From Vallitaleaceae bacterium 9-2 (lineage in GTDB: Bacteria; Bacillota; Clostridia; Lachnospirales; Vallitaleaceae), in contig CP121691.1 of NCBI GenBank assembly GCA_038396585.1, positions 3,472,001-3,536,000 of the forward strand: 64,000 nucleotides of DNA, in the 5' to 3' direction. The notes under the pieces are model-generated. The model had not been told where the DNA came from, made no database searches, and was given only the letters and a program-made list of their open reading frames with translations. Below, piece after piece: positions 1 through 64,000 of this stretch; positions within the stretch are counted from its first letter, which is position 1; each line of letters opens with the position of its first letter. The position numbers and the translations under genes are program-made.

Positions 1-477
1 TTGGAGCAGTCTTAAGGTATGGCCAGTAGGTGCTGTATCAAATATTATGTGGTCATAGGCCTTAGATATACTTTCATCTGTTATAAAGTAGGTAAATTCA
101 TTAAAAGCCGCGATCTCTACAGTGCATGAACCCGACAATTGTTCTGTCATGTTTTCAATGACTGCTTGAGATAGTTTCCCACGGTAAGGTGCAACCACAC
201 TCTCTCTATACTCCTTCGCTGCTACTTCAGGTTCGAAATTTGCAACTGTCAAATTAGGGACTTCTTTAATTGCAACACCCTTATTGTCTAAGTCTGTATT
301 AAACACATCTTGTAGATTTGAGGCTGGATCCGTACTAACTAACATAATTTTCTTTCCTTGATCAGCTAAAGCGACGGCTATTGCACAAGCTGTAGAAGTT
401 TTCCCGACACCACCTTTACCTGTGAAAAACAAATACTTTGTAAGTTCAATCTTCTTAATATCAAATATTTCAATCAT
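1..477 (-). CDS. arsA: Arsenite-transporting ATPase ArsA (N-terminal part, cut by window edge)
   Basis: Read on the minus strand from ATG at 477; the frame stays open for 159 codons to base 1, so the C-terminal part lies outside. Visible motifs are a deviant Walker A GKGGVGKT (residues 20-27), the ArsA/GET3 signature STDPASNL (48-55) and the switch II motif DTAPTGHT (147-154). ArsA couples ATP hydrolysis to arsenite/antimonite extrusion through an ArsB-type membrane protein and receives metalloid from ArsD. It follows arsD closely, in the usual arsD-arsA order. No arsB or acr3 is visible; it may lie beyond the left edge. Family call is firm; full length cannot be judged. Confidence 0.93.
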   Translation of the reverse strand, partial: MIEIFDIKKIELTKYLFFTGKGGVGKTSTACAIAVALADQGKKIMLVSTDPASNLQDVFNTDLDNKGVAIKEVPNLTVANFEPEVAAKEYRESVVAPYRGKLSQAVIENMTEQLSGSCTVEIAAFNEFTYFITDESISKAYDHIIFDTAPTGHTLRLLQ

Positions 478-489
478 GTTTTCACCACC

Positions 490-855
490 TTAACAGCAGC
501 CATCGTTACAACAGTAAGAACTTTTTGTGTTTTCAACATTTTTATCCTCTAATGTTATTGATAAGAATTTTTCAATTTCATCATTTGAAGGATAAGCGCC
601 TGTTTTTACAATCTTCCCATTTACAACTGTAATGGGTAATACATCTGTTCCCTTATCATTAAGTAATAGATTCACTATTTGTTCTTCAACAAAGACCATT
701 GGGTGATCTGTAAGATTATATCTTTCCATTTGTTTTTGATTTTTATTGAGTTGATTCATTAACGCTGTAATTCTTAATAATTCGGTATCGACACTAGGTC
801 CACAAACGCCTGTTGAGCAACACATCGATGGTTCATATATTTTTATAACTTTCAT
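490..855 (-). CDS. arsD: Arsenic metallochaperone ArsD
   Basis: A 121-residue protein. The N-terminus carries Cys12, Cys13 and Cys18 in the context EPSMCCSTGVCGPSVD, which is the ArsD arsenite-binding triad. The C-terminus ends with two further vicinal cysteine pairs (CCNDGCC). ArsD delivers As(III) to ArsA and acts as a weak repressor in some operons. Start: the open frame extends upstream to 951, but GGAGG lies 6 nt before the ATG at 855 (3 nt before an ATG at 858), and homologues start at M-K-x-I-x-I-Y-E-P. It sits between the disulfide reductase and arsA in one minus-strand operon. Confidence 0.93.
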   Translation of the reverse strand: MKVIKIYEPSMCCSTGVCGPSVDTELLRITALMNQLNKNQKQMERYNLTDHPMVFVEEQIVNLLLNDKGTDVLPITVVNGKIVKTGAYPSNDEIEKFLSITLEDKNVENTKSSYCCNDGCC

Positions 856-892
856 CATAATCCTCCATTGTTTTTTCTTGTTATTTATATTG

Positions 893-2530
893 TTATTTAC
901 TAGTATTGGTTCCTTTATAAAATTTATGTCCTCCTGATAGATTACTGACATCTTTAAAACCGTGATTGATTAGAATATTCTGAGCTGCATTACCGGTCAC
1001 GCCTTTATTGCAATAGGTGACCGTCTTCTTATTCGGATCCAAACTTTGAATGCTATCTCTGAGTTTTGGATGCGGTAAATTAACGGCATCATCCACGCGC
1101 CCTTTTTTTGTATAATCATTCTCACTTCTTGCATCAATAATCTGTATGTCTTCTTGATTATTTCTAACTTCTTCCGATGTAATAATATTTCTCTCCTTAT
1201 GAATAGCGTTATCAAGAATCATACCGGTATAATGAATCGGATCTTTTGTTGTTGAAAACGGTGGCGCATAAGCAAGATCCAAATGAAAGAGGTCTTCTAC
1301 TTTAGCTTTATAGGTAATCAGTGTCGCGAATACATCAATGCGTTTATCAACACCTTCAGCGCCGATAATCTGAACACCTAGGAGTCGTCCACTTAAACGA
1401 TCTGCAATGCCCTTAATAACCATTTCTTCCCCATGAAAATAAACAGGTTTATCTGGTTTGATATTATGATTTACAATAACATCGTAACCATCTGCTTTCG
1501 CATCTTGTTCTGACAGTCCGGTGTTAGCAATGGTCATATCAAACAATTTGAAAATACCGGTACTAAGATTACCTTGATATCTAAGCGTTCCACCTGTTAG
1601 CGCATCACCTGCAATTCTTCCCGTTTTATTCGCAGTTGAACCAAGTGGCCGATAAACAGGTTTTCCGGTAATTTGAGAGAAGGTTTCAATACAATCTCCA
1701 CAGGAATAGACATCTTCAAGGTTCGTCGACATATCTGCATTTACCTTTATCGCTCCAGTTGATCCTATTTGAATACCAGTTTTTTTTGCTAGCTCCACAT
1801 TGGGTCTAACCCCAGTCGCCATAATCACCATATCTGCATCTAAGGATTGGCCATCGCTTAGAGTGACCTCTGTATCCCTAATTGATTGAATCTTAGTCTC
1901 TTTCAATATCTTAATACCTTTATCCGTAAGTAGATTTTCCAGATAAGTTGCCATGTCAATATCAAGGTTTGGTGTAATTTTATTCATCATCTCAACAATG
2001 AATACTTCCATATTGTAGTTAAGAAGATTTTCAAGCATTTCAAATCCGATAAAACCTGTACCTGCAATAACAGCTCTCAGGGGTTTCTTTTTTTCAATAA
2101 AACACTTAATTCTAATAGCCTCCTGTACATTTCTAAGAGAGAAGACATGTTCTTTTTCAATACCTGGTACCTCAGGCATAAATGATCTTGCGCCTGTTGC
2201 TAGAACCAACTTATCATAGTTATCCTCAAATATATTTTCTGATACTAAATCCTTAACAAGGACTTTCTTCAGATGAGGTTTAATTTCAATGACTTCGTGT
2301 CTTATCTTAACATCAATATTGTACTTCTTCTTAAAAAAGTCACCATCTCTAGGTGTCAGTTCTGCAATCTCTTTAACCTCATTACCTATATAGTAAGGCA
2401 ATCCACACCCTGAATAAGAAATATCTTGATCTTTTTCATAAATAACAATTTGGGCTTGATCGTTATTCCTTCTAGCTTTTGCTGCTGCTGAAGTACCGGC
2501 AGCTACCGCTCCAATAACAACTATTTTCAT
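893..2530 (-). CDS. CoA-disulfide/persulfide reductase with C-terminal rhodanese domain
   Basis: A 545-residue FAD/NAD(P)H oxidoreductase. The N-terminal FAD-binding glycine motif is at residues 7-12, and the single redox cysteine is Cys42 in SGCGLPYY, as in CoA-disulfide reductases. A second nucleotide-binding motif (AGTGFIGFE) lies near residue 157, followed by a dimerisation domain. A rhodanese domain fills about residues 455-540 with the active-site loop YCNKGVTGN. The fusion is the architecture of CoADR-Rhd/Npsr enzymes, which reduce CoA disulfide, CoA persulfide or polysulfide. It lies between arsR and arsD with a good ribosome-binding site (GGAGG, 7 nt), so it probably supplies reduced thiol or handles persulfide during arsenic stress. 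That role is inferred. Confidence 0.85.
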   Translation of the reverse strand: MKIVVIGAVAAGTSAAAKARRNNDQAQIVIYEKDQDISYSGCGLPYYIGNEVKEIAELTPRDGDFFKKKYNIDVKIRHEVIEIKPHLKKVLVKDLVSENIFEDNYDKLVLATGARSFMPEVPGIEKEHVFSLRNVQEAIRIKCFIEKKKPLRAVIAGTGFIGFEMLENLLNYNMEVFIVEMMNKITPNLDIDMATYLENLLTDKGIKILKETKIQSIRDTEVTLSDGQSLDADMVIMATGVRPNVELAKKTGIQIGSTGAIKVNADMSTNLEDVYSCGDCIETFSQITGKPVYRPLGSTANKTGRIAGDALTGGTLRYQGNLSTGIFKLFDMTIANTGLSEQDAKADGYDVIVNHNIKPDKPVYFHGEEMVIKGIADRLSGRLLGVQIIGAEGVDKRIDVFATLITYKAKVEDLFHLDLAYAPPFSTTKDPIHYTGMILDNAIHKERNIITSEEVRNNQEDIQIIDARSENDYTKKGRVDDAVNLPHPKLRDSIQSLDPNKKTVTYCNKGVTGNAAQNILINHGFKDVSNLSGGHKFYKGTNTSK

Positions 2531-2569
2531 GGTTTTTCCTCCATTTTCAATTTCTAAACATAAACTCTA

Positions 2570-2878
2570 CTATGTGCATATAACATATGTTTTATAGTCA
2601 CCTGACTTTTCAAGCATAATCTCTAATGATTTCTTCGCATGATGGCACCCAGCATCAGATAAACTATAATAAGTCCATTTCCCTTCTTTTCTACTACTAA
2701 CAATGGTGCTCTCAAGTAAGATTTTCATATGATGGGATAAAGTTGATTGAGCAATCGACACTTCTTCAAGAAGCGTACACGCACATTTTTCACCTGATTG
2801 AAGCGATTTAATAATTCGCAATCGATTTTCATCACAGAATGCCTTGAATATTTGTGCTGTATTCTTAAAATCGTCCAT
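2570..2878 (-). CDS. arsR: ArsR-family arsenite-responsive repressor
   Basis: A 102-residue winged-helix protein. The recognition region reads AQSTLSHHMKIL. Cys32 and Cys34 in EKCACTLL at the start of the DNA-binding helix form the classical ArsR metalloid-sensing site (equivalent to the ELCVCDL motif); further cysteines occur at the C-terminus. It is the first gene of the ars operon, and a perfect 20-bp inverted repeat covers the promoter just upstream. Arsenite binding should release it from this operator. The start ATG follows AGGAGG. Confidence 0.93.
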   Translation of the reverse strand: MDDFKNTAQIFKAFCDENRLRIIKSLQSGEKCACTLLEEVSIAQSTLSHHMKILLESTIVSSRKEGKWTYYSLSDAGCHHAKKSLEIMLEKSGDYKTYVICT

Positions 2879-2891
2879 AGTACCTCCTATT

Positions 2892-2941
2892 ACATTGACA
2901 TTTATCGATATGATAACTTATATATCGATAAATGTCAATGT
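2892..2941. promoter_or_regulatory. Candidate ArsR operator: perfect 20-bp inverted repeat
   Basis: The arm ACATTGACATTTATCGATAT (2892-2911) is matched base for base by its reverse complement at 2922-2941, with a 10-bp spacer. Each arm contains a TTGACA, so the element covers the -35 boxes on both strands. ATCGATAT-like palindromes are typical ArsR operators. It lies 14 bp upstream of the arsR start. Confidence 0.8.
2910..2938 (-). promoter_or_regulatory. Promoter of the ars operon
   Basis: On the minus strand, -35 TTGACA (2938-2933) and -10 TATCAT (2915-2910) are separated by 17 bp. The expected start of transcription is about 20-25 nt before the arsR ATG. The boxes lie inside the inverted repeat, so repressor and polymerase would compete. 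Confidence 0.75.
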
Positions 2942-2982
2942 GTCTATTAAAAAATTTACATAAATTTTTCATATGATTTGCC

Positions 2983-3011
2983 TTGACAATAAAATCACAC
3001 CGGTGTATTAT
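2983..3011 (+). promoter_or_regulatory. Promoter of the permease gene with palindromic spacer
   Basis: TTGACA (2983-2988) and TATTAT (3006-3011) with a 17-bp spacer. The spacer contains the 10-bp palindrome ACACCGGTGT (2997-3006), a possible binding site for a second regulator, since it differs from the ArsR-type repeat. Confidence 0.7.
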
Positions 3012-3291
3012 GTACATATTCTTATATGTGTATATGTGTATGTCAGTTGTCAGGTATCATCGGAGCACCACAACCAAGAATTTAGCTAACTTTAGAGATT
3101 TAAACCTAGTTTAGGATGATTGCAGGGAAAAATATGTCTATTACAAGTTACACCTAATTGACAACTTGCTTAGAGCAAATTTGGAGCATATCATAGAACA
3201 TAAAGATCTATACCCCCACGATCAAATCTGATATAGGAAAATTAGAAACAAAGAACACGTATACTGAATCTAAAATAAATAGGAGGTTATT
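3012..3291 (+). other. Long 5' leader of the permease gene, possibly structured
   Basis: About 270 nt separate the predicted transcription start from the permease ATG and contain no supportable gene. AGTTGTCA (3045-3052) is exactly complementary to TGACAACT (3159-3166), so a stem could close a domain of about 120 nt. I recognise no known riboswitch class in it and see no terminator before the ATG. AGGAGG lies just before the start codon. Confidence 0.3.
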
Positions 3292-4296
3292 ATGTTTATA
3301 TTCAAATGGTTAAATGACCAGTTACTTAAAATGAATTGGTTGTCAGAATTAGTTAGAAAATTAGTAGAAGATGTATTTGGGCTAAATGTTAATGAACGAA
3401 TAGGCGGAAGCATTCATTTTTATATCTATGACGTAATAAAAATTTTCATACTATTATCTGTTCTCATTTTCACTATTTCTTACATCCAAAGCTTCTTTCC
3501 ACCTGAAAGAACCAGGATAATCCTCGGTAATTTCAAAGGCATTACCGCTAATATTGTTGGTGCACTCCTTGGTACTATTACACCTTTTTGTTCCTGCTCA
3601 TCCATCCCGCTTTTCATTGGTTTTACAAGTGCAGGACTACCTATTGGTGTTACTTTTTCTTTTTTAATTTCGTCCCCGCTGGTTGATTTAGCATCTGTAT
3701 TGTTATTGGCATCCATCTTTAACTGGAGAATTGCTATTGCTTACGTCTTAGTAGGACTGATGTTAGCAGTTATCGGTGGAACAATTATCAGTAAGGCAAG
3801 ACTTGAAAAATATGTTGAACCTTTTGTCTTCAATAATAAAGTCACAGATGTACCACAAGAATCCTTAACAGCAAAAGACCGCATGCATTATTCTAATGAC
3901 CAAGTCCTCAATATTATTAAAAAAGTATGGTTATACATCTTAATTGGTGTTGGTATCGGTGCTGCAATTCACAACTGGATTCCAGAGGAAGCAATTTCAG
4001 TTGTATTAGGTCAGGACAAATGGTATTCTGTTGTATTGGCTACATTTGTCGGAGTACCTATGTATGCAGATATTTTCGGAACACTCCCGATAGCTGAAGC
4101 TCTTGTTCTAAAAGGAGTGGGGATTGGTACTGCCCTTGCATTTATGATGGCTGTCACTGCACTGTCATTACCTTCAATGATTTTGTTAAAAAAAGTAGTA
4201 AAAACCAAATTATTAATCACATTCACTTCAATTGTTACTATCGGAATTTTGATTATTGGTTATTCCTTTAATACTCTTGCATATTTGTTGCTATAG
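3292..4296 (+). CDS. DUF318/ArsP-type permease
   Basis: A 334-residue polytopic membrane protein with about eight hydrophobic segments. The hallmark TPFCSCSSIPLF (about residues 97-108) followed by GFTSAGLPIGVTFSFLISSP is the cysteine-rich signature of the DUF318/YraQ permease family (PF03773), to which the organoarsenical exporter ArsP belongs. The second half repeats a similar helix pair (VGVPMYADIFGTLPIAEAL). It is divergent from the ars operon and shares its control region, which supports efflux of an arsenic compound. The substrate is not proven by sequence. Confidence 0.82.
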   Translation: MFIFKWLNDQLLKMNWLSELVRKLVEDVFGLNVNERIGGSIHFYIYDVIKIFILLSVLIFTISYIQSFFPPERTRIILGNFKGITANIVGALLGTITPFCSCSSIPLFIGFTSAGLPIGVTFSFLISSPLVDLASVLLLASIFNWRIAIAYVLVGLMLAVIGGTIISKARLEKYVEPFVFNNKVTDVPQESLTAKDRMHYSNDQVLNIIKKVWLYILIGVGIGAAIHNWIPEEAISVVLGQDKWYSVVLATFVGVPMYADIFGTLPIAEALVLKGVGIGTALAFMMAVTALSLPSMILLKKVVKTKLLITFTSIVTIGILIIGYSFNTLAYLLL

Positions 4297-4404
4297 TAAT
4301 GTGAGAAGTTGATCTAAAAGGGAAATTTATTATTCATTGTTAAAATTTATTCAGCTATCAACTAATAAAATTCAACTATGTGAAAGTTCTATTTTTTTTC
4401 ATAT

Positions 4405-4455
4405 AAAAAACATAAGCTTGCATCAACAAAATGGTTAATACAAGCTTATGTTTTT
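4405..4455. terminator. Bidirectional terminator between permease and fucose operon
   Basis: AACATAAGCTTG (4409-4420) pairs with CAAGCTTATGTT (4441-4452), flanked by A and T runs on both sides. It lies between the convergent 3' ends of the permease and the sugar kinase, so it can end both transcripts. Confidence 0.85.
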
Positions 4456-4472
4456 CAAACTTAGTTAGTTGT

Positions 4473-5846
4473 TTATAGCGATGCTTCTAACACTTGCACA
4501 CGCTCATCTTCTTTGATTTTTCCTAATGCAATAAATTGTTCTGTAATATTACCAAGGGCTGTAGCTTCCTTCGATCCAAAAATCAGCTTTTTCTTGCTGT
4601 ATTTTTCAATCAGCTGGCAAAGTAACTGATCCCTCACACCGCCTCCAAACATACATACTTGGTCATAATGTTTATCTACTGCTTCTTCTAGCTCTGACAA
4701 AGTCTTGGCTATTTGCTTGGCAAGACTCTCTTCAATGACGCGAACAATTTCACCAACGGTGTTTGGCACTTGCTGATTGGTCTCTTGACAAAACTGTTGA
4801 ACTTTAACCGGCATATCTCCCGGTTCAAAGAATCGCGTATCATAAATATCAATAATACTATTAATGGATGCTTCACGTGCAACTTCAACCATTTCACCAA
4901 AGCCAATATTCATACCATTGTTTTCCCAATAGCGCTTAGATTCTTGTAAAATCCACAGACCCACATGATTTTTCAACAAGTTAACTGATGGATATCTTCC
5001 ACCTTCATTGGTCAAGCCATACTCCATCACTTTGGCATTCATGGTCATCTTTTCTTGCTTGGACCCAACAATAATCCAGGTACCTGTTGCAATAAAAAGA
5101 TAATCATCCTCCATCGGTAATCCTTGAAGAGCCAGCGCCGTATCATGGCTTGTTACAGATATCACATCAAACGTCTGAACACCTAGCTCTTTTGTGATCT
5201 CCTCTTTGACTGCCCCTAGATTCGTACCTGATGGCGTAATTGGCATAAAAAGGGAACGGTTAAACCCTAGATCCTCCATAAGTTTTTGGTTCCAATCCAT
5301 CGTCTTGTAGTCCAAAAGCTGTGTGGTCGTTGCCATACTATACTCTGATAATTTTTTTCCTGTTAAAAAATAATTAAATAAGTCCGGTGTATTTAAAATA
5401 GCGGCCGCTTGATCCCAGCGAATATAGCGATCAACCATAAACTGGTTAATCGTGTTGTAAGAAACAAGATCCATACCTGTATTTTCTTTTAACGTCTCTT
5501 CATCATACTTTTCCAACAACAGTTCCATTCCTCTAGTACACCGTTCATCGCGATAATGAATCGGATTACCCATAAGCTCTCCTTGGGTGTCAAGAACTCC
5601 ATAATCTACTCCCCATGAGTCTATGCCAACACTTTGAATTTTAAATCCTTGGTTTTCTGCTTTAATCAATGCTGTCTTTAATTCAAAGAGTAATCGCGGA
5701 AAATCCCAATACATATAATTGTTCATTCTTACCGGATTATTTGCAAAACGATGCACTTCATGAAGAACAATCTTACCGCGATTGTATTCCCCTACAATCG
5801 CGCGTCCGTTACTTGCACCTAGGTCAAAGGCTAATACTTGCATCAA
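4473..5846 (-). CDS. FGGY-family sugar kinase, probable L-fuculokinase
   Basis: A 457-residue FGGY carbohydrate kinase. The N-terminal phosphate-binding motif DLGASNGR and the SWGVDYG segment match the rhamnulokinase/fuculokinase branch. SHDTALAL and the ATGTW segment are family landmarks, and MFGGGVRDQLL near residue 405 is the C-terminal ATP-binding region. It would phosphorylate L-fuculose at C1. Function is assigned from position, 14 bp downstream of fucI and last in the operon; by similarity it resembles the rhamnulokinase at 44984-46438. It may act on both ketoses. Confidence 0.82.
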   Translation of the reverse strand: MMQVLAFDLGASNGRAIVGEYNRGKIVLHEVHRFANNPVRMNNYMYWDFPRLLFELKTALIKAENQGFKIQSVGIDSWGVDYGVLDTQGELMGNPIHYRDERCTRGMELLLEKYDEETLKENTGMDLVSYNTINQFMVDRYIRWDQAAAILNTPDLFNYFLTGKKLSEYSMATTTQLLDYKTMDWNQKLMEDLGFNRSLFMPITPSGTNLGAVKEEITKELGVQTFDVISVTSHDTALALQGLPMEDDYLFIATGTWIIVGSKQEKMTMNAKVMEYGLTNEGGRYPSVNLLKNHVGLWILQESKRYWENNGMNIGFGEMVEVAREASINSIIDIYDTRFFEPGDMPVKVQQFCQETNQQVPNTVGEIVRVIEESLAKQIAKTLSELEEAVDKHYDQVCMFGGGVRDQLLCQLIEKYSKKKLIFGSKEATALGNITEQFIALGKIKEDERVQVLEASL

Positions 5847-5860
5847 AGAACCTCCTTAGC

Positions 5861-7648
5861 TTATTTTTTGTATAACGCTCCATATGTCTGGCACGCTCTA
5901 AAATCTGCACCTTCCAAATCTTTTGTTCCAAAGCCACTCCATGCTTTTGGTCTAAAGATACGGCTCTCATCAACGTTATGCATACTTACAGGAATTCTAA
6001 GCATTGATGCTAATGTGATTAATTGGTCTCCAATATGTCCATAGCTGATAGCACCATGATTCGCTCCCCATGTGTTCATTACAGAATATACATCCTTAAA
6101 TGCACCTTCGCCTGTTAGATTTGGTGCAAACCATGTTGTTGGCCATGCCGGATCGGTTCTTTGGTTAAGCACTTCATGAACATCGCCTGGAAGTTCTACT
6201 GTATATCCTTCAGCGATTTGTAGTACAGGACCCAATCCTTTGATGATATTGACACGAGACATTGTCACTGGCATGTTTTCACGTGTTGTAAAGTTTGCAG
6301 AGTATCCACCACCACGGAAGTACTCATTATTCGCAGGACAAAAACGTGTTGCATCTATACAACGTTTAACTTCTTCTTCTTTAATTTCCCAATAAGGTTT
6401 CATGACTGGCTGTCCGTTAGCATCACTTTGTTGTCCGGTTCCATCAAGCGTTGTTGAACCACTGTTAATTAAGTGAATAATTCCATTGGCCGCTTTTCCT
6501 TCCAATTCATGACCTGTCACACGTTTTACAGATTCTGGACTCCAGTATGTACGTACATCAGAAAAAATCTGTGCAGTTCCGGTAAGTAGATGACCAAATA
6601 ACATAGGCACACCATTTAAACTATCATTTTCTGTTGCCACAACAAATGGCTCACGAATACCGTTCCAGTCAAAAGATGAGTTAAGCATCGTCTCTAAGAA
6701 GTCTCCATTTGGAAGATAGTCAATCCACTGACGTTGTCCTTGGAATCCCCCTGCAATTGCATGATGTCCGCACGCTTCTTCTGCAAAGCCTAGCTCAATA
6801 AGTTTTGGATTTCCAATCATTAAGTCTCTAAAGATAATCGTCATCTTAACCACGTATTCCCAGTACTCATCAAGTTGTTCACGGCTAAATGGCTTTTTAT
6901 TATAATCCGGTCCTTCTTGGCAATTTTCTCTTACCCATGCAATAGCTTTCTCATATTCTTCTTCATCATATATTTTTTCTTGGATACGGCGAGAGATTTC
7001 ACACATATCAATGTACTCATTACGCATACCTAGGTAATCATTAAAGAAATTATTATCAACGATAGATCCAGCGATTCCCATTGAAACAGTTCCAACAGAT
7101 AAATACGCCTTGTCTCGCATTGTTGTTACTGCGATTGCAGACTTCACGAAAAGCAACATCTTATCTTGAACATCTGCCGGTATAGTTGTATCATCATTAT
7201 CTTGAACATCTTCACCATATATGGTAAATACAGGAAGACCCAATTGATCATGTCCTGCTGCTGCTGCCGCAAGATAAACTGCACCTGGACGCTCTGTACC
7301 ATTAAATCCCCAGATTGCCTTTGGTCGCATCATATTCATATCCAATGTCTCTGTACCATAACACCAACAAGGTGTTACTGTTAAGGATACGCCAACGCCC
7401 TCACGTTGGAATTTTTCTTCGCATGCTGCCGCTTCTGCTACGCCACCAATAGTTGTATCTGCAATAACACACTCAACAGGCTCTCCGCTCGCATGCCGTA
7501 AATTTTCTTCGATAAATTTCGCTGCATTTTTCGCCATGTTCATTGTTTGATCTTCTAGAGATTCACGCACTCCACGACGACGACCATCAATGGTTGGTCG
7601 AATTCCAACTTTTGGTAAGCTACCGTTCAATCTGAATTTTTTTTCCAT
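5861..7648 (-). CDS. fucI: L-fucose isomerase
   Basis: A 595-residue protein, close to the 591 residues of E. coli FucI. It starts [20 protein letters not shown], the typical FucI N-terminus. The metal-binding glutamate lies in ATENDSLNG and the metal aspartate in [10 protein letters not shown] histidine in [10 protein letters not shown] completes the active site, with Mn2+ as cofactor in the family. The enzyme converts L-fucose to L-fuculose and often also D-arabinose to D-ribulose. It lies between the binding lipoprotein and the kinase, preceded by an intercistronic hairpin. Confidence 0.96.
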
Positions 7649-7670
7649 AACTTTTCTCCTTTGTATGCCT

Positions 7671-7715
7671 TTAACACAACATAACTCTCTAGATTCTAAG
7701 AGTATGTTGTGTTAA
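7671..7715 (-). other. Intercistronic hairpin between binding protein and fucI
   Basis: TTAACACAACAT (7671-7682) pairs with ATGTTGTGTTAA (7704-7715). The stem continues as ACTCT/AGAGT after one bulged A, giving 17 bp around a 10-nt loop. No U-tract follows on the minus strand. It therefore fits an mRNA-stabilising or processing element that raises binding-protein expression over fucI. Confidence 0.65.
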
Positions 7716-7754
7716 GACTTTAATATTATATTATTAATGTTATTATACTATAGT

Positions 7755-8801
7755 TTATTCATAAAGCACAGGGAATACATCTTCGCTGTCAATATTACTT
7801 GCATCATACCATACAAATCCTGTATCGATGTTTTCTTCTAATTCTTCACCGTTAACAGCTTTAACTGCCGCTTCAACTGCTTTGTATCCAATACCGATTG
7901 GGTCTTGAGAAATTGAACCAGCGATAACGCCTTCACGTACTGCGTCCATTTGTGCTTTACCTGAGTCATATCCTACTGCAACGATTTTACCTTCTAATCC
8001 AACTTCACGAATGGCATTAAGAACACCAACAATTGAACCTTCATTAGATCCGAAGAAACCGCTTAAGTCTGGATGTGCAGTAAACATTGCTTTGGCTACT
8101 TCTGTAGATTTTAATTGGTCACCATCTCCGTATTGAATGTCTACAATTTCGATATTTGGATATTTGTCTTCAATACGATCTTTGAATCCATCACGACGGT
8201 CAACACCTGTTTTTGATGTTTGGTCATGAACAACCATTCCGATTTTTCCTTCTTCGCCGATAAGTTCAGCCATTTTATCTGCTGCGTACATAGAAGCTGC
8301 ATAGTTGTCTGTTGCTGCTGTTGCTGCGATAAGCTCACTATCCACACCAGAGTCAAAACCTATAACCGGAATACCTTCTTCTGTTGCTCTTTCAATAAGT
8401 GGAATAACCGCTTTTGAATCTAGTGCTGCAAGACATAATGCGTCTGGATTTTTACTTAAAGCTGCTTCAACCATTTCGATTTGCTTGTCAACCATAGCTT
8501 CTGTTTCTGGTCCTTCAAAAGTAATGGTTACGCCATAATCAACTGCTGCTTGTTCAGCACCTTTTTTAACTGCTTGCCAGAATTGATGTTGGAAACCTTT
8601 TGAAACAATTGGAATGTAAAGTGGTTCATCGTCTGTTGCTTCATCCGTTGCTGTATCTTCTGTTGCTGTATCTTCCGCTGCCGTCGTTGTATCTGTCGTT
8701 GCATTGTCTGATGCGTTATCTGTCGCTTCCTCTTTCCCACATCCTGCTAAAAGCGCTAATGTTAACATCATAACCATCATTATACTTACTACTTTTTTCA
8801 T
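7755..8801 (-). CDS. Sugar-binding lipoprotein of CUT2 ABC transporter (probable fucose)
   Basis: A 348-residue protein of the RbsB/periplasmic-binding-protein-4 fold. The signal peptide ends in a lipobox (LALLAGCGK) with the acylated cysteine near residue 22, followed by a Thr/Asp/Glu-rich linker to about residue 60. The binding domain then starts with YIPIVSKGFQHQFWQAVKKG. The start at 8801 is preferred over an upstream ATG at 8852 because AGGAGG lies 8 nt before it and the signal peptide starts there. Upstream genes encode its permease and ATPase; downstream genes are fucI and the kinase, so L-fucose is the likely ligand. Confidence 0.87.
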   Translation of the reverse strand: MKKVVSIMMVMMLTLALLAGCGKEEATDNASDNATTDTTTAAEDTATEDTATDEATDDEPLYIPIVSKGFQHQFWQAVKKGAEQAAVDYGVTITFEGPETEAMVDKQIEMVEAALSKNPDALCLAALDSKAVIPLIERATEEGIPVIGFDSGVDSELIAATAATDNYAASMYAADKMAELIGEEGKIGMVVHDQTSKTGVDRRDGFKDRIEDKYPNIEIVDIQYGDGDQLKSTEVAKAMFTAHPDLSGFFGSNEGSIVGVLNAIREVGLEGKIVAVGYDSGKAQMDAVREGVIAGSISQDPIGIGYKAVEAAVKAVNGEELEENIDTGFVWYDASNIDSEDVFPVLYE

Positions 8802-8847
8802 ACCTTGTTTCCTCCTTTTATTTCTCATAATGAACTTAGTATATTTG

Positions 8848-8863
8848 AACAAGTTTCCTTGTT
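8848..8863 (-). other. Small hairpin between permease and binding-protein genes
   Basis: On the minus strand AACAAG and CTTGTT enclose a GAAA loop. It is short and not followed by a U-run. It may mark an RNA-processing point between the transporter genes. Confidence 0.35.
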
Positions 8864-8884
8864 ACAAATCCTGTTGATTGTCTG

Positions 8885-9862
8885 TTACGCAGATTGCTTG
8901 TTACGTCGATAAATATCAACAAATACTGCTACAATAACAATAACTCCTGTTAATACTGTTTGCCATTCTTGAGGTACAGACATGATACGTAATCCATTTA
9001 ATAATACACTCATGATGAAGGCACCAATAACGGTTCCAGAGATTGTTCCTTTACCTCCACTAAGAGATGTCCCACCAATAACAACTGCTGCAATGGCGTC
9101 TAGCTCATATCCTTGTCCTAATGCCGGCTGCGCTGAATTTAATCTTGCTGCCATAAGCACTCCGGCTAGTCCCACAAAAGCACCTGTTAAACTGTGAATA
9201 ATAATTAACCATCGTTCTGTGTTGATTCCAGATAATCTTGTTGCTTGCAAGTTACTACCTATCGCAAAGTTAAATCGTCCAACAATCGTTTTGTTTAGAA
9301 TAATATGCGCAAGTATCGCCGCAAGAAAGAAGATGATCACTCCTGAAGGAATTCCAAAAAAAGTTGCTTTTGAAATATTTGCAAATTGTGGTGTATCAAT
9401 AAAGTAAATTGGTTTTGCTCCTGAAATAACTAGGGATAATCCTTTTGTTATCATCATCATACCTAGCGTTGCAATGAACGCCGGAATCTTTAATCTAGCT
9501 ACATTAAATCCGTTGATAAATCCAATAAGTGCTCCGGTAAGAATCCCTACAATCACACCTACAAAAATCGGCAAACCTAAAAAGGTAATCGCCACCCCTG
9601 TCATTACTGATGCAAACGTCATCCCGGTACCAATTGAAAGGTCAATTCCTCCGGTGATAATAACAAAGGTTACACCTACAGCCAAAACACCATTAACTGC
9701 TGTAGCCAATAATATACTAATAAGGTTAGAGCTTGTCATAAACACTGGTGATGCTAATGTAAAAAATAAGATGAGTAGTACTAATGCTCCAAGTGCCAAT
9801 AATTTTTGAGCTGCTCCTGATTTTAAAAAGCTTTTTTTGTGTGTCATGCTTACATCCGCCAT
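8885..9862 (-). CDS. CUT2 ABC transporter permease (probable fucose)
   Basis: A 325-residue membrane protein of the RbsC/branched-chain permease family with eight to ten hydrophobic helices. The cytoplasmic-loop motif GGTSLSGGKGTISGTVIGA near the C-terminus and the GGIDLSIGTGM segment near residue 75 are hallmarks of CUT2 permeases. The ATG at 9862 is chosen because GGAGG lies 6 nt upstream; the longer frame would overlap the ATPase gene. The ribosome-binding site overlaps the ATPase stop region, suggesting translational coupling. Confidence 0.88.
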   Translation of the reverse strand: MADVSMTHKKSFLKSGAAQKLLALGALVLLILFFTLASPVFMTSSNLISILLATAVNGVLAVGVTFVIITGGIDLSIGTGMTFASVMTGVAITFLGLPIFVGVIVGILTGALIGFINGFNVARLKIPAFIATLGMMMITKGLSLVISGAKPIYFIDTPQFANISKATFFGIPSGVIIFFLAAILAHIILNKTIVGRFNFAIGSNLQATRLSGINTERWLIIIHSLTGAFVGLAGVLMAARLNSAQPALGQGYELDAIAAVVIGGTSLSGGKGTISGTVIGAFIMSVLLNGLRIMSVPQEWQTVLTGVIVIVAVFVDIYRRNKQSA

Positions 9863-9875
9863 TTTTTCCTCCATT

Positions 9876-11378
9876 CTATGCCGTTCGATCCGTCGCACAT
9901 GTCATAATTCGTTCTTGTGTAGCTTCATTTCGCTTTAATTCTCCAGTGATCTTTCCTTCACACATAACCATAATGCGATGGCTCATCCGAAGAACTTCCG
10001 GCAATTCTGATGAAATCATAATAATCGACTTACCTTGATCGGCTAGTTCATTTAACAATTTGTATATCTCGCTCTTAGCACCAACATCAATACCACGTGT
10101 AGGCTCATCAAAGATTAGAACATCACAGTCTCTCGTTAACCATTTTCCAATAACTACTTTTTGTTGGTTTCCTCCTGAGAGATTTTTAACCAATTGTTTT
10201 CCACTTGGCGTTTTGATATCTAATGCTTCAATATATTTTGATGCATTGACCACTTCCTGGTCTTCCTTTAAAAATCCAAACTGATTACTAAATCTTGGCA
10301 TCGTCGCCATAGCAATATTCGTATTAACATCTAGTCCTAAGACAAGACCATAACGCTTTCTATCTTCTGACAAGTATCCGATTCCATTAGCTACTGCATC
10401 TTTTGGAGAACGTATATTGACTTTTTTACCTTTGATAAAAATATCTCCACTATCTTTTGCATCAGCTCCAAATAGGCATCTTGCAACTTCGGTACGTCCC
10501 GCACCCATCAACCCGGCAAAACCTAAGATTTCTCCTCTTCTTAATTGGAAACTGACATCCTTGACTTTTTTTCCACGTGTTAAGTTTTTGACTTCAAGGA
10601 TAATGTCACTGCTTTGTTCACGTTCTAAATCATGAACCTCTTCGTAAATCTCTCGTCCAACCATCATTGTGATGATTTCATCAATTGTCACTTCACTCAT
10701 GTTGCGCATGCCGACATACTCACCATCACGCATTACCGTTACTCGGTCACATATTTTCTTCAATTCTTCCATTCTGTGTGAGATATAGACAATACCAACA
10801 CCTTTTGCCTTAAGTTCTCGTATGATTCTAAAAAGTTCTTCAATCTCAGCCTCTGTTAACGCCGCTGTCGGTTCATCCATAATCAACACTTCTGAATTAA
10901 AGGATAACGCCTTTGCAATTTCAATCATCTGTTGTTGAGCAACCGTTAATCGATCCACCTTGACCGTTGGGTCAATCTTCACATTCATATTATCTAGTAA
11001 TTCTTTTGCCATTTTGTTTTGCAGTGCAGTATCGCAAAACAGGCCTTTAAATCGCATGGGTTCACGTCCGATGAAAATGTTTTCTGCAACTGTCAAATCC
11101 GGCATTAAGTTTAACTCTTGATGTATAATACTAATACCTAAGTCTTGAGCTGCTTTAGGAGAATGTACTTCCACTTCTTCTCCTTTGTAATAAATCTTTC
11201 CGCCATTCTTATCATGAACACCGGTTAACACTTTCATGAGCGTTGATTTTCCTGCACCATTTTCTCCGATGAGTGCGTGGACTTCTCCTTTATCAAGCTC
11301 GAACGAACATTCTTTTAATGCATGTACTCCTGGAAAATGTTTTTCAATATCTACCATCCGTACTACGTTTTCACCCAT
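9876..11378 (-). CDS. CUT2 ABC transporter ATPase (probable fucose)
   Basis: A 500-residue protein with two fused nucleotide-binding domains (RbsA type). NBD1 has Walker [10 protein letters not shown], a Q-loop, the signature region [15 protein letters not shown] and Walker [16 protein letters not shown]2 has GLMGAGRTE, with the usual Lys-to-Arg change of this family, the signature LSGGNQQKV and [13 protein letters not shown]. It is the first gene of the fucose operon. The start at 11378 has AGGTG/GGAGG spacing; the longer frame from 11411 lacks one. Confidence 0.92.
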
Positions 11379-11409
11379 TTTCTTCACCTCCGTTGACTTT
11401 CTTATATGC

Positions 11410-11466
11410 ATTATAACGAAAACAAAAGGTGAAAAAGTTAAAAATCTGACACAAAAAGTTAAAAAT
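11410..11466 (-). promoter_or_regulatory. Fucose operon promoter with two 14-bp direct repeats
   Basis: A -10 box TATAAT (minus, 11415-11410) has no good -35 box. Instead AAAAAGTTAAAAAT occurs twice on the plus strand, at 11432-11445 and 11453-11466, exactly 21 bp apart. The nearer copy sits where the -35 box should be. This is the arrangement expected for an AraC-type activator; the response regulator at 16032-17636 is the nearest candidate. Confidence 0.6.
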
Positions 11467-11584
11467 AGGGCTTATTCATGATTAATTGTCACCAAAAATG
11501 AACAATTAGCATTAAATAAACCCAAGAATTTTCACGCAATTTTAATATACCCCTCTTTATATTTTCACATTTTTTATAATATCA

Positions 11585-11613
11585 TTGCAAATACACACAA
11601 TTACGTGTATTCT
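11585..11613 (+). promoter_or_regulatory. Promoter of the antiporter gene
   Basis: TTGCAA (11585-11590), 17 bp, TATTCT (11608-11613). The inverted repeat AATACAC/GTGTATT overlaps the spacer and -10 box and may be an operator. Confidence 0.5.
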
Positions 11614-11659
11614 GTATCATAAGTATATCTTTCATATAGTATAAAAAAGGGGACTTTTC

Positions 11660-13261
11660 ATGATTAATCATCTTTTTATTTCATCCATTGTTATTATCCT
11701 TTCAATTGTCAGCAGCAAGTTTTCACAAAAAATCGGTATTCCTAGCTTGTTGCTGTTTATGGGTATAGGCGTATTTTTTGGTTCTGACGGTGTTGTTCGT
11801 ATACCTTTTGATAATTACCAGCTAGCTAAAACCATATGCTCTATTTCTCTTATTTTCATTATATTTTACGGCGGCTTTGGTACGCGTTGGCAAACAGCCA
11901 AACCCGTTGCCGTTAGAGCCCTTCTCATCTCTTCGATTGGCGTATTTATAACCGCCTTACTTGTAGGGCTTTTTTGTCATTTTCTTCTAAACATCAATCT
12001 ATTAGAGAGCTTTTTACTTGGTGCGGTTGTTAGTTCGACCGATGCTGCCTCTGTTTTTTCTATTCTAAAATCCAAGAAGCTTGCACTAAAAAATCAAACC
12101 GCTCCGCTGCTTGAATTAGAAAGCGGAAGCAACGACCCTGCCGCTTATATGCTTACGCTTATTATTTTAGAGATCATGAATGGCTCTGCAAGTTATGGAA
12201 AATATGTCTACATGATTATCGGTCAGTTTGTCATCGGAGCTTTGTGTGCTGTTGTACTAGCATATATCACGCTTTATCTATATCAAAGCTTTGAATTAAA
12301 ATCCAATGGTCTAGAGATTATATACTTTGTTGGGATGGTACTACTCTCTTTTTCTTTGCCGGAAAAAATAGGAGGCAACGGTTATCTTAGCACCTATATA
12401 TTTGGCATTATCGTTGGAAACCAGCATTTTAAAAACAAGCGTATCCTTATTCACTTTTTTGATGGACTTACAGGGCTTGTACAGATATGTATTTTCTTTT
12501 TGCTTGGTCTCTTAGCTTTCCCTTCCCAAATGCCTCAAATTTTATTAACCGCCTTGGCTATCACCGTTTTCTTAACTTTTTTTGCAAGACCCGTGACAAT
12601 GCTTACACTGTTAAAGCCTTTTGGGTGCCCTCTTAATCAGATTGGGCTCATCTCTTTTGCAGGGATTCGTGGTGCCTCTTCCATTGTTTTTGCCATCATT
12701 GCTATGGTAAGTCCTGCTTACTTAAAACATGATGTTTTTCACATTGTTTTTTGTATTGTTTTATTTTCCATCGCATTTCAAGGGACGCTTTTACCCTATG
12801 TTGCCCGAAAGTTAAATATGATTGATGCTGATGGTGATGTTTTGACAACCTTTACTGATTATCAGGAAGAAAATTCCATTCAATTGATTCGCTTACCTAT
12901 CTTCCATGATCACCCTTGGCATCTCCTCCCATTAAAAGCCTTGGAACTGCCTCCTCAAATGTTGGTGATTGCAATTTTAAAAGATGACACCATCATTATC
13001 CCTAATGGCAATACCGTTATTGAGTATAACGACACCATCCTTATAGCCGCTCCAGGATACCAAGACGTTGTAAAGCTTGAAGTCAATGAGATGACCATAA
13101 ACACTCGCCACGACTGGCGGCAAAAAAAAATCCACGCCATTAATATTGACCCTGATAGCTTGGTCGCCATTATAAAGCGTGGTAATGATATTATCGTTCC
13201 TAATGGAAACACCTTGATTAACGAAGATGACACCTTAGTTGTCGTTAGCAAATCTGAATAA
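11660..13261 (+). CDS. NhaP-type cation/proton antiporter with RCK-C domain
   Basis: A 533-residue protein of the CPA1 family. About twelve membrane helices fill residues 1-390, with the paired acidic residues in ESGSNDPAAY near residue 155 in the ion-binding helix. The earlier STDAASVFSIL segment is also characteristic. The C-terminal cytosolic part carries TrkA-C/RCK-C-like modules (LPPQMLVIAILKDDTIIIPNGNT and VAIIKRGNDIIVPNGNT), giving a two-copy regulatory unit as in NhaP2. It probably exchanges K+ or Na+ for protons. It is alone on the plus strand and convergent with the sensor operon (4-bp gap), so no metabolic link to fucose is shown. Confidence 0.85.
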   Translation: MINHLFISSIVIILSIVSSKFSQKIGIPSLLLFMGIGVFFGSDGVVRIPFDNYQLAKTICSISLIFIIFYGGFGTRWQTAKPVAVRALLISSIGVFITALLVGLFCHFLLNINLLESFLLGAVVSSTDAASVFSILKSKKLALKNQTAPLLELESGSNDPAAYMLTLIILEIMNGSASYGKYVYMIIGQFVIGALCAVVLAYITLYLYQSFELKSNGLEIIYFVGMVLLSFSLPEKIGGNGYLSTYIFGIIVGNQHFKNKRILIHFFDGLTGLVQICIFFLLGLLAFPSQMPQILLTALAITVFLTFFARPVTMLTLLKPFGCPLNQIGLISFAGIRGASSIVFAIIAMVSPAYLKHDVFHIVFCIVLFSIAFQGTLLPYVARKLNMIDADGDVLTTFTDYQEENSIQLIRLPIFHDHPWHLLPLKALELPPQMLVIAILKDDTIIIPNGNTVIEYNDTILIAAPGYQDVVKLEVNEMTINTRHDWRQKKIHAINIDPDSLVAIIKRGNDIIVPNGNTLINEDDTLVVVSKSE

Positions 13262-13265
13262 GGTT

Positions 13266-14255
13266 TTATCTCTCGGCAAAAGGAACAATTAATTTTTGAT
13301 TTTCAGGTAAAAACATGTTCTCCTTATTAATGAGTACGGCGCTGACATCCACCTGCCTTGGATCGTTGGTCTCTTGAACTTCTAAGGCTTCCTTGATGGC
13401 TAGGTATCCCATGTTAAAGGGTCTTTGTGCCATAGCCGCTTTGATAACATCTGTTTCTACAAAATAAGCCACACGTGTATTCATATCAAAACCAACAACA
13501 TGAACATCATCTTTGATCCCTAAATCATTGACCGCTTCCGCTGCTCCTTGTAACGAGACTTCGTTGGTTCCATATATCGCTACAATATCCGGATATGTTT
13601 CAACAATCTCTTTTGTATATTGATATGCAGTTTTAAGGTCATCATTGCTATAATAGACCGTTTGTTCTACAACAAGATTTTCAAACGGTTTCAAACCTTT
13701 TTTAAAGCCTTCCTCACGTTCAAAGGCTGAGTAAGTCCCTTTGACATGGGAAAGAATAACCACTCTACCTTCACGCTTGACCATGGTTCCAAGCTCATGA
13801 GCCAAGCGTTGCGAAGCCAACAGATTGTTCGTTGCAACGTAACTATGCTCTGCTTCAAACAGCGCATCCGAATCATAAGTAACCACCGTTATGCCTTGAT
13901 TAATGGCTTTTTGGCATACTTCTCCAATCCGTTCATAGTCCGTTGCCGCCACAGCGATAGCTGCCGGCTTCTTTTTTATTGCATTTTCAATGATTTCAAT
14001 TTGCTTTTCCACTTCCGTTTCATTTTTGGGTCCATCTACAACAACTTTGACCCCAAGCTCTGTCGCTGCCACTTTTGCCCCTTTGGCTACACTATTCCAA
14101 AAATCAATACCTACAGAAGTTTTAGTAATTAAATAAATGGTCTGTTGCTTTTTCCCTTCATAATCAAGGCGCTTCATCGCACCAATACTAATTCCAACCA
14201 GCAATACAAGAACCAGAAGAAGAAAATACGTCATTTTATTGCGAAACATTTTCAT
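13266..14255 (-). CDS. Membrane-anchored sugar-binding protein, probable sensor subunit
   Basis: A 329-residue RbsB-type binding protein. One N-terminal hydrophobic segment (about residues 9-28) has no lipobox cysteine, so it should stay tethered by an uncleaved helix. The binding domain resembles the transporter protein at 7755-8801 (GxxFWNSVAKGAKVAATELG; VDGPKNETEVEKQIE). No permease or ATPase accompanies it. Its start overlaps the histidine kinase gene by 20 bp. This is the arrangement of XylFII-LytS in clostridia, where such a protein senses sugar and activates the kinase. A fucose-type ligand is inferred from context. Confidence 0.82.
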   Translation of the reverse strand: MKMFRNKMTYFLLLVLVLLVGISIGAMKRLDYEGKKQQTIYLITKTSVGIDFWNSVAKGAKVAATELGVKVVVDGPKNETEVEKQIEIIENAIKKKPAAIAVAATDYERIGEVCQKAINQGITVVTYDSDALFEAEHSYVATNNLLASQRLAHELGTMVKREGRVVILSHVKGTYSAFEREEGFKKGLKPFENLVVEQTVYYSNDDLKTAYQYTKEIVETYPDIVAIYGTNEVSLQGAAEAVNDLGIKDDVHVVGFDMNTRVAYFVETDVIKAAMAQRPFNMGYLAIKEALEVQETNDPRQVDVSAVLINKENMFLPENQKLIVPFAER

Positions 14256-16029
14256 TCAAAGTACCTCCTGTCAAATAAGGCAAGCGTATTTTTACACATG
14301 TTCCTTCAAACATTTCACTTTGCACATCGATGCCATAGCGTTCACCATAATATAGCTTAATCCTCTGGTCTACATTATAGACACCGACACCTCCACTTTT
14401 TTTCTTGGATAAAATCTGTCCCGTTAGAAGCTGGCTAACGGTTTCTTCATCCATTCCTACCCCATCATCGCACACTTCAATACATATATTTTCTTCTTCC
14501 TGAACGGTCTCTTTATAGATATTCACATCAATGGTTCCTTTTCCAGGTAATTTCTTTAACCCATGATAAATAGCATTTTCAACAATAGGTTGAATAATAA
14601 TTTTGATAATACGTACAGGCAACAACTTCTCATCGATATGAATGTTATAATCGAGTTTTTCTCCATAGCGCATCTTTTGAATCGTTAAATAGCTTTCTAC
14701 ATGTTCAATCTCTTGCTTAATCGTAATAAATTCGTGCCCTTTACTAATACTTATGCGAAACAGTTTTGACAACGCCGACGTCATTTTGACGACTTCTGAA
14801 GATTTTCCGGCTTCTCCCATCCATACAATCGAATCCAATGTATTATATAAAAAATGGGGATTAATCTGGGCTTGCAATGCATCAAGATCTGATTTTCTTT
14901 TCATACGCTCAACTTCTTTATTCGTATCAATCAAAGTCTTAATACGGCGTGTCATAGTATTAAATGTATTGGTTAATATTCCCAGCTCATTTTGGCTTTC
15001 AATTTCCACTTGCACATTTAAGTCTCCTGCCTGAAATTCCGACATTCCTCGAAGCAGCGACTTGACCGGTCGCAAAATACTCCCTGCAATCATTGCCGAA
15101 AGGACCAGCGACACCATCAGTGTCACCATAATAATCACAATAAAAAATTCTCTTAACGTATCACTGTAACTGTTTAGATCTTGATTATAAATCTTGCCGA
15201 TAACTTTCCAGTTCGAATACTCTGAGTTGGTTACAACAAAATTCACAGTTTGACTATCATCCATGGTTTCTATGATTGTTTTTTGACTTTGTAAAAGTTC
15301 TTCAATGGGTTCTTCTTTTATTCCGCTATAAATCAATTCCAGCTTCGGGTGATAAATGTGATTACCGCTAGAATCAATGATAAATAAATACCCTTGTTCA
15401 CCAATAACAATACGACTTACCATATCTTCAATCAAACTAAAATTAAGGTCAATTAGAATCACCCCTAAAAGTTCTTCCCCATCATACACTGCTTTTGAAC
15501 AGGTAACCACCCAAGGATATTCTCCAAGTGCGATGTTTTGGATATGTGATTTTGAGATAACAAACGCTTCGGAATCTACGGCTTGTTTATAATATGGCTG
15601 CTCTAACGCATTGGCCGTTTCTTTAATGGTAGCTCCTGCATCGTTAGATAGAATCTCACCATCTGTTCGAATCAAATATATATTGAGAATATCTTCTCGC
15701 GTATCTAACAAAGTGTTTAAATAATCTCTAGCATGGGCTTCCTGCTTTTGGCCTGGCTGATGAAAGTACGCTAACACATTATCTGAAACGCGAATCCCTT
15801 CAATGGTAGTCTCAACGGTTCTTAGATAATAGTCCATGTCATAATTGACTTGATTAATCATTTTTAGTGTGGACTGTGCTGTATTTTCCCGAATGACACG
15901 GTTGGTTACTATATAAGATAATATCCCTACACTCGCAATTACTGTAACAATTAATATCCCGATGCCTACCGCTAGCGTTATCTGTATGCTATTCATAAAA
16001 CGCACGTCTTTATTCTTTCTTGAGCGCAT
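14236..16029 (-). CDS. LytS/YesM-type sensor histidine kinase
   Basis: A 597-residue kinase. Helix one is near residues 15-38, a Cache-like extracellular sensor spans about 40-295, and helix two lies near 300-322, followed by a HAMP domain. The His_kinase domain has the phospho-acceptor histidine in QINPHFLYNTLDSIVW. The HATPase domain carries the N-box ENAIYHGLKK and glycine box DDGVGMDEE. It should phosphorylate the response regulator encoded 3 bp upstream, and likely receives signal from the binding protein whose gene overlaps its 3' end. Confidence 0.92.
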   Translation of the reverse strand: MRSRKNKDVRFMNSIQITLAVGIGILIVTVIASVGILSYIVTNRVIRENTAQSTLKMINQVNYDMDYYLRTVETTIEGIRVSDNVLAYFHQPGQKQEAHARDYLNTLLDTREDILNIYLIRTDGEILSNDAGATIKETANALEQPYYKQAVDSEAFVISKSHIQNIALGEYPWVVTCSKAVYDGEELLGVILIDLNFSLIEDMVSRIVIGEQGYLFIIDSSGNHIYHPKLELIYSGIKEEPIEELLQSQKTIIETMDDSQTVNFVVTNSEYSNWKVIGKIYNQDLNSYSDTLREFFIVIIMVTLMVSLVLSAMIAGSILRPVKSLLRGMSEFQAGDLNVQVEIESQNELGILTNTFNTMTRRIKTLIDTNKEVERMKRKSDLDALQAQINPHFLYNTLDSIVWMGEAGKSSEVVKMTSALSKLFRISISKGHEFITIKQEIEHVESYLTIQKMRYGEKLDYNIHIDEKLLPVRIIKIIIQPIVENAIYHGLKKLPGKGTIDVNIYKETVQEEENICIEVCDDGVGMDEETVSQLLTGQILSKKKSGGVGVYNVDQRIKLYYGERYGIDVQSEMFEGTCVKIRLPYLTGGTLNENVSQ

Positions 16030-16031
16030 AA

Positions 16032-17636
16032 TTATTCCTTCCTATATTGGGATGGTGTCATTCCTACATTTTTACGAAAATTATAACTAAAGTAATGCGG
16101 ATCTTCATAGCCGATGGCTTGGGAGATTTCAAATACTTTCATCGTTGAATTCTTAAGTAATTCTTTGGCTTTTTTCATACGAAAATCGGTCAAATATTCT
16201 AAAAAGGTCTGTCCATTATGGCGTTTGAAAATTCGGGCAAAATAGCTGCTACTCACGTGTAGCTCTTCTGAAATCGTACTTAAATCAAGGTTTGTCTCTC
16301 CATAATGGGTTTCAATATATTGAATCGCTTGAAAGATTAATGTCGCCTTATCATCTTCTCTGTTTTGTTCAAGCTGCTTTAAAAGCTCCTCACTTTTTTC
16401 AATGATTTGCTCTTGCATCAACAAAAGGTCATCCATGCTCAATAACTCTTCAATCAAACGAAAATCTAGTGTTATACTCTCTTTTTTATCAACAATAAGT
16501 TGATTAGCTGTACTATAAATACGTGTAATCAACGTAAGAATCAAACTTTTAAATTCGCCTAGCTGAACTTTGTTGAACTTCAGCGTATCAAAATACAGTC
16601 GGATGTATTTACTTAGATTTTGCATATTGTTCACACGTATGGCTACTTCAATCTGCTCTAAGAATTCATTGGATTGGCGATGTCCTCTTGTGGAGCTTCG
16701 TTCTACATCCGTTTTTACAATAATCTGGTTGCCACCTTCTATTACTTTATATTCTAGCGCTGTCAAGGCATCTTTAAAGGAGTACTTAAGGTCCGAAAGA
16801 TTGCTATAACACTCTCCCATGCCTGCTACAACATCCATTTGATAAATATGACGTATACTCACAAGCATCTCATGCAAAATCTCATACGCTTTTTCACACG
16901 CTTTTTTTTCTTGATCAAAAACAAAACAAACAATGATTTTTCCATGGTCTCCCATGAGCAAATAGTGCTTTGGATAGTCTGCTATTACTTCTTTGCATAT
17001 ATTAAACAGTGCGAAGTGCAAAAGCGAATAATCTTCTCCCCAAAGGGTTTCACCTATTTCTTTTTTATTCACAATCTCAAGAACGCCAACAACATAGTCG
17101 GTTCCTACCGGGTTAAACCCTAACTCTTGACACGCTTCTTGAACGCGTACTTTTGGAATAAAACCAAGCAAAATATCATAGAGTAGCTTTTCTTGAAGAT
17201 ATTCCCGTCGTTTTTCATACTCCTTTTTTAGCCGATTTATATTGTTTTTTTCTGCTAGCTCTTGCTCGATATTATTGCGAATATCGACTAAAACTCCTGT
17301 TAATTCATCCTTAGTAATCGGTTTCAATAAATATTTATTTGCATTTAGCGAAATCGCTTCCTTGGCATATTCAAATTCATTATATCCTGTCAAAAAAACC
17401 ACTTTACAGTAGGTATCTTTTTGACGCACTCGCCGAACCAGTTCCAACCCATCAACAAAGGGCATGTAGATATCTGTAATCATGAGGTCAATCGCATGAT
17501 CTTCCAAATAGTTAAGTGCATCTTGACCATCTTCTGCCGCATAGACCACTTCATATCCTAACTCTTCCCAATTGATAATCGAAATTATCGCATCACGAAC
17601 AGGTAACTCATCTTCAACAATCAGAACTTTATACAT
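16032..17636 (-). CDS. YesN-type response regulator (REC plus AraC HTH)
   Basis: A 534-residue regulator. The receiver domain has acidic residues Glu8 and Asp9 and the phospho-acceptor Asp55 in ITDIYMP; a conserved Lys lies in NKYLLKPI. A long middle region of about 300 residues, common in YesN proteins, leads to a C-terminal AraC-type double HTH ending YSFNFRKNVGMTPSQYRK-like (here YFSYNFRKNVGMTPSQY). It is first in the sensor operon. Likely targets are the direct repeats at 11432-11466 in front of the fucose transporter. Confidence 0.92.
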   Translation of the reverse strand: MYKVLIVEDELPVRDAIISIINWEELGYEVVYAAEDGQDALNYLEDHAIDLMITDIYMPFVDGLELVRRVRQKDTYCKVVFLTGYNEFEYAKEAISLNANKYLLKPITKDELTGVLVDIRNNIEQELAEKNNINRLKKEYEKRREYLQEKLLYDILLGFIPKVRVQEACQELGFNPVGTDYVVGVLEIVNKKEIGETLWGEDYSLLHFALFNICKEVIADYPKHYLLMGDHGKIIVCFVFDQEKKACEKAYEILHEMLVSIRHIYQMDVVAGMGECYSNLSDLKYSFKDALTALEYKVIEGGNQIIVKTDVERSSTRGHRQSNEFLEQIEVAIRVNNMQNLSKYIRLYFDTLKFNKVQLGEFKSLILTLITRIYSTANQLIVDKKESITLDFRLIEELLSMDDLLLMQEQIIEKSEELLKQLEQNREDDKATLIFQAIQYIETHYGETNLDLSTISEELHVSSSYFARIFKRHNGQTFLEYLTDFRMKKAKELLKNSTMKVFEISQAIGYEDPHYFSYNFRKNVGMTPSQYRKE

Positions 17637-17735
17637 CTAACCTACACTCCTTTTATGTATATACTTTTCAATGGACTATACATAGATTACCACTTGAAAC
17701 CTATGCTATGCAAGTTTTTCCTCTGAAAATATTAA

Positions 17736-17788
17736 TGCTCCTTTCTTGGTATTCAAGCAGATTCAACTTGTATACCTAAAAAGGAGCA
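17736..17788 (-). terminator. Hairpin at the end of the microcompartment operon
   Basis: TGCTCCTTT pairs with AAAGGAGCA, and an inner GGTAT-CAAG/CTTG-ATACC stem continues it. On the minus strand it is followed by ATTAATATTTTC, a weak U-tract. It lies downstream of fucU and before the separately transcribed sensor operon, so it is the likely operon end. Confidence 0.55.
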
Positions 17789-17824
17789 CCACGTTAACTT
17801 TGTACTTTTTTTCAAATTAAGCGA

Positions 17825-18250
17825 CTATTTTACAACACCTTTTTTCAAAATGATGTTGGCATACAGAGCTTGTTCACCTGTCGCAACCACTGCATAGGCT
17901 TTTTTTGCTCGTTCATAAAAGGCAAAGCGTTCAACCATTTCTAATTGATGGTCCCCTTCTTTATCCTTAATAACTCGCTTATAGTCTTCCCAAATGGTTG
18001 GCTTGTAATCATCTCCTGGCGTGACCTCCATCAATGCAACGGGTGCCTCTACATACGTATCTAAAGGCATTAATTCAAGAATCGCCTCAAGGATTGTTGG
18101 AATGTCATGTCCATCTAAGCGAATGAGTCGCTGAGCCATGGAAGCTGCAGGAAAATTACCATCTGAGATGACAATCTCATCGCTGTGTCCCATCTCCATA
18201 AGAACTTTTAATAATTCTGGTGATAAAATACTTGGAATCTTTTTTAACAT
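17825..18250 (-). CDS. fucU: L-fucose mutarotase (FucU/RbsD family)
   Basis: A 141-residue protein with the family signature MGHSDEIVISDGNFPA near residues 20-36, containing the catalytic-region His and Asp. A further conserved block FYERAKKAYAVVATGE holds the tyrosine. It interconverts alpha- and beta-L-fucopyranose so that transporter and isomerase can use all anomers. The start at 18250 is chosen because AGGAGG lies 6 nt upstream and homologues begin MLK; the longer frame would overlap pduT. It closes the microcompartment operon, tying it to fucose. Confidence 0.93.
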   Translation of the reverse strand: MLKKIPSILSPELLKVLMEMGHSDEIVISDGNFPAASMAQRLIRLDGHDIPTILEAILELMPLDTYVEAPVALMEVTPGDDYKPTIWEDYKRVIKDKEGDHQLEMVERFAFYERAKKAYAVVATGEQALYANIILKKGVVK

Positions 18251-18261
18251 TGTGCTCCTCC

Positions 18262-18822
18262 TTATATGAATTCTTGCCAAAGCCTTGGATCCGGTCTTGG
18301 AATAACCGAGGTCTGCAGTAGCAAGCCTTTTTCAATAACACTTTTCTTCGCCTTTTCAATAGATGCTTCTACACTGGATAACTCGCCGGAAAATACTACA
18401 TAGGCTTTTCCGCTAATCCCTTTAGCGATACGAATCTCTAATATGCTCACCGGAGTGGTCTTGACCACATCATCGGCCACTTCAAAAATCGAAGCAACTG
18501 AATAGGTTTCCATAACACCGACCGCTTCTATGCCTTCAACATCTCCACTACAATTTAGTCCTTCAAAAATAGCTGGGTGAGGATTCCCCAATATACAGTG
18601 GTCAACTAAGATAGCGGAGTGCTCATCCGATATTCCTCGTTCTATCGCCGCATTAACCGCACTTAAATCACCTCGAATTAAAACCACATACTTTCCAGGG
18701 CATACCGGTTTTGCAAAGACAAGGTCGACATCGGCTGTCTTTAGCACGTCATCTGCCGCCTTCATTCCTGTGGCTATGGAACGATATTCTAATACTCCTA
18801 ATGATTGTCTAGACTCTGTCAT
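18262..18822 (-). CDS. pduT: Microcompartment shell protein PduT-like (tandem BMC, Fe-S)
   Basis: A 186-residue protein with two BMC domains (about residues 7-90 and 97-180; SLGVLEYRSIATGM and EAVGVMETYSVASI), forming a trimeric pseudohexamer. Cys41 in KPVCPGK matches the cysteine that holds a 4Fe-4S cluster at the PduT pore. The C-terminus TSVIPRPDPRLWQ is also PduT-like. It probably passes electrons across the shell, with PduS as partner, whose gene overlaps by 4 bp. It is the only BMC-T protein in the operon. Confidence 0.92.
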   Translation of the reverse strand: MTESRQSLGVLEYRSIATGMKAADDVLKTADVDLVFAKPVCPGKYVVLIRGDLSAVNAAIERGISDEHSAILVDHCILGNPHPAIFEGLNCSGDVEGIEAVGVMETYSVASIFEVADDVVKTTPVSILEIRIAKGISGKAYVVFSGELSSVEASIEKAKKSVIEKGLLLQTSVIPRPDPRLWQEFI

Positions 18823-20147
18823 AATTCTAACCTCTCAATACAAATGTATTCATCATTAACTTCGTTGACTCTACCACTGATACTTGCATGAATATGGGCA
18901 CTTAATCCGCCTTCTACAGCTTGTGCAATCCGCATATTCTCTTTTACATTCTGGCCAATTGTAACTAACGGTTTTGCCGCCTGTCCGATATGTTGCTGCA
19001 ATGGAATCTTCACTGCACCTACAGGGATGGATTCTGGATAAAAAGGTAAGGGTACATCATATTTTTTGAGTCCAAGACGCATAACAAGCCGTCCTGCCGG
19101 AACTCTTCGATAGTCACGATCGGGATGCATATCAGTACAATCTGTCGGCGATGGTCTTACACCATTTTTTGCAAATTCACGCTTGACCATAACCATCATT
19201 TTTCTTGGAGACAGGTCATGGTGACAAGCATAGAGCTCACACACACCGCAATCTACACACCCAAGGGCTGTCTCTAACACACTACTGTTATCAATCACTC
19301 CATTAGCCATAGCGTTCATCAATTTATGCGGTTCCACATTATGTCCCATCAGATGCCTTGGGCACATGTCCGTACATGCACGACACTGAGAACACGATGC
19401 CATAATACGTGTTAAATGTTTTATATTGACATCCTCCATTTGCTGAATCAGAGAATGATTTTCTTCAAGTACAATTAATGCTTTGGTATTTTTTTTAACG
19501 ACATCACGAATAGTTGTCAAGCTTCCCGTCATCGGTCCACCTATAATGATTTTATGGTTTTTATTACGTCGTTTTCCTAACGTGTCCACCATATATTCCA
19601 CTGATGTACCTATTGGAACATAGTACGTTCCCGGTGCATCAACCTCCCCTGTCACTGTGACAAAGGTATGGGTCACATTCTTGTCTTCAAATAGTTTCTG
19701 ATATATGTTATATAATGTTTCAGTATTTGTAACCATGACATGATGTTGTATAGGAATTTCACCTTTTTTTACAACAATGCCTGTAATTTCTTCTATAAGT
19801 ATTACTTCATCGCCAATCGGATAAACGTTTGGCAAGGGATAGATTTCTATGTTTGGATAGTTTTTTGCTGCTGCATTTAAATGTTCAATCACATCAACAT
19901 ATTTATCCTTAATGCCAATAACTCCTTTTTTGATTGCGAGCGCTTCCATTAACTGATGCAAGCTTTTGATCAAAGGTTCGGCATATTCTTTTGCCAAATT
20001 TTTATCCACTTGTAAAAGGGGTTCACACTCTGCATTGTTAATAATCAGGGTGTCGATTGCTCCTTTTAGTTTTACATGGGTTGGAAATCCAGCTCCACCT
20101 GCACCAACAATACCGGCATCAAATATTTTTTCAATGATGTTTTCCAT
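18819..20147 (-). CDS. pduS: PduS-like Fe-S flavoprotein, cobalamin reductase
   Basis: A 442-residue RnfC-like protein. The N-terminal GAGGAGFPTHVK motif binds NADH/FMN, an SLBB domain sits near residues 165-215, and two ferredoxin-type clusters follow: CSQCRACTDMCPRHL and CVDCGVCELYACHHD. PduS reduces Co(III/II)balamin to supply PduO and sustain the dehydratase. It lies between pduN and pduT, as expected of a partner docking on PduT. Length agrees with Salmonella PduS (451). Confidence 0.92.
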   Translation of the reverse strand: MENIIEKIFDAGIVGAGGAGFPTHVKLKGAIDTLIINNAECEPLLQVDKNLAKEYAEPLIKSLHQLMEALAIKKGVIGIKDKYVDVIEHLNAAAKNYPNIEIYPLPNVYPIGDEVILIEEITGIVVKKGEIPIQHHVMVTNTETLYNIYQKLFEDKNVTHTFVTVTGEVDAPGTYYVPIGTSVEYMVDTLGKRRNKNHKIIIGGPMTGSLTTIRDVVKKNTKALIVLEENHSLIQQMEDVNIKHLTRIMASCSQCRACTDMCPRHLMGHNVEPHKLMNAMANGVIDNSSVLETALGCVDCGVCELYACHHDLSPRKMMVMVKREFAKNGVRPSPTDCTDMHPDRDYRRVPAGRLVMRLGLKKYDVPLPFYPESIPVGAVKIPLQQHIGQAAKPLVTIGQNVKENMRIAQAVEGGLSAHIHASISGRVNEVNDEYICIERLEL

Positions 20148-20163
20148 AGCTGCTCACCTTTCA

Positions 20164-20433
20164 CTAGTTAAAAATATCTAGATCGTTTTCTTCATCAACA
20201 ATACCTACAATTGAGGCATCCACCGGGGCTTCACTATTTGGCATACTGATTCTTGCACTACTTCCTGTTGCAATTAATACATGTTCACCTATGCCGGCTC
20301 CAACTGTATCTACAGCAATAATTGTTTCTTTTGTATTGTTTTTCTTGATTTCACATACTAAAAATTTATTGCCTATCAACCGCTCATGCTTGCGCGTTGA
20401 GACGATTCGACCAATCACTTTTCCAATAATCAT
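20164..20433 (-). CDS. pduN: Microcompartment vertex protein (EutN/CcmL/PduN family)
   Basis: An 89-residue BMC-P protein that would form pentamers closing the polyhedral vertices. The start MIIGKVIGRIVSTRKHERLIG and the segment DTVGAGIGEHVLIATGSSAR are family hallmarks. The ATG at 20433 is chosen because GGAG lies 7 nt before it and all family members begin here; the longer frame to 20511 crosses a hairpin. The only BMC-P gene in the window. Confidence 0.93.
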   Translation of the reverse strand: MIIGKVIGRIVSTRKHERLIGNKFLVCEIKKNNTKETIIAVDTVGAGIGEHVLIATGSSARISMPNSEAPVDASIVGIVDEENDLDIFN

Positions 20434-20469
20434 GATAATTCTCCATTCTATCGCATTCACTAGGTACGC

Positions 20470-20505
20470 CAATTGTTGGATACAACATGCTATATCCAAC
20501 AATTG
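20470..20505 (-). other. Intercistronic hairpin between pduL and pduN
   Basis: CAATTGTTGGATA (20470-20482) is perfectly complementary to TATCCAACAATTG (20493-20505), 13 bp around a 10-nt loop. No U-tract follows on the minus strand. It sits in the only sizeable gap of this part of the operon and may set a lower output for the genes downstream (pentamer, PduS, PduT). Confidence 0.6.
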
Positions 20506-20514
20506 CCGCAAGCG

Positions 20515-21189
20515 CTAATGAACGATGGTCACTTGATCACTTTGTTGAATACCAAATGCATTGGCTTCATCTGTATCAATATGCATTTCAAGTCGATATG
20601 TGTCATGAACACGTACTAAGACATTGCTTAAGATGCCTTTTCGCGTTCCATCTTGTGTCTTGACGGATACAATTTGTTTATCTTTGACACCTAGGCGCTT
20701 TGCATCTTCCGGCGTCATATGAATATGACGCTGTGCAACGATACACCCTTGTTCTAAGCGAACAGCTCCTGCCGGACCGACAATGGTAATGGGCATAGAC
20801 CCTTCAATATCACCGCTTTCGCGAATAGGAGCATTGAGCCCAAGTTGTCTAGCATCTGTTTTTGAAACTTCAACTTGTGTCGCACTACGTTCTGGTCCTA
20901 GAATTCTTACATTCTCAATTACCCGCAAATTCATTCCTACAATTGTCACACGTTCTTCTGCAGCAAATTGTCCACCCATCAGCTCTTTTTTTACATGTAG
21001 CTGATGGCCCTTTCCAAAGAGGATGTCCAAATGTTCACGTGTCACATGTAGATGTCTAGCTGATACACCTACTGGAACAGTCAATGCAGGTTGAGATTGT
21101 TTGAGTACGTTTGCAGTTGTTTTTTGCTTGATTTGCTGCATAACAGCTTCTTTAACAAGCGCTTCTAATGCATTCGTTGTTACTGCCAT
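20515..21189 (-). CDS. pduL: Phosphate propanoyltransferase PduL
   Basis: A 224-residue protein with two beta-barrel domains. Zinc/CoA-site histidines lie in SARHLHVT and QRHIHMTPEDA. It converts propionyl-CoA plus phosphate to propionyl phosphate and recycles CoA inside the compartment. The first 20 residues (TNALEALVKEAVMQQIKQ) form an amphipathic helix typical of an encapsulation peptide, followed by a linker, so it is likely lumenal. No propionate kinase is present in the operon; a housekeeping acetate kinase would have to finish the step. Confidence 0.95.
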   Translation of the reverse strand: MAVTTNALEALVKEAVMQQIKQKTTANVLKQSQPALTVPVGVSARHLHVTREHLDILFGKGHQLHVKKELMGGQFAAEERVTIVGMNLRVIENVRILGPERSATQVEVSKTDARQLGLNAPIRESGDIEGSMPITIVGPAGAVRLEQGCIVAQRHIHMTPEDAKRLGVKDKQIVSVKTQDGTRKGILSNVLVRVHDTYRLEMHIDTDEANAFGIQQSDQVTIVH

Positions 21190-21215
21190 ATTAATCTCAA
21201 CCTTTCAGACTTTGC

Positions 21216-21596
21216 TTATAATTTAGGTAAAATTTTTGTTACATCTGTATGAGGGCGAGGAATAACATGTGTCGCTACAACTTCACCTAAACGAGAAGCT
21301 ACAGAAGCTCCTGCTTCAACGGCTGCTTTTACTGCTCCAACGTCACCGCTTACTAATACTGTCACTAAACCGGATCCGATTTTTTCTGTTCCTACAAGTT
21401 CAACGTTCGCTGCTTTTAACATAGCATCTGCCGCTTCAGTTACTGCTACCAAACCTCTTGTCTCGATCATTCCTAATGCCTTTTGTACCATGATTTTTTC
21501 CTCCTTGGATTCATTTGTTTTATTGGTTGTCGATTTTGCGGCTGTCTTTGCCGCCGTCGTTTTTTCTGTTGTTTTTGCTGCTGCTTTTACTGCCAT
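21216..21596 (-). CDS. BMC-H shell protein with Lys/Ala/Thr-rich N-terminal extension, two starts
   Basis: The canonical 91-residue PduA/PduJ-like hexamer protein starts at ATG 21491 ([13 protein letters not shown]), with AAGGAGG 8 nt before it. The same frame continues upstream to ATG 21596, which has its own AAGGTGG about 6 nt upstream. This adds 35 residues made mostly of Ala, Lys and Thr. Both starts look usable, so a long and a short form may be produced. The BMC domain ends [16 protein letters not shown], the typical PduA/J C-terminus. Role: facet hexamer with a pore for diol and aldehyde traffic. Confidence 0.88.
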
Positions 21597-21624
21597 GATA
21601 GACCACCTTTGCTAAAGTCAACGC

Positions 21625-21921
21625 TTACTTTGAAAATGCATACTTTGACGCACTCTCCTTAATAATCTTCATCACTTCATCGTGGGGATTATTAATAAAG
21701 GCTGTTGCGACTGTTTTTGTAATCCCGTTTGCAATTGTCTCTCCATGAGCGATAGCGGCATGTACAGAGGATATGTCCCCCTGTACAACAATGCTCACTA
21801 AGCGTCCACCGAGCTTTTTTTCCCACGTTAGTACCGTGACATCTGCGGCTTTTACCATTGCATCAATGGCTTCATAAGCCGCAACCATACCACTGACCTC
21901 AATAATTCCCAGTGCGTTCAT
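21625..21921 (-). CDS. BMC-H shell protein (divergent hexamer subunit)
   Basis: A 98-residue single BMC-domain protein ([27 protein letters not shown]). The region after the third strand (TWEKKLGGRLVSIVVQGD) differs from the PduA/J type, and the C-terminal tail (KIIKESASKYAFSK) is short and basic. It likely forms hexamers with a pore of different selectivity. The second of four BMC-H genes here. Confidence 0.9.
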   Translation of the reverse strand: MNALGIIEVSGMVAAYEAIDAMVKAADVTVLTWEKKLGGRLVSIVVQGDISSVHAAIAHGETIANGITKTVATAFINNPHDEVMKIIKESASKYAFSK

Positions 21922-21933
21922 GCATTCACCTAC

Positions 21934-22209
21934 TTATTTTAATGATGGAAGAATTTTTTCCACATCAAGATGTGGACGAGGAATAACGTGTACTGCTACA
22001 AGTTCTCCTAGGTTAGCTGCTGCATTTGCACCAACTTCAGTTGCTGCCTTAACAGCTCCTACATCTCCACGAACCATAACTGTTACAAGACCTGATCCGA
22101 TTTTTTCTGTTCCGATTAATGTAACGTCTGCTGCCTTTACCATTGCATCTGCTGCCTCAACTGATGCTACTAAACCTCTAGTTTCTACCATTCCTAACGC
22201 TTCTTGCAT
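21934..22209 (-). CDS. pduJ: BMC-H shell protein, PduA/PduJ type
   Basis: A 91-residue hexamer protein with the canonical [27 protein letters not shown] start, the pore-lining segment [15 protein letters not shown] and the VHVIPRPH tail. It is nearly the same as the short form of the protein at 21216-21596 and is probably the main facet protein. AGGAGG lies before the ATG. Confidence 0.92.
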
Positions 22210-22248
22210 AATATAATCCTCCTATAAATTATCATCATTATTATGTGT

Positions 22249-22554
22249 TTATATACAGCTAATCTTCAAAAACTTTTCCATGCCTTCCGATGGATTAGCT
22301 ATCACGTACTTTGCGTGAACACCGGATATCTCTTCTGCTGCTCGTGCTGCTGCTTCAACCCCTGCTTCAACATCTGCAACCGCCCCACGTATCTTAATCA
22401 TAATCAATAGTGGTACCGGAAGCTCGTCTGCATTGGGTGGCTTATTTCTATCAAAAGCTTCAATAATGACATCGCCCGCTTTACACGCGGCATCGGCTGC
22501 ATAATATGCAGTTGCCATACCAAAGACTTCGATCAAACCAACGGCTTTCTTCAT
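22249..22554 (-). CDS. BMC-H shell protein with inserted loop
   Basis: A 101-residue BMC-domain protein (KKAVGLIEVFGMATAYYAADAACKAGDV). A loop of about ten residues (FDRNKPPNADELP) is inserted before the strand that leads to the pore, and the pore segment reads IKIRGAVADVEAG. This resembles shell proteins of the glycyl-radical and fucose/rhamnose BMC types more than PduA. It is first of the four BMC-H genes in transcription order. Confidence 0.87.
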   Translation of the reverse strand: MKKAVGLIEVFGMATAYYAADAACKAGDVIIEAFDRNKPPNADELPVPLLIMIKIRGAVADVEAGVEAAARAAEEISGVHAKYVIANPSEGMEKFLKISCI

Positions 22555-22576
22555 AATATAACCTCATTACCTATTT

Positions 22577-23776
22577 TTATTTATTGACGAAAGCTACTTT
22601 TATTCCTTCGAGGCGCATATTTACATGCATTGCTTCGTTTAATTCGTCTAAAGCAAAATCATGTGTTACGAGCTCTTCAATTGGAAGTCCTATGCCTTTT
22701 GCACGTCGTATAAAATCTAATGTTGTCGCATAGTCTGCAAATGTGTATACCCATGAACCAACAAGGGTAATCTCTTTTTGACATAAGTCAAAGTGTGGAT
22801 TAATGGTTGCATCACCATTGTCAACGAAAAATCCAACTTCACATAATCCGCCACCACGACGAATCATTTTGTAAATGGAACTTGCGGCACTTGGAACTCC
22901 TGTACATTGGAATGCAAAATCCACGCCGCCACCGGAAATTTTATGAATTCCCGCAAGCATATCATCAAATTTTCCAAAATCTTTGAAGTTAAATGTATAT
23001 TTTGCTCCAAGACGTTGTGCCATTTTTAGACGTTGGTTATCCCCATCAACAGCTAAGATGTTTTCAATTCCCATCGTACGAAGTACAGATAGAAGCATAA
23101 GACCGATTGGTCCACACCCTTGAACAAGTACCATACTGTTGAACTTTAGTAATCCTGTTGTCTTTGCACGTTCAACTGCATGTACTGTTACAGCTGCCGG
23201 TTCAATCAACAAACGCTCTTTTAAACTCATGTCATTGACACGGAAAATAGATGAGTTTTTACGAAGGACGATGTATTCTCCAAACCATCCGTTAAATCGG
23301 TATTCATCATCCGGAAGCAGTCCATATACATCCATGTGATCACTTAGGTTGGCTTTTTCAGGATGCATTTTTGAAAACGTGTCTTCTTCGGTAATTGTAA
23401 CACTAGTTACAATTTTATCGCCAAGCTTTAAAGGTTGTCCCATAATGTCTGTTTTGACGTTTTTACCTAACTTAACAATTGTTCCTGTACCTTCATGCCC
23501 TAGCACAACCGGAATAAGACCAAAGGGATCGTTTTTGTACTCATGTACATCGGTGCCACATACACCACACCCTTCCACTTTAACCAAGACTTCATCATCA
23601 TTGATCTGTGGAATTTGAAATTCTTTGATTTCTAATTTTTGCTTTTCTGTCAACACCGCTACTTTTGCCATTGTTGGCACTTGTCCTGGTGCACTATTTT
23701 GTGTCTTTGAATCTTCACCAAGTGATTCCATCACTTTTGACACAATTGTTTGTATGTCGATTTGATTGATATCCAT
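22577..23776 (-). CDS. Zinc-dependent alcohol dehydrogenase with encapsulation peptide
   Basis: A 399-residue medium-chain dehydrogenase. The catalytic zinc site has Cys in GCGVCGTD and His in GHEGTG. The NAD(P)-binding glycine motif is QGCGPIGLM. Unlike ordinary members it begins with an amphipathic helix (INQIDIQTIVSKVMESL) and a Ser/Gln/Pro linker to about residue 36, as in PduP, so it should be packaged. It may reduce propionaldehyde to 1-propanol to recycle NADH, or L-lactaldehyde to 1,2-propanediol, or both. It takes the place of the iron-type PduQ, which is absent. Confidence 0.88.
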   Translation of the reverse strand: MDINQIDIQTIVSKVMESLGEDSKTQNSAPGQVPTMAKVAVLTEKQKLEIKEFQIPQINDDEVLVKVEGCGVCGTDVHEYKNDPFGLIPVVLGHEGTGTIVKLGKNVKTDIMGQPLKLGDKIVTSVTITEEDTFSKMHPEKANLSDHMDVYGLLPDDEYRFNGWFGEYIVLRKNSSIFRVNDMSLKERLLIEPAAVTVHAVERAKTTGLLKFNSMVLVQGCGPIGLMLLSVLRTMGIENILAVDGDNQRLKMAQRLGAKYTFNFKDFGKFDDMLAGIHKISGGGVDFAFQCTGVPSAASSIYKMIRRGGGLCEVGFFVDNGDATINPHFDLCQKEITLVGSWVYTFADYATTLDFIRRAKGIGLPIEELVTHDFALDELNEAMHVNMRLEGIKVAFVNK

Positions 23777-23788
23777 GTTTACCTCCTT

Positions 23789-25234
23789 TTATCGTATGTA
23801 TAAGAATTCCGACATGACGCATCGTCGAGATTTTGTAAATGAATTGGCATTGGTTAACCCTTCGCCTGTTTTACTTGCTATGGTAAAGGTTGTAAAACCT
23901 TCCCCGCCAAATCCGATACCTGCATAGGATGGTGCATTTTTTACGAAGATTGCTGTATCAATGGCTCGGGCAAATTTTGTTAGGTTTTCAATATTCATAG
24001 AATGCATATGTGCTGAGTGGCGATTACCACCTTCAAGTTCCACACTCACTGCAATCCCTTCATCCACATCGGCTACACGTACGATTCCAAGAATTGGCAT
24101 CATCAGTTCTTCGTAGATAAGTGGGTGATCTTTGGTTCCTTCAAAAATAATACATCGAATGCTCTCATCCGCTTTAATGTTAATTGCTTCAAGTATTTTA
24201 TGGGCATCACGTCCGACCCATTTACGGTTAATTCCTAACTTACCTTTGTTTTCAACTAAGACTTCTTTGGCTAGTTTGTCTGCAAGTTCTTTGGATAAGT
24301 AATAACAATCATTGTTCTTAATCATTTCATCAATAAGCTTATCTGCGACTTGATCAACAACAACTACTTCTTTTTCCGCGATACATGGAAGGTTGTTATC
24401 AAAGGTTGCACCGTTAATGATATCTTCGGCTGCTTTAACAATGTTAGCCGTCTCATCAACAAGTACTGGCGGATTCCCTGCTCCGGCTGCAATACCTCGC
24501 TTGCCTGAGCTTAAGATTGCTTTAACAACTCCCGGACCACCTGTAGCCACAAGTAACGGTGTATCCGGATGCTTAAACATGATGTTCCCGCTGTCTAATG
24601 TAGGTTTCTTCACCGATACTGCCAAGTTTTCAAAAGCTCCACATTCAACCGCAGCTTCGTTTACCAATTGTACTGCATAGTTTGATGTGTTTGCTGCATT
24701 AGGATGTGGGTTAAAGACAACCGTATTACCTGAGGCAATCATCCCTATGGAATTACATAGGATGGTTTCACTTGGGTTGGTTGATGGTGTTACTGCACCA
24801 ACGACCCCCCATGTTCCTCGCTCAATTAATGTTAATCCTTGGTCTCCTGTAAAGACTTCCGGCGCAATACATTCTGTTCCCGGAGTTTTATCCGCCACCA
24901 ATTGATGCTTTAATACTTTATGTCCTACACGTCCCATGCCGGTCTCTGCAACACCCATTTGTGCCAAGGTATCTGCATTTTCATGAATTTTTTCACGAAT
25001 CCTTGTGATGATTTGCTCTCTGAATTCATTGGGCATCATACGTAATTTACGTTGTGCTTCTTTGGCCGCTGCAATGGCATCTTCCATATTTTCAAATACA
25101 CCTTTTCCAACATTAACGATGGGTAAGGCCACTGAAGATCCATGGTGTGCAGGTGCCGTTTGAACATTGCTTGTTGTTCCTGCAATTTCACTCATGACTT
25201 TTGCCACAATTGACTGTAAGTCTTGTTCATTCAT
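23789..25234 (-). CDS. pduP: CoA-acylating propionaldehyde dehydrogenase PduP
   Basis: A 481-residue aldehyde dehydrogenase. The N-terminal helix (NEQDLQSIVAKVMSEIAG) is the PduP-type encapsulation peptide, followed by a linker of about 20 residues. The catalytic cysteine is in NNLPCIAEKE, and nucleotide-binding residues lie in TGGPGVVKA. It oxidises propionaldehyde to propionyl-CoA with NAD+. It overlaps pduO by 4 bp and precedes the alcohol dehydrogenase, giving a paired redox branch that regenerates its own NAD+. Confidence 0.95.
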   Translation of the reverse strand: MNEQDLQSIVAKVMSEIAGTTSNVQTAPAHHGSSVALPIVNVGKGVFENMEDAIAAAKEAQRKLRMMPNEFREQIITRIREKIHENADTLAQMGVAETGMGRVGHKVLKHQLVADKTPGTECIAPEVFTGDQGLTLIERGTWGVVGAVTPSTNPSETILCNSIGMIASGNTVVFNPHPNAANTSNYAVQLVNEAAVECGAFENLAVSVKKPTLDSGNIMFKHPDTPLLVATGGPGVVKAILSSGKRGIAAGAGNPPVLVDETANIVKAAEDIINGATFDNNLPCIAEKEVVVVDQVADKLIDEMIKNNDCYYLSKELADKLAKEVLVENKGKLGINRKWVGRDAHKILEAINIKADESIRCIIFEGTKDHPLIYEELMMPILGIVRVADVDEGIAVSVELEGGNRHSAHMHSMNIENLTKFARAIDTAIFVKNAPSYAGIGFGGEGFTTFTIASKTGEGLTNANSFTKSRRCVMSEFLYIR

Positions 25235-26190
25235 ACGCTTTTCCTTTCTGTCTTACTTGCTCCATATGATGCAAGATAGATATCATTGTCAGCGCTACTG
25301 CCGCTCACGCCGATTGCACCATAGGTGACATCTTTATTCTTAAGTGGATAACCTCCACCTAGAGTTATGATTTTCTCATCAACCATATCTTCCAACCCTT
25401 CAAAAGGGGCTCCTTGGCTGACCAATGTCTTAAGTTCATGGGTCGGCATCTGAAGAGCTGCCGATGTGAATGCTTTTTTCTCAGCAAGTCCTTTGCTAAT
25501 AAAAAATGCATCATCCATCATTTGAGTTAAAATACTGACGCCGTCTTTGTTGGCTATACTGATGACAACTTTTGCTCCCATGCGTTTTGCTTCATTTTCA
25601 ATTACGCTTGCGATGTGTTTTGCCAAATCCAGGGTCATGCTTTTTGGGTGTGTTCCTACTGGATTTGAGGTATCCATGGATTGGAGAACTAAGTCTCTAA
25701 ACTCAAGTCTTCTTGCCAGAACAAAGAGATAATCCGATAACCTGTTGATGTACTTACTAATGCTTGTCTGTATGTTTTTGGTCTCTATCAGATGGGTTAA
25801 CCGTCGCTCTGCTCGTCTCGCTATGGTTCTTGCCAAATCAATCTGGGCTGCGACCTTAAGGTCTCCCGGATAAATGAAGTGGTCAAGGGGCGGAAACAGC
25901 TGTTGATTATGATCAATGGCCTGTTCTAGGGCTTTTGTGTCCTCCTGTGTATCGATGTCTTTTTCAAAGTCTGATGCGATAACTGCCATGATGTCTTTTA
26001 ATCGTTTTTGTATGTTCAGTAATTCGCTCGCTATATCGTCCTCTTGAAGGGTTGATCGTACAATGCCAATGGCACTGGTTAACTCATCGATATTACCTAA
26101 AGTCTCAATATGTATGTCGGTTTTATGTACGCGCTGTCCGTTAAATAAGTCTGTCATTCCACCGTCGCCTTTTTTTGTATATACACTCAC
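25231..26190 (-). CDS. pduO: PduO: cob(I)alamin adenosyltransferase fused to HbpS-like domain
   Basis: A 319-residue two-domain protein. Residues 1-180 form the adenosyltransferase with YTKKGDGGMT (ATP loop), RTIARRAERR and NRLSDYLFVLARRLE. Residues 190-315 form a GlcG/HbpS (DUF336) domain ending GAIGVSGSSADNDIYLASYGA, which binds heme in some PduO proteins. It makes adenosylcobalamin for the diol dehydratase. Position downstream of the reactivase subunits and upstream of pduP is standard. Confidence 0.94.
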   Translation of the reverse strand: MSVYTKKGDGGMTDLFNGQRVHKTDIHIETLGNIDELTSAIGIVRSTLQEDDIASELLNIQKRLKDIMAVIASDFEKDIDTQEDTKALEQAIDHNQQLFPPLDHFIYPGDLKVAAQIDLARTIARRAERRLTHLIETKNIQTSISKYINRLSDYLFVLARRLEFRDLVLQSMDTSNPVGTHPKSMTLDLAKHIASVIENEAKRMGAKVVISIANKDGVSILTQMMDDAFFISKGLAEKKAFTSAALQMPTHELKTLVSQGAPFEGLEDMVDEKIITLGGGYPLKNKDVTYGAIGVSGSSADNDIYLASYGASKTERKSV

Positions 26191-26202
26191 ATCTTCACCA
26201 CC

Positions 26203-26523
26203 TTATATAAAGGGCTTATTCTTGGTATATCGTGCTGCATTTTGTCCTGTCTGTCTTGGGGTCCTTGGTTCAAAGGCAACCTTAGCTAGACCAACTTGGG
26301 TATTAAAGGCAAGGGCTACCTTGGTTTTATAGATGCCAATGCCGGTTCCAAGGGCTGATTGCTTTGCCGCCTTATTGGCTAATGCCTCTGCAACATGTTT
26401 TAAAGGTTCATCTATTGTCTGGGCGAGACCGCCTTCTTCTTCAATTCCAGCTAATACTTCTTGTAATGTTTTTTTATCCGGCTCATAACTCGCTACGATG
26501 ATACTCGTTTTTAGATTTTTCAT
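26203..26523 (-). CDS. pduH: Diol dehydratase reactivase small subunit
   Basis: A 106-residue protein of the DdrB/PduH family (SIIVASYEPDKKTLQEVLAGIEEEGG; QSALGTGIGIYKTKVAL). With PduG it releases damaged cobalamin from inactivated dehydratase. Its gene overlaps pduG by 4 bp. The motif EVLAGIEEEG is also seen in PduD (KEILAGIEEEG), reflecting the known structural mimicry of the dehydratase beta subunit. Confidence 0.92.
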   Translation of the reverse strand: MKNLKTSIIVASYEPDKKTLQEVLAGIEEEGGLAQTIDEPLKHVAEALANKAAKQSALGTGIGIYKTKVALAFNTQVGLAKVAFEPRTPRQTGQNAARYTKNKPFI

Positions 26524-28337
26524 TGAAACGCCTCACTTAAATAGCTCATGACTAATCCAGTCGCTACTGCATTTCTGGGTCCTAAGACACCACGAATGTC
26601 TCCACGTCCGGCAACAATGTTATACTTAGCCAGTTCCTGTTGAATCAACTCCGGTATCTCTTGATCTAGGGCTGAACCTCCGAGGATAACGACATTGGGA
26701 ATCTGTCGGATATCACCATTTGGCGCCACTTTTTCCAACGCTCTTAGCGCATTGGTTACAAAGACCTTTTGCTTAATCTCCTGGCGCACAGTTGTAATAC
26801 GCTCTAAGGATAAATCTGTTATTATAGGAATCAGTTCACTGTCTGTAACCACTACAACACGTGCATAGAGTTTTGCCGGTAAGGGTTTATGATGAAAAAC
26901 CACCTCGCCATTTTCCATGGTCATATGATATAAGGAATTAACTTTGGCAATGGGATAGCGCTTAATTAACTCTGCCATCGTTAGGTTTTCTAGGCGTAAT
27001 TCCTTGTCAATCAACATGGTTACAAAGCTTCCTGCACCTGCTAAGTGTATCGAGCGAACTTCACCTTTTTTGTCAAGCAAGGCTGCATCGGTTGATCCTC
27101 CACCCAAATCCAGTATGGCTATGGGAAGTTGTGTGCCTTTGGTTGTCATCGCTCCGATGGCTGCCATCACCGCCTCAACACCTGCCACTTTTACCGGGAT
27201 GTTCAACTGCTCTTCGAGCTGTCTTGCTAATCGATTCATCGGAAGCTTATCTGCCTTAACCATAGCTGCGATTGCAACAGCTTTTTCCATAGCCACCTCA
27301 TCTGCAAGGGCTCCTTTTACTTTAACCGGAACAAAGGTGTCAATGGCTAGTAAGTCATTAATACTTAACTTCGTTGTAGATTCTTCCGATAGTTCCGATA
27401 GGTTCTGCTTCATGCGATGAAGCATGTCGCCTACATAAGTTCCCTGTTCTCCTTGAATGTCTTTGATGTCTCCTACGGTTTGGACTGCTTCCATAATCGC
27501 TCTAGCTCCTGCATCAATGGATATCGAAACCGTTTTGTCTTCGTAGTCTTTCAAGGTTAAGCTTCCTGCTTCAACTTTAACTTCCCGCATGCCACCTTCT
27601 GCATTTTTTACAACAACTGCTGACTTTTTGCCAATCAGACTTTTGGATATTGGAATCACCGCTGATGTTTCCGACGGTGATAGGTCAAAAAGTTTTGCAA
27701 TGCCGTACGGGTTGGATAATGTTTTTATAGTCATCCCTGGGATGGCTACTTCAATAGCGGCCAATTTACCTATCGGAAGTTTATCAATGCCACTCACTTC
27801 ATCTATAATCGGAATTTTTTTGGTCAAACGATTGTAGACTAGAACGGCTTCGTCGCGTTGTAAGATGAGGCCGACGATATTTTGTTCTGCCGCATTAATG
27901 CATTTGGCACAAAATTCATAATCCATAGTTTCAGGAACCATCACCAAGAGGGGTTCTTTGTGACGTATCTCAATGAGGTCTTTAATAAATATGGTTCTTC
28001 CTACTCCCACACCTTGACCTGCAGGTGTGTCCGGGTTGTGTCCAACCATTGTCGAATCTGTGATAATGGTCTCTGTAATGGTCTCCATGGCCGTATCGCC
28101 AATGACCGGGGCCGCTTCATTTAATCGGATGAGGGATAAGTCCCTTACTTGCATCTTTTCCTTAAGCATGGCATGACGCAAACCTTCTTTGATACCTTTG
28201 ATGTTATGAATTGTCCCTTTGGTTCCTGTCGTCTCGACTTCTGCATAGGAGAGAAAATGCATATATCCTTGTTCATCGACCTTTGCAATACTGATTTCAG
28301 TTGTTGAATTTCCGATATCTACACCGGCTATGAGCAT
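26520..28337 (-). CDS. pduG: Diol dehydratase reactivase large subunit
   Basis: A 605-residue actin/Hsp70-fold ATPase. The phosphate-1 loop is AGVDIGNSTTEISIA at the N-terminus, and phosphate-2 AILDLGGGSTDAALL lies near residue 417. Length matches Salmonella PduG (610). It exchanges inactive cobalamin on the dehydratase at the cost of ATP. It confirms that the dehydratase here is the B12-dependent type and not a glycyl-radical enzyme. Confidence 0.95.
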   Translation of the reverse strand: MLIAGVDIGNSTTEISIAKVDEQGYMHFLSYAEVETTGTKGTIHNIKGIKEGLRHAMLKEKMQVRDLSLIRLNEAAPVIGDTAMETITETIITDSTMVGHNPDTPAGQGVGVGRTIFIKDLIEIRHKEPLLVMVPETMDYEFCAKCINAAEQNIVGLILQRDEAVLVYNRLTKKIPIIDEVSGIDKLPIGKLAAIEVAIPGMTIKTLSNPYGIAKLFDLSPSETSAVIPISKSLIGKKSAVVVKNAEGGMREVKVEAGSLTLKDYEDKTVSISIDAGARAIMEAVQTVGDIKDIQGEQGTYVGDMLHRMKQNLSELSEESTTKLSINDLLAIDTFVPVKVKGALADEVAMEKAVAIAAMVKADKLPMNRLARQLEEQLNIPVKVAGVEAVMAAIGAMTTKGTQLPIAILDLGGGSTDAALLDKKGEVRSIHLAGAGSFVTMLIDKELRLENLTMAELIKRYPIAKVNSLYHMTMENGEVVFHHKPLPAKLYARVVVVTDSELIPIITDLSLERITTVRQEIKQKVFVTNALRALEKVAPNGDIRQIPNVVILGGSALDQEIPELIQQELAKYNIVAGRGDIRGVLGPRNAVATGLVMSYLSEAFQ

Positions 28338-28353
28338 ATCATCACCATTTTCT

Positions 28354-28752
28354 CTACTGTTTTAGTAAGTCGCGTTTTTTATAGACATATAATGTCTCTT
28401 CAATAAAGTCTGCACATACTTGTGCATCATATTCTGTTCGAAGCCTACTACTAAGGGCTTTTAACTCTTCTTCTGTGGAACGATAAGGTCGCAACATATT
28501 GTACATATCAAGGATTTCATCATCAGGAATTTCAATCAGTTCTGCAGATCGAACAAAGTTCTGTGCCAGTTGAATCTTACCTTCTTGTCTTGCCACTTCT
28601 GCTTGCAAGACTAAGACTTCCTTGGATATCTTAATATCTTCTGCCGTTACATCTCCAGCAACAATGGCTTCTAATGTAATCTCATCAAGACCCTTTCCAC
28701 TTTTACTTTTGATAATATTGGGATGTTTTTCTTTTAACGGATATAAGTCCAT
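28354..28752 (-). CDS. pduE: Propanediol dehydratase small subunit
   Basis: A 132-residue gamma subunit (YPLKEKHPNIIKSKSGKGLDEITLEAIVAGDVTAEDIKIS split over the N-terminal half). It is shorter than Salmonella PduE (173) because the long N-terminal helix is missing; the remainder matches the family throughout, including the C-terminal RLRTEYDAQVCADFIEET. Packaging would then rely on PduD. Confidence 0.92.
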   Translation of the reverse strand: MDLYPLKEKHPNIIKSKSGKGLDEITLEAIVAGDVTAEDIKISKEVLVLQAEVARQEGKIQLAQNFVRSAELIEIPDDEILDMYNMLRPYRSTEEELKALSSRLRTEYDAQVCADFIEETLYVYKKRDLLKQ

Positions 28753-28761
28753 ACTTACCTC

Positions 28762-29412
28762 CTACATAGGTACTTCTATTTCAATATACGGGCCACGTTT
28801 GACGACATATTCCGTCTCCTTGGTATGCATTAAAGCTGCTCGAACTTGGTACTTAGGTCTGGAAGTGATGTCATTGATAACTTTTACCGGTTTGACCTGC
28901 TCTCCTTTTGCATACTTTGCCGCGTTTTTCCCGATTTGTCGATACATCTTAAGCGTAATGATGGGCGCTTGGGGAAATAGTTCAAGATTTGTCAAAGGAT
29001 ACAAGTCTTTTTGATGAATGACTGTCGTCCCTTTAGACTGGATACCAACAGCAATTCCTGAACCTACAAGCTTGGCTACATCATTGGCGATAAAGGCAAC
29101 ATCCGATGTCCTTGTTCCGCGAATCACGCGAGGAATCATGCCTTCTTCTTCAATTCCCGCCAAGATTTCCTTAAGAACTACCATATGGTCTAGTCCATTA
29201 ATCGTTTTGTGGATATGCAGACCATAGGCTGGGCCAATAGCCACCCCGACTTCTTTTACATCTTGACTGGGTTTGACGGTTCCTAGCTGTTTAAGCTCTC
29301 CTACTTGGGTTCCATCTTCTGTCGGCATCTTAGATTCTGTCATTGTACTTATGACCTTGTTCACCGCTTCGACAATTTCTTCGACAGTGATGTCTCGGTT
29401 GAATGTATTCAT
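28762..29412 (-). CDS. pduD: Propanediol dehydratase medium subunit
   Basis: A 216-residue beta subunit. The N-terminal segment (RDITVEEIVEAVNKVISTM) is an amphipathic helix like the PduD encapsulation signal. The core has GVAIGPAYGLHIHKTINGLDH and VIRGTRTSDVAFIANDVAKLVGSGI, which belong to the cobalamin-contacting domain. Encoded 10 bp upstream of pduE. Confidence 0.94.
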   Translation of the reverse strand: MNTFNRDITVEEIVEAVNKVISTMTESKMPTEDGTQVGELKQLGTVKPSQDVKEVGVAIGPAYGLHIHKTINGLDHMVVLKEILAGIEEEGMIPRVIRGTRTSDVAFIANDVAKLVGSGIAVGIQSKGTTVIHQKDLYPLTNLELFPQAPIITLKMYRQIGKNAAKYAKGEQVKPVKVINDITSRPKYQVRAALMHTKETEYVVKRGPYIEIEVPM

Positions 29413-29425
29413 CTATGACACCTCC

Positions 29426-31099
29426 TTATAAATCATCCAGTTGAATTATGTGGGGGATTTTTTTTATTTCATCCCAGCGCTTTTCATCCATGACATACCC
29501 CGTTCCCGGTCCTTTGTAGGTGTTGGGATAGTTAACGGTACTCATAACATCATAGGATTCATTTAATATGGCTGAGGTTTGAAGATAATCGCCAGATAAT
29601 CTTTGTTTTAACATACTTAAGACCATATCCGCCTCTTCTTCAAATCCAGACTTATATAAAGCTTTGATAACATCAATCCCCGTTACTTTGTCTTGCATCA
29701 TCTTGTCAATCGCCTGCAAGTCTGAGACAACGTCCCGATCCGGAACATCTCGACTGCCATGGGCATAGGTAATCGCTTCGACTTCTTCATCTGTTACTTG
29801 TCCAAGTTCCAGAGTTTCTATAATCGCTTTCATGGCTTTTGCCGCTCTGTTTCTCACACGAATAACGTCTTCTTCTTTGACCGGTCTAAGACCACCATCT
29901 ACCTTTAAATCCCGCTGCAACACATTGTAGTCGTCAAAATCTTCTGCATCAAAGTTTGAACCGGCAAACATATTGTCTTCATTAGGAACGCCGCTATATC
30001 CACTAAAGATAAAATCGGTTCCGGGTAAAAACTGCATCATGGTTCGAGCGGTTCTTCGCATATCCGAATGACTAAAATTCTGATCATTGGAGGATGCACA
30101 TTCTAAATCAAGGGAAGACGCAATCAGGTTTTCTGCCAACACAGCACGTATTCCTGAGGGCACTGCTGATGTGACACCAATACAACTTACGGAACCATTT
30201 TGAATCCCTTGAACGCCAGCCCCTTTGGTAACCATGAGACATCTTGTCTCAAGATAAAGCATGGATTTGCCATCGGCGCTTCCCATCAACACTTCAGAAC
30301 CTGTCCCTGAGGTAAAGCGTGTCTTTAAACCACGGGAGGCATAAGCTGATGCCAAAAACGCTTTGGAATAAGGTGTATCATCCCCATCCATAAAAACAGC
30401 TTCTGTTCCATAGACACTCATGGTCTCGGCATAAGTTGTAAAACCACGCATACCTAGCTGTAACTCAACAGCTTCTTCAACTGCACATTGGGTTAAAACC
30501 CCTTTGGAACCAATCTGGGCTCCAACTAATAATCCTACTGCTGTTAACGGTGCATATCTTGCAATACCAACGGTTGTCTCTTCCTCACGAAAACCACGAA
30601 GCGCGCCTTCAGCCGCATCCGCAGCAATCAAAATCGGATTGTCTTTTGCATTGGTAATATGTGCTTGATTTGCAGGGAACAAACGCCCACGCATTTTTTG
30701 CATTGCCATCATCATCTCAACAACATTAAGCTCATTAAGCACTTCGGTAACTCGGGCTGGGGTCAGTCCTTTAAAAATATTTATTATCTGTTGTCGATCA
30801 ACGTGAATATCAACCAATAATCTAGCTATTTGTATCGGCGACAACGCCATGCTCTCTTGCGCCGTCTTGACATCAATGTAATGATCTGCTATGAATTCAT
30901 CAATAAAGTCAAATTCTTCACGATTTTTTCCATCCATCTCAATCACTCGGTTATTGTCAATGATTAAGCTTGCCTTTGGATCATAAGGGCTTGACATCGC
31001 CACAAATCCTTTTTCCGGCCACTCATCAATAAAACCATCTTGGTTGACAGGACGCTGATCGAGAATCTCCATTCTTCGAGAGCGTTTCACATTGCTCAC
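29426..31099 (-). CDS. pduC: B12-dependent propanediol dehydratase large subunit
   Basis: A 557-residue alpha subunit, nearly the Salmonella length (554). It begins RRMEILDQRPVNQDGFI and contains the TIM-barrel landmarks HITNAKDNPI, CAVEEAVELQLGMRGF and SGTGSEVLMG, and the ASSNDQNFSHSDMRRTARTM block. It converts 1,2-propanediol to propionaldehyde by a radical mechanism with adenosylcobalamin. Its start is 2 bp from the aldolase stop, so cleavage of the sugar phosphate and diol dehydration are translationally linked. Confidence 0.96.
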   Translation of the reverse strand: MSNVKRSRRMEILDQRPVNQDGFIDEWPEKGFVAMSSPYDPKASLIIDNNRVIEMDGKNREEFDFIDEFIADHYIDVKTAQESMALSPIQIARLLVDIHVDRQQIINIFKGLTPARVTEVLNELNVVEMMMAMQKMRGRLFPANQAHITNAKDNPILIAADAAEGALRGFREEETTVGIARYAPLTAVGLLVGAQIGSKGVLTQCAVEEAVELQLGMRGFTTYAETMSVYGTEAVFMDGDDTPYSKAFLASAYASRGLKTRFTSGTGSEVLMGSADGKSMLYLETRCLMVTKGAGVQGIQNGSVSCIGVTSAVPSGIRAVLAENLIASSLDLECASSNDQNFSHSDMRRTARTMMQFLPGTDFIFSGYSGVPNEDNMFAGSNFDAEDFDDYNVLQRDLKVDGGLRPVKEEDVIRVRNRAAKAMKAIIETLELGQVTDEEVEAITYAHGSRDVPDRDVVSDLQAIDKMMQDKVTGIDVIKALYKSGFEEEADMVLSMLKQRLSGDYLQTSAILNESYDVMSTVNYPNTYKGPGTGYVMDEKRWDEIKKIPHIIQLDDL

Positions 31100-31101
31100 C
31101 T

Positions 31102-31875
31102 CTATTTCAACTGCTCAATAACACGTTTTACAATTTCTGCAATTGCTGCTTCACTTGCGTCTGTTTTTGCTGGTGAATTTGTTTTTGTTGAACACGCGCC
31201 ACTTTGGCAGTCTACCGGATGACGACCTGGTACATCAAATTGTTTACGAAGTTCGTATAATCTAGCCACTTCTTCAGATGGCAATTCTTTTGCCCCACCT
31301 AAAGCTTTTGCTTTGTATGCCAAAGATGCATAGAACTCTAAACTTTCCATTTTAAAGTAGGCTGACATCAAATCATGTCCCCATGCCAAAGCTCCGTGGT
31401 TTTCAAGAAGCACTGCATCATAACAGTCAAGGTAAGGTTCAACTGCATCTGGAATCTCCATTGTTGAAGGTAAACCGTATTTTGCAATTGGAACTTCGCC
31501 TAAGAAGATAACCGCTTCAGGCATTATTTTTTCTGTTAGTGGAATACCTGCGATTGCGTATGCTGTTGCATATTGTGGATGTGCATGAACAACAGAGTTA
31601 ACGTCTGGACGTTCTTTGTAAATACGCATGTGCATCTTAATCTCTGAAGATGGTTTCCATTGACCATTAGGTTGCTTTAAGTTTCCATCTGCATCGACTT
31701 TACAGATCATGTCTGGTGTCATAAAACCTTTAGACACGCCTGTTGGTGTACATAAAAATGTGTTCTCATCGAGTTTCACTGAAAAGTTCCCGTCGTTTGC
31801 TGCAACCATTTCACGTTGGTAAATGCGTTGACCAATTTCACACATTTGTTTTTTTACTTCAAATTCATTAAACAT
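31102..31875 (-). CDS. Class II fuculose/rhamnulose-1-phosphate aldolase with targeting tail
   Basis: A 257-residue aldolase. Zinc ligands lie in VVHAHPQ and in LENHGALAWG, and the catalytic glutamate is expected in the KIMPEAVIF region. It cleaves L-fuculose-1-phosphate, and probably L-rhamnulose-1-phosphate, to DHAP and L-lactaldehyde. The core ends near residue 212. A linker rich in Ser/Thr/Lys leads to a C-terminal amphipathic helix (SEAAIAEIVKRVIEQLK), the form of an encapsulation peptide. First gene of the microcompartment operon; no other aldolase for these sugars is visible. Confidence 0.92.
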   Translation of the reverse strand: MFNEFEVKKQMCEIGQRIYQREMVAANDGNFSVKLDENTFLCTPTGVSKGFMTPDMICKVDADGNLKQPNGQWKPSSEIKMHMRIYKERPDVNSVVHAHPQYATAYAIAGIPLTEKIMPEAVIFLGEVPIAKYGLPSTMEIPDAVEPYLDCYDAVLLENHGALAWGHDLMSAYFKMESLEFYASLAYKAKALGGAKELPSEEVARLYELRKQFDVPGRHPVDCQSGACSTKTNSPAKTDASEAAIAEIVKRVIEQLK

Positions 31876-31901
31876 AGCTTACCTCCAAATAATTCTTGAT
31901 T

Positions 31902-31925
31902 TATGTTGTTTTATGTTGTTTTATC
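31902..31925 (-). repeat. Direct repeats in the microcompartment operon leader
   Basis: On the plus strand TTATGTTGTTT occurs twice in tandem, offset by 12 bp, between the predicted transcription start and the aldolase ribosome-binding site. They could bind the adjacent AraC regulator or an RNA-binding factor. Confidence 0.35.
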
Positions 31926-31939
31926 TTTATTTCATTCTA

Positions 31940-31968
31940 ATAGTACCACTTAACCCCACTAATGTCAA
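31940..31968 (-). promoter_or_regulatory. Promoter of the microcompartment operon
   Basis: On the minus strand -35 TTGACA (31968-31963) and -10 TACTAT (31945-31940) have a 17-bp spacer. It lies 65 bp before the aldolase start and drives at least the 17 genes down to fucU. The strength of the boxes suggests that control includes repression or a downstream check. Confidence 0.75.
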
Positions 31969-32037
31969 TGAATTTACCCCTGTTTTTATGTGTTTTTTTG
32001 TGGATTATCCTTGTTTTTTCTTGAGGAATAAAAATTC

Positions 32038-32091
32038 ACAAAAAAAAATAAGAATCTTTCCAATTTTTTTGGATTTCTTCTTATTTTTTGC
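32038..32091 (-). terminator. Terminator after the AraC regulator gene
   Basis: An outer stem AAAAAATAAGAA/TTCTTATTTTTT surrounds an inner TCCAA/TTGGA hairpin and ends in a U-run on the minus strand. It overlaps the last codons of the regulator gene and separates it from the microcompartment promoter. Confidence 0.8.
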
Positions 32092-33055
32092 GTATTTGAT
32101 CTGGTGTTGCACCAAATTTTTTCTTGAATTGCTTGTAAAAATAGGAAATATTCGAATACCCTATCTCTGCAACAATATCACTAATGGCCATCTCAGTATG
32201 TTCAAGAAGATATCCTGCATAATCGAGCTTACGATCTTTTACCAATGTCGTCAAGCTCGATCCGGTCATCTTCTTAATCATCTTCCCTAGATAATCCGGA
32301 TGATAATTAAAGTCTTTTGCCATCATCGTTAGGGACAAATCCTTAAAATGGTCATTAATATAATTTAATACTTCCGCTGAAATACTGGTGTCGATTGCAT
32401 TAACCATCGATTTAGACAAGTGTTTTTCATAGCCTCGAAACAGTTCGTTAAAAATCAAAAGCATATACGCACGAATCGCTGTCTCCACGCCATTTCTTTG
32501 TTCATAGTATTCCATCAGAAGCTGGAGCATAAAATTCCAAATTTGCTCGTTTTTTGAGGTTTGGAAATAAATATACTGTTTCACGTCTTTTTTTCCATAG
32601 ATAGCTTTGACCACGAAGTTAGAAATCACATCATTATATGCCACCTGTTTCATGAAAAAAGAATCGAAGAATTCCTTTTTTATCAAAATATTAATAGCAA
32701 TATCATCTTCACCGGCCTCATAGATACTATGTTCCATATTCATATCCAGAAGAAATATCTCCCCTTTGTTGATGGTTAAATCTTTGCCCTCGATGGATTG
32801 ACGAATCGCACCTGAATAGACAAAAATCATCTCAAGATAATCATGACGGTGCTTGTCAAAGGTTACAAAGCGATCATGTTTATGGATAGCGATAACCTCT
32901 CCTTCCTCCATCAGCTTGTCACTGTTGATAATCCATGCATCTGTTGGGTTTTCGTTAGAAAAGTATGTTCTTAAACCATCCGGTGTCGTTCCCCGATAGG
33001 CAAGTTCTACTTCATTAAGCCCACGAAGGCGCTGATCAAGTTCCTGAGTCGTCAT
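32081..33055 (-). CDS. AraC-family transcriptional regulator (cupin plus HTH)
   Basis: About 324 residues. The N-terminal cupin/AraC-binding domain holds HRHDYLEMIFVYSG near residue 80; the C-terminal double HTH has YLGKMIKKMTGSSLTTLV and ISYFYKQFKKKFGATPDQIRK. This is the RhaS/RhaR-type arrangement for a sugar sensor. It lies directly upstream of the microcompartment operon in the same direction, making it the likely regulator of that operon. Two ATGs (33058, 33055) follow AGGTGG; 33055 has the better spacing of 5 nt. Confidence 0.9.
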   Translation of the reverse strand: MTTQELDQRLRGLNEVELAYRGTTPDGLRTYFSNENPTDAWIINSDKLMEEGEVIAIHKHDRFVTFDKHRHDYLEMIFVYSGAIRQSIEGKDLTINKGEIFLLDMNMEHSIYEAGEDDIAINILIKKEFFDSFFMKQVAYNDVISNFVVKAIYGKKDVKQYIYFQTSKNEQIWNFMLQLLMEYYEQRNGVETAIRAYMLLIFNELFRGYEKHLSKSMVNAIDTSISAEVLNYINDHFKDLSLTMMAKDFNYHPDYLGKMIKKMTGSSLTTLVKDRKLDYAGYLLEHTEMAISDIVAEIGYSNISYFYKQFKKKFGATPDQIRKK

Positions 33056-33115
33056 CATTACCACCTCTTTCCTTAGACATATCCTCACTCTTGTTCAATG
33101 ATATGTTACCACAGC

Positions 33116-33964
33116 TTACTTTAACCAATATGCAACGCCTACACTCCCCGGTCCTACGTGTGTCCCTATGACCGGTCCTATCGACTGCACCTTCACTTTA
33201 ATTCCCAGTTTTAGCCCAATCTCCTCAGCTATCTCCTGACCTTTATCTTCACAGTTTATATGATGGACAATGATACCACCAAGTTCTCTATCCGATACAT
33301 CTTCATAAAGTTTGTTCAAAATCAAATCGATTGCTTTTTTTCGCGTTCTTACCTTTCCAAAGACCATGGTCTGTCCATTATCTACCGTAAGGACAGGTTT
33401 TATATTAAACAAATGTCCCAAAAGCGCCGCTGCTCCGCCTATTCTTCCGCCCTTTTTTAGATACTCAAACGTCTCTGGCGTAAACAAAAATCGACTATTA
33501 TCAATAACATGCTCCATAGCACCTAAAACCTCTTTTAGGCTAGCACCTTCACTTGCTTTTTTTGCTCCCTCATGTGCTGCAAATCCAAGCTGCATTGAAT
33601 TCGTTTTGGAATCCAATATTTCTATTTCAGCCTCCGGATACTTTTCTAACAGCTGTTCTTTAACCATCGTTGCTGTTGCAAACGTTCCGCTCATCTTAGA
33701 CGACATAAAAACTGCTGCGACTTGTTCATTTTGAAGTATATGTTTTTCAAAAAGGTTGACCATCTCATCTAAAGAAGGCTGTGAAGATTTTGGGAATTCT
33801 CCACATTGCTCCATCTCTTGATAAAACTCTTCATTTGTCCAATCTAATTCCCGTTTATTCTTTCCATTTAAAAGTACATTGAGGGATAAAATATCTATCT
33901 CGTATTTTTTTACTAACTCTTGTGATATATATGATGTACTATCTGTTATAACTTTTACAGGCAT
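33116..33964 (-). CDS. DegV-family fatty-acid-binding protein
   Basis: A 282-residue DegV protein. It starts VKVITDSTSYISQELVKKYEI, and has the family blocks FMSSKMSGTFATA and LFTPETFEYLKKGGRIGGAAALLG, ending GPVIGTHVGPGSVGVAYW. DegV (FakB-like) proteins bind a fatty acid for phosphorylation by FakA. No fakA is nearby. It is 60 bp upstream of the AraC gene and may be cotranscribed, but no functional link is evident. Confidence 0.92.
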   Translation of the reverse strand: MPVKVITDSTSYISQELVKKYEIDILSLNVLLNGKNKRELDWTNEEFYQEMEQCGEFPKSSQPSLDEMVNLFEKHILQNEQVAAVFMSSKMSGTFATATMVKEQLLEKYPEAEIEILDSKTNSMQLGFAAHEGAKKASEGASLKEVLGAMEHVIDNSRFLFTPETFEYLKKGGRIGGAAALLGHLFNIKPVLTVDNGQTMVFGKVRTRKKAIDLILNKLYEDVSDRELGGIIVHHINCEDKGQEIAEEIGLKLGIKVKVQSIGPVIGTHVGPGSVGVAYWLK

Positions 33965-34113
33965 ATTTACTTCCTTCCACTTTTAATATTTACTCTTATT
34001 ATAAAGCAAAAAAACATTTTATGTTATTTTTTTCTAAAATCGCTTATAATTTCATGATATAATACATATATATATTTTTTCTTAAAATTTTTTTAAAATT
34101 AGGGAGGGTTTTT

Positions 34114-37098
34114 ATGTATCATAAAAAACGCATTTCATTTCTACTGGCATTTCTATTAATCTTTTCATCTTTGAGTTCATTCGAGGTATTACATGCACAA
34201 GCAACTCCTTATTATGGAATTGACATCTCCTCCGGGCACTCAAGCCCCTTTGACATCATCTTTTCCGATGATAATAAGTTATATGTCTCTGAATATTCAG
34301 GTAGCAAAATACTCCAAATGGACAAAACCGGCAGTAACAAAAATGTCTTTTTCTCTTCGACTATACAGCCCCTAGGCATGACTTTCGACAATGCCGGAAA
34401 TCTATACATAGCTGAACATTCAAATCGTAAAGTCAAAAAAATTGACCCTAGTGGTAATTCTTCAATCCTATTAGATACCGGGGTCTTATTAACCGGAATT
34501 GCAATTGATAGCCAGGATAAACTCTTTGTATTAGATTATCAAAACGGCAATATTATAAAGATGAACTCTGATGGTACAGGCAATGAAATATTTGCGTCTG
34601 GTTTTAGTAGTCACTCGATTATAGGTCTTACTATCGATTCTAACGACAATCTATATGTATCTTCACGCAATTCACAAAGCGTATTCAAAGTTACTCCTGA
34701 CGGTACAAAAACTGAATTCATCACAAATACCGGCTTTATCAATGAAGTTAAAGTGGGTAAAGACGGATTTTTGTACGTACCCAACTCCAATACTAGAACG
34801 ATCGACAAATATGATCTTAACGGAAGCAAACTCGATTCCTTTAATGCTAACTCTTCTGATGTATGGGCTATCGCAGTCGATACGGATGGTTCTATATATT
34901 ATTCTGATTCGTCATCCATCAAACGACTTATCGGATCAGCTAATACCATCGATACAACGCATATTAAAATCAAACTAAATAAAACTATGGTTAGCGGTGC
35001 AGCTGACCCTAATGCTTTTACATTAAGTGGCGCTTCATCTAATCCCCAAATTATTGAAGCCCTCGTAGCAGATAATGAAATCACCCTGACACTCGACGCT
35101 AAACTTACCTCTTTTGATACTAATCTAATCCTAAGTTATAACCAAACCGGTATAGATGATTTGACCGTTGCTGAAACTTCTCTTAAGTTTTCTGATTTTG
35201 CCAATATGCCTGTTGCGAATTATATATTAAGAGTAATGAATGTTGCGAATATTCCTCAGATTAATGTTGAGAACGGAACCCCTTTAAACCAGGTACCTCT
35301 ACCGACTATTGTCACGCTAAACATTAGTGACTATTCATCGACAACATCTGCTGCTATCTCCTGGGACAATGGAACGCCTGTATACTCTCCAACCCAAGCC
35401 GGAACCTATGCTTTTACAGGTACTTTCGCAATAGCCGATCCTAACATCTCAAATCCAAATGATCTCAAGGCACATGTTAACGTTGCCGTCGGCGAAGTCC
35501 CGACACCTAATATTGATTCTATATCTCCACTATCCGATATTAGCGTATCAAAAGGAACGCTTGCAACTTCAATCAACTTTCCTTCAACGGTTAATGTAAA
35601 CTTAAGTAACTCAACAACAACAAGTGCTGCTATATCTTGGAATACAAACACTCCCGATTATAAGTCTGATACTCCGGGAACTTACTATTTTACAGGCTCT
35701 ATAGAGCCTTCTGCTGAGTTTTTAAATCCCGGAAATCTAATGGCAGGCATAAATGTTATCGTTAAGCCAGCACCCAGCAAAGGTGGCAGTTCATCCTCAG
35801 ATACTTCTACACCTAAAAATACTGTCATAAAGATTAATAACGAGAGTTTTAATATCGGTAATGAGCAGATTCATACCCAAAACGGTATAAGAACTGTAGA
35901 CATCTCCGTATTAACCGATTCTGTCACAAAAATTATTGATGAACGGATAAAAGACTCACAAAATACAGAACTTCAAGCAGACAATACGATTGAAATTATT
36001 GTTCCTGATCGTTCAGCCGCAAACTCAAACATATCCCTTACCGGAGATATTGTAAAAAAACTTGAACATAATAACTTTAACATTTTAATCAGCCGAGAGG
36101 GTATCTCTTACAATATACCCGCATCCATGTTAGACGTCGATTCTATCGCCCAGCAGATGACATTAGATACTGATGAACTTCAAAAAATAGAATTTGATAT
36201 TCAAATTAACAAAGCCCCAAAAGAGAATCAGCTTTTAATGCATGAAAAAACAAAGGAAAAAAATGCAAAAATACTTATTGAGCCTTTAGAATTTAAAATT
36301 TATGCCTCTTCCGAAAATAATAGCTTCCCACAAAAAATAGAGGTCAATAGATTTACTAATTATGTCGAAAGAGTTCTACAAGCGCCCAAAGATTCTCTCG
36401 CCGAAGATATCTCTACCGGTATTGTATTTAACGCAGACTATACATATAACCCAGTACCTACAGCCTTATTCACCAAAGATAATCAGCTTTATATACGAAT
36501 CAGCGCATTAACAAACTCAACTTACTCCGTAATAAATAACCCTGTCAGCGTTAGCCTACCCGAGAATCACTGGGCTCAAGCTACCGTTGAGAATATGGCG
36601 TCTCGTTTGATTTTGCCTGACCCAAAAAACTTTGACCCTGACAAACCAATAACTCGAGCTGAGCTTGTCGAATATCTGACACGTAGCCTTGGAATATATA
36701 GAGCCGATACTTCTACAGAATCTATGTTTACAGATATCGACAAAGAAAACCCACACTTTGCAGCAATCGTTATCGCAAACAACTGGAATATAATCAATGG
36801 ATATCCAGATTCTACCTTTAGACCCGATGCGCTGGTGACAAGAGAAGAAGCGATGATCATGTATGCAAATATTATGGATGTTGCCAATTATACGAACCCA
36901 TATGAGGATTCAGCTTCAATGGACACCTCGGATATTGCTAAGTGGGCACTTCCATCTGCAATCAAAGTAACCAACGCTCGAATATTTACCGGAAGAAATG
37001 CCACTACATTAGACCCAAAAGAAAACCTGACACATGCAGAAGCTTTGGCAGCCATTGAAAAGTTTTTGCATAGCGCTAATCTAATCACCGAACATTAA
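34114..37098 (+). CDS. Secreted NHL-propeller / Ig-like / SLH cell-surface protein
   Basis: A 994-residue protein. A signal peptide with a basic start and hydrophobic core ends near residue 30 (VLHAQA). Residues 35-290 hold about six NHL-type blades (PFDIIFSDDNKLYVSEY; GMTFDNAGNLYIAEH), a beta-propeller. A SVAGAADPNAF-type bacterial adhesion fold follows, then two similar Ig-like repeats (about 390-460 and 475-550, each with TTSAAISW). A GGSSSSDTST linker leads to an uncharacterised domain (570-800), and three SLH modules end the protein (ENHWAQATVENM; FTDIDKENPHFAAI; DIAKWALPSAI). It should sit on the cell wall and may bind glycans or proteins; the ligand is unknown. Confidence 0.85.
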   Translation: MYHKKRISFLLAFLLIFSSLSSFEVLHAQATPYYGIDISSGHSSPFDIIFSDDNKLYVSEYSGSKILQMDKTGSNKNVFFSSTIQPLGMTFDNAGNLYIAEHSNRKVKKIDPSGNSSILLDTGVLLTGIAIDSQDKLFVLDYQNGNIIKMNSDGTGNEIFASGFSSHSIIGLTIDSNDNLYVSSRNSQSVFKVTPDGTKTEFITNTGFINEVKVGKDGFLYVPNSNTRTIDKYDLNGSKLDSFNANSSDVWAIAVDTDGSIYYSDSSSIKRLIGSANTIDTTHIKIKLNKTMVSGAADPNAFTLSGASSNPQIIEALVADNEITLTLDAKLTSFDTNLILSYNQTGIDDLTVAETSLKFSDFANMPVANYILRVMNVANIPQINVENGTPLNQVPLPTIVTLNISDYSSTTSAAISWDNGTPVYSPTQAGTYAFTGTFAIADPNISNPNDLKAHVNVAVGEVPTPNIDSISPLSDISVSKGTLATSINFPSTVNVNLSNSTTTSAAISWNTNTPDYKSDTPGTYYFTGSIEPSAEFLNPGNLMAGINVIVKPAPSKGGSSSSDTSTPKNTVIKINNESFNIGNEQIHTQNGIRTVDISVLTDSVTKIIDERIKDSQNTELQADNTIEIIVPDRSAANSNISLTGDIVKKLEHNNFNILISREGISYNIPASMLDVDSIAQQMTLDTDELQKIEFDIQINKAPKENQLLMHEKTKEKNAKILIEPLEFKIYASSENNSFPQKIEVNRFTNYVERVLQAPKDSLAEDISTGIVFNADYTYNPVPTALFTKDNQLYIRISALTNSTYSVINNPVSVSLPENHWAQATVENMASRLILPDPKNFDPDKPITRAELVEYLTRSLGIYRADTSTESMFTDIDKENPHFAAIVIANNWNIINGYPDSTFRPDALVTREEAMIMYANIMDVANYTNPYEDSASMDTSDIAKWALPSAIKVTNARIFTGRNATTLDPKENLTHAEALAAIEKFLHSANLITEH

Positions 37099-37102
37099 GA
37101 AC

Positions 37103-37138
37103 AAAGCTAAAGTAGGACTTTCCTATAGAATAAAAAAA
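37103..37138 (-). repeat. Terminator-flanking repeat, intact copy (empty intron site)
   Basis: On the minus strand the motif TTCTATAGGAAAGT follows the T-run of the terminator at 37139-37172 and continues AAGTCCTACTTTAGCTTT. The same 18 bases occur at 52587-52604, next to the group II intron, and the first part occurs at 54095-54105 on its other side. Confidence 0.7.
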
Positions 37139-37172
37139 GGGGCGCATCGAAATTTTCTATTCGATACGCCCC
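37139..37172 (-). terminator. Terminator of the beta-galactosidase operon
   Basis: GGGGCG-ATCGAA pairs with TTCGAT-CGCCCC around an 8-nt loop, and on the minus strand a run of seven T follows. It lies between the convergent SLH protein and galactosidase genes and may also affect the plus-strand transcript. Confidence 0.85.
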
Positions 37173-37205
37173 ATATTATTGGACTTACTATAAGATACGA
37201 TTTTT

Positions 37206-39215
37206 CTAGACTAACATCAAAACCATAACGGTATTAGGATTAAGTTCAACCTTACCACTATATGTCTGTCCATCTAGCAAATTATGGTATGTACTTCGCT
37301 CCAAATCAACCCTTCCAGATTTTACAGAAAAATTGATAATAAAATAATACGTCCCTGATTCATTTTTTCTTGTTCTAATCTCAACTTCCCCTTCAAATGC
37401 AAAAGGCGATGTCACATGCACTTTTTTACACACCGAAGCTACCAACTCCTCCAGATAGCTTTCATGTACTTGTGTGCCAATGTAATAGGCTTCTCCTTTT
37501 CCAAAGCCATTAAGCGTTACCGCCGGCATCTGCGCATAAAAGTCCTGCTCATAAACTGCAATGGGTTGCGCCCCTTCTAACCGGATGAGATCACATAAGA
37601 ATCCACACGGGTAACTTCTTGATTCTCCCATGCCATCCACCCTTCGAATCCTATTATTTTCCTCTGGTCTTAGTGCATCGATTTCTTCAACCCACATACC
37701 AAGGACACGTTTTAGCGGACCTGGATATGCTCCATAACTGCAATGATCATAGACATCTACATATCCCGTCATATATGTTGCAATAAAAACTCCGCCTGCT
37801 TCTACAAAAGCTTCTATTTTTTCTGCCAATGTTTCCTCAATCATATATAATAGCGGTGCAACAATTACTTTATACTTAGAAAGATCCGAAGTGACCTTTA
37901 ACATATCCACGGATATGTTTTGCTTATAAAATGCATCGTAGTAGTAATGCACCTGTTCAAGGTAATTCATGTCTTTGGTCGGTCCACTAGCAAGCTCAAG
38001 CGCCCACCAACTCTCCCAATCAAACAAGATTCCTACATCTGAATGTGTCGTTGCACCTCTAAATGTCCCTTCCAGCTTTTTTAATTCAGCACCTAGGGCA
38101 CTTATTTCTTTGTAAATGCGAGTATCTTTTTTTCCACTATGAGAGATAAATGCTCCATGATACTTTTCTTGCCCAGCAATCGATTGTCGCATTTGGAAAA
38201 ACAGACTACTATCGGATCCATGTGCCAATCCTTGATATGCGATTTTTCTTACTTCCCCCGGTCGCTTCAACTTATTATAAGGCTGCCAGTTTTGCTGATT
38301 AGGGGATTGTTCCATAACACAGTACGACTTTCCATTGTTTGCCGCCCGCATAATATCATGCTTCATCGCCGGAAAGCTCCATGCATCTGTTGGCGCCGGA
38401 TAGTTATCCCAACCGGCAAAATCCATATGTGGCACCATCTTAAACTGATCGATTTTTTTGATGAATCCTGAGATATTGGTAAAGACCGGCAGATGTGGCG
38501 TCTCTGATTTTACAATTGTCGCTTCATTATTAAAGCATTCAATGGTTGAATCCGTGACAAAACGTAAATAGTCCAGCTGGATAACCGGATTAAATCGATA
38601 GTCATCATTGAGTTGCGTCGGCAACATCACTTCATCAAAATCCGTTAATGTCCTCCCCCAAAAAGCAGTATTCCACTTGGTGTTTAACGCTTCCAACGAT
38701 CCATATTTTTCTTTTAACCATACTCTGAATTTTTTTTGACACGTATCACAATAACAATAGGTTCCATATTCATTCGCTACATGCCAGCCGATTAGCCCCG
38801 GGTAATCTTTATAGCGCTTAGCCATTGCCATTGCTATTGCTGCCGCGCGCTCTCTATATTTTTTGCTATTCACACAGAAAAAAACACGCATACCATGGGT
38901 ACGCTTTCGCCCTTGAATGTCTACCGGAAGTACTTCAGGGTATTTTGTAGAAAGCCAAGCCGGTTGAGCACTAGTCGGCGTCGCCAAAAAGACATAAATC
39001 TTATGCTCCCAAAGTATCTCCAAAATCCTATCTAACCACTTAAAATCATATACCCCTTCTTCCGGCTCAAGCTTCGCCCATGAAAACACAGGCAAAGAAA
39101 CCGTGTTAACTCCCGCTTCTACAAGAAGTTCCATATCTTCTCGCATTGTTTTTTCATCCCATTGATCCGGATTATAATCTCCGCCAAAAAGAATGGATTG
39201 ATTTATATCATTCAT
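37206..39215 (-). CDS. GH42 beta-galactosidase
   Basis: A 669-residue glycoside hydrolase of family 42. The TIM barrel begins FGGDYNPDQWD; the acid/base glutamate is in WHVANEYG and the nucleophile in CVMEQSPNQQNWQ. Zinc-binding cysteines CYCDTC follow the acid/base, as in GH42. A trimerisation domain (about 390-590) and a small C-terminal beta domain complete the usual length. No signal peptide, so it is cytoplasmic and acts on imported short beta-galactosides such as galactan fragments. Last gene of the cluster with the LacI regulator and CUT1 transporter. Confidence 0.94.
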   Translation of the reverse strand: MNDINQSILFGGDYNPDQWDEKTMREDMELLVEAGVNTVSLPVFSWAKLEPEEGVYDFKWLDRILEILWEHKIYVFLATPTSAQPAWLSTKYPEVLPVDIQGRKRTHGMRVFFCVNSKKYRERAAAIAMAMAKRYKDYPGLIGWHVANEYGTYCYCDTCQKKFRVWLKEKYGSLEALNTKWNTAFWGRTLTDFDEVMLPTQLNDDYRFNPVIQLDYLRFVTDSTIECFNNEATIVKSETPHLPVFTNISGFIKKIDQFKMVPHMDFAGWDNYPAPTDAWSFPAMKHDIMRAANNGKSYCVMEQSPNQQNWQPYNKLKRPGEVRKIAYQGLAHGSDSSLFFQMRQSIAGQEKYHGAFISHSGKKDTRIYKEISALGAELKKLEGTFRGATTHSDVGILFDWESWWALELASGPTKDMNYLEQVHYYYDAFYKQNISVDMLKVTSDLSKYKVIVAPLLYMIEETLAEKIEAFVEAGGVFIATYMTGYVDVYDHCSYGAYPGPLKRVLGMWVEEIDALRPEENNRIRRVDGMGESRSYPCGFLCDLIRLEGAQPIAVYEQDFYAQMPAVTLNGFGKGEAYYIGTQVHESYLEELVASVCKKVHVTSPFAFEGEVEIRTRKNESGTYYFIINFSVKSGRVDLERSTYHNLLDGQTYSGKVELNPNTVMVLMLV

Positions 39216-39259
39216 AATACACTAACTCCTTTGTCTACTCCAAAGAAGCCATCGACATC

Positions 39260-40297
39260 TTATACACGTTGCATAACACTCTGGCGCTGAATGAGGGTGG
39301 TTTTCATCTCAACTTTTTGTATCCCGTCAAAAACATCTTCTAACTTACCTTCAATCTTATTGGCAAGCAAATTCACTGCCACACATCCAATGGGATACTT
39401 TGGCGTTTGAATTGTTGTTAATGCAGGGTCAATCATTTGCGACAAAGAGATATTATCAAAACCAACCAGAGATACGTCTTGTGGAACTCTATACCCAATT
39501 TCTCTAAGCACTTTTGTCGCCCAAATCGCCACAATATCATTATCAGCAAAAAAAGCAGTCGGCATAGACGACAATTGGCTCAGTTGCTTTTTCAACTGCA
39601 GATACAAATCATCGCCGCCATGGGTAGTAAAACTGAGTATATGTTCTTCATTTAGCTCAAGCGCATTCTCACGAACCGCTCTTAAAAAGCCGTAATACCG
39701 TTCCACAAAATTATTTGCATTACCTTCAATATGCAAATAGCCAATATCTCTATGTCCCATATTTACCAAATGTGTTATTGCCAAATCCACACCTTGTTCA
39801 TTATTAATCGCCACACAGTCCATGTCTTTGTTCTCCATGTAGTTATCAATAATAATCGTCGGCACATGCATATCTGTAAACAGCTTCATCTGTTCTTCTA
39901 TCATTTCCGTTGCCAAAATCAGCAACCCATCAATTTCCTCTTCGCGTATTCGCGCCACTTCATTTACTATCGACAGACTATCGACATATGCCACCATTAG
40001 TTTATATCCGCAGTTTTTCACCTGGCATTCAACGCCTTCGATGATTCCAGAAAATATCTGAGAAAAATACGGCGATTCTTCAACTTTTGCCACATTTTTA
40101 CGATAAACCAAAAATAGTACTGTCTTCTTTTCTTTTGGACTATCTGCCATTAAGTTTTCGCACCCATACTCTGTCAGTGCATCTAAAACCATTTGCCTTG
40201 TTTTTTCACTAACACCCGGTTTATTATTTAAAACTAAAGAAACACTAGCAGGTGAAATGCCAAGCTTTTTTGCCAAATCTTTCGCTTTCATTGCCAT
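39260..40297 (-). CDS. LacI-family repressor of the galactoside cluster
   Basis: A 345-residue regulator. The N-terminal HTH (MKAKDLAKKLGISPASVSLVLNN) is followed by the hinge and a periplasmic-binding-fold effector domain (VGFDNISLSQMIDPALTTI near the end). The ATG at 40297 is chosen because AGGAG lies 8 nt upstream and the HTH starts right after. It sits between permease and galactosidase genes and likely controls the cluster through AT-rich sites at 43443 and 40326. Confidence 0.92.
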   Translation of the reverse strand: MAMKAKDLAKKLGISPASVSLVLNNKPGVSEKTRQMVLDALTEYGCENLMADSPKEKKTVLFLVYRKNVAKVEESPYFSQIFSGIIEGVECQVKNCGYKLMVAYVDSLSIVNEVARIREEEIDGLLILATEMIEEQMKLFTDMHVPTIIIDNYMENKDMDCVAINNEQGVDLAITHLVNMGHRDIGYLHIEGNANNFVERYYGFLRAVRENALELNEEHILSFTTHGGDDLYLQLKKQLSQLSSMPTAFFADNDIVAIWATKVLREIGYRVPQDVSLVGFDNISLSQMIDPALTTIQTPKYPIGCVAVNLLANKIEGKLEDVFDGIQKVEMKTTLIQRQSVMQRV

Positions 40298-40325
40298 ATA
40301 TTCATCTCCTAAATTCATCTAAATA

Positions 40326-40340
40326 TTTTAAATAATTTTA
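40326..40340. promoter_or_regulatory. Candidate LacI operator upstream of lacI
   Basis: TTTTAAATAATTTTA, sharing 13 bases (TTTTAAATAATTT) with 43443-43455 in the promoter of the transporter operon. AT-rich and near-palindromic; a guess based on repetition at the two expected places. Confidence 0.35.
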
Positions 40341-40367
40341 GCATTATTTATCCGGTATGTCTAGCGC

Positions 40368-41174
40368 TTATTTAACTGACCCAATAACCCCTTCAACAAA
40401 TTGTCGTTGCAACAAGAAGAAGACAAGCACTGTCGGTAATGTTGATATAACAATTCCAACCATGATGATGCCATAATCCGGATTAAAGCCTGCCGCTAAA
40501 TTTGACACCGTGAGCGGCAAGGTAAATTTTTGATTGCTTTGCAAGGCAATTAATGGCCACATATAATTATTCCAACTTGCCATAAATGCAAAAATTGCAG
40601 CCGAGGCATATGTAGACTTCATCATGGGCATAAAAATCTTAAAAAAGATTTGGTATTCTTTACACCCATCCACTCTTGCTGCCTGTATCGTCTCAACAGG
40701 AAATGCATGGGTGTTTTGTTTAAAATAAAACACCAAAAACGGCGCACCGATTGCCGGTAGAATAATCGCCAAGTAATTATTCAACAAATTCACACTTGCA
40801 AACATGCGAAACATCGGAATAATCCTTGCAGCAAAAGGAACCATCATTGATGCAATAAGGACCATAAATATTATATTTTTTCCTTTGGATGGAAAAATCA
40901 CAAAAGCATAGCCAGCTAGAGAACACACAATCAATGATGTAATGGTAATAACAACCGCCAACTGCGTTGAATTCCAAAACGCTCTTCCGATATCTGCTGT
41001 TGCAAAAGCTTTTCTCACATTGTCAATCAACGCATAACCAAAGGTCAGTTTTCCCATCGTAATATCCTTAGAATAGTTCGTTATGCTTATCAACATCCAT
41101 ATAAATGGAAAAATCGAAATAAATGAGACAACACTCAGCACTATATGTTTTATTCCATAGTTTATTTTTTTCAT
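40368..41174 (-). CDS. CUT1 ABC sugar permease (MalG-like)
   Basis: A 268-residue permease with six predicted helices. The EAA loop reads ETIQAARVDGCKEYQIFFKIFMPMMKS, the contact site for an MsmK/UgpC-type ATPase, which is not encoded here. That is usual in Firmicutes, where one ATPase serves several CUT1 systems. Overlaps the upstream permease by 4 bp. Confidence 0.92.
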   Translation of the reverse strand: MKKINYGIKHIVLSVVSFISIFPFIWMLISITNYSKDITMGKLTFGYALIDNVRKAFATADIGRAFWNSTQLAVVITITSLIVCSLAGYAFVIFPSKGKNIIFMVLIASMMVPFAARIIPMFRMFASVNLLNNYLAIILPAIGAPFLVFYFKQNTHAFPVETIQAARVDGCKEYQIFFKIFMPMMKSTYASAAIFAFMASWNNYMWPLIALQSNQKFTLPLTVSNLAAGFNPDYGIIMVGIVISTLPTVLVFFLLQRQFVEGVIGSVK

Positions 41175-42055
41175 CGTTCTTTCATGACTCCTTTCTGCAC
41201 CAACGTCAGTACAACTACAATAAGAAATACTACATAGGATATCGCCGCCGAGTACCCATAACTTGGAACATAATTAAACGATAGGTCATATATGTATTCT
41301 GATATTGTCCGCGTTGCATTCCCCGGACCTCCATTGGTCAGATTCACTACCTCATCAAATAACTGAAGCGTTGAATTAAGCGCCATGACACTTGTTAAAA
41401 ACACAATAGGCTTTAACATGGGCACGGTAATTTTTAAAAATTGTTGTCGACCACTACATCCGTCAAGTTGTGCCGCTTCATAGATTGAACCATCAATATT
41501 TTGCATTGCCGATAAGTAAAAAATCATATAGTAACCGGTATGCCTCCATACCAAGGCTATAATAATAATCACTCGCGCCCAAAACGCATCCGTTACAAAT
41601 CCAATCGGACTATCAATGACCTGCAAAGATATCAACAAGTTATTGACCAAACCATCCACCGCAAAAATATTTTTAAATAAAATCGCATAGGACACAAGAG
41701 ATGTAACACAAGGCAAAAAGATGCAGGTGCGATATATCCCTCGCCCTTTTAGCCCAGGATCATTCAAAAACGTTGCTAAAAGCAATGCCAAAAATAGCAT
41801 GACAGGAATTTGAACAATGGCATAAAAGAGCGTATTTTTAATTGTCACCCAAAATGTCGCATCACCTAACATACGTTTATAATTGCTAAAGCCATCAAAG
41901 GTTAAGTTTGCTCCTTTTCCCGTCTTAAGCGACAAGAAAAAAGCTTGTACCATTGGGATATAACTAAATACGATGATAAACAATGCTGCAAGTAAAATCA
42001 TTGACCATCCGATAAGTATTTTCTTTTCTTTTGTCTTTAGTTGAAACCGCACCAC
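41171..42055 (-). CDS. CUT1 ABC sugar permease (MalF-like)
   Basis: A 294-residue permease with six helices. The EAA loop is GSIYEAAQLDGCSGRQQFLKITVPMLKP. The segment LFDEVVNLTNGGPGNATRTISEYIYDLSF is typical of the MalF/UgpA family. It is encoded between the binding protein and the second permease. Confidence 0.92.
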   Translation of the reverse strand: MVRFQLKTKEKKILIGWSMILLAALFIIVFSYIPMVQAFFLSLKTGKGANLTFDGFSNYKRMLGDATFWVTIKNTLFYAIVQIPVMLFLALLLATFLNDPGLKGRGIYRTCIFLPCVTSLVSYAILFKNIFAVDGLVNNLLISLQVIDSPIGFVTDAFWARVIIIIALVWRHTGYYMIFYLSAMQNIDGSIYEAAQLDGCSGRQQFLKITVPMLKPIVFLTSVMALNSTLQLFDEVVNLTNGGPGNATRTISEYIYDLSFNYVPSYGYSAAISYVVFLIVVVLTLVQKGVMKER

Positions 42056-42070
42056 ATCTAGCCTCCTAAA

Positions 42071-43408
42071 TTACTCCTGCACCATTTGATTAAACTGATC
42101 GTTAGCCGCCTCTAATGCTGACTGAACATCATCTCCATCTAAAATTCCCGGCATAACCGCCAAAATAGCCGCTTGCGCCTCCGCTGTATAAACCCCTGTA
42201 TCTACCGCCGGTATCTCAGATAACCACGTCGCTAACGTTTGATTAACTTTCATATTTCCAAAGAAGGGATCCTCTGCACCATAAGCTTCTACCGTAGCTG
42301 CAGGCAAATACGTACCCATGATGTTTTTTTCTGTCAATAAGGTATTATACAATTCGTTGCTGGATGCAAATGTATTTTTTAAAAAGTCTGCAGCAACATC
42401 TGCGTTTTTACTGTCAGCCAAAACAAACCAGCTTGACCCACCTTGATTTGATTTATTTGTTGCCCCTTCTACACTCAATCTTGGAATCGGCGCCACTTTC
42501 CACAGCCCGCTTTGATCTTCGCCTGCCTTGATTACACTCGAAATCCATGAGCCACGAATTACACATGCCACTTCACCGCCATTAATTGCTCCTGTAAATC
42601 CTGTCCAGTCACTTGCAATTTTTACAAATCCACTATCATTTAATCTTTTAAATATATCTATAGACTCTTTTAATGCTGCATTCTCCGAAAAATTCGCTTG
42701 TCCTGAAGAATCTGTATACCAAGTCCCTGCCGATTGAAGCATAATTTGGAATTCTGAAATATCATTGGAATTATAGGTTTGTAACAACTTCCCATTTTCT
42801 GCTAGTTTTTCACCTAAAGCAAGATACTCATCCCATGTCAAATCTTGCATTTGTTCTTGTGTATACCCTGCCTCTTCAATATAATCCGTACGGTAAAATA
42901 AGCCCGCAACGCCTGTATCAAACGGCACTCCATATCCTACGCCTTCATATGACAACATATCTTTTTTATACTTTGCAAATGTATCATAATCAATTACTGC
43001 GTCCATCGGTTTAAACGCTCCCGGATAGGCCATCAAATACCCCTGCACAGCTAAGTCACTAATAATCACAATGTCTGGCAAGTCCGTCGTCACTCCAGAT
43101 GCTAGCGTCGTATGAATTTTTTGTAGACAATCTGCTTTTCCCATTTCTACAAAATTAATTTTTGCCCCTTCATATAACTTATCTGCCTCTTCCATGGCTA
43201 GACCGTTAAATGAAGCATCCCATCCCCATACAGTAAGTTCAACTGCATCTTCTTGTTCTTCATTTTGCACTTGATCTTTTGCATCTTGTTCTGAACTACT
43301 ATCGCCAGTTACATCTGTATCGTCGCCTTCAACACCTCGACTGCATCCGGCAATCATTGACACAGATAAAACTAATGCAAAAAATAACACCCAACTTTTT
43401 CTTCTCAT
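42071..43408 (-). CDS. CUT1 sugar-binding lipoprotein (probable galactoside)
   Basis: A 445-residue extracellular binding protein of family 1. The signal peptide ends at the lipobox MIAGC (Cys22), followed by an acidic linker to about residue 53, and the mature domain begins VELTVWGWDASFNGLAMEEA. It is first in the transporter operon. The ligand is probably a galactose-containing oligosaccharide because a GH42 enzyme is in the same operon. Confidence 0.9.
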   Translation of the reverse strand: MRRKSWVLFFALVLSVSMIAGCSRGVEGDDTDVTGDSSSEQDAKDQVQNEEQEDAVELTVWGWDASFNGLAMEEADKLYEGAKINFVEMGKADCLQKIHTTLASGVTTDLPDIVIISDLAVQGYLMAYPGAFKPMDAVIDYDTFAKYKKDMLSYEGVGYGVPFDTGVAGLFYRTDYIEEAGYTQEQMQDLTWDEYLALGEKLAENGKLLQTYNSNDISEFQIMLQSAGTWYTDSSGQANFSENAALKESIDIFKRLNDSGFVKIASDWTGFTGAINGGEVACVIRGSWISSVIKAGEDQSGLWKVAPIPRLSVEGATNKSNQGGSSWFVLADSKNADVAADFLKNTFASSNELYNTLLTEKNIMGTYLPAATVEAYGAEDPFFGNMKVNQTLATWLSEIPAVDTGVYTAEAQAAILAVMPGILDGDDVQSALEAANDQFNQMVQE

Positions 43409-43442
43409 AAAATCCTCCTGTTTAATAAATTCCTTTAAATAG

Positions 43443-43502
43443 TTTTAAATAATTTAAGTTTAATTCATTTAATATTATATACAAATTCAGTTGGTCAGTC
43501 AA
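43443..43502 (-). promoter_or_regulatory. Promoter and candidate operator of the galactoside operon
   Basis: On the minus strand -35 TTGACT (43502-43497), 17 bp, -10 TATAAT (43479-43474). Just downstream of the -10 box lies TTTTAAATAATTTA (plus, 43443-43456), the shared candidate LacI site. A repressor there would block clearance of the promoter. Confidence 0.65.
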
Positions 43503-43545
43503 TGCTTTTTCGTCTATTTTCCACACTTTTTTCAATAAAAAAAAT

Positions 43546-43571
43546 AAAAACCAAGCATTTAGCTGGTTTTT
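43546..43571. terminator. Second terminator downstream of rhaA
   Basis: AAAAACCA-GC pairs with GCTGGTTTTT, with A-run and T-run flanks, so it can work in both directions. It lies between the rhaA end and the galactoside promoter and insulates the two. Confidence 0.6.
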
Positions 43572-43658
43572 TCACTTAATTTTAAAATATTTTTCTTCTT
43601 TATTTAATTTAAATTTAATTAATTTAACTCTTATTTAGTTTTATAACAGAACAAGAAA

Positions 43659-43689
43659 TGGATATACCAATGTTACTTTGGCATATCCA
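43659..43689 (-). terminator. First terminator downstream of rhaA
   Basis: TGGATAT-CCAA (plus) pairs with TTGG-ATATCCA; on the minus strand it is followed by TTTCTTGTT. It lies 25 bp beyond the rhaA stop. Confidence 0.65.
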
Positions 43690-43713
43690 CTTGATGAATA
43701 CCTAATTTACTTT

Positions 43714-44982
43714 TTATCCTCTTTTTAATAGAACGTCTTGTTCATATTTTTTCACTTCATCCAACCAGTCCAGTCCTACCGGTACCCCTTGTTGCATACA
43801 GTAATAATCCCATACCGCTTGCCATGGCATTGATTTTAACTCTTCGAGCATGGCAAGACGTGTCGTAAAGTCAAAGTCTACTTCTGCAGATTTTAGCGCA
43901 TCAAAAGGCTCAACAAGGGCCATTAGCAAGGCTCTAAACATGTTGCGTGTTCCAATGGTCCACGCGGCTACACGGTTGATACTCGCATCAAAGAAGTCCA
44001 ATCCGATATGAACGCGGTCTAATAAGTCGCCACGAACAATCTCTTGGGCAATTGCCATCAACTCATCATCAAGAACGATTACATGGTCACTATCCCAACG
44101 TACCGGACGGCTCACATGGAGTAACAACTCATCAACAAACAGGCTCATCGCTGAGAGTTTGTTTGAGATCACTTCTGTCGGATGGAAATGCCCAGCGTCT
44201 AAGCAGACAAGGACATCATTTTTGACGCCGTATCCCATATAAAACTCATGGGATCCGACAACATAACTTTCTGAACCGATACCAAAGACTTTGGACTCCA
44301 CCGCATCCAGGTGATATTGTCGATCGATTTTTTCTGTCAAGATCTCATCCAATGACTCTTTGAGTCGTTTTCTAGGTCCTAGACGATCTGCTGGAATGTC
44401 TTTGAATCCGTCCGGAATCCAAATATTCATTACCGAAGGTGTTCCAAGCTCTTGACCAAAGTACTCGCTAACTTTTCGCGAGCGCTTAACGTGCTCAATC
44501 CAGAAGTTACGAATCTCTGCATCCGGGTGACTAAGCGTCATTCCATCGTCTGCTTTTGGATGCGAGAAAAGGGTTGGGTTAAAATCCAAGCCCAAATCAT
44601 TGGCTTTTGCCCATTGAACCCAATTAGCAAAATGCTTTGGCTCGATTTGGTCACGCTCAACGGCTTGTCCGTCTGTTTCAAGATATAGAGCATGAAGGTT
44701 AACACGCTTTTTCCCCGGAATCAATGAAAAAGCTTTTTCCATATCTGCACGAAGTTCTTGTGGTGTTCTCGCCTTTCCCGGATGATTTCCTGTCGCTTGA
44801 ATACCGCCGGACAACTCGCCATCCGGATTTTCAAATCCGCTGACATCATCACCTTGCCAACAGTGAACAGATACAGGAATCGTCGCCAACGTCTTTAATG
44901 CCGCGTCTGTGTCGACACCCATTTCTTTATACATCTGTTTTGCAATCTTATAACTTTCTTCAATTCTTTGCTTATTTAACAT
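43714..44982 (-). CDS. rhaA: L-rhamnose isomerase
   Basis: A 422-residue isomerase, matching the E. coli RhaA length (419). The start has [15 protein letters not shown], a RhaA landmark. Metal-binding residues fall in [12 protein letters not shown]-type (here [12 protein letters not shown]), [11 protein letters not shown] and [11 protein letters not shown]. It converts L-rhamnose to L-rhamnulose. Its start is 1 bp from the rhaB stop, with AGGAGG inside the end of rhaB. Confidence 0.97.
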
Positions 44983-44983
44983 C

Positions 44984-46438
44984 TTATAACCTCCTAAATT
45001 TATCCCATTGTTTTTCTATACCATCATATGTTTTTGGTTCAAATTTTCGAATATCAAAAGAGTCCATGACAAGCTTCCTCGCCTCTGTCAATGAATCTAG
45101 GGCTCCATTGGTAATAAACTGCACCAACAAGTTCCCAATAGCTGTTGCCTCATCCGGTCCTGCATACACATCGCATCCTGTAAAATCTGCACAGAGCTGG
45201 TTAAGTAATAGGTTTTTTGAACCGCCGCCAATAATATGAATACGCTTAATCGGCACATCATAGACTTCACCTAGCTGCAACAGCACTTCCTTATATTGAA
45301 AAGCCAAGCTTTCAAAGATACACCTAGCAATCTGTCCCGGTTCACTCGGAACGTTCTGCCCTGTCTCCCTACAAAAGGCTTGAATCTCTTCAATCATATT
45401 ATCAGGATTTAAGAAGCGCTCATGATTAGGATTGATTAGACAGCCAAAAGGCTCTACTTCTTCAGCAAGCTCAACCAGTTCAGCAAAACTGTATTGGTAG
45501 TCATAGATTCGCTGGACCTCTTGAATTAGCCATAGCCCCATGATATTTTTAAGCACGCGATAGGTATTATATACACCACCTTCGTTGGCAAAGTTATATT
45601 GTCCGGCAAGTTCACTGGCTATGGGTGCATCACTCTCCACACCCATCAAGCTCCATGTACCCGAACTAATATAAGCAAACTCTTTATCGACAGCCGGCAC
45701 TGCCGCAACGGCTGAACCTGTATCATGTGTTGCCGGCACGACAACATCCATTTTATCGAAACCTGTTTTGTCTAAAATCTCTGCCTTGACTTCTCCAAGC
45801 TTAGACCCAGGGGCAATCGGATCTGCAAAAATCGCACCGTCAAACCCGGTCACTTTGACAAGTTCTTCATCCCATGTGTTGGTATGAACATTCAACAGTT
45901 GCGTTGTCGTCGCATTCGTATACTCTATGGATGTCTTCCCCGATAACTTATAGTGCAGATAATCAGGAACCATCATGTATACCTTGGCATTTTCCACATC
46001 TTCAGGATGCATTTTATAGTGTTCCTTAAGTTGATATAAGGTGTTAAACTGCAAAAACTGAACACCGGTTTTTTCATATATCTCGTCTCGTCCGATTTCT
46101 TCAAAGACCTCTTCCATGGTGTGATCTGTTCGATGGTCTCGATAAGCATAAACCTTACGAATCAACTCACCTTGTCGGTCTAACAAGGCATAGTCCACGC
46201 CCCATGTATCTACACCTATTGATGATACGCTTGGATAGATTTCATATACTTTCTTCAATCCATCTTCGATTTGTTCAAACAAACCGTCCACATCCCAACG
46301 GTCATGTCCGTCAATATGTGTCATTGCATTTTTAAAGCGATGCAATTCTTCAAGTTTTAATTTTCCGTCTTCAATAGTGCCTGCAATCAGTCGTCCACTA
46401 GATGCACCAATATCGACAGCAATACATGTTATTGCCAT
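44984..46438 (-). CDS. rhaB: Rhamnulokinase
   Basis: A 484-residue FGGY kinase. The N-terminal ATP loop is [13 protein letters not shown], followed by [13 protein letters not shown], then [14 protein letters not shown] and SSGTWSLMG, with the C-terminal [14 protein letters not shown]. All are RhaB landmarks. It phosphorylates L-rhamnulose at C1; the product would go to the aldolase at 31102-31875. First gene of rhaBA. Confidence 0.94.
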
Positions 46439-46483
46439 GCTCTTGTCCTCCTATTCATTTAAATCACTTTAATAAAAGTATAA

Positions 46484-46523
46484 CAAAAAAAGAAACCTCT
46501 GCCATTAACATAAGGCGAGGTTT
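46484..46523 (-). terminator. Terminator-like hairpin in the rhaB leader
   Basis: On the minus strand AAACCTCGCC pairs with GGC-GAGGTTT (one bulged A), followed by CTTTTTTTG. It ends 46 nt before the rhaB ATG, with no convincing promoter in between. It may be an attenuator of rhaBA, or end a minus-strand transcript from further upstream. Confidence 0.55.
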
Positions 46524-46713
46524 GGACTGACAAAAAAAGAGGTCTTGGTGATTTGCCTGCCATTCATGACATCAAAAGGTACCGTTCATTACATTATCTT
46601 TTTATTCTTAAAAAAACATGATATGGTGTGTGTAGTTTAGTCGACAAACTTATTTAAAGCTAATTTAGCCTAACATGGGAACTTTTAAATTCAAATATCT
46701 AATGGAGGATTTT

Positions 46714-47330
46714 ATGAAAAAAGATTAATTACATTCAGTTTAGTTTTTATGTATTTATTTATTGCAACAATTCCAACCCACGCAAAAATTATTTTAAAAA
46801 ACAACTTAGCAAATGATCAAAGACAAGAACTAAATAACATTTTATCAAATGAGGCAAAAAATATAAATTATCTAACCGAAGGCGAGTATTCATGGGATAT
46901 AATAATTGATGGCGAGAAACAAGGAAGTGTAACTATAAAAAACGAAAAAAATATAGACGAAATTTTAATACAGCCACTTGGTAATTATAATGTCTCTGAT
47001 GGAGATTGGACTACAACGTATACCTTTGATTTAGCTGTAAATGGAGAGATTGTCTTAAAATCACACTACACTATTACTGATCCTGCATCAAAGATAACTC
47101 CAACAGGAACCGATGATTATTTAACGCCTCCAATAGGCTATTCAGACGATGGGCACTCATCATATTACACAAAATATAGTGACACTCAATTTATGTCCAA
47201 AGGTACCTATAACATTAAATTATTTAACATTAATTTGCCCCCAACATATACAATACAAAGTAATTTCCTCTTAATTCCGGGCGGAGATGCATCAGGTGAC
47301 AATCTCAATGTTGCAACTTTTGTTAATTAG
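46714..47330 (+). pseudogene. Secreted protein of unknown function, frameshifted in its signal peptide
   Basis: A good ribosome-binding site (GGAGG) precedes ATG 46714, but that frame stops after four codons (ATG AAA AAA GAT TAA). If the run of six A (46717-46722) had one more A, the frame would read MKKRLITFSLVFMYLFIA and join the open frame continuing to 47330, giving about 205 residues with an intact signal peptide cleaved near THA-K. The mature part is polar and beta-rich; I recognise no family. Without the shift, translation could only begin at ATG 46749 inside the signal peptide. Slippage, phase variation, mutation or sequencing error are possible. Confidence 0.7.
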
Positions 47331-47394
47331 CAAATAACTTTTATATTGATATGTAGATGCACACACATGATCACGAGGAGGGAAATCATAAATT

Positions 47395-47667
47395 ATGACT
47401 TTTACAAGTATTTTAGAATTATCCTTTTTAAGTTCATTACCAGCAATCATTTTTTTAGTATTGGCAATATTAATTGCAGTTACCTTGTTAATAATTTTGT
47501 ATTTTTCTCAAAAGATCAAAAAAAATCATTTCCTTCTATGGATAAAAATATTTGCAATAATATTTTTGGTTGTCTCTTTCGGTTTTATAGTGGCAAATCT
47601 TTTATCCCCACCAAATGCAATTATAAACGAACATGCCATGATGTTATTTAATGGATATTACCTGTGA
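47395..47667 (+). CDS. Small membrane protein of unknown function
   Basis: A 90-residue protein with two or three hydrophobic helices (about residues 12-38 and 48-70) separated by a basic turn (SQKIKKNH). AGGAGG lies 14 nt before the ATG, rather far. It follows the frameshifted secreted protein on the same strand, and the two may form a pair. No recognisable family. Confidence 0.55.
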   Translation: MTFTSILELSFLSSLPAIIFLVLAILIAVTLLIILYFSQKIKKNHFLLWIKIFAIIFLVVSFGFIVANLLSPPNAIINEHAMMLFNGYYL

Positions 47668-47689
47668 TTTGAAAATTTTGAATAAAACA

Positions 47690-47710
47690 ACTTACCTATA
47701 GAACAAAAAA
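47690..47710 (-). repeat. Terminator-flanking repeat, second intact copy
   Basis: The minus strand reads TTCTATAGGTAAGT directly after the T-run of the mgsA terminator. It shares all but one base with the copy at 37117-37130. Confidence 0.65.
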
Positions 47711-47755
47711 GCACTTCCGTGAAAGCCGTCTCTATGAGCGGTCTAACGAAGTGCT
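47711..47755 (-). terminator. Terminator of the deoR-rhaM-pfkB-mgsA operon
   Basis: GCACTTC (47711-47717) pairs with GAAGTGC (47749-47755) at the base of a longer branched hairpin, followed by TTTTTTG on the minus strand. It ends 6 bp after the mgsA stop. Confidence 0.85.
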
Positions 47756-47760
47756 TTTAT

Positions 47761-48249
47761 CTATTCGTTCAACAAAGTTTCTGAACGATCTTTGATGTTT
47801 TTATGAAAATTAATGATAGTTCGATCATAGGTTTCATTCATAAACGTTGATGTTATGAAGAAGTCTGCTGATGCGCGATTATTCGCCATGGGAATGTCAT
47901 ATACCTGAGCAATTCGAAGCAAGGCTTTCACATCCGGGTCATGGGGTTGAGCGGTGAGTGGATCAGAGAAAAAGATGACCATGTCGATACGTCCTTCGAC
48001 AATCTTTGCTCCAACCTGTTGATCTCCACCAAGGGGTCCACTGTTATACCCTTTGACCGGCAAGTCAACATGCTCTGAAATCATACGCGCTGTTGTTCCT
48101 GTCCCACATAAAAAGTGTTTTTTTAATGTATCATGATGCTCTTTACACCAGTCAATCAAGTCTGCCTTTTTGCTATCATGGGCAATCAGGGCAATGCTTT
48201 TTTTCTTTTCCATCGTTAACGTAATCATATCTGGATTAATTGGATCCAT
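47761..48249 (-). CDS. mgsA: Methylglyoxal synthase
   Basis: A 162-residue enzyme with GTGTTAR (phosphate site), NSGPLGGDQQVGA and FFSDPLTAQPHDPD, which contains the catalytic Asp and His. It converts DHAP to methylglyoxal and phosphate. It is last in an operon with rhaM and a PfkB kinase. DHAP is the co-product of fuculose/rhamnulose-1-phosphate cleavage, and methylglyoxal can be reduced to lactaldehyde or 1,2-propanediol. The gene may therefore feed the microcompartment from the second half of the sugar (inference). Confidence 0.95.
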   Translation of the reverse strand: MDPINPDMITLTMEKKKSIALIAHDSKKADLIDWCKEHHDTLKKHFLCGTGTTARMISEHVDLPVKGYNSGPLGGDQQVGAKIVEGRIDMVIFFSDPLTAQPHDPDVKALLRIAQVYDIPMANNRASADFFITSTFMNETYDRTIINFHKNIKDRSETLLNE

Positions 48250-48335
48250 ATGTTACCTCCTGTTCTCACATATCGTGATCTATAATGTCGTGTATTCAGT
48301 CACACACTAAGTATACATGAGAAGCGAAATGTCCG

Positions 48336-49277
48336 TCAACTAAAAGATTCCTCCATCAGGTGCTCGGTTCTTCGCATAGCTTCTTGCAAATCAAGCTTTG
48401 GATAGCCTTCAACCTCAATCGTTAAGGACGAACACGCCGAAGCAAAAGCCAGGCTCTTATCTAACCCCATCTCATGGATCAATCCATAGATAAACCCTGC
48501 AACCATAGAGTCCCCTGCACCAACTGTACTTACGACTTCTGTCGGATAAGTTCCTTGACGATGCATCGTGTCTCGCGTCACCACCAAGCTACCTTCTTTT
48601 CCCATGGACACAACCACAATCTCAACCCCATATTGATCAATCAAGTCTCGCGCCGCTGTTACAATCTCTTCCAGCGTTGTAAGCTTACGATTAAGGGCAT
48701 TTTCCAGCTCATGAATATTGGGCTTCACCATAAAAGGTCGCCCTTTTAGCCCTTCAATCAAGACATCATCATCCGCATCAATCACGACTCGACACATATG
48801 ACCATAGCGTCTAGCAATCTGACCGTACATGTCTGTCGGCATCCCTTTTGCCAACGAACCACCCATCACAAGATAATCACTATCCTTGGCCGCTTCGTCA
48901 ATCATCGCAAAGAGTTCTTGTATGTCTTTAGCAGACACTTCAAGACCTGCTTCGTTAATATCTGTGGTCTGATTTTTGGCCCGTTCTACAATTTTCATGT
49001 TGGTACGGGTATAGCCCGCCACCGATAAATACTCTAGCTGCATGCCATCTTTTTCAAAAAACTCCAGTACTGCCTTTTGATTATCTTGACCTAGGACGAT
49101 AACATGCTTGGTCTCGATACCAAACCCACCAAGAATACGTCCCATATTAATCCCTTTGCCGCCTAAATCCTCTCGAAAATGTCCGACACGATTTACCTTA
49201 CCATAGTCAAGTGCATCCACTTGAATCGTTTTGTCCAAAGCCGGGTTAAATGTAATCGTTGTAATCATTAAACTCAT
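48336..49277 (-). CDS. PfkB-family kinase, 1-phosphofructokinase type
   Basis: A 313-residue ribokinase-fold kinase of the FruK/LacC branch. It begins ITTITFNPALDKTI; FREDLGGKGINMGRIL is the sugar-phosphate-binding motif, and STVGAGDSMVAGFIYG holds the catalytic Asp and anion hole. Family members phosphorylate fructose-1-phosphate or tagatose-6-phosphate. Its place with rhaM and mgsA suggests use on a ketose-1-phosphate or a triose-derived by-product; the substrate is unknown. An alternative start at 49268 is possible. Confidence 0.85.
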   Translation of the reverse strand: MSLMITTITFNPALDKTIQVDALDYGKVNRVGHFREDLGGKGINMGRILGGFGIETKHVIVLGQDNQKAVLEFFEKDGMQLEYLSVAGYTRTNMKIVERAKNQTTDINEAGLEVSAKDIQELFAMIDEAAKDSDYLVMGGSLAKGMPTDMYGQIARRYGHMCRVVIDADDDVLIEGLKGRPFMVKPNIHELENALNRKLTTLEEIVTAARDLIDQYGVEIVVVSMGKEGSLVVTRDTMHRQGTYPTEVVSTVGAGDSMVAGFIYGLIHEMGLDKSLAFASACSSLTIEVEGYPKLDLQEAMRRTEHLMEESFS

Positions 49278-49307
49278 CCTCTCCTTTAGGGCATACCCTT
49301 AGGAAAA

Positions 49308-49634
49308 TCACTTCAAGTAGAAGACCTCACGCATAGGCGTAATCGGCTCAGCCTCACCAAAGTCAAAGCTACCCTTAACCATCTTAGACGTAATCGCATT
49401 CCAACGTTGACACGGTTCACTTTGATCAATATAGGCAAATGCTTTTTCTACATCATCACACTCAAACACATAAAAAAACTGGTTACCATTTTGAAAAATT
49501 GAATAGTTTTTAAATCCTGCTTTTGTGTGTTCATCAAGAATCTCTTGCCAAGGCTCTAAGTGCATCTTTACGTATTCCTCTAAGGCTTCTTCTTTTATTT
49601 CCCAAGTCCATGCAAATTTATTACTCTTTTCCAT
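49308..49634 (-). CDS. rhaM: L-rhamnose mutarotase
   Basis: A 108-residue protein of the RhaM family (PF05336). The ferredoxin-like fold has the conserved KMHLEPWQEILDEHTKAGFKNYSIF, with catalytic His near residue 25, and YVFECDD. It interconverts alpha and beta L-rhamnose. It lies directly after the DeoR gene and confirms that this operon serves rhamnose. Confidence 0.93.
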   Translation of the reverse strand: MEKSNKFAWTWEIKEEALEEYVKMHLEPWQEILDEHTKAGFKNYSIFQNGNQFFYVFECDDVEKAFAYIDQSEPCQRWNAITSKMVKGSFDFGEAEPITPMREVFYLK

Positions 49635-49684
49635 TATACTATACCTTCCTTTTTTTGTATTCTATTCCACACATTTCCTGTGTA

Positions 49685-50449
49685 TTATTTTGCAATGATC
49701 ACACGTACACCTTGATCATCAAAGTAGTTCTTCCATGATTTATCTAATGGGTATTCGGTAATCACTGTATCAATCGCATCCGTCTCAATAATGCGCACCA
49801 AGGCTGACTGGTCAAACTTGGACTCATCGATGACCAAAATAGCTTCTTTGGAATTGGCAATCATATGACTCTTAAGCTCTGCCAAGGATTCTCGCGAATC
49901 CATCATCCCCCGCTCCTTTGATATCCCCTTGACCGAAAAAAACATCTTATCCGCATAATAGTGGTCAATAAATCTTGCTGCCATCGGTCCCTCAAAAGAC
50001 AGGGTCTGGTCATTGAGGTTGCCCCCGATGCCAATAAGATGAATGTGCGTATACTGGCTCAACTGGTGAATCGCATTAAGAGAGTTGGTTATTACCGTAA
50101 TACGCTTGGTCATATCCACTTGCTTAATAACCTCTAGAGCAGATGTACTAGCATCTATAAAGATAGTCTCACCATCTTCAACTAATTCAGAAGCATAGGT
50201 TGCAATCAAACGCTTTTGGTCCATATTTACTTTTTCTCGATCTGAGTAAGGCAGGTCATCGGACACCAGGTTGTCTAATACCGCACCACCATAGGTCCTC
50301 TTTAAAACCCCTTCTTTTTCCAGTTTTTCCAAGTCTCGACGCACCGTTTCCTCTGTGACTTCAAACTGTTCACTGAGCTCATTGACCCGCACCGATTTTT
50401 CCTTTTTGATCATCTGGACAATTTCTTTTCTTCTCTCGATTGGAAGCAT
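49685..50449 (-). CDS. DeoR-family regulator of rhamnose genes
   Basis: A 254-residue regulator. The N-terminal winged helix (RVNELSEQFEVTEETVRRDLEKLEKEG) is followed by LKRTYGGAVL and a DeoR C-terminal sugar-phosphate-sensing domain (ETIFIDASTSALEVIKQV). It heads the rhaM-pfkB-mgsA operon and probably represses it. Effector may be rhamnulose-1-phosphate (inference from family habits). Confidence 0.93.
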   Translation of the reverse strand: MLPIERRKEIVQMIKKEKSVRVNELSEQFEVTEETVRRDLEKLEKEGVLKRTYGGAVLDNLVSDDLPYSDREKVNMDQKRLIATYASELVEDGETIFIDASTSALEVIKQVDMTKRITVITNSLNAIHQLSQYTHIHLIGIGGNLNDQTLSFEGPMAARFIDHYYADKMFFSVKGISKERGMMDSRESLAELKSHMIANSKEAILVIDESKFDQSALVRIIETDAIDTVITEYPLDKSWKNYFDDQGVRVIIAK

Positions 50450-50466
50450 CGCTGTCTCCTCTTCTC

Positions 50467-50536
50467 ACAGACAAATCTGTGTTTTTCTTTTTTTCTCTGT
50501 GTTTATTATACATCCTTTGTCTGTTTGATGCAAGAA
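50467..50536 (-). promoter_or_regulatory. Promoter and palindrome upstream of deoR
   Basis: On the minus strand TTGCAT, 17 bp, TATAAT (-10 near 50506-50511) precede the gene. The palindrome CACAGA-CAAA-TCTGTG lies downstream at about 50467-50482, with two further CAGA half-sites near the -10 and spacer, consistent with autoregulation. Confidence 0.6.
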
Positions 50537-50582
50537 GAAAGAATTTCAAGCATGCCTTCTTGATAGAATAAAACAAAAGAAT

Positions 50583-50609
50583 AAAACCACCTTATAAAAT
50601 GATGGTTTT
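50583..50609 (-). terminator. Terminator of the nucleotidyltransferase gene
   Basis: AAAACCA pairs with TGGTTTT around a bulged loop; on the minus strand TTTTATTCTTTTG follows. Short but well placed, 17 bp after the stop. Confidence 0.6.
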
Positions 50610-50625
50610 GAGTGAATTGATGCGT

Positions 50626-51120
50626 TTATACTTTTGATATATTTTCAAGAACGGAAAGGTCATGCTTATCTTTATCTCTTAATTCATAACCTGAATGAAA
50701 GAGCTTTTGTCCCTCTAGTGATATGCACGGAATTGTCTTTTCTAAAAACAATGCCGTACCAAATATTTCTTTGTCAAATTCATACCATCCACCTTCTAAA
50801 TCTGCTTGTTTTGCACTTCCATCCTCATTGAGAACAAATGGATGTATATCTAGGTAACCATATTGTTCACTATACAACTCAATTCGAACCGGTTTCCAGT
50901 CAGTATCCACTTTATATCCATATTCTAAAAGCATATCCAACAATTTTTCTGTCTGTGTAGCATCAAAGTCTATATCAATATCTCTATGTATTCTTGTTTG
51001 TCTTCCTGCCAATAGGTCAACACCCCATCCACCGTCAATCCAATATGTTATACCTCCGTCTTCTAACAGGTTGATGACCGCCATCAAATCTTCTTGTGTT
51101 GTTACTGATTTTTTATCCAT
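50626..51120 (-). CDS. Lincosamide nucleotidyltransferase-like protein, Lnu(A) family
   Basis: A 164-residue nucleotidyltransferase, the size of Lnu(A) (161). The catalytic core TYWIDGGWGVDLLAGRQTRIHRD-IDIDFDA (split here) carries the GG and Asp triad. The segments EQYGYLDIHPFVLNEDG, IPCISLEG and LFHSGYEL also match Lnu(A) closely from memory. Such enzymes adenylylate lincomycin and clindamycin. It stands alone at the edge of an accessory region with its own terminator. Activity on drugs is not proven; it could act on a natural compound. Confidence 0.8.
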   Translation of the reverse strand: MDKKSVTTQEDLMAVINLLEDGGITYWIDGGWGVDLLAGRQTRIHRDIDIDFDATQTEKLLDMLLEYGYKVDTDWKPVRIELYSEQYGYLDIHPFVLNEDGSAKQADLEGGWYEFDKEIFGTALFLEKTIPCISLEGQKLFHSGYELRDKDKHDLSVLENISKV

Positions 51121-51432
51121 ATAAATACTCCTCTACGAATCTCCCTTAATATTTGCTTATTATATGTTTAACTTTCTGTAATATGAATATTGTAACACTC
51201 GGATGTTACTTTTTATACCTCTCCTTTACAGATTGCAATTATTTTTAACCCTCTCGTCTATTAGAAAAGGCAAAAAAGGGGGCTTATACCGGTGTATCAA
51301 GGCACAAAAAAGAAGTACCGATCACAAGTGTTGTAACTGGTACTTCCATGAAATTTTGGTACGGGTACTAGGAGGGTTAACTCTTGTAGTACTAATTGTT
51401 ATGGTTTGTTAGGCACTGGGTGGGTATAACTA
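51121..51432. other. Intergenic region without a gene
   Basis: The stretch holds the upstream region of the nucleotidyltransferase gene, a small inverted repeat GTAACA/TGTTAC near 51188-51205, and the terminator at 51309-51347. A plus-strand frame of 69 codons here has no ribosome-binding site and no recognisable content. Confidence 0.5.
51309..51347 (-). terminator. Terminator of the small membrane protein pair
   Basis: GAAGTACC pairs with GGTACTTC around a 20-nt loop, and TTTTTTG follows on the minus strand. It lies about 85 bp after the stop of the 74-residue protein gene. Confidence 0.75.
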
Positions 51433-51657
51433 TTAGCCAATTATATGATTTAACATAAATAATATAATTCGTAACAATACATAGCCAACAATTGTTATTC
51501 CTATTAGAATCATAACTACTATCGGTGCATTATAAAACCACCGCCCATAATATTTAGACTCTTTACGAAATTTCTTTACTCGAAATATATAAGTTGATGA
51601 AACTGCAAGAAAGCCTAAAGCTAATTTGCTATATGTTTCTAATATACTCTCAATCAT
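51433..51657 (-). CDS. Small membrane protein of unknown function
   Basis: A 74-residue protein with two hydrophobic helices (about residues 9-26 and 43-70) and a basic stretch between them (RVKKFRKESKYYGR). ATG 51657 is preferred; a longer frame begins with TTG at 51678. It overlaps the end of the upstream gene by a few bases, so the two are coupled. Possible immunity or accessory membrane protein; no family recognised. Confidence 0.55.
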   Translation of the reverse strand: MIESILETYSKLALGFLAVSSTYIFRVKKFRKESKYYGRWFYNAPIVVMILIGITIVGYVLLRIILFMLNHIIG

Positions 51658-52171
51658 TAACAACATACCCCTCTTCAATTAATTTACTTTCAAACTTTTC
51701 TGCTGAAATATTACCATTATCTATTGCTGAATAAAACATCCAATACTTCATAAGAGATTCATTGGTTTCTACTAATGTGCTAACATTCATATCTTCTATA
51801 TCCCACTTACGGGAATATAAAATCGTGTCGTCTCCGTCTTTTTCTATTTCATAGGTTACACCATTTACTTTAAACATATCGTTAGAAAGCATATCATCAG
51901 TTTGCCGATATAATCCCTCAATATATTTTTCATCCTCACTCCCCATTTTCATAACAACATTTTTTTCCAACCGCATTAATTTCCCATCTTTACAATACAA
52001 CACATATTTTGTCATACTTGAACCCGGACTAAGAGTATCTATCCATTCGACTGTCGCCACATACACTTTCCTTTCATAATCATCATTACTGATTATGGAT
52101 ACACCTATTATCACTAATAAAAGTAAAATTACGCTACTTCCTATTATTATATACTTTGTGAATTTCATCAT
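51650..52171 (-). CDS. Membrane-anchored protein of unknown function
   Basis: A 173-residue protein with one N-terminal helix (residues 8-28) and a polar exterior domain rich in Asp, Glu and Lys. AGGAGG precedes the start. Its start lies inside the 3' end of a decayed upstream frame (52134-52349), as immunity genes often overlap the end of a toxin gene. An immunity role is only a guess. Confidence 0.55.
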   Translation of the reverse strand: MMKFTKYIIIGSSVILLLLVIIGVSIISNDDYERKVYVATVEWIDTLSPGSSMTKYVLYCKDGKLMRLEKNVVMKMGSEDEKYIEGLYRQTDDMLSNDMFKVNGVTYEIEKDGDDTILYSRKWDIEDMNVSTLVETNESLMKYWMFYSAIDNGNISAEKFESKLIEEGYVVND

Positions 52172-52349
52172 AAACCTCCTCTGAATAATCCCAGATTGAT
52201 TCTTCTATCTGTGATGTACTATTTTGTATACGACTTCGCTTATCCTGATTACTGGTTCCAAAGCATTCATCCGTTAAACGCTTGATTTTCTTCTGCGCTG
52301 ACTTAGATAACTTCTCATCCCCTATATCCCAATGATCACTTTCTACATC
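52134..52349 (-). pseudogene. C-terminal remnant of an unidentified gene
   Basis: An open frame of about 71 codons reads DVESDHWDIGDEKLSKSAQ, then KKIKRLTDECFGTSNQDK and SIWDYSEEVYDEIHK, and stops at 52134. It has no start codon; an in-frame TAA (52352-52350) precedes it, and the frame upstream of that stop still looks coding (FNTSEY). The style resembles the end of a secreted polymorphic-type protein, but the family cannot be named. Confidence 0.5.
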
Positions 52350-52604
52350 TTAGTACTCTGATGTATTAAAATCGATCCGCCGCCTTTATTGTCTCATTTT
52401 TAAATAAATAGGTCAATCCGCACATAACTAATCTCTTGACCTATTTCATTTTCACTATCGTCGCACAAATATTCCGTTGTTTTTACTCCTGATTATCAGA
52501 ACAAAGCGACTCTGTCGCGTTATTTCAAAGAGATATTGTTCGCGGTGGGAAAGGTCCTTGACGCTTTCTGCTACGTTTCAAAGCAGAAAGCTAAAGTAGG
52601 ACTT
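52350..52604 (-). other. Decayed non-coding stretch before the intron
   Basis: Short coding-like pieces occur (for example EYLCDDSENEIGQEISYVRIDLF on the minus strand, broken by stops), then the hairpin GCTTTCTGC/GCAGAAAGC (52563-52591) and the 18-base repeat at 52587-52604. I see no intact gene. Confidence 0.4.
52587..52604 (-). repeat. Repeat half on the 3' side of the group II intron
   Basis: On the minus strand AAGTCCTACTTTAGCTTT, identical to the 18 bases at 37103-37120. The intron boundary falls exactly where the match to the intact copy ends, so this is the 3' exon of the insertion site. Confidence 0.7.
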
Positions 52605-54094
52605 GTAGAGTAAAGTTCTGGCTTTGGCAAAGCTTCTGCCAGAACCTCCTCATCAATCCGTACGTGAGGTTCTCCCTCATACGGCTTTCCGAAGTTCTTC
52701 TTCCATCAACATTACGATGCGAATGCAATACGTTTCAGCCCTAGATTCCTAAACAAGTCCATGTGTTTACTGTATTGGTAACGCTTGGACTTTTGTTTCT
52801 TCCGATTATACCAATACACAAGCCTCATCAAAATATATCTATCAAGCCTATATAAAACCCGCTTGTTCGATATACGATAATATCCTCGCCATCCCACAAT
52901 CTTCCGATTCAGTCTCTTTATCATATCTTCTATGTCCTGATATAACGTTGCATCCTTTAATGTTTCTTTCACAGCCTCTTTAATGACTTGTTGTTTCTTC
53001 TTACACACCCACATGTCTGTGGCAAAGTATTCAGAACCATTAACTTTACGCATCTTGACTTTCCTAATTTCCATGCCAAGGAACACACATCCCTCTTTTC
53101 CTTCCCACAGATTTACGTATAACTTCCAAGGCCTGATGCTGATTGCGCTTCGGTCTGAATCCATAAGAACAGTCTTTGAAGTCTGCTTCGAAAATCGGTT
53201 CAATCACTAGCTTCATCGCTGATTGTACGATTCGGTCTTTCACCGTTGGGATTCCCAGTGGTCTTTTGTTGCCGTCAGCTTTAGGTATGTACACTCGCCT
53301 AACCGGTGGTGGATTATAGCTGTTTGTTTTCAGTTCATCCTGAATTTCTTCAACCATTTTATCCACACCATAGACTTCAACTTCCTCTATCGTTTGCTCA
53401 TCTATCCCTCCACTTCCACCGTTGGCTTTCACCCGTTTCCATGCTTCGTATAGAATATCTTCCCGATAGAGTTTGTCATATAAAGCGTGAAATTTCCTCA
53501 TCTTATTTCTCTTGGCTGATTGGTATAGCTTTCTCTGAAGTTTTCGAACTTTTTCTTTTGGTGTTGTTAGCTTTTCAGCATTCACTCGCTCTTACCTCCT
53601 TCAAAAGCCTGAACTAAGTAGGGACCCTTTCCTAGATGAAGTTTTGTTGTCTTCATCATCATCGGTACTATGCTCCCCTCCGACTGCCTTCTCACAAGAT
53701 TTCCTTTCGCCTTCGCTTATAGTCCTCTTCTTTACCTTACGGTGTGAGTTAGGCTCTCTCCAGTTCCGGACACTTACTTTCCATACATACCGTTTCCCAT
53801 ACACCGGGAACTTCTTCATCAAAGGCTCCAAGTTCTTCTTTGACTTCCATGGACTTCGCTATCTAGAAAGTAGCTCGTCAGTTCCTCTGTCTCCTCTCGT
53901 AGTATTCTAACAGTGCTGCAGAATTCACTTAATGTTACGGTCTGTATGGTCGATAGAGCCACAATGTGCCCATTTTCATGACGCTTCATGTACCGAATCT
54001 CTCCAATACATGGTCATATATCTAATGCGCTCCTTGGCGATTACGCAGGTCGGACTTTCACCAACATGTAAGTGTCCAGCTTCGCTGGACACGC
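52605..54094 (-). mobile_element. Degenerate group II intron
   Basis: A 1,490-bp minus-strand intron. Ends are set by comparison with the intact repeat at 37103-37138: the 5' end begins GCGTG (4 of 5 match to GUGYG) and the 3' end is CTAC (usual AY). Domain V is at 52655-52687 (AGCCGTATGAGG and CCTCACGTACGG arms), and domain VI at about 52615-52645 (GTTCTGGC/GCCAGAAC). Domain I starts with the hairpin GTGTCCAGC/GCTGGACAC (54072-54092). The encoded protein is internally deleted. It sits downstream of a terminator. Confidence 0.85.
52712..53585 (-). pseudogene. Group II intron reverse transcriptase/maturase, internally deleted
   Basis: The first part starts at GTG 53585 (SD AAGGAGG, 9 nt) and reads through the RT N-terminal blocks (VKANGGSGGIDEQTIEE; PPPVRRVYIPKADGNKRPLGIPTVKDR; DCSYGFRPKRNQHQAL). 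It then shifts out of frame near 53100. The second part (52712 to about 53110) resumes at FLGMEIRKVKMRKV with the maturase domain and C-terminal RGYYRISNKRVL. The RT blocks with the catalytic YADD are absent, so about 150-200 codons are deleted. Reverse transcription is not possible; the RNA could still splice if maturase is supplied in trans. Confidence 0.9.
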
Positions 54095-54111
54095 TCCTAT
54101 AGAACAAAAAA
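54095..54111 (-). repeat. Repeat half on the 5' side of the group II intron
   Basis: On the minus strand TTTTTTTGTTCTATAGGA, the 5' exon of the intron. It follows directly the hairpin of the rhaS terminator and matches the flanks at 37121-37137 and 47694-47710. Confidence 0.7.
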
Positions 54112-54147
54112 ATATCAAGCCCTTAGTAAACACTAAGGGCTTGATAT
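54112..54147 (-). terminator. Terminator of the rhamnose ABC transporter operon
   Basis: ATATCAAGCCCTTAGT pairs perfectly with ACTAAGGGCTTGATAT (16 bp, 4-nt loop), and seven T follow on the minus strand. It ends 22 bp after the binding-protein stop. Confidence 0.9.
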
Positions 54148-54168
54148 ATGTCTCGTTCTAGTTTTATT

Positions 54169-55401
54169 TTATAGGATACTTCCCCATTCTTCCATATTAC
54201 CTTGGAAGAAGACAAATGGATTACCTACAACGATAACAGAACCGTCACTATCTGGATCTTCAATCGCTGTATATGTGTTACCATCATATTCAAAAGATGA
54301 GCCAACAGAACCATCAAAGGTTCCTTCAACTGCTGCAACCGCTGCCGCACCAGATACTGCACCTAAGTCGATAACGTTCCAAAGCATCATGAATGGACAC
54401 ACAGCGTCAAATTCGTCTTCCGGTCCGTTAGGCATGAAGTTTGCCATCTCACTTGGTAAGCCAAGACCTGTTAACTTAATACGTGATTCACCGTCTTGAA
54501 GTTGTTGACCTGCCGCAAACATACCTACAGTTGTTGGCGATACGATGATATCCACTTTATCTTCTGAGATAAATGCATTGGCTTGAGTTACACTATCTTG
54601 AGGGTCATCATTACCATATTTGATATCTAACATGGAATCATCAGCACCTTCGTTGGCATCAGCGATGTTGCCGGGATAAGCCGCGTCAAGACGTGCCAAT
54701 TCTTTTTCCATAGAAGCAATCCATTGGTTTTGAACCGGTGATGTTGTTGTTGCTGATAAGACACCGATAACAACCGGGTCATCTGCAAAAGTATTGTTTG
54801 CAAGGATTTCTTCTGCTTTTGCTTTCATATCCATGTCTTTTTCATAAGACTCTTCTGCTAAAATCATAATCGCTGCATAGACTAAGTGGGTTCCAACACC
54901 ATCTATAGTTGTAGGGATTGTATGCCCAACACGGATACTTGGATCGATGGCTGAGTCTGAACTTAATAACTTTACTCCATTGCTTTCAGCAAGTTTTGAA
55001 ATCGCATTGAACGCGTTAGCGTCATTAGCTGAAATCGTAATACTGGATACGCCTTTGGCGATAAGTTCTTCAACAAGGGCAACTTGAGCCGCTGCTGTTG
55101 TCTCTGCTGGCGATTGGTACTCTGCAAGGTTACCTGTAGATTCAACCGCTTCTTTAAATCCTTGATACATCAAGTCTCCAAATAGGTTACCTGTACTTTT
55201 AAACATAAATACATGTGTCTCTGGGTCTTCATTTTCTGTCGCTTCTGCATCACTTGAGCCTGCATCCGAACCACTATCCGTGCTCGCTTCTGAAGATGAA
55301 CTGCTTGAAGATGCATCTGATGAATCCGAATCGTTGGATCCACATCCAACCATTGCTACTAGCATCGCTAGTATAAGTGTCATTGCTAATACTTTTTTCA
55401 T
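54169..55401 (-). CDS. Rhamnose-binding lipoprotein of CUT2 transporter (RhaS type)
   Basis: A 410-residue protein. The signal peptide ends in LVAMVGCGS (lipobox Cys20), followed by an unusually long Ser/Asp/Glu linker to about residue 60 (runs of Ser). The binding domain reads HVFMFKSTGNLFGDLMYQGFKE and ends GNPFVFFQGNMEEWG. It is most similar in style to rhamnose and AI-2 binding proteins. It is the last gene in the operon, before the strong terminator, and the preceding gene order ATPase-permease-permease matches rhaTPQ. Confidence 0.85.
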   Translation of the reverse strand: MKKVLAMTLILAMLVAMVGCGSNDSDSSDASSSSSSSEASTDSGSDAGSSDAEATENEDPETHVFMFKSTGNLFGDLMYQGFKEAVESTGNLAEYQSPAETTAAAQVALVEELIAKGVSSITISANDANAFNAISKLAESNGVKLLSSDSAIDPSIRVGHTIPTTIDGVGTHLVYAAIMILAEESYEKDMDMKAKAEEILANNTFADDPVVIGVLSATTTSPVQNQWIASMEKELARLDAAYPGNIADANEGADDSMLDIKYGNDDPQDSVTQANAFISEDKVDIIVSPTTVGMFAAGQQLQDGESRIKLTGLGLPSEMANFMPNGPEDEFDAVCPFMMLWNVIDLGAVSGAAAVAAVEGTFDGSVGSSFEYDGNTYTAIEDPDSDGSVIVVGNPFVFFQGNMEEWGSIL

Positions 55402-55415
55402 AGTTTTCCCTCCGT

Positions 55416-56411
55416 TTAATTTGTGTGATTTATTTTTTCAGCCAGCAATGCAACAACAAGTAGGATACCTACCGCCATAACTCTTGCTGCCGGTTGAACA
55501 CCGTTATAGCCCATCAATTTATCTAAGAACGACATGATGAACACGCCGATAATCGGGCCAAATATCTTTCCTTTTCCTCCACTGGTCGATACGCCGCCTA
55601 GAACACAGATGGCAATAACCCGAAGTTCATAGCCTTCGCCAACATTAGCCACGACACTCGGTGAACGTCCTAGGTAAAAAATCGCTGACACTGCTGCCAT
55701 AAGTCCCATCAAGGTAAAGGTGATGAGCTTAATCTTACTTACCTTAATCCCTGAAAAATAAGCACCTTCTGAATTTTTCCCCATGGCATAGAGTTGACGT
55801 CCATAGGCTGTCTTATGTAGAATCAATCCAAAAATAATGGCAAAAACGGCAAAGACCCAAAGAGAAATCGGTAAACCTAAAAAGTTCGAATAACCTAAAT
55901 CACCAAACCAATCCGGGAAAAGCGTTAAGGAGCGTACATCAAGCACAATCTTAACCACACCCCGGTAAAAAAGCATCCCAGCTATTGTAACAATAACCGC
56001 CGATATCTCCTTAAACCTGGTGATGATAAAGCCATTTAAAAATCCGGCTCCGGCTCCTGTTAATAAGCAGACCGTTAAGGCCAACGCCGTGTTCCCTGTC
56101 GCTTCATAGGTCAAGCCAAGCGTCATCGCTGACAAGGCAAGAATCGAACCTACCGAGACATCAATGTCTCCCAAGAGGAGAACAAATATCATAGGAAAGA
56201 CCATAAAGGACAAGTCCATTCCTGCTTGGATAATGCTCATGTAACTTCGTGTGAACACGTCTCCATTTAACACATACATTAATAGGTTAAATAGTAAAAA
56301 TATGTAAATTAGAATCATTTCCCATCGAACCAAGAATTTTTTGAGTTCGAATTTTCCATCGGTTTTTTCAACACTGAATCGATATGTTTTTTTTATTGTC
56401 TCTGTTGTCAT
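55416..56411 (-). CDS. Rhamnose-type ABC transporter permease (second)
   Basis: A 331-residue permease of the RbsC family with about nine hydrophobic segments after a basic N-terminal stretch of about 28 residues. GDIDVSVGSILALSAM near residue 80 and GGVSTSGGKGKIFGPIIG near 290 are CUT2 hallmarks. It pairs with the permease encoded 12 bp upstream to make a heterodimer, as in RhaPQ. Confidence 0.88.
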   Translation of the reverse strand: MTTETIKKTYRFSVEKTDGKFELKKFLVRWEMILIYIFLLFNLLMYVLNGDVFTRSYMSIIQAGMDLSFMVFPMIFVLLLGDIDVSVGSILALSAMTLGLTYEATGNTALALTVCLLTGAGAGFLNGFIITRFKEISAVIVTIAGMLFYRGVVKIVLDVRSLTLFPDWFGDLGYSNFLGLPISLWVFAVFAIIFGLILHKTAYGRQLYAMGKNSEGAYFSGIKVSKIKLITFTLMGLMAAVSAIFYLGRSPSVVANVGEGYELRVIAICVLGGVSTSGGKGKIFGPIIGVFIMSFLDKLMGYNGVQPAARVMAVGILLVVALLAEKINHTN

Positions 56412-56423
56412 ATTCGCACCCCT

Positions 56424-57455
56424 TTATATATTTCTTTCGCGTAATGCCCGCTGTTTTGCCGAGCGTGACGTATAGATATTTAAGATAACCGCTCCAATAA
56501 TCAACACGCCTTTAATCGCGTCTGTCCAAATACTTAATCCAGATAACATACTTAAGAATGAGCTGATAATGGCAAATAGTATGGTGGAAATGATGATACC
56601 CGAGATTTTCCCCGTACCACCGCTGATACTCACACCACCTAGGATACAGATGGCAATAACGTCCATCTCCATTCCCATAGCCATCGTACTTTGAGCAATC
56701 GCATAGTTGGACGTGTACAAAAATCCTGCAAATCCGGCAATCGCTCCCATGATGGCATAGACTGCAATAATAACTCCATCACTATTAATCCCTGATACCC
56801 TTGCCGAATCAGGACTCGATCCGATAGCAAAGATACGTCGTCCAAATTTTAAATGGGTTAAGATAACATAAAAAATGAAAAACATGATGACTGCGGTAAT
56901 AATCAAATTATTGACGCCAAAGACACTTCCCACGCCAAATGCCTTATAGCTATCAGAAAAGTTAGCCGGTACAATCCAGCGCGACTGACTGACTACATAC
57001 GCTAATCCTCGAACCACATAGAGCGTACTTAAGGTTGCAATAATCGGCAGTAATTTTAGCTTACTGATTAAGATCCCGTTATAAAACCCAATAACCGTTC
57101 CGATAACAACGGCTAGCATTACAAGGGCAAAGATCGGGACGTCAGGGTGGTCGGCATTAATCATGGCAATAACCGTTCCGCTAAACACCATGGTTGCTGC
57201 GATGGACAAGTCAATTCCACGGGTGACGAGTACCATCAACATACCTATGGCCAAGATACCAGCTATGGCATTATTTTTTAACATATCATTTAATGCTTTT
57301 GCCGTAAGCAGTTGGGGTGTTAATTGAGACGCTAGGATTAACAAAACAACACATGCCATTATTAATCCGAACGATCTGTTTTTCACAATACTTTTTGCAA
57401 CATCTTTTGCTGAAAAATGTGCATTTGTTTTGATTGATTCTGCTTTATTCGTCAT
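56424..57455 (-). CDS. Rhamnose-type ABC transporter permease (first)
   Basis: A 343-residue permease with a basic N-terminal tail of about 30 residues and eight to ten helices. TRGIDLSIAATMVFSG and GGVSISGGTGKISGIIIS are the family motifs. Gene order and the two different permeases match RhaP/RhaQ systems. Confidence 0.88.
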   Translation of the reverse strand: MTNKAESIKTNAHFSAKDVAKSIVKNRSFGLIMACVVLLILASQLTPQLLTAKALNDMLKNNAIAGILAIGMLMVLVTRGIDLSIAATMVFSGTVIAMINADHPDVPIFALVMLAVVIGTVIGFYNGILISKLKLLPIIATLSTLYVVRGLAYVVSQSRWIVPANFSDSYKAFGVGSVFGVNNLIITAVIMFFIFYVILTHLKFGRRIFAIGSSPDSARVSGINSDGVIIAVYAIMGAIAGFAGFLYTSNYAIAQSTMAMGMEMDVIAICILGGVSISGGTGKISGIIISTILFAIISSFLSMLSGLSIWTDAIKGVLIIGAVILNIYTSRSAKQRALRERNI

Positions 57456-57470
57456 AATTCATCTCCTGTT

Positions 57471-58967
57471 TTATTTGTCCGCATTGTAATCCGGAAGCGC
57501 CGACGCTAGGATTTGTTCTTGCTCTAGGTTGATATTATCAAATATACTCGATACCCTTCCTTCTCGCATGACAATAACACGATCTGCCATTCCTAAGACT
57601 TCCGGCATCTCAGAAGATACCATGATAATGGCATAACCTTTTGCCGCGAGTTCATTCATTACTTCATAGATAGCATACTTAGCACCGACATCAACCCCTT
57701 TGGTCGGTTCATCAAGAATCAAGATTTTGATATCATTGACCAACAGCTTTCCAAAAACCACTTTTTGTTGATTTCCACCGGATAGGGTTGAAGGATTGTC
57801 GTATAGGCTTCCCGCCTTTAGCTCCATCCGTTCAGCGATATCAATCACTTTTTTCTCTTCCTCTTTTTCATCCATCCAACCAAACTTTGAAAACATATCC
57901 AGGTTTACCAAGGTCGTATTTTTGATGATGTCCATATCCAAAATTAAGCCATGCAGATGTCTGTCTTCGGGTAGATATCCGATTCCGTTTTTGTAGGCTT
58001 CATTGGGGTTATGATTTTTCACCCGTTGATTCTCCACATAGATTTCACCTGAATCAAGCGTCATGGCTCCGATAATGCTTTGGCACACTTCTGTCCGCCC
58101 AGCTCCAACAAGTCCGGTCAGCGCCACTATCTCTCCGCGTCGAACATCAAAACTTATATCTCGAAAATATCCCATCTTAGATAGATTCGCTACGCGAAAG
58201 GCTTCCTCTCCAATCTTAGCCGCCTTTGGGGGATACATCTGTGTCAACTCACGTCCCACCATAGCTTTGATCAACTCCGATTGCGATATCTTATCGATAT
58301 CCCAGCATCCGATATATTGTGAATCTCGATAGACCGTCACACGATTAGCCAAGCGAAAAACATCTTCAAACTTGTGCGAAATCAAGATGATCGATACACC
58401 ATCATCACGTAGCTTTTCAGCAATACGGTACAACTCTTCACATTCTACCTTGGTCAAAGATGCTGTCGGCTCGTCCATAATTAAAATTCGAGCATTCGCC
58501 GATAAGGCTTTTGCAATCTCAACAAGCTGTTGCTTAGCTACACTTAAATCGCCCATCATCGTTTTGGCGTCAATATCACCACCGATGTCATCCAATAATT
58601 TTTGCGCCTCTGTATTCATGGTTTTCCAGTCATACATATTAAACTTGTTCATCCGTTCTCTTCCCATGAAGATGTTCTCTGTCACACTTAAGTGGGGAAA
58701 AGCGGTTACATGTTGATAGATTGCTGCAATGCCTAGCTCGCTTCCCATCTTGGGATCTTCAACAACCACCTTTTTACCATCCAGATAAATCTCGCCTTCG
58801 CTGGGTTGGTGCACTCCGGTGATTACCTTAATCGTTGTAGACTTTCCCGCACCATTTTCACCCATCAATCCGTGAATCTCACCTTGTCTAAGCTCTAAGT
58901 TGACGCCGCGTAGTGCCTGCACGCCACCAAAGTTTTTAGAAATGTTTTTCAACTCTAAAATCGCCAT
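57471..58967 (-). CDS. Rhamnose-type ABC transporter ATPase (RhaT type)
   Basis: A 498-residue double ATPase. NBD1 has GENGAGKST, signature LSVAKQQLVEIAKAL and Walker [16 protein letters not shown]2 has GLVGAGRTEVCQ (Lys to Arg as usual in CUT2), signature [13 protein letters not shown] and LILDEPTKGVDVG, so both Walker B motifs are intact. First gene of its operon. ATG 58967 is chosen; the longer frame starts with TTG right after AGGAG. Confidence 0.9.
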   Translation of the reverse strand: MAILELKNISKNFGGVQALRGVNLELRQGEIHGLMGENGAGKSTTIKVITGVHQPSEGEIYLDGKKVVVEDPKMGSELGIAAIYQHVTAFPHLSVTENIFMGRERMNKFNMYDWKTMNTEAQKLLDDIGGDIDAKTMMGDLSVAKQQLVEIAKALSANARILIMDEPTASLTKVECEELYRIAEKLRDDGVSIILISHKFEDVFRLANRVTVYRDSQYIGCWDIDKISQSELIKAMVGRELTQMYPPKAAKIGEEAFRVANLSKMGYFRDISFDVRRGEIVALTGLVGAGRTEVCQSIIGAMTLDSGEIYVENQRVKNHNPNEAYKNGIGYLPEDRHLHGLILDMDIIKNTTLVNLDMFSKFGWMDEKEEEKKVIDIAERMELKAGSLYDNPSTLSGGNQQKVVFGKLLVNDIKILILDEPTKGVDVGAKYAIYEVMNELAAKGYAIIMVSSEMPEVLGMADRVIVMREGRVSSIFDNINLEQEQILASALPDYNADK

Positions 58968-59020
58968 ATCTCTTGCCAACTCCTACACTGTATTTGCGTG
59001 AACACTTTGCTCACATTGAA

Positions 59021-59118
59021 TGTTCGCTTTGTTATGATTGTGTTCGTTTGCTTTCATCTGTTTACATCCTACAACTTTTCCAAGGCATTGTCAATACTTT
59101 TATGCATTTTTATGTTCG
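59021..59118 (-). promoter_or_regulatory. Promoter of the rhamnose transporter with TGTTCG repeats
   Basis: On the minus strand -35 TTGACA (59094-59089), 17 bp, -10 TAGGAT (59071-59066). On the plus strand TGTTCG occurs at 59021, 59041 (exactly 20 bp apart) and 59113, flanking the promoter on both sides, with related TGTTC at 59133 and 59154. Direct repeats of this kind around a promoter are typical DeoR operators; either DeoR protein in the window could bind. Confidence 0.65.
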
Positions 59119-59216
59119 ATTGAGTTCATTTATTGTTCTTCTCTTGTCGATTTTGTTCAGTTATATCACATTATCAGGAAGATATGTTGTTCATGGAAGT
59201 AATTTTTCCCATTACA

Positions 59217-59242
59217 CAAAAAAAATAGCCCTAAGGCTATTC
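59217..59242 (-). terminator. Terminator of the second CUT2 operon
   Basis: AATAGCC pairs with GGCTATT around CTAA/TTAG; eight T follow on the minus strand. It ends the transcript of the ATPase at 59269-60696 before the rhamnose transporter promoter. Confidence 0.8.
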
Positions 59243-59268
59243 TCATTAATATGCGTATTATGTATTTT

Positions 59269-60696
59269 TTACCAATCTTGTAACGCTTTAACAAGATTAT
59301 GTACAGATAAATCTTTGCGCTGGATTTCTTGCTTGATTTTTCCGGCTTCGATAACTAAGACTCGGTCACAAAGACCTGCGATTTCTTCAAGATCATTACT
59401 AATTAATATAATTCCCGCCCCTGTCTCAGCCAAGTCAGTAAAAATATTATATATATCTACTTTTGAAGAATTGTCCACATTGGCCGTCGGCTTATTAAAA
59501 ATAAAGACGCGTGACTTACTGAAAAACCACTTTGCCAGCAAGATTTTTTGCTTATTACCTGCACTCATGTTTTCCATAAGATAATCGACCCCTGCATTGG
59601 AGACGTTTAACAATTCAAGATAGTACTTAGAAATTAATTGTTTGGCACTTCGACTCAACTTACGTACACGAGGTACATTGGCCGAGACAATATTATCCAT
59701 AACTGAATCATCAATGAACATACCTTCATTGGCACTTCCAAGGTAACAAATCCCCGCCTCAACGGCATGGGTCGTCGTACGAATCCTTTTCTCCGATCCC
59801 TCCACTTTTATGTGCCCTTCAAAATCAATGACACCAAAAAGGGCTTTTCCAATTGACGACTTATATGCACCACGAAGTCCCACAATTCCAAGCATTTCAC
59901 CTTTTCTAAGCTCAAAATCAATCCTGTGAATATGGTCTGTCGTCAGTCCACGTACGCTTAGTATCTCTTCCCCAAAAGCAATGCGGCGCTTGGGATACTT
60001 GTGGACATCCTTTTCCGCAAATTCCAACATTCCTTCTAGAATGGTCTCCTCTGCCTCTTGTATCGCAACTATTTTACCATCCCGCATTGTAACAACCTGG
60101 TCAACTACTTGAAAAAGTTCATCCAAGCGATGCGAAGAGTAAATCGTTATCCGTTCATCTGTCATATATTTTTTGACCATAGTATTAAGAAACTGCACTT
60201 GATTCAAATCCAGCAAGGTCAAAGGTTCATCAATAATAAGGACATCCGGCTCTTTTGAGAGGGCAATAACCACTTCAAGCAGCTTTTGCGTTGCCATTTT
60301 TAATTCCCGAACATGAACCAATGGATCGATGTCCAATCCAAAGGCTTGAAGTATTTCTCCTGTTTTTCTTTTGGCTTGCTTCCAATCGATTCTTTTTAGT
60401 CCTAAAATAGATTGTCTCGGCTCACGATTCAAATACATGTTCTCATATACTGTCATATCCTGAAACAATCCATTTTCGTGACACACCATCTCTACCCTCA
60501 AGTCATGGGTGACCTGCCCAACATCTGGCTCTATCGTTTTGTTGATGATTTTTAACAACGTCGTCTTGCCTACACCATTTGTCCCTGTGACACCATAAAT
60601 ATTGCCCAGGTCAAACACAGCATTTTCAATGTTCAAAACCACATTATGATGATATGCTTTTTTCACATTTTCAATTAAAATACCTTTTCCACTCAT
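59269..60696 (-). CDS. CUT2-type ABC ATPase with degenerate second domain
   Basis: A 475-residue protein with two nucleotide-binding domains. NBD1: Walker A GTNGVGKTT is intact, the signature is altered (LKMATQKLLEVVIAL), and Walker B VLIIDEPLTLLD is intact. NBD2: Walker A is GLRGAYKSS, with Tyr where Gly is expected, and Walker B reads VFIFNKPTANVD, so the Asp and catalytic Glu are replaced by Asn and Lys; signature MSAGNKQKI. NBD2 should not hydrolyse ATP. It is shorter than RbsA (about 500). Partners are the two permeases at 61497-63421. Confidence 0.85.
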   Translation of the reverse strand: MSGKGILIENVKKAYHHNVVLNIENAVFDLGNIYGVTGTNGVGKTTLLKIINKTIEPDVGQVTHDLRVEMVCHENGLFQDMTVYENMYLNREPRQSILGLKRIDWKQAKRKTGEILQAFGLDIDPLVHVRELKMATQKLLEVVIALSKEPDVLIIDEPLTLLDLNQVQFLNTMVKKYMTDERITIYSSHRLDELFQVVDQVVTMRDGKIVAIQEAEETILEGMLEFAEKDVHKYPKRRIAFGEEILSVRGLTTDHIHRIDFELRKGEMLGIVGLRGAYKSSIGKALFGVIDFEGHIKVEGSEKRIRTTTHAVEAGICYLGSANEGMFIDDSVMDNIVSANVPRVRKLSRSAKQLISKYYLELLNVSNAGVDYLMENMSAGNKQKILLAKWFFSKSRVFIFNKPTANVDNSSKVDIYNIFTDLAETGAGIILISNDLEEIAGLCDRVLVIEAGKIKQEIQRKDLSVHNLVKALQDW

Positions 60697-60711
60697 ACAC
60701 TTCTCCTGCGA

Positions 60712-61488
60712 TTAGTTCAACATTGACGTGTGCACCTTAATATTGTTCTCAAAATAAAACGCTTTAAAATCTTCCGGCATCTCTTTGTCCGATACAATGG
60801 TCATAATGGACTGTAGCGGCGCCATCTTGACAAGCCCACGTCGATGATATCGGTCACTTGGGACAACCAATATAATATCTCTAGAAACCTGATGAAGCTT
60901 CTTATACAGACGGACTTCATTTTTTTCATTGACGGTATACCCATACTGCAAGTCAACACCATCCGCTGTAATGAAAGCTTTTTCAATAAGCAGTTCATCG
61001 AGTTGGTCAAACTCTACAACATTGCCGCTGACCATATCAATCTCGCCACCCAGCATAACTAACTTATGATCTGTTTGCTTATATACAAACATTGCAATCT
61101 CCACATTATTGGTAACAATAATCATATCCTTGGCATCCACAAGACATTTTACTAACTCAAGCCCCATCCCGCTACCACCAATAAAAACCGTATCTCCAGG
61201 TTCTATAGTCTTAGCAGCAACTCCAGTAATACGTTGAAAGCATTGATTTTCATCATTGCTCTCTTCATCTATTTTATATTTTTTTTCATCTAAAGTCGCC
61301 CCACTCTTTTCAATGAGGATGGCGCCACCGTAAGTTTTTTCAACAAGCCCTTCTTTTTCCAATTTGTCTAAATCCCTACGAATAGTTACTTCTGAGACAT
61401 CAAGCTCTTTGCTCAAATATGCTACTTCAACTGATTTCTTCTCTTTAACAAGCTCCCTTATCGCTTGCAGTCTTTCGATACCAAACAT
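60712..61488 (-). CDS. DeoR-family regulator embedded in transporter operon
   Basis: A 258-residue DeoR protein. The HTH (VEVAYLSKELDVSEVTIRRDLDKLEKEGL) is followed by VEKTYGGAIL and the effector domain (GDTVFIGGSGMGLELVKCL). It lies between a permease and the ATPase gene with gaps of 8 and 15 bp, an unusual place. It likely regulates this operon and perhaps the neighbouring rhamnose transporter. Confidence 0.92.
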   Translation of the reverse strand: MFGIERLQAIRELVKEKKSVEVAYLSKELDVSEVTIRRDLDKLEKEGLVEKTYGGAILIEKSGATLDEKKYKIDEESNDENQCFQRITGVAAKTIEPGDTVFIGGSGMGLELVKCLVDAKDMIIVTNNVEIAMFVYKQTDHKLVMLGGEIDMVSGNVVEFDQLDELLIEKAFITADGVDLQYGYTVNEKNEVRLYKKLHQVSRDIILVVPSDRYHRRGLVKMAPLQSIMTIVSDKEMPEDFKAFYFENNIKVHTSMLN

Positions 61489-61496
61489 TTTATCAC

Positions 61497-62462
61497 CTAT
61501 ATTTCTTTGTCTATTTTACGTCTTCCCCTATGTTCCGAATAATACTGAACAAATATATTTACAAGTAGTATTACACCCATAATTGCATTCATCAAATTCG
61601 AATCCACATAAGCTAAGTTCATCAAACGCAGGACAACACTCATGATAACAATGGCAATCAAAACCCCTTTGACCGTCCCTTTGCCACCTTTAATGTCAAC
61701 GCCTCCTAAACTTACAATCACCAAGCCATTTAATAAATAAGTCTCCCCATAGTCAACCCGTATCGAATTGTAACGCGCCGACATAATCATCGCTGTAATC
61801 CCAGCTATACATCCTGCGACAACATATGCCACAAAAACGATTTTTTTCACATTAATTCCTGAGTATATTGCCGCTTCCTTGTTCTTTCCGATTCGATACA
61901 GCTGTTTACCAAAGGCGCTCATATTAAGCCACCAGCTAACCGCACCAGCGACAAGAATAAACACAATCAGCGGCGCTGGTATCCCTAGGAGCTTTCCACT
62001 GCCGATATGTGTAAACGCTAAGGGAAACGATGTAATTGCACCACCTTTGGTAATATTAAGCGCCGCTCCTCGAAAGAGCATCATCGTGCCTAGCGTTGTT
62101 AATATGGGCGAAACTTCCAGATAGCTCACAATAGCACCATTAAGCGCTCCTGTCAATGCCCCGACTACGACCATAACTAAAATGCCAATCATTACCGAAA
62201 AAAGTCCAAGCTCTCTAAAGTAATTCATGGATAACGCTCCGATAATTCCTGCCAAAGTTGTCATGGAGACAATCGATAAATTCATGCCACAGACAATTAA
62301 TGTAACCATTAACGCAATGGAGATCAGTCCATATTCCGGTAATTGATTCGCCATGATAAGGAGTGTCTTAACGGATAAGAACTCTCGACCAAATATCATC
62401 GTCCCCAGCAATATAATCCCTGCAAGAATCCCTAGCAACTTTTTTTCGTATGTATTTAGCAT
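61497..62462 (-). CDS. CUT2 ABC transporter permease
   Basis: A 321-residue RbsC-family permease with about nine helices. ICGMNLSIVSMTTLAGI and GGVDIKGGKGTVKGVLIA are the family motifs. The start ATG shares bases with the stop of the previous gene (TAATG), so the two permeases are translationally coupled. Confidence 0.88.
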   Translation of the reverse strand: MLNTYEKKLLGILAGIILLGTMIFGREFLSVKTLLIMANQLPEYGLISIALMVTLIVCGMNLSIVSMTTLAGIIGALSMNYFRELGLFSVMIGILVMVVVGALTGALNGAIVSYLEVSPILTTLGTMMLFRGAALNITKGGAITSFPLAFTHIGSGKLLGIPAPLIVFILVAGAVSWWLNMSAFGKQLYRIGKNKEAAIYSGINVKKIVFVAYVVAGCIAGITAMIMSARYNSIRVDYGETYLLNGLVIVSLGGVDIKGGKGTVKGVLIAIVIMSVVLRLMNLAYVDSNLMNAIMGVILLVNIFVQYYSEHRGRRKIDKEI

Positions 62463-63421
62463 TAAGACTCACCTACTTTAATATATCTTTTCTTGATGCG
62501 ATTTTTAAGAACGCCATAGGCAATCACCAAGATAATAATACCACCAATCATCATGTCATGCCAAAAAACCGGAATACGTGCAAAAACCAGACCACTTCGA
62601 AGGATAACGATAAACAAACTGGCCACAAGCGTTCCAAACACTGTTCCATAGCCGCCAAGAATATTGAGTCCACCCAAAATAACAATAAGAATCAGCTCAA
62701 ACTCGATGTTCATATATGCATCGACACTTGTTTGGTTAAATGTAATCAAGTGAATGGCAGCACTTATTCCTGCACTTAAGCCACTAAATCCATGGGCTTT
62801 AATTGTAGATGCCGCTTCCACATAACCTTTTTGAAGCGCCAACTTACGATCACCACCAAAAGCATATAGACTACGTCCAAAGCGCGTGTGTCTCAATACA
62901 TAATATGTGAGTAGTATCATAACAAGGACGCTTGCGCTTTCAATCAATCCATTATACTCTTGTATCGTGTAGCTTTCCCCTGCAACAAACTGTCCCAAGA
63001 CTTTTTGATGGATAAATTTGGATATGCCATAAAAAATATGCATCGTTGCAAGGGTCACAACCACTGAGGAAACTTGAAACTTTGCAATAAGGCTACCATT
63101 AAGCATTCCTATAACACTTCCAATCAGTGCACCTAAAACTATCACTAGAGGAATCGGAAGGAACACACTTGTACTAATAAGCGAGAGAAAAACACTGGTC
63201 AAGGCTATTATACCACCGATAGACAAGTCAAAGTTTCCTTTAATCATCAACGGCAACACGCCAAGTGCGCAGATAAAATACACACTGTTAACCCCGATAA
63301 GTTCCAATAAATACGTCGGATTGGCAAAGTTAACATTTGACGAGGATATTCCAACCCATAATATGATTGTAATAAATAAAATATAGCTTTCCCGTTTTTT
63401 TAACAGTTTTTTCATGTCCAT
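62462..63421 (-). CDS. CUT2 ABC transporter permease
   Basis: A 319-residue RbsC-family permease. IKGNFDLSIGGIIALTSV near residue 60 and GGLNILGGYGTVFGTLVA near 265 are the family motifs. ATG 63421 is preferred because GGTGG lies 5 nt before it; a longer frame starts at 63433. It follows the binding-protein gene. Confidence 0.87.
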   Translation of the reverse strand: MDMKKLLKKRESYILFITIILWVGISSSNVNFANPTYLLELIGVNSVYFICALGVLPLMIKGNFDLSIGGIIALTSVFLSLISTSVFLPIPLVIVLGALIGSVIGMLNGSLIAKFQVSSVVVTLATMHIFYGISKFIHQKVLGQFVAGESYTIQEYNGLIESASVLVMILLTYYVLRHTRFGRSLYAFGGDRKLALQKGYVEAASTIKAHGFSGLSAGISAAIHLITFNQTSVDAYMNIEFELILIVILGGLNILGGYGTVFGTLVASLFIVILRSGLVFARIPVFWHDMMIGGIIILVIAYGVLKNRIKKRYIKVGES

Positions 63422-63438
63422 ATGAACCACCATTCTCT

Positions 63439-64000
63439 TTAAAAGTCATAATCATCTACATTGTCTGCGTTAAAGTCTAACGGTTCCCCCATAATCACCG
63501 TCCTATCTGCTTCAATATAGTCTACTGGTCCAATCTCACCATACGATGCTCCATCTTTGATCTGTTGACCTTCTATTAATGTATGAATGACTTCGACAGT
63601 TAGACGACCTAAATGATATGGATTCCACAAGGTCACTAGATGTACCGACCCTTCCTTAAGATAGCTGCGCATATCATTTGGAAGTGCTAATGCATAAAGC
63701 TTCACTTCATCTTTTGTCCCTAGTACTTTCATTGCCTGAGCCGCTCCCGGTCCGGCTTCTGTCGACATCGCTATAATACCATCTAGTTCCGGATAGGCTT
63801 GAATGAGATTTCTCGTGTGGGCATAAGCTTTTTGCTGATCTTCATCCGTTGGGATAATCGTCAGTAAATTTAACTTCGGGTATTGCTTCGCTTGATATTC
63901 TTGCATCCAATGAATCCATGTATTTTGGTTGTCTGCAGTCATTGATGCTGTCAATATAGCATAATTGCCTTCTTCTCCCACAAGCTTGACCGCTTCATCG
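63439..64000 (-). CDS. CUT2 sugar-binding protein, RhaS/LsrB type (cut by window edge)
   Basis: The frame is open to base 64000 (DEAVKLVGEEGNYAIL...), so this is the C-terminal 186 residues of a longer protein. The segment WIHWMQEYQAKQYPKLNL and the end of the protein (RTVIMGEPLDFNADNVDDYDF) resemble rhamnose-binding and AI-2-binding (LsrB) proteins. It is first of the second transporter operon. Ligand could be rhamnose, AI-2 or a related sugar. Confidence 0.82.
   Translation of the reverse strand, partial: DEAVKLVGEEGNYAILTASMTADNQNTWIHWMQEYQAKQYPKLNLLTIIPTDEDQQKAYAHTRNLIQAYPELDGIIAMSTEAGPGAAQAMKVLGTKDEVKLYALALPNDMRSYLKEGSVHLVTLWNPYHLGRLTVEVIHTLIEGQQIKDGASYGEIGPVDYIEADRTVIMGEPLDFNADNVDDYDF

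Follow-up and report, generated by a model that had tools for sequence, protein, structure and literature searches.

A predicted class II AraC-type operator at a fucose operon promoter and its recurrence beside YesN-type three-component systems in related bacteria

Described relatives of the system

In Escherichia coli, AraC at araI1-araI2 contacts a pair of direct half-sites with a spacing of ~21 bp, the one closer to the promoter lying over the -35 (class II), but unlike the system considered here it is a one-component regulator that binds arabinose itself. For YesN-type regulators, binding sites are to our knowledge seldom known. What is known, from the sections of the literature at hand, is that three-component systems with YesN/AraC regulators exist beside ABC transporters (CuaDSR and others) and that 21-bp tandem sites have been described in Bacteroides. 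In its available excerpts, CuaDSR of Ruminiclostridium cellulolyticum resembles the present system in that a sugar-binding protein, a kinase and a YesN/AraC regulator are encoded beside the ABC transporter operon they control (PMC5663094, PMC10384115), and CuaR activates the cuaABC promoter, the reporter being fused to the region before the transporter genes (PMC5663094). However, the sugar is cellobiose there and a deoxy-sugar is proposed here, and CuaD is a predicted lipoprotein whereas the sensor protein described below has a hydrophobic N-terminus and no lipobox. The term "direct repeat" is absent from both texts, and the excerpts name no operator.

Tandem sites have been predicted in other systems. 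According to the excerpts of PMC8579813, AraC-type two-component regulators of Caldicellulosiruptor bescii, which are predicted activators, have tandem-repeat sites upstream of the promoter in 3/5 cases; these were sought at a 21- or 32-bp period, and the methods speak of "inverted repeats" that are evidently tandem. The GxgRS/GxgABC system in the same excerpts shares with ours a local AraC-family two-component regulator and a monosaccharide ABC transporter as target, although fucose is assigned in that organism to a separate regulator, FucR; the letters of the sites do not appear in these excerpts. The hybrid two-component systems (HTCS) of Bacteroides thetaiotaomicron likewise have an AraC-type output domain and 21-bp direct repeats: in the portion of PMC3878776 consulted, motifs are predicted for 16/36 regulators, all of them direct repeats with a mean distance of 21 bp. 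In HTCS, however, kinase and regulator are fused, the systems are confined to Bacteroidetes and the signals are mostly oligosaccharides. XydS/R of Clostridium cellulolyticum also has an AraC-HTH regulator, and gel shifts show its effector domain binding in front of its targets, but the targets are hemicellulase genes and the excerpts list common words in two regions and name no single site (PMC3572039). In Clostridium phytofermentans, a fucose ABC transporter is up 58-82-fold on fucose, again according to an excerpt (PMC3557285). Our literature search, supplements aside, returned neither a fucose three-component system in clostridia nor an operator of this kind.

The locus analysed here lies in a 64-kb stretch of the genome of Vallitaleaceae bacterium 9-2 (the window), in which a pair of direct repeats precedes an operon for an ABC transporter, L-fucose isomerase and a sugar kinase. 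By comparison of related loci, the repeat pair is very probably an operator, and we consider it likely that the YesN-type regulator encoded nearby activates the operon through this class II AraC-type site as part of a sugar-sensing three-component system. The part most worth following is the near-fixed geometry of the site across the class.

The repeat pair and its promoter

The word AAAAAGTTAAAAAT is present twice, exactly, at 11432-11445 and 11453-11466, which is a period of 21 bp; read on the minus strand, the strand of the operon, the pair is ATTTTTAACTTTTT at 11445-11432 and 11466-11453. Both copies stand letter for letter where the initial annotation had placed them. It had also described a good -10, a missing -35 and a near copy lying over the -35 place, and the promoter does have this form: the hexamer that would serve as -35, at a spacer of 16-18 nt, falls inside or at the edge of the near copy, where the best match to TTGACA is 1/6, and a promoter scan needing 4/6 at -35 called no promoter at the fucose-operon repeat. 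The perfection of the 14 bp fared less well. It holds in the window, but in the two nearest relatives the period is kept with only 12/14 identities (L033) or fewer (L034). Moreover, the run of T in the far copy directly abuts a hairpin, by eye, in three relatives (L033, L034 and L083) and resembles the tail of a terminator, so that the perfection of the 14-mer is partly accidental and deserves no emphasis. What is conserved is the core TTYAAYTTTT. Features of the locus are collected in Table 1.

Table 1. Features of the fucose operon, its promoter and the adjacent regulatory genes (positions in the window)
Feature	Position	Strand	Remarks
Strong terminator-like hairpin 3' of the kinase gene, likely operon end	4408..4453	-	
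FGGY sugar kinase	4473..5846	-	Scores better with rhamnulokinase than with fuculokinase models, under the cut-off of each
L-fucose isomerase FucI	5861..7648	-	TIGR01089, 1055.7 bits (cut-off 850)
Transport sugar-binding protein (Peripla_BP_4)	7755..8852	-	Lipobox LLAGC by eye
ABC transporter permease, ribose type	8885..9898	-	Below equivalog cut-offs
Sugar ABC transporter ATPase, RbsA-like, first operon gene	9876..11378	-	
Ribosome-binding site and likely start of the ATPase gene	11376..11391	-	From sequence: GGAGGTG 11391-11385, ATG from 11378
-10 hexamer TATAAT	11415-11410	-	Begins 24 nt past the first base of the near AAC core; 24/25 in relatives
Predicted operator, 34 bp, matrix-scored	11430..11463	-	Two TTYAAYTTTT cores plus spacer; leave-clade-out rank 1/517,294
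Near copy, promoter-proximal half-site	11432..11445	-	Spans the -35 place; ~ -42 to -29 (predicted start ~11403)
Far copy, upstream half-site	11453..11466	-	~ -63 to -50 if the start is ~11403 (inferred); period 21 recurs in relatives
Sensor-type sugar-binding protein (Peripla_BP_4), third component	13266..14255	-	N-terminal hydrophobic segment, no lipobox cysteine (by eye)
Sensor histidine kinase	14236..16029	-	dCache, HAMP, His_kinase, HATPase_c
YesN-type response regulator, proposed activator	16032..17636	-	Receiver, GGDEF-like middle, AraC-type HTH

How far the letters themselves set this pair apart depends on what is counted. The window holds 3 exact direct repeats of at least 14 bp at a period of 15-40, the other two being intragenic, and such a repeat arose in 0/20 first-order Markov resamples of the whole window; for the 248-bp intergenic region, an exact repeat arose in 0.06% of 20,000 first-order resamples, and in 0.01% at a period of 20-22. 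The genome search proposed by the initial annotation returned the exact pair, with up to 3 mismatches, at a single place in the 3.81-Mb genome, against 0 for a reversed-pattern control. With up to 2 mismatches allowed, the window has 5 occurrences of the single 14-mer where chance predicts 4.1, and at the same tolerance the shorter pair AACTTTTT-N13-AACTTTTT is matched 61 times in the genome, compared with 176 times for its reversed control. As the single copy and the short pair are common by chance, conservation had to decide. In sequence terms, it is conserved position and spacing that carry the case, rather than letters alone. This also applies to the degenerate pattern TTYAAYTTTT-N11-TTYAAYTTTT, which was composed after the sites had been seen and is thus a description and not a test: it has 26 exact places in 20/392 genomes of the order, fewer than the ~41 of its reversed control (hand count), and is not enriched across the order, while it occurs once each, at the transporter promoter, in 5/8 genomes with the sensor protein (G000, G146, G001, G004 and G034).

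Two other kinds of site were considered for the window, and neither was retained. Matches to consensus patterns of the CcpA cre box (75 found, 74.6 expected) and of the CodY box (11 found, 10.2 expected) are at chance level there. One cre-like word with two mismatches overlaps the near copy.

Recurrence of the site beside related transporter operons

L-fucose isomerase is found in 42/146 genomes, and the sensor protein has matches at E <= 1e-60 in 8/392 genomes of the order (own genome included in both counts). The whole locus is present in G001 (L033) and G013 (L034), with regulator, kinase and sensor protein 77-85% identical to those of the window. Five further loci encode a regulator, kinase and sensor protein followed by transporter, permease and binding protein, with regulators 27-41% identical: L080 (G004), L081 (G010, with genes in between), L082 (G014), L083 (G034) and L085 (G021). 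A similar two-core motif is present in the transporter promoter of all seven other loci, across regulators 27-85% identical. This first reading of the eight loci, later used for training, was made by eye; in the five further promoters, the two cores are 21 bp apart clearly in four and weakly in L085. The three nearest loci also keep the spacer letters GTGTCAGA, and do not keep the stretch between near copy and -10. In a separate contig search, the sensor protein of L052 (MAG UBA4039) was 100% identical, and two binding proteins were 27-29% identical.

The reading by eye was followed by a leave-clade-out test, in which a 34-column matrix built from the other clades scored every available position of the same genome. 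The site ranks 1 in 6/8 cases, namely the window (1 of 517,294), L034, L080, L081, L082 and L083; the misses are L033 at rank 2 and L085 at rank 15, a failure. The better-scoring match in the genome of L033, in L032, was taken as a chance one; by eye, it falls within a LacI-type reading frame that precedes a second fucI copy. For the 8 aligned promoters, which had been chosen partly by eye for period 21, no other period between 13 and 40 reaches the z of 6.7 obtained at 21 (next 3.4 at 40). The -10 had been kept out of the matrix, and its offset, counted between the first bases of near core and hexamer, is 24 nt in 5 of these loci and 25 nt in 3, including L085 with 4/6 matches.

At the level of the class, a profile of the sensor protein has matches in 17/391 genomes, own included. 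From these, 19 stretches were fetched and 11 were scored with the matrix as it stood, without retraining. Those left unscored end at contig boundaries (L126, L139), have no ATPase gene that we could find (L131, L143), have the transporter on the opposite strand (L132) or have no kinase or regulator that we could find (L134, L137); L135, with a less similar transporter (46%) that starts 1.5 kb past the sensor gene, was also left out at first. This omission was inconsistent with the retention of L130 (a 2.1-kb gap) and L129 (sensor gene elsewhere), and L135 was therefore scored later. In the 11 independent loci, the transporter promoter site ranks 1 in four (L125, L128, L133 and L142) and at most 3 in six, with L130 at rank 2 and L129 at rank 3; L127, L136, L138, L140 and L141 have ranks 11 to 191. 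The summed log10 rank is 7.68, compared with 15.6 +/- 1.75 for 500 column-permuted matrices, none of which scored as low (0/500). With L135 included (rank 85, a miss), the 12 loci give 9.6 against 17.4 +/- 1.8, again with 0/500 as low. Together with L085 at rank 15, the ranks of 11-191 for L127, L135, L136, L138, L140 and L141 mean that either the motif drifts or the matrix fails in distant members.

The geometry is repeated in these independent promoters. Among periods of 13-40, 21 again scores highest in the 11 of them (z 3.9; next 3.3 at 26), and a -10 at offset 25 scores 5.43/6 in 7 sites (the six loci ranked at most 3 and L127, which was positioned manually), the next-best offset scoring 3.43; L136, L138, L140 and L141 are outside this profile because no site was found there. 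Over the 15 sites profiled, the -10 is at offset 24 or 25 throughout, two of them having only 4/6 matches. In L125 (G714), three tandem half-sites at 21-bp steps, not two, precede the transporter gene (L125:6325-6379, minus strand).

The site also goes with the regulatory genes. Training loci excluded, it ranks 1 in 6/14 transporter loci with regulatory genes and in 0/15 without a sensor gene directly upstream (Fisher p = 0.006), and at most 3 in 8/14 against 0/15 (p = 0.0007), although these p values are rough, as the backgrounds differ in length, the site-less transporters are mostly more distant and relatives are not independent. These counts derive from 30 transporter loci, comprising 8 training loci, 4 with a sensor gene, 3 regulator-only loci that were set aside and 15 without. 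The 14 loci of the first group are the 4 plus 10 of the independent set, L133 and L155 being one locus, and with L135 the first count becomes 6/15. "Without" is defined as no sensor gene within 1.5 kb upstream of the transporter; in that group, the sequence upstream is <400 bp long in L156 and L173, a sensor-like match is present beyond a permease gene in L158, and a YesN-type regulator lies ~4 kb away in L158 and L171. The set-aside loci are L154 (rank 1), L157 (rank 12) and L162 (rank 1, apparently within the regulator gene). In L160, a sensor gene is present and the rank is only 5. In L153 (G067), the near-perfect pair ATATTCGACTATT / ATATTCAACTATT, 21 bp apart, stands upstream of the transporter gene and beside the sensor gene, with no good -10 at offset 24 or 25.

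The proposed switch, its alternatives and its sugar

Since many related bacteria have this site at this spacing, it is apparently a real switch of a known kind. The layout that the initial annotation had proposed, a class II AraC-type activator site, gains from the comparison: two direct half-sites at period 21, the near one over a weak -35 and at a near-fixed distance from the -10, recur in several genera and families next to genes for a YesN-type regulator, a kinase and a sensor protein, and did not turn up in the 15 related transporter promoters that lack a sensor gene directly upstream. The same comparison favours the regulator it had named as candidate, since the site recurs beside such regulators. 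The three genes (13266-17636) are on one strand, overlapping or a few bases apart, and their order is kept in relatives; the Pfam matches for the receiver, the AraC-type HTH and the sensor, His_kinase and ATPase domains of the kinase are all above cut-offs, and 8 aligned orthologues of the regulator share aspartates 9, 50 and 55, threonine 83 and lysine 105 without exception. What sequence comparison supports is the site, its 21-bp period, the near-fixed -10 distance, the missing -35 and the co-occurrence with regulatory genes, from which we infer binding, phosphorylation and activation by the regulator, and fucose as the signal.

In the proposed mechanism, the membrane-anchored sugar-binding protein would detect an extracellular deoxy-sugar, most likely L-fucose, and would switch on the dCache histidine kinase, which would phosphorylate the response regulator. 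The half-sites would then be occupied by two regulator monomers arranged in tandem on one face of the DNA, of which the near one would take the place of the missing -35 box and bring RNA polymerase to the -10 (class II activation). As a result, the genes for the ABC transporter, FucI and the kinase would be transcribed from ~11403 to 4408. In this species, a sodium/proton-antiporter-type gene (11660-13261, plus strand) lies between the sensor gene and the fucose operon, also in the same-species genome G146, which is why the regulator gene is 4.6 kb from the repeats; in L033 and L034 no antiporter gene intervenes and the sensor gene ends ~115-130 bp before the transporter gene. The hairpin present 3' of the sensor gene in L033/L034 is missing before the far copy in the window.

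Three other explanations of the repeats deserve attention. The site could be a true AraC-type operator that is bound by another member of the family, such as the cupin-AraC regulator encoded at 32081-33088 beside the microcompartment operon, which has an AraC-type HTH and belongs to the same sugar cluster. We regard this as unlikely, as the site adjoins a YesN-type regulator, kinase and sensor protein in L080-L083, L125, L128, L133 and L142, and the operon promoter next to the cupin-AraC gene has a best matrix score of only -3.3, compared with 38.9 at the site. Alternatively, the repeats could help RNA polymerase directly, as an UP element or phased A-tracts with no dedicated regulator, which would fit A/T-rich repeats phased at 21 bp just upstream of a promoter without a -35. 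However, a matrix from other clades picks 1 of 517,294 positions in an A/T-rich genome, column-permuted matrices of equal composition do worse on the independent loci, the AAY core is kept (in the nearest relatives the spacer too), and none of the 15 related transporter promoters without a sensor gene directly upstream has the site at rank 1, all of which makes a purely structural role very unlikely.

It is more improbable again, and by our estimate barely credible, that a T-rich terminator tail in front of the promoter gave rise to the repeat by chance. By eye, the run of T in the far copy does come straight after the hairpin behind the sensor gene in L033, L034 and L083, but the window keeps the repeat without a listed hairpin before the far copy, and L080 and L082 keep the site with a terminator-like hairpin, by eye, further upstream. 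Such a tail could not yield the near copy or the AAY cores, and resampled intergenic sequence produces a repeat of this kind only at the low rate given above. Activation by the adjacent YesN-type regulator remains the preferred explanation of the pair.

The sugar is less sure than the switch. The operon holds an L-fucose isomerase gene scoring above the TIGR01089 cut-off, as expected of L-fucose catabolism, and fucose is proposed as the signal because fucI is in or near the operon in several loci: within it in the window, L033 and L034, just past the transporter in L142, and nearby in L085/L038 and L131. Outside the genus, however, 10/12 site-bearing loci have no fucI directly 3' of the transporter within the stretch examined, and it is for this reason that we hold the sugar with less confidence. 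No fucI match was found in the stretches searched for L080-L083, and L085 also carries a rhamnose isomerase gene, so that rhamnose or another sugar is possible. The FGGY kinase of the operon scores 373 bits with the rhamnulokinase model and 134 bits with the fuculokinase model, each below its cut-off. A rhamnose isomerase gene is present in the same window (43720-44964, minus strand). A second fucI-kinase pair is present in genome G001 on a different contig (L032:13076-16236), with no transporter or sensor-protein match in the surrounding 18 kb.

Within the window and 10 other stretches of the genome, the site is the one target as far as we looked, the next-best matrix score being 12.3 (intragenic). 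The regulator's own promoter has no site (best score -8.2), and neither does that of the microcompartment operon. The latter belongs to a cluster at 17825-32080 encoding BMC shell domains, phosphate propanoyltransferase, aldehyde dehydrogenase, a diol-dehydratase-type large subunit and a class II aldolase, with a good TTGACA-17-TACTAT promoter of its own (31968-31940) and the cupin-AraC regulator gene upstream. This suggests two switches in one fucose pathway, with uptake and isomerase under the one described here and the microcompartment operon, with its site-less promoter, under another.

A broader reading, to which we would give an even chance, is that a deoxy-sugar three-component system present in many families of the class keeps an operator code of TTYAAY half-sites every 21 bp, the nearest of them at 24/25 nt relative to the -10; some lineages would have added a half-site (L125 has three), and the flanking letters would drift with the regulator. 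If it is true, operators of the large and poorly mapped YesN-type class would be predictable from sequence. A site with a fixed period, a near-fixed -10 distance and a named candidate regulator is readily testable. The regulator has 12 matches at E <= 1e-30 in this genome and 1 to 23 each in 25/41 genomes searched. Among the matches listed for the other YesN-type loci of the genome (10 of 11), a period-21 repeat with 10/12 letters stands at two, L119 and, in an A-rich form, L118. The one in L119 (AAATAGTGACCT / AAATAATAACCT, 21 bp apart) is upstream of the kinase gene (11031-12818, minus strand) of a kinase-regulator pair and is possibly the operator of a second YesN-type system.
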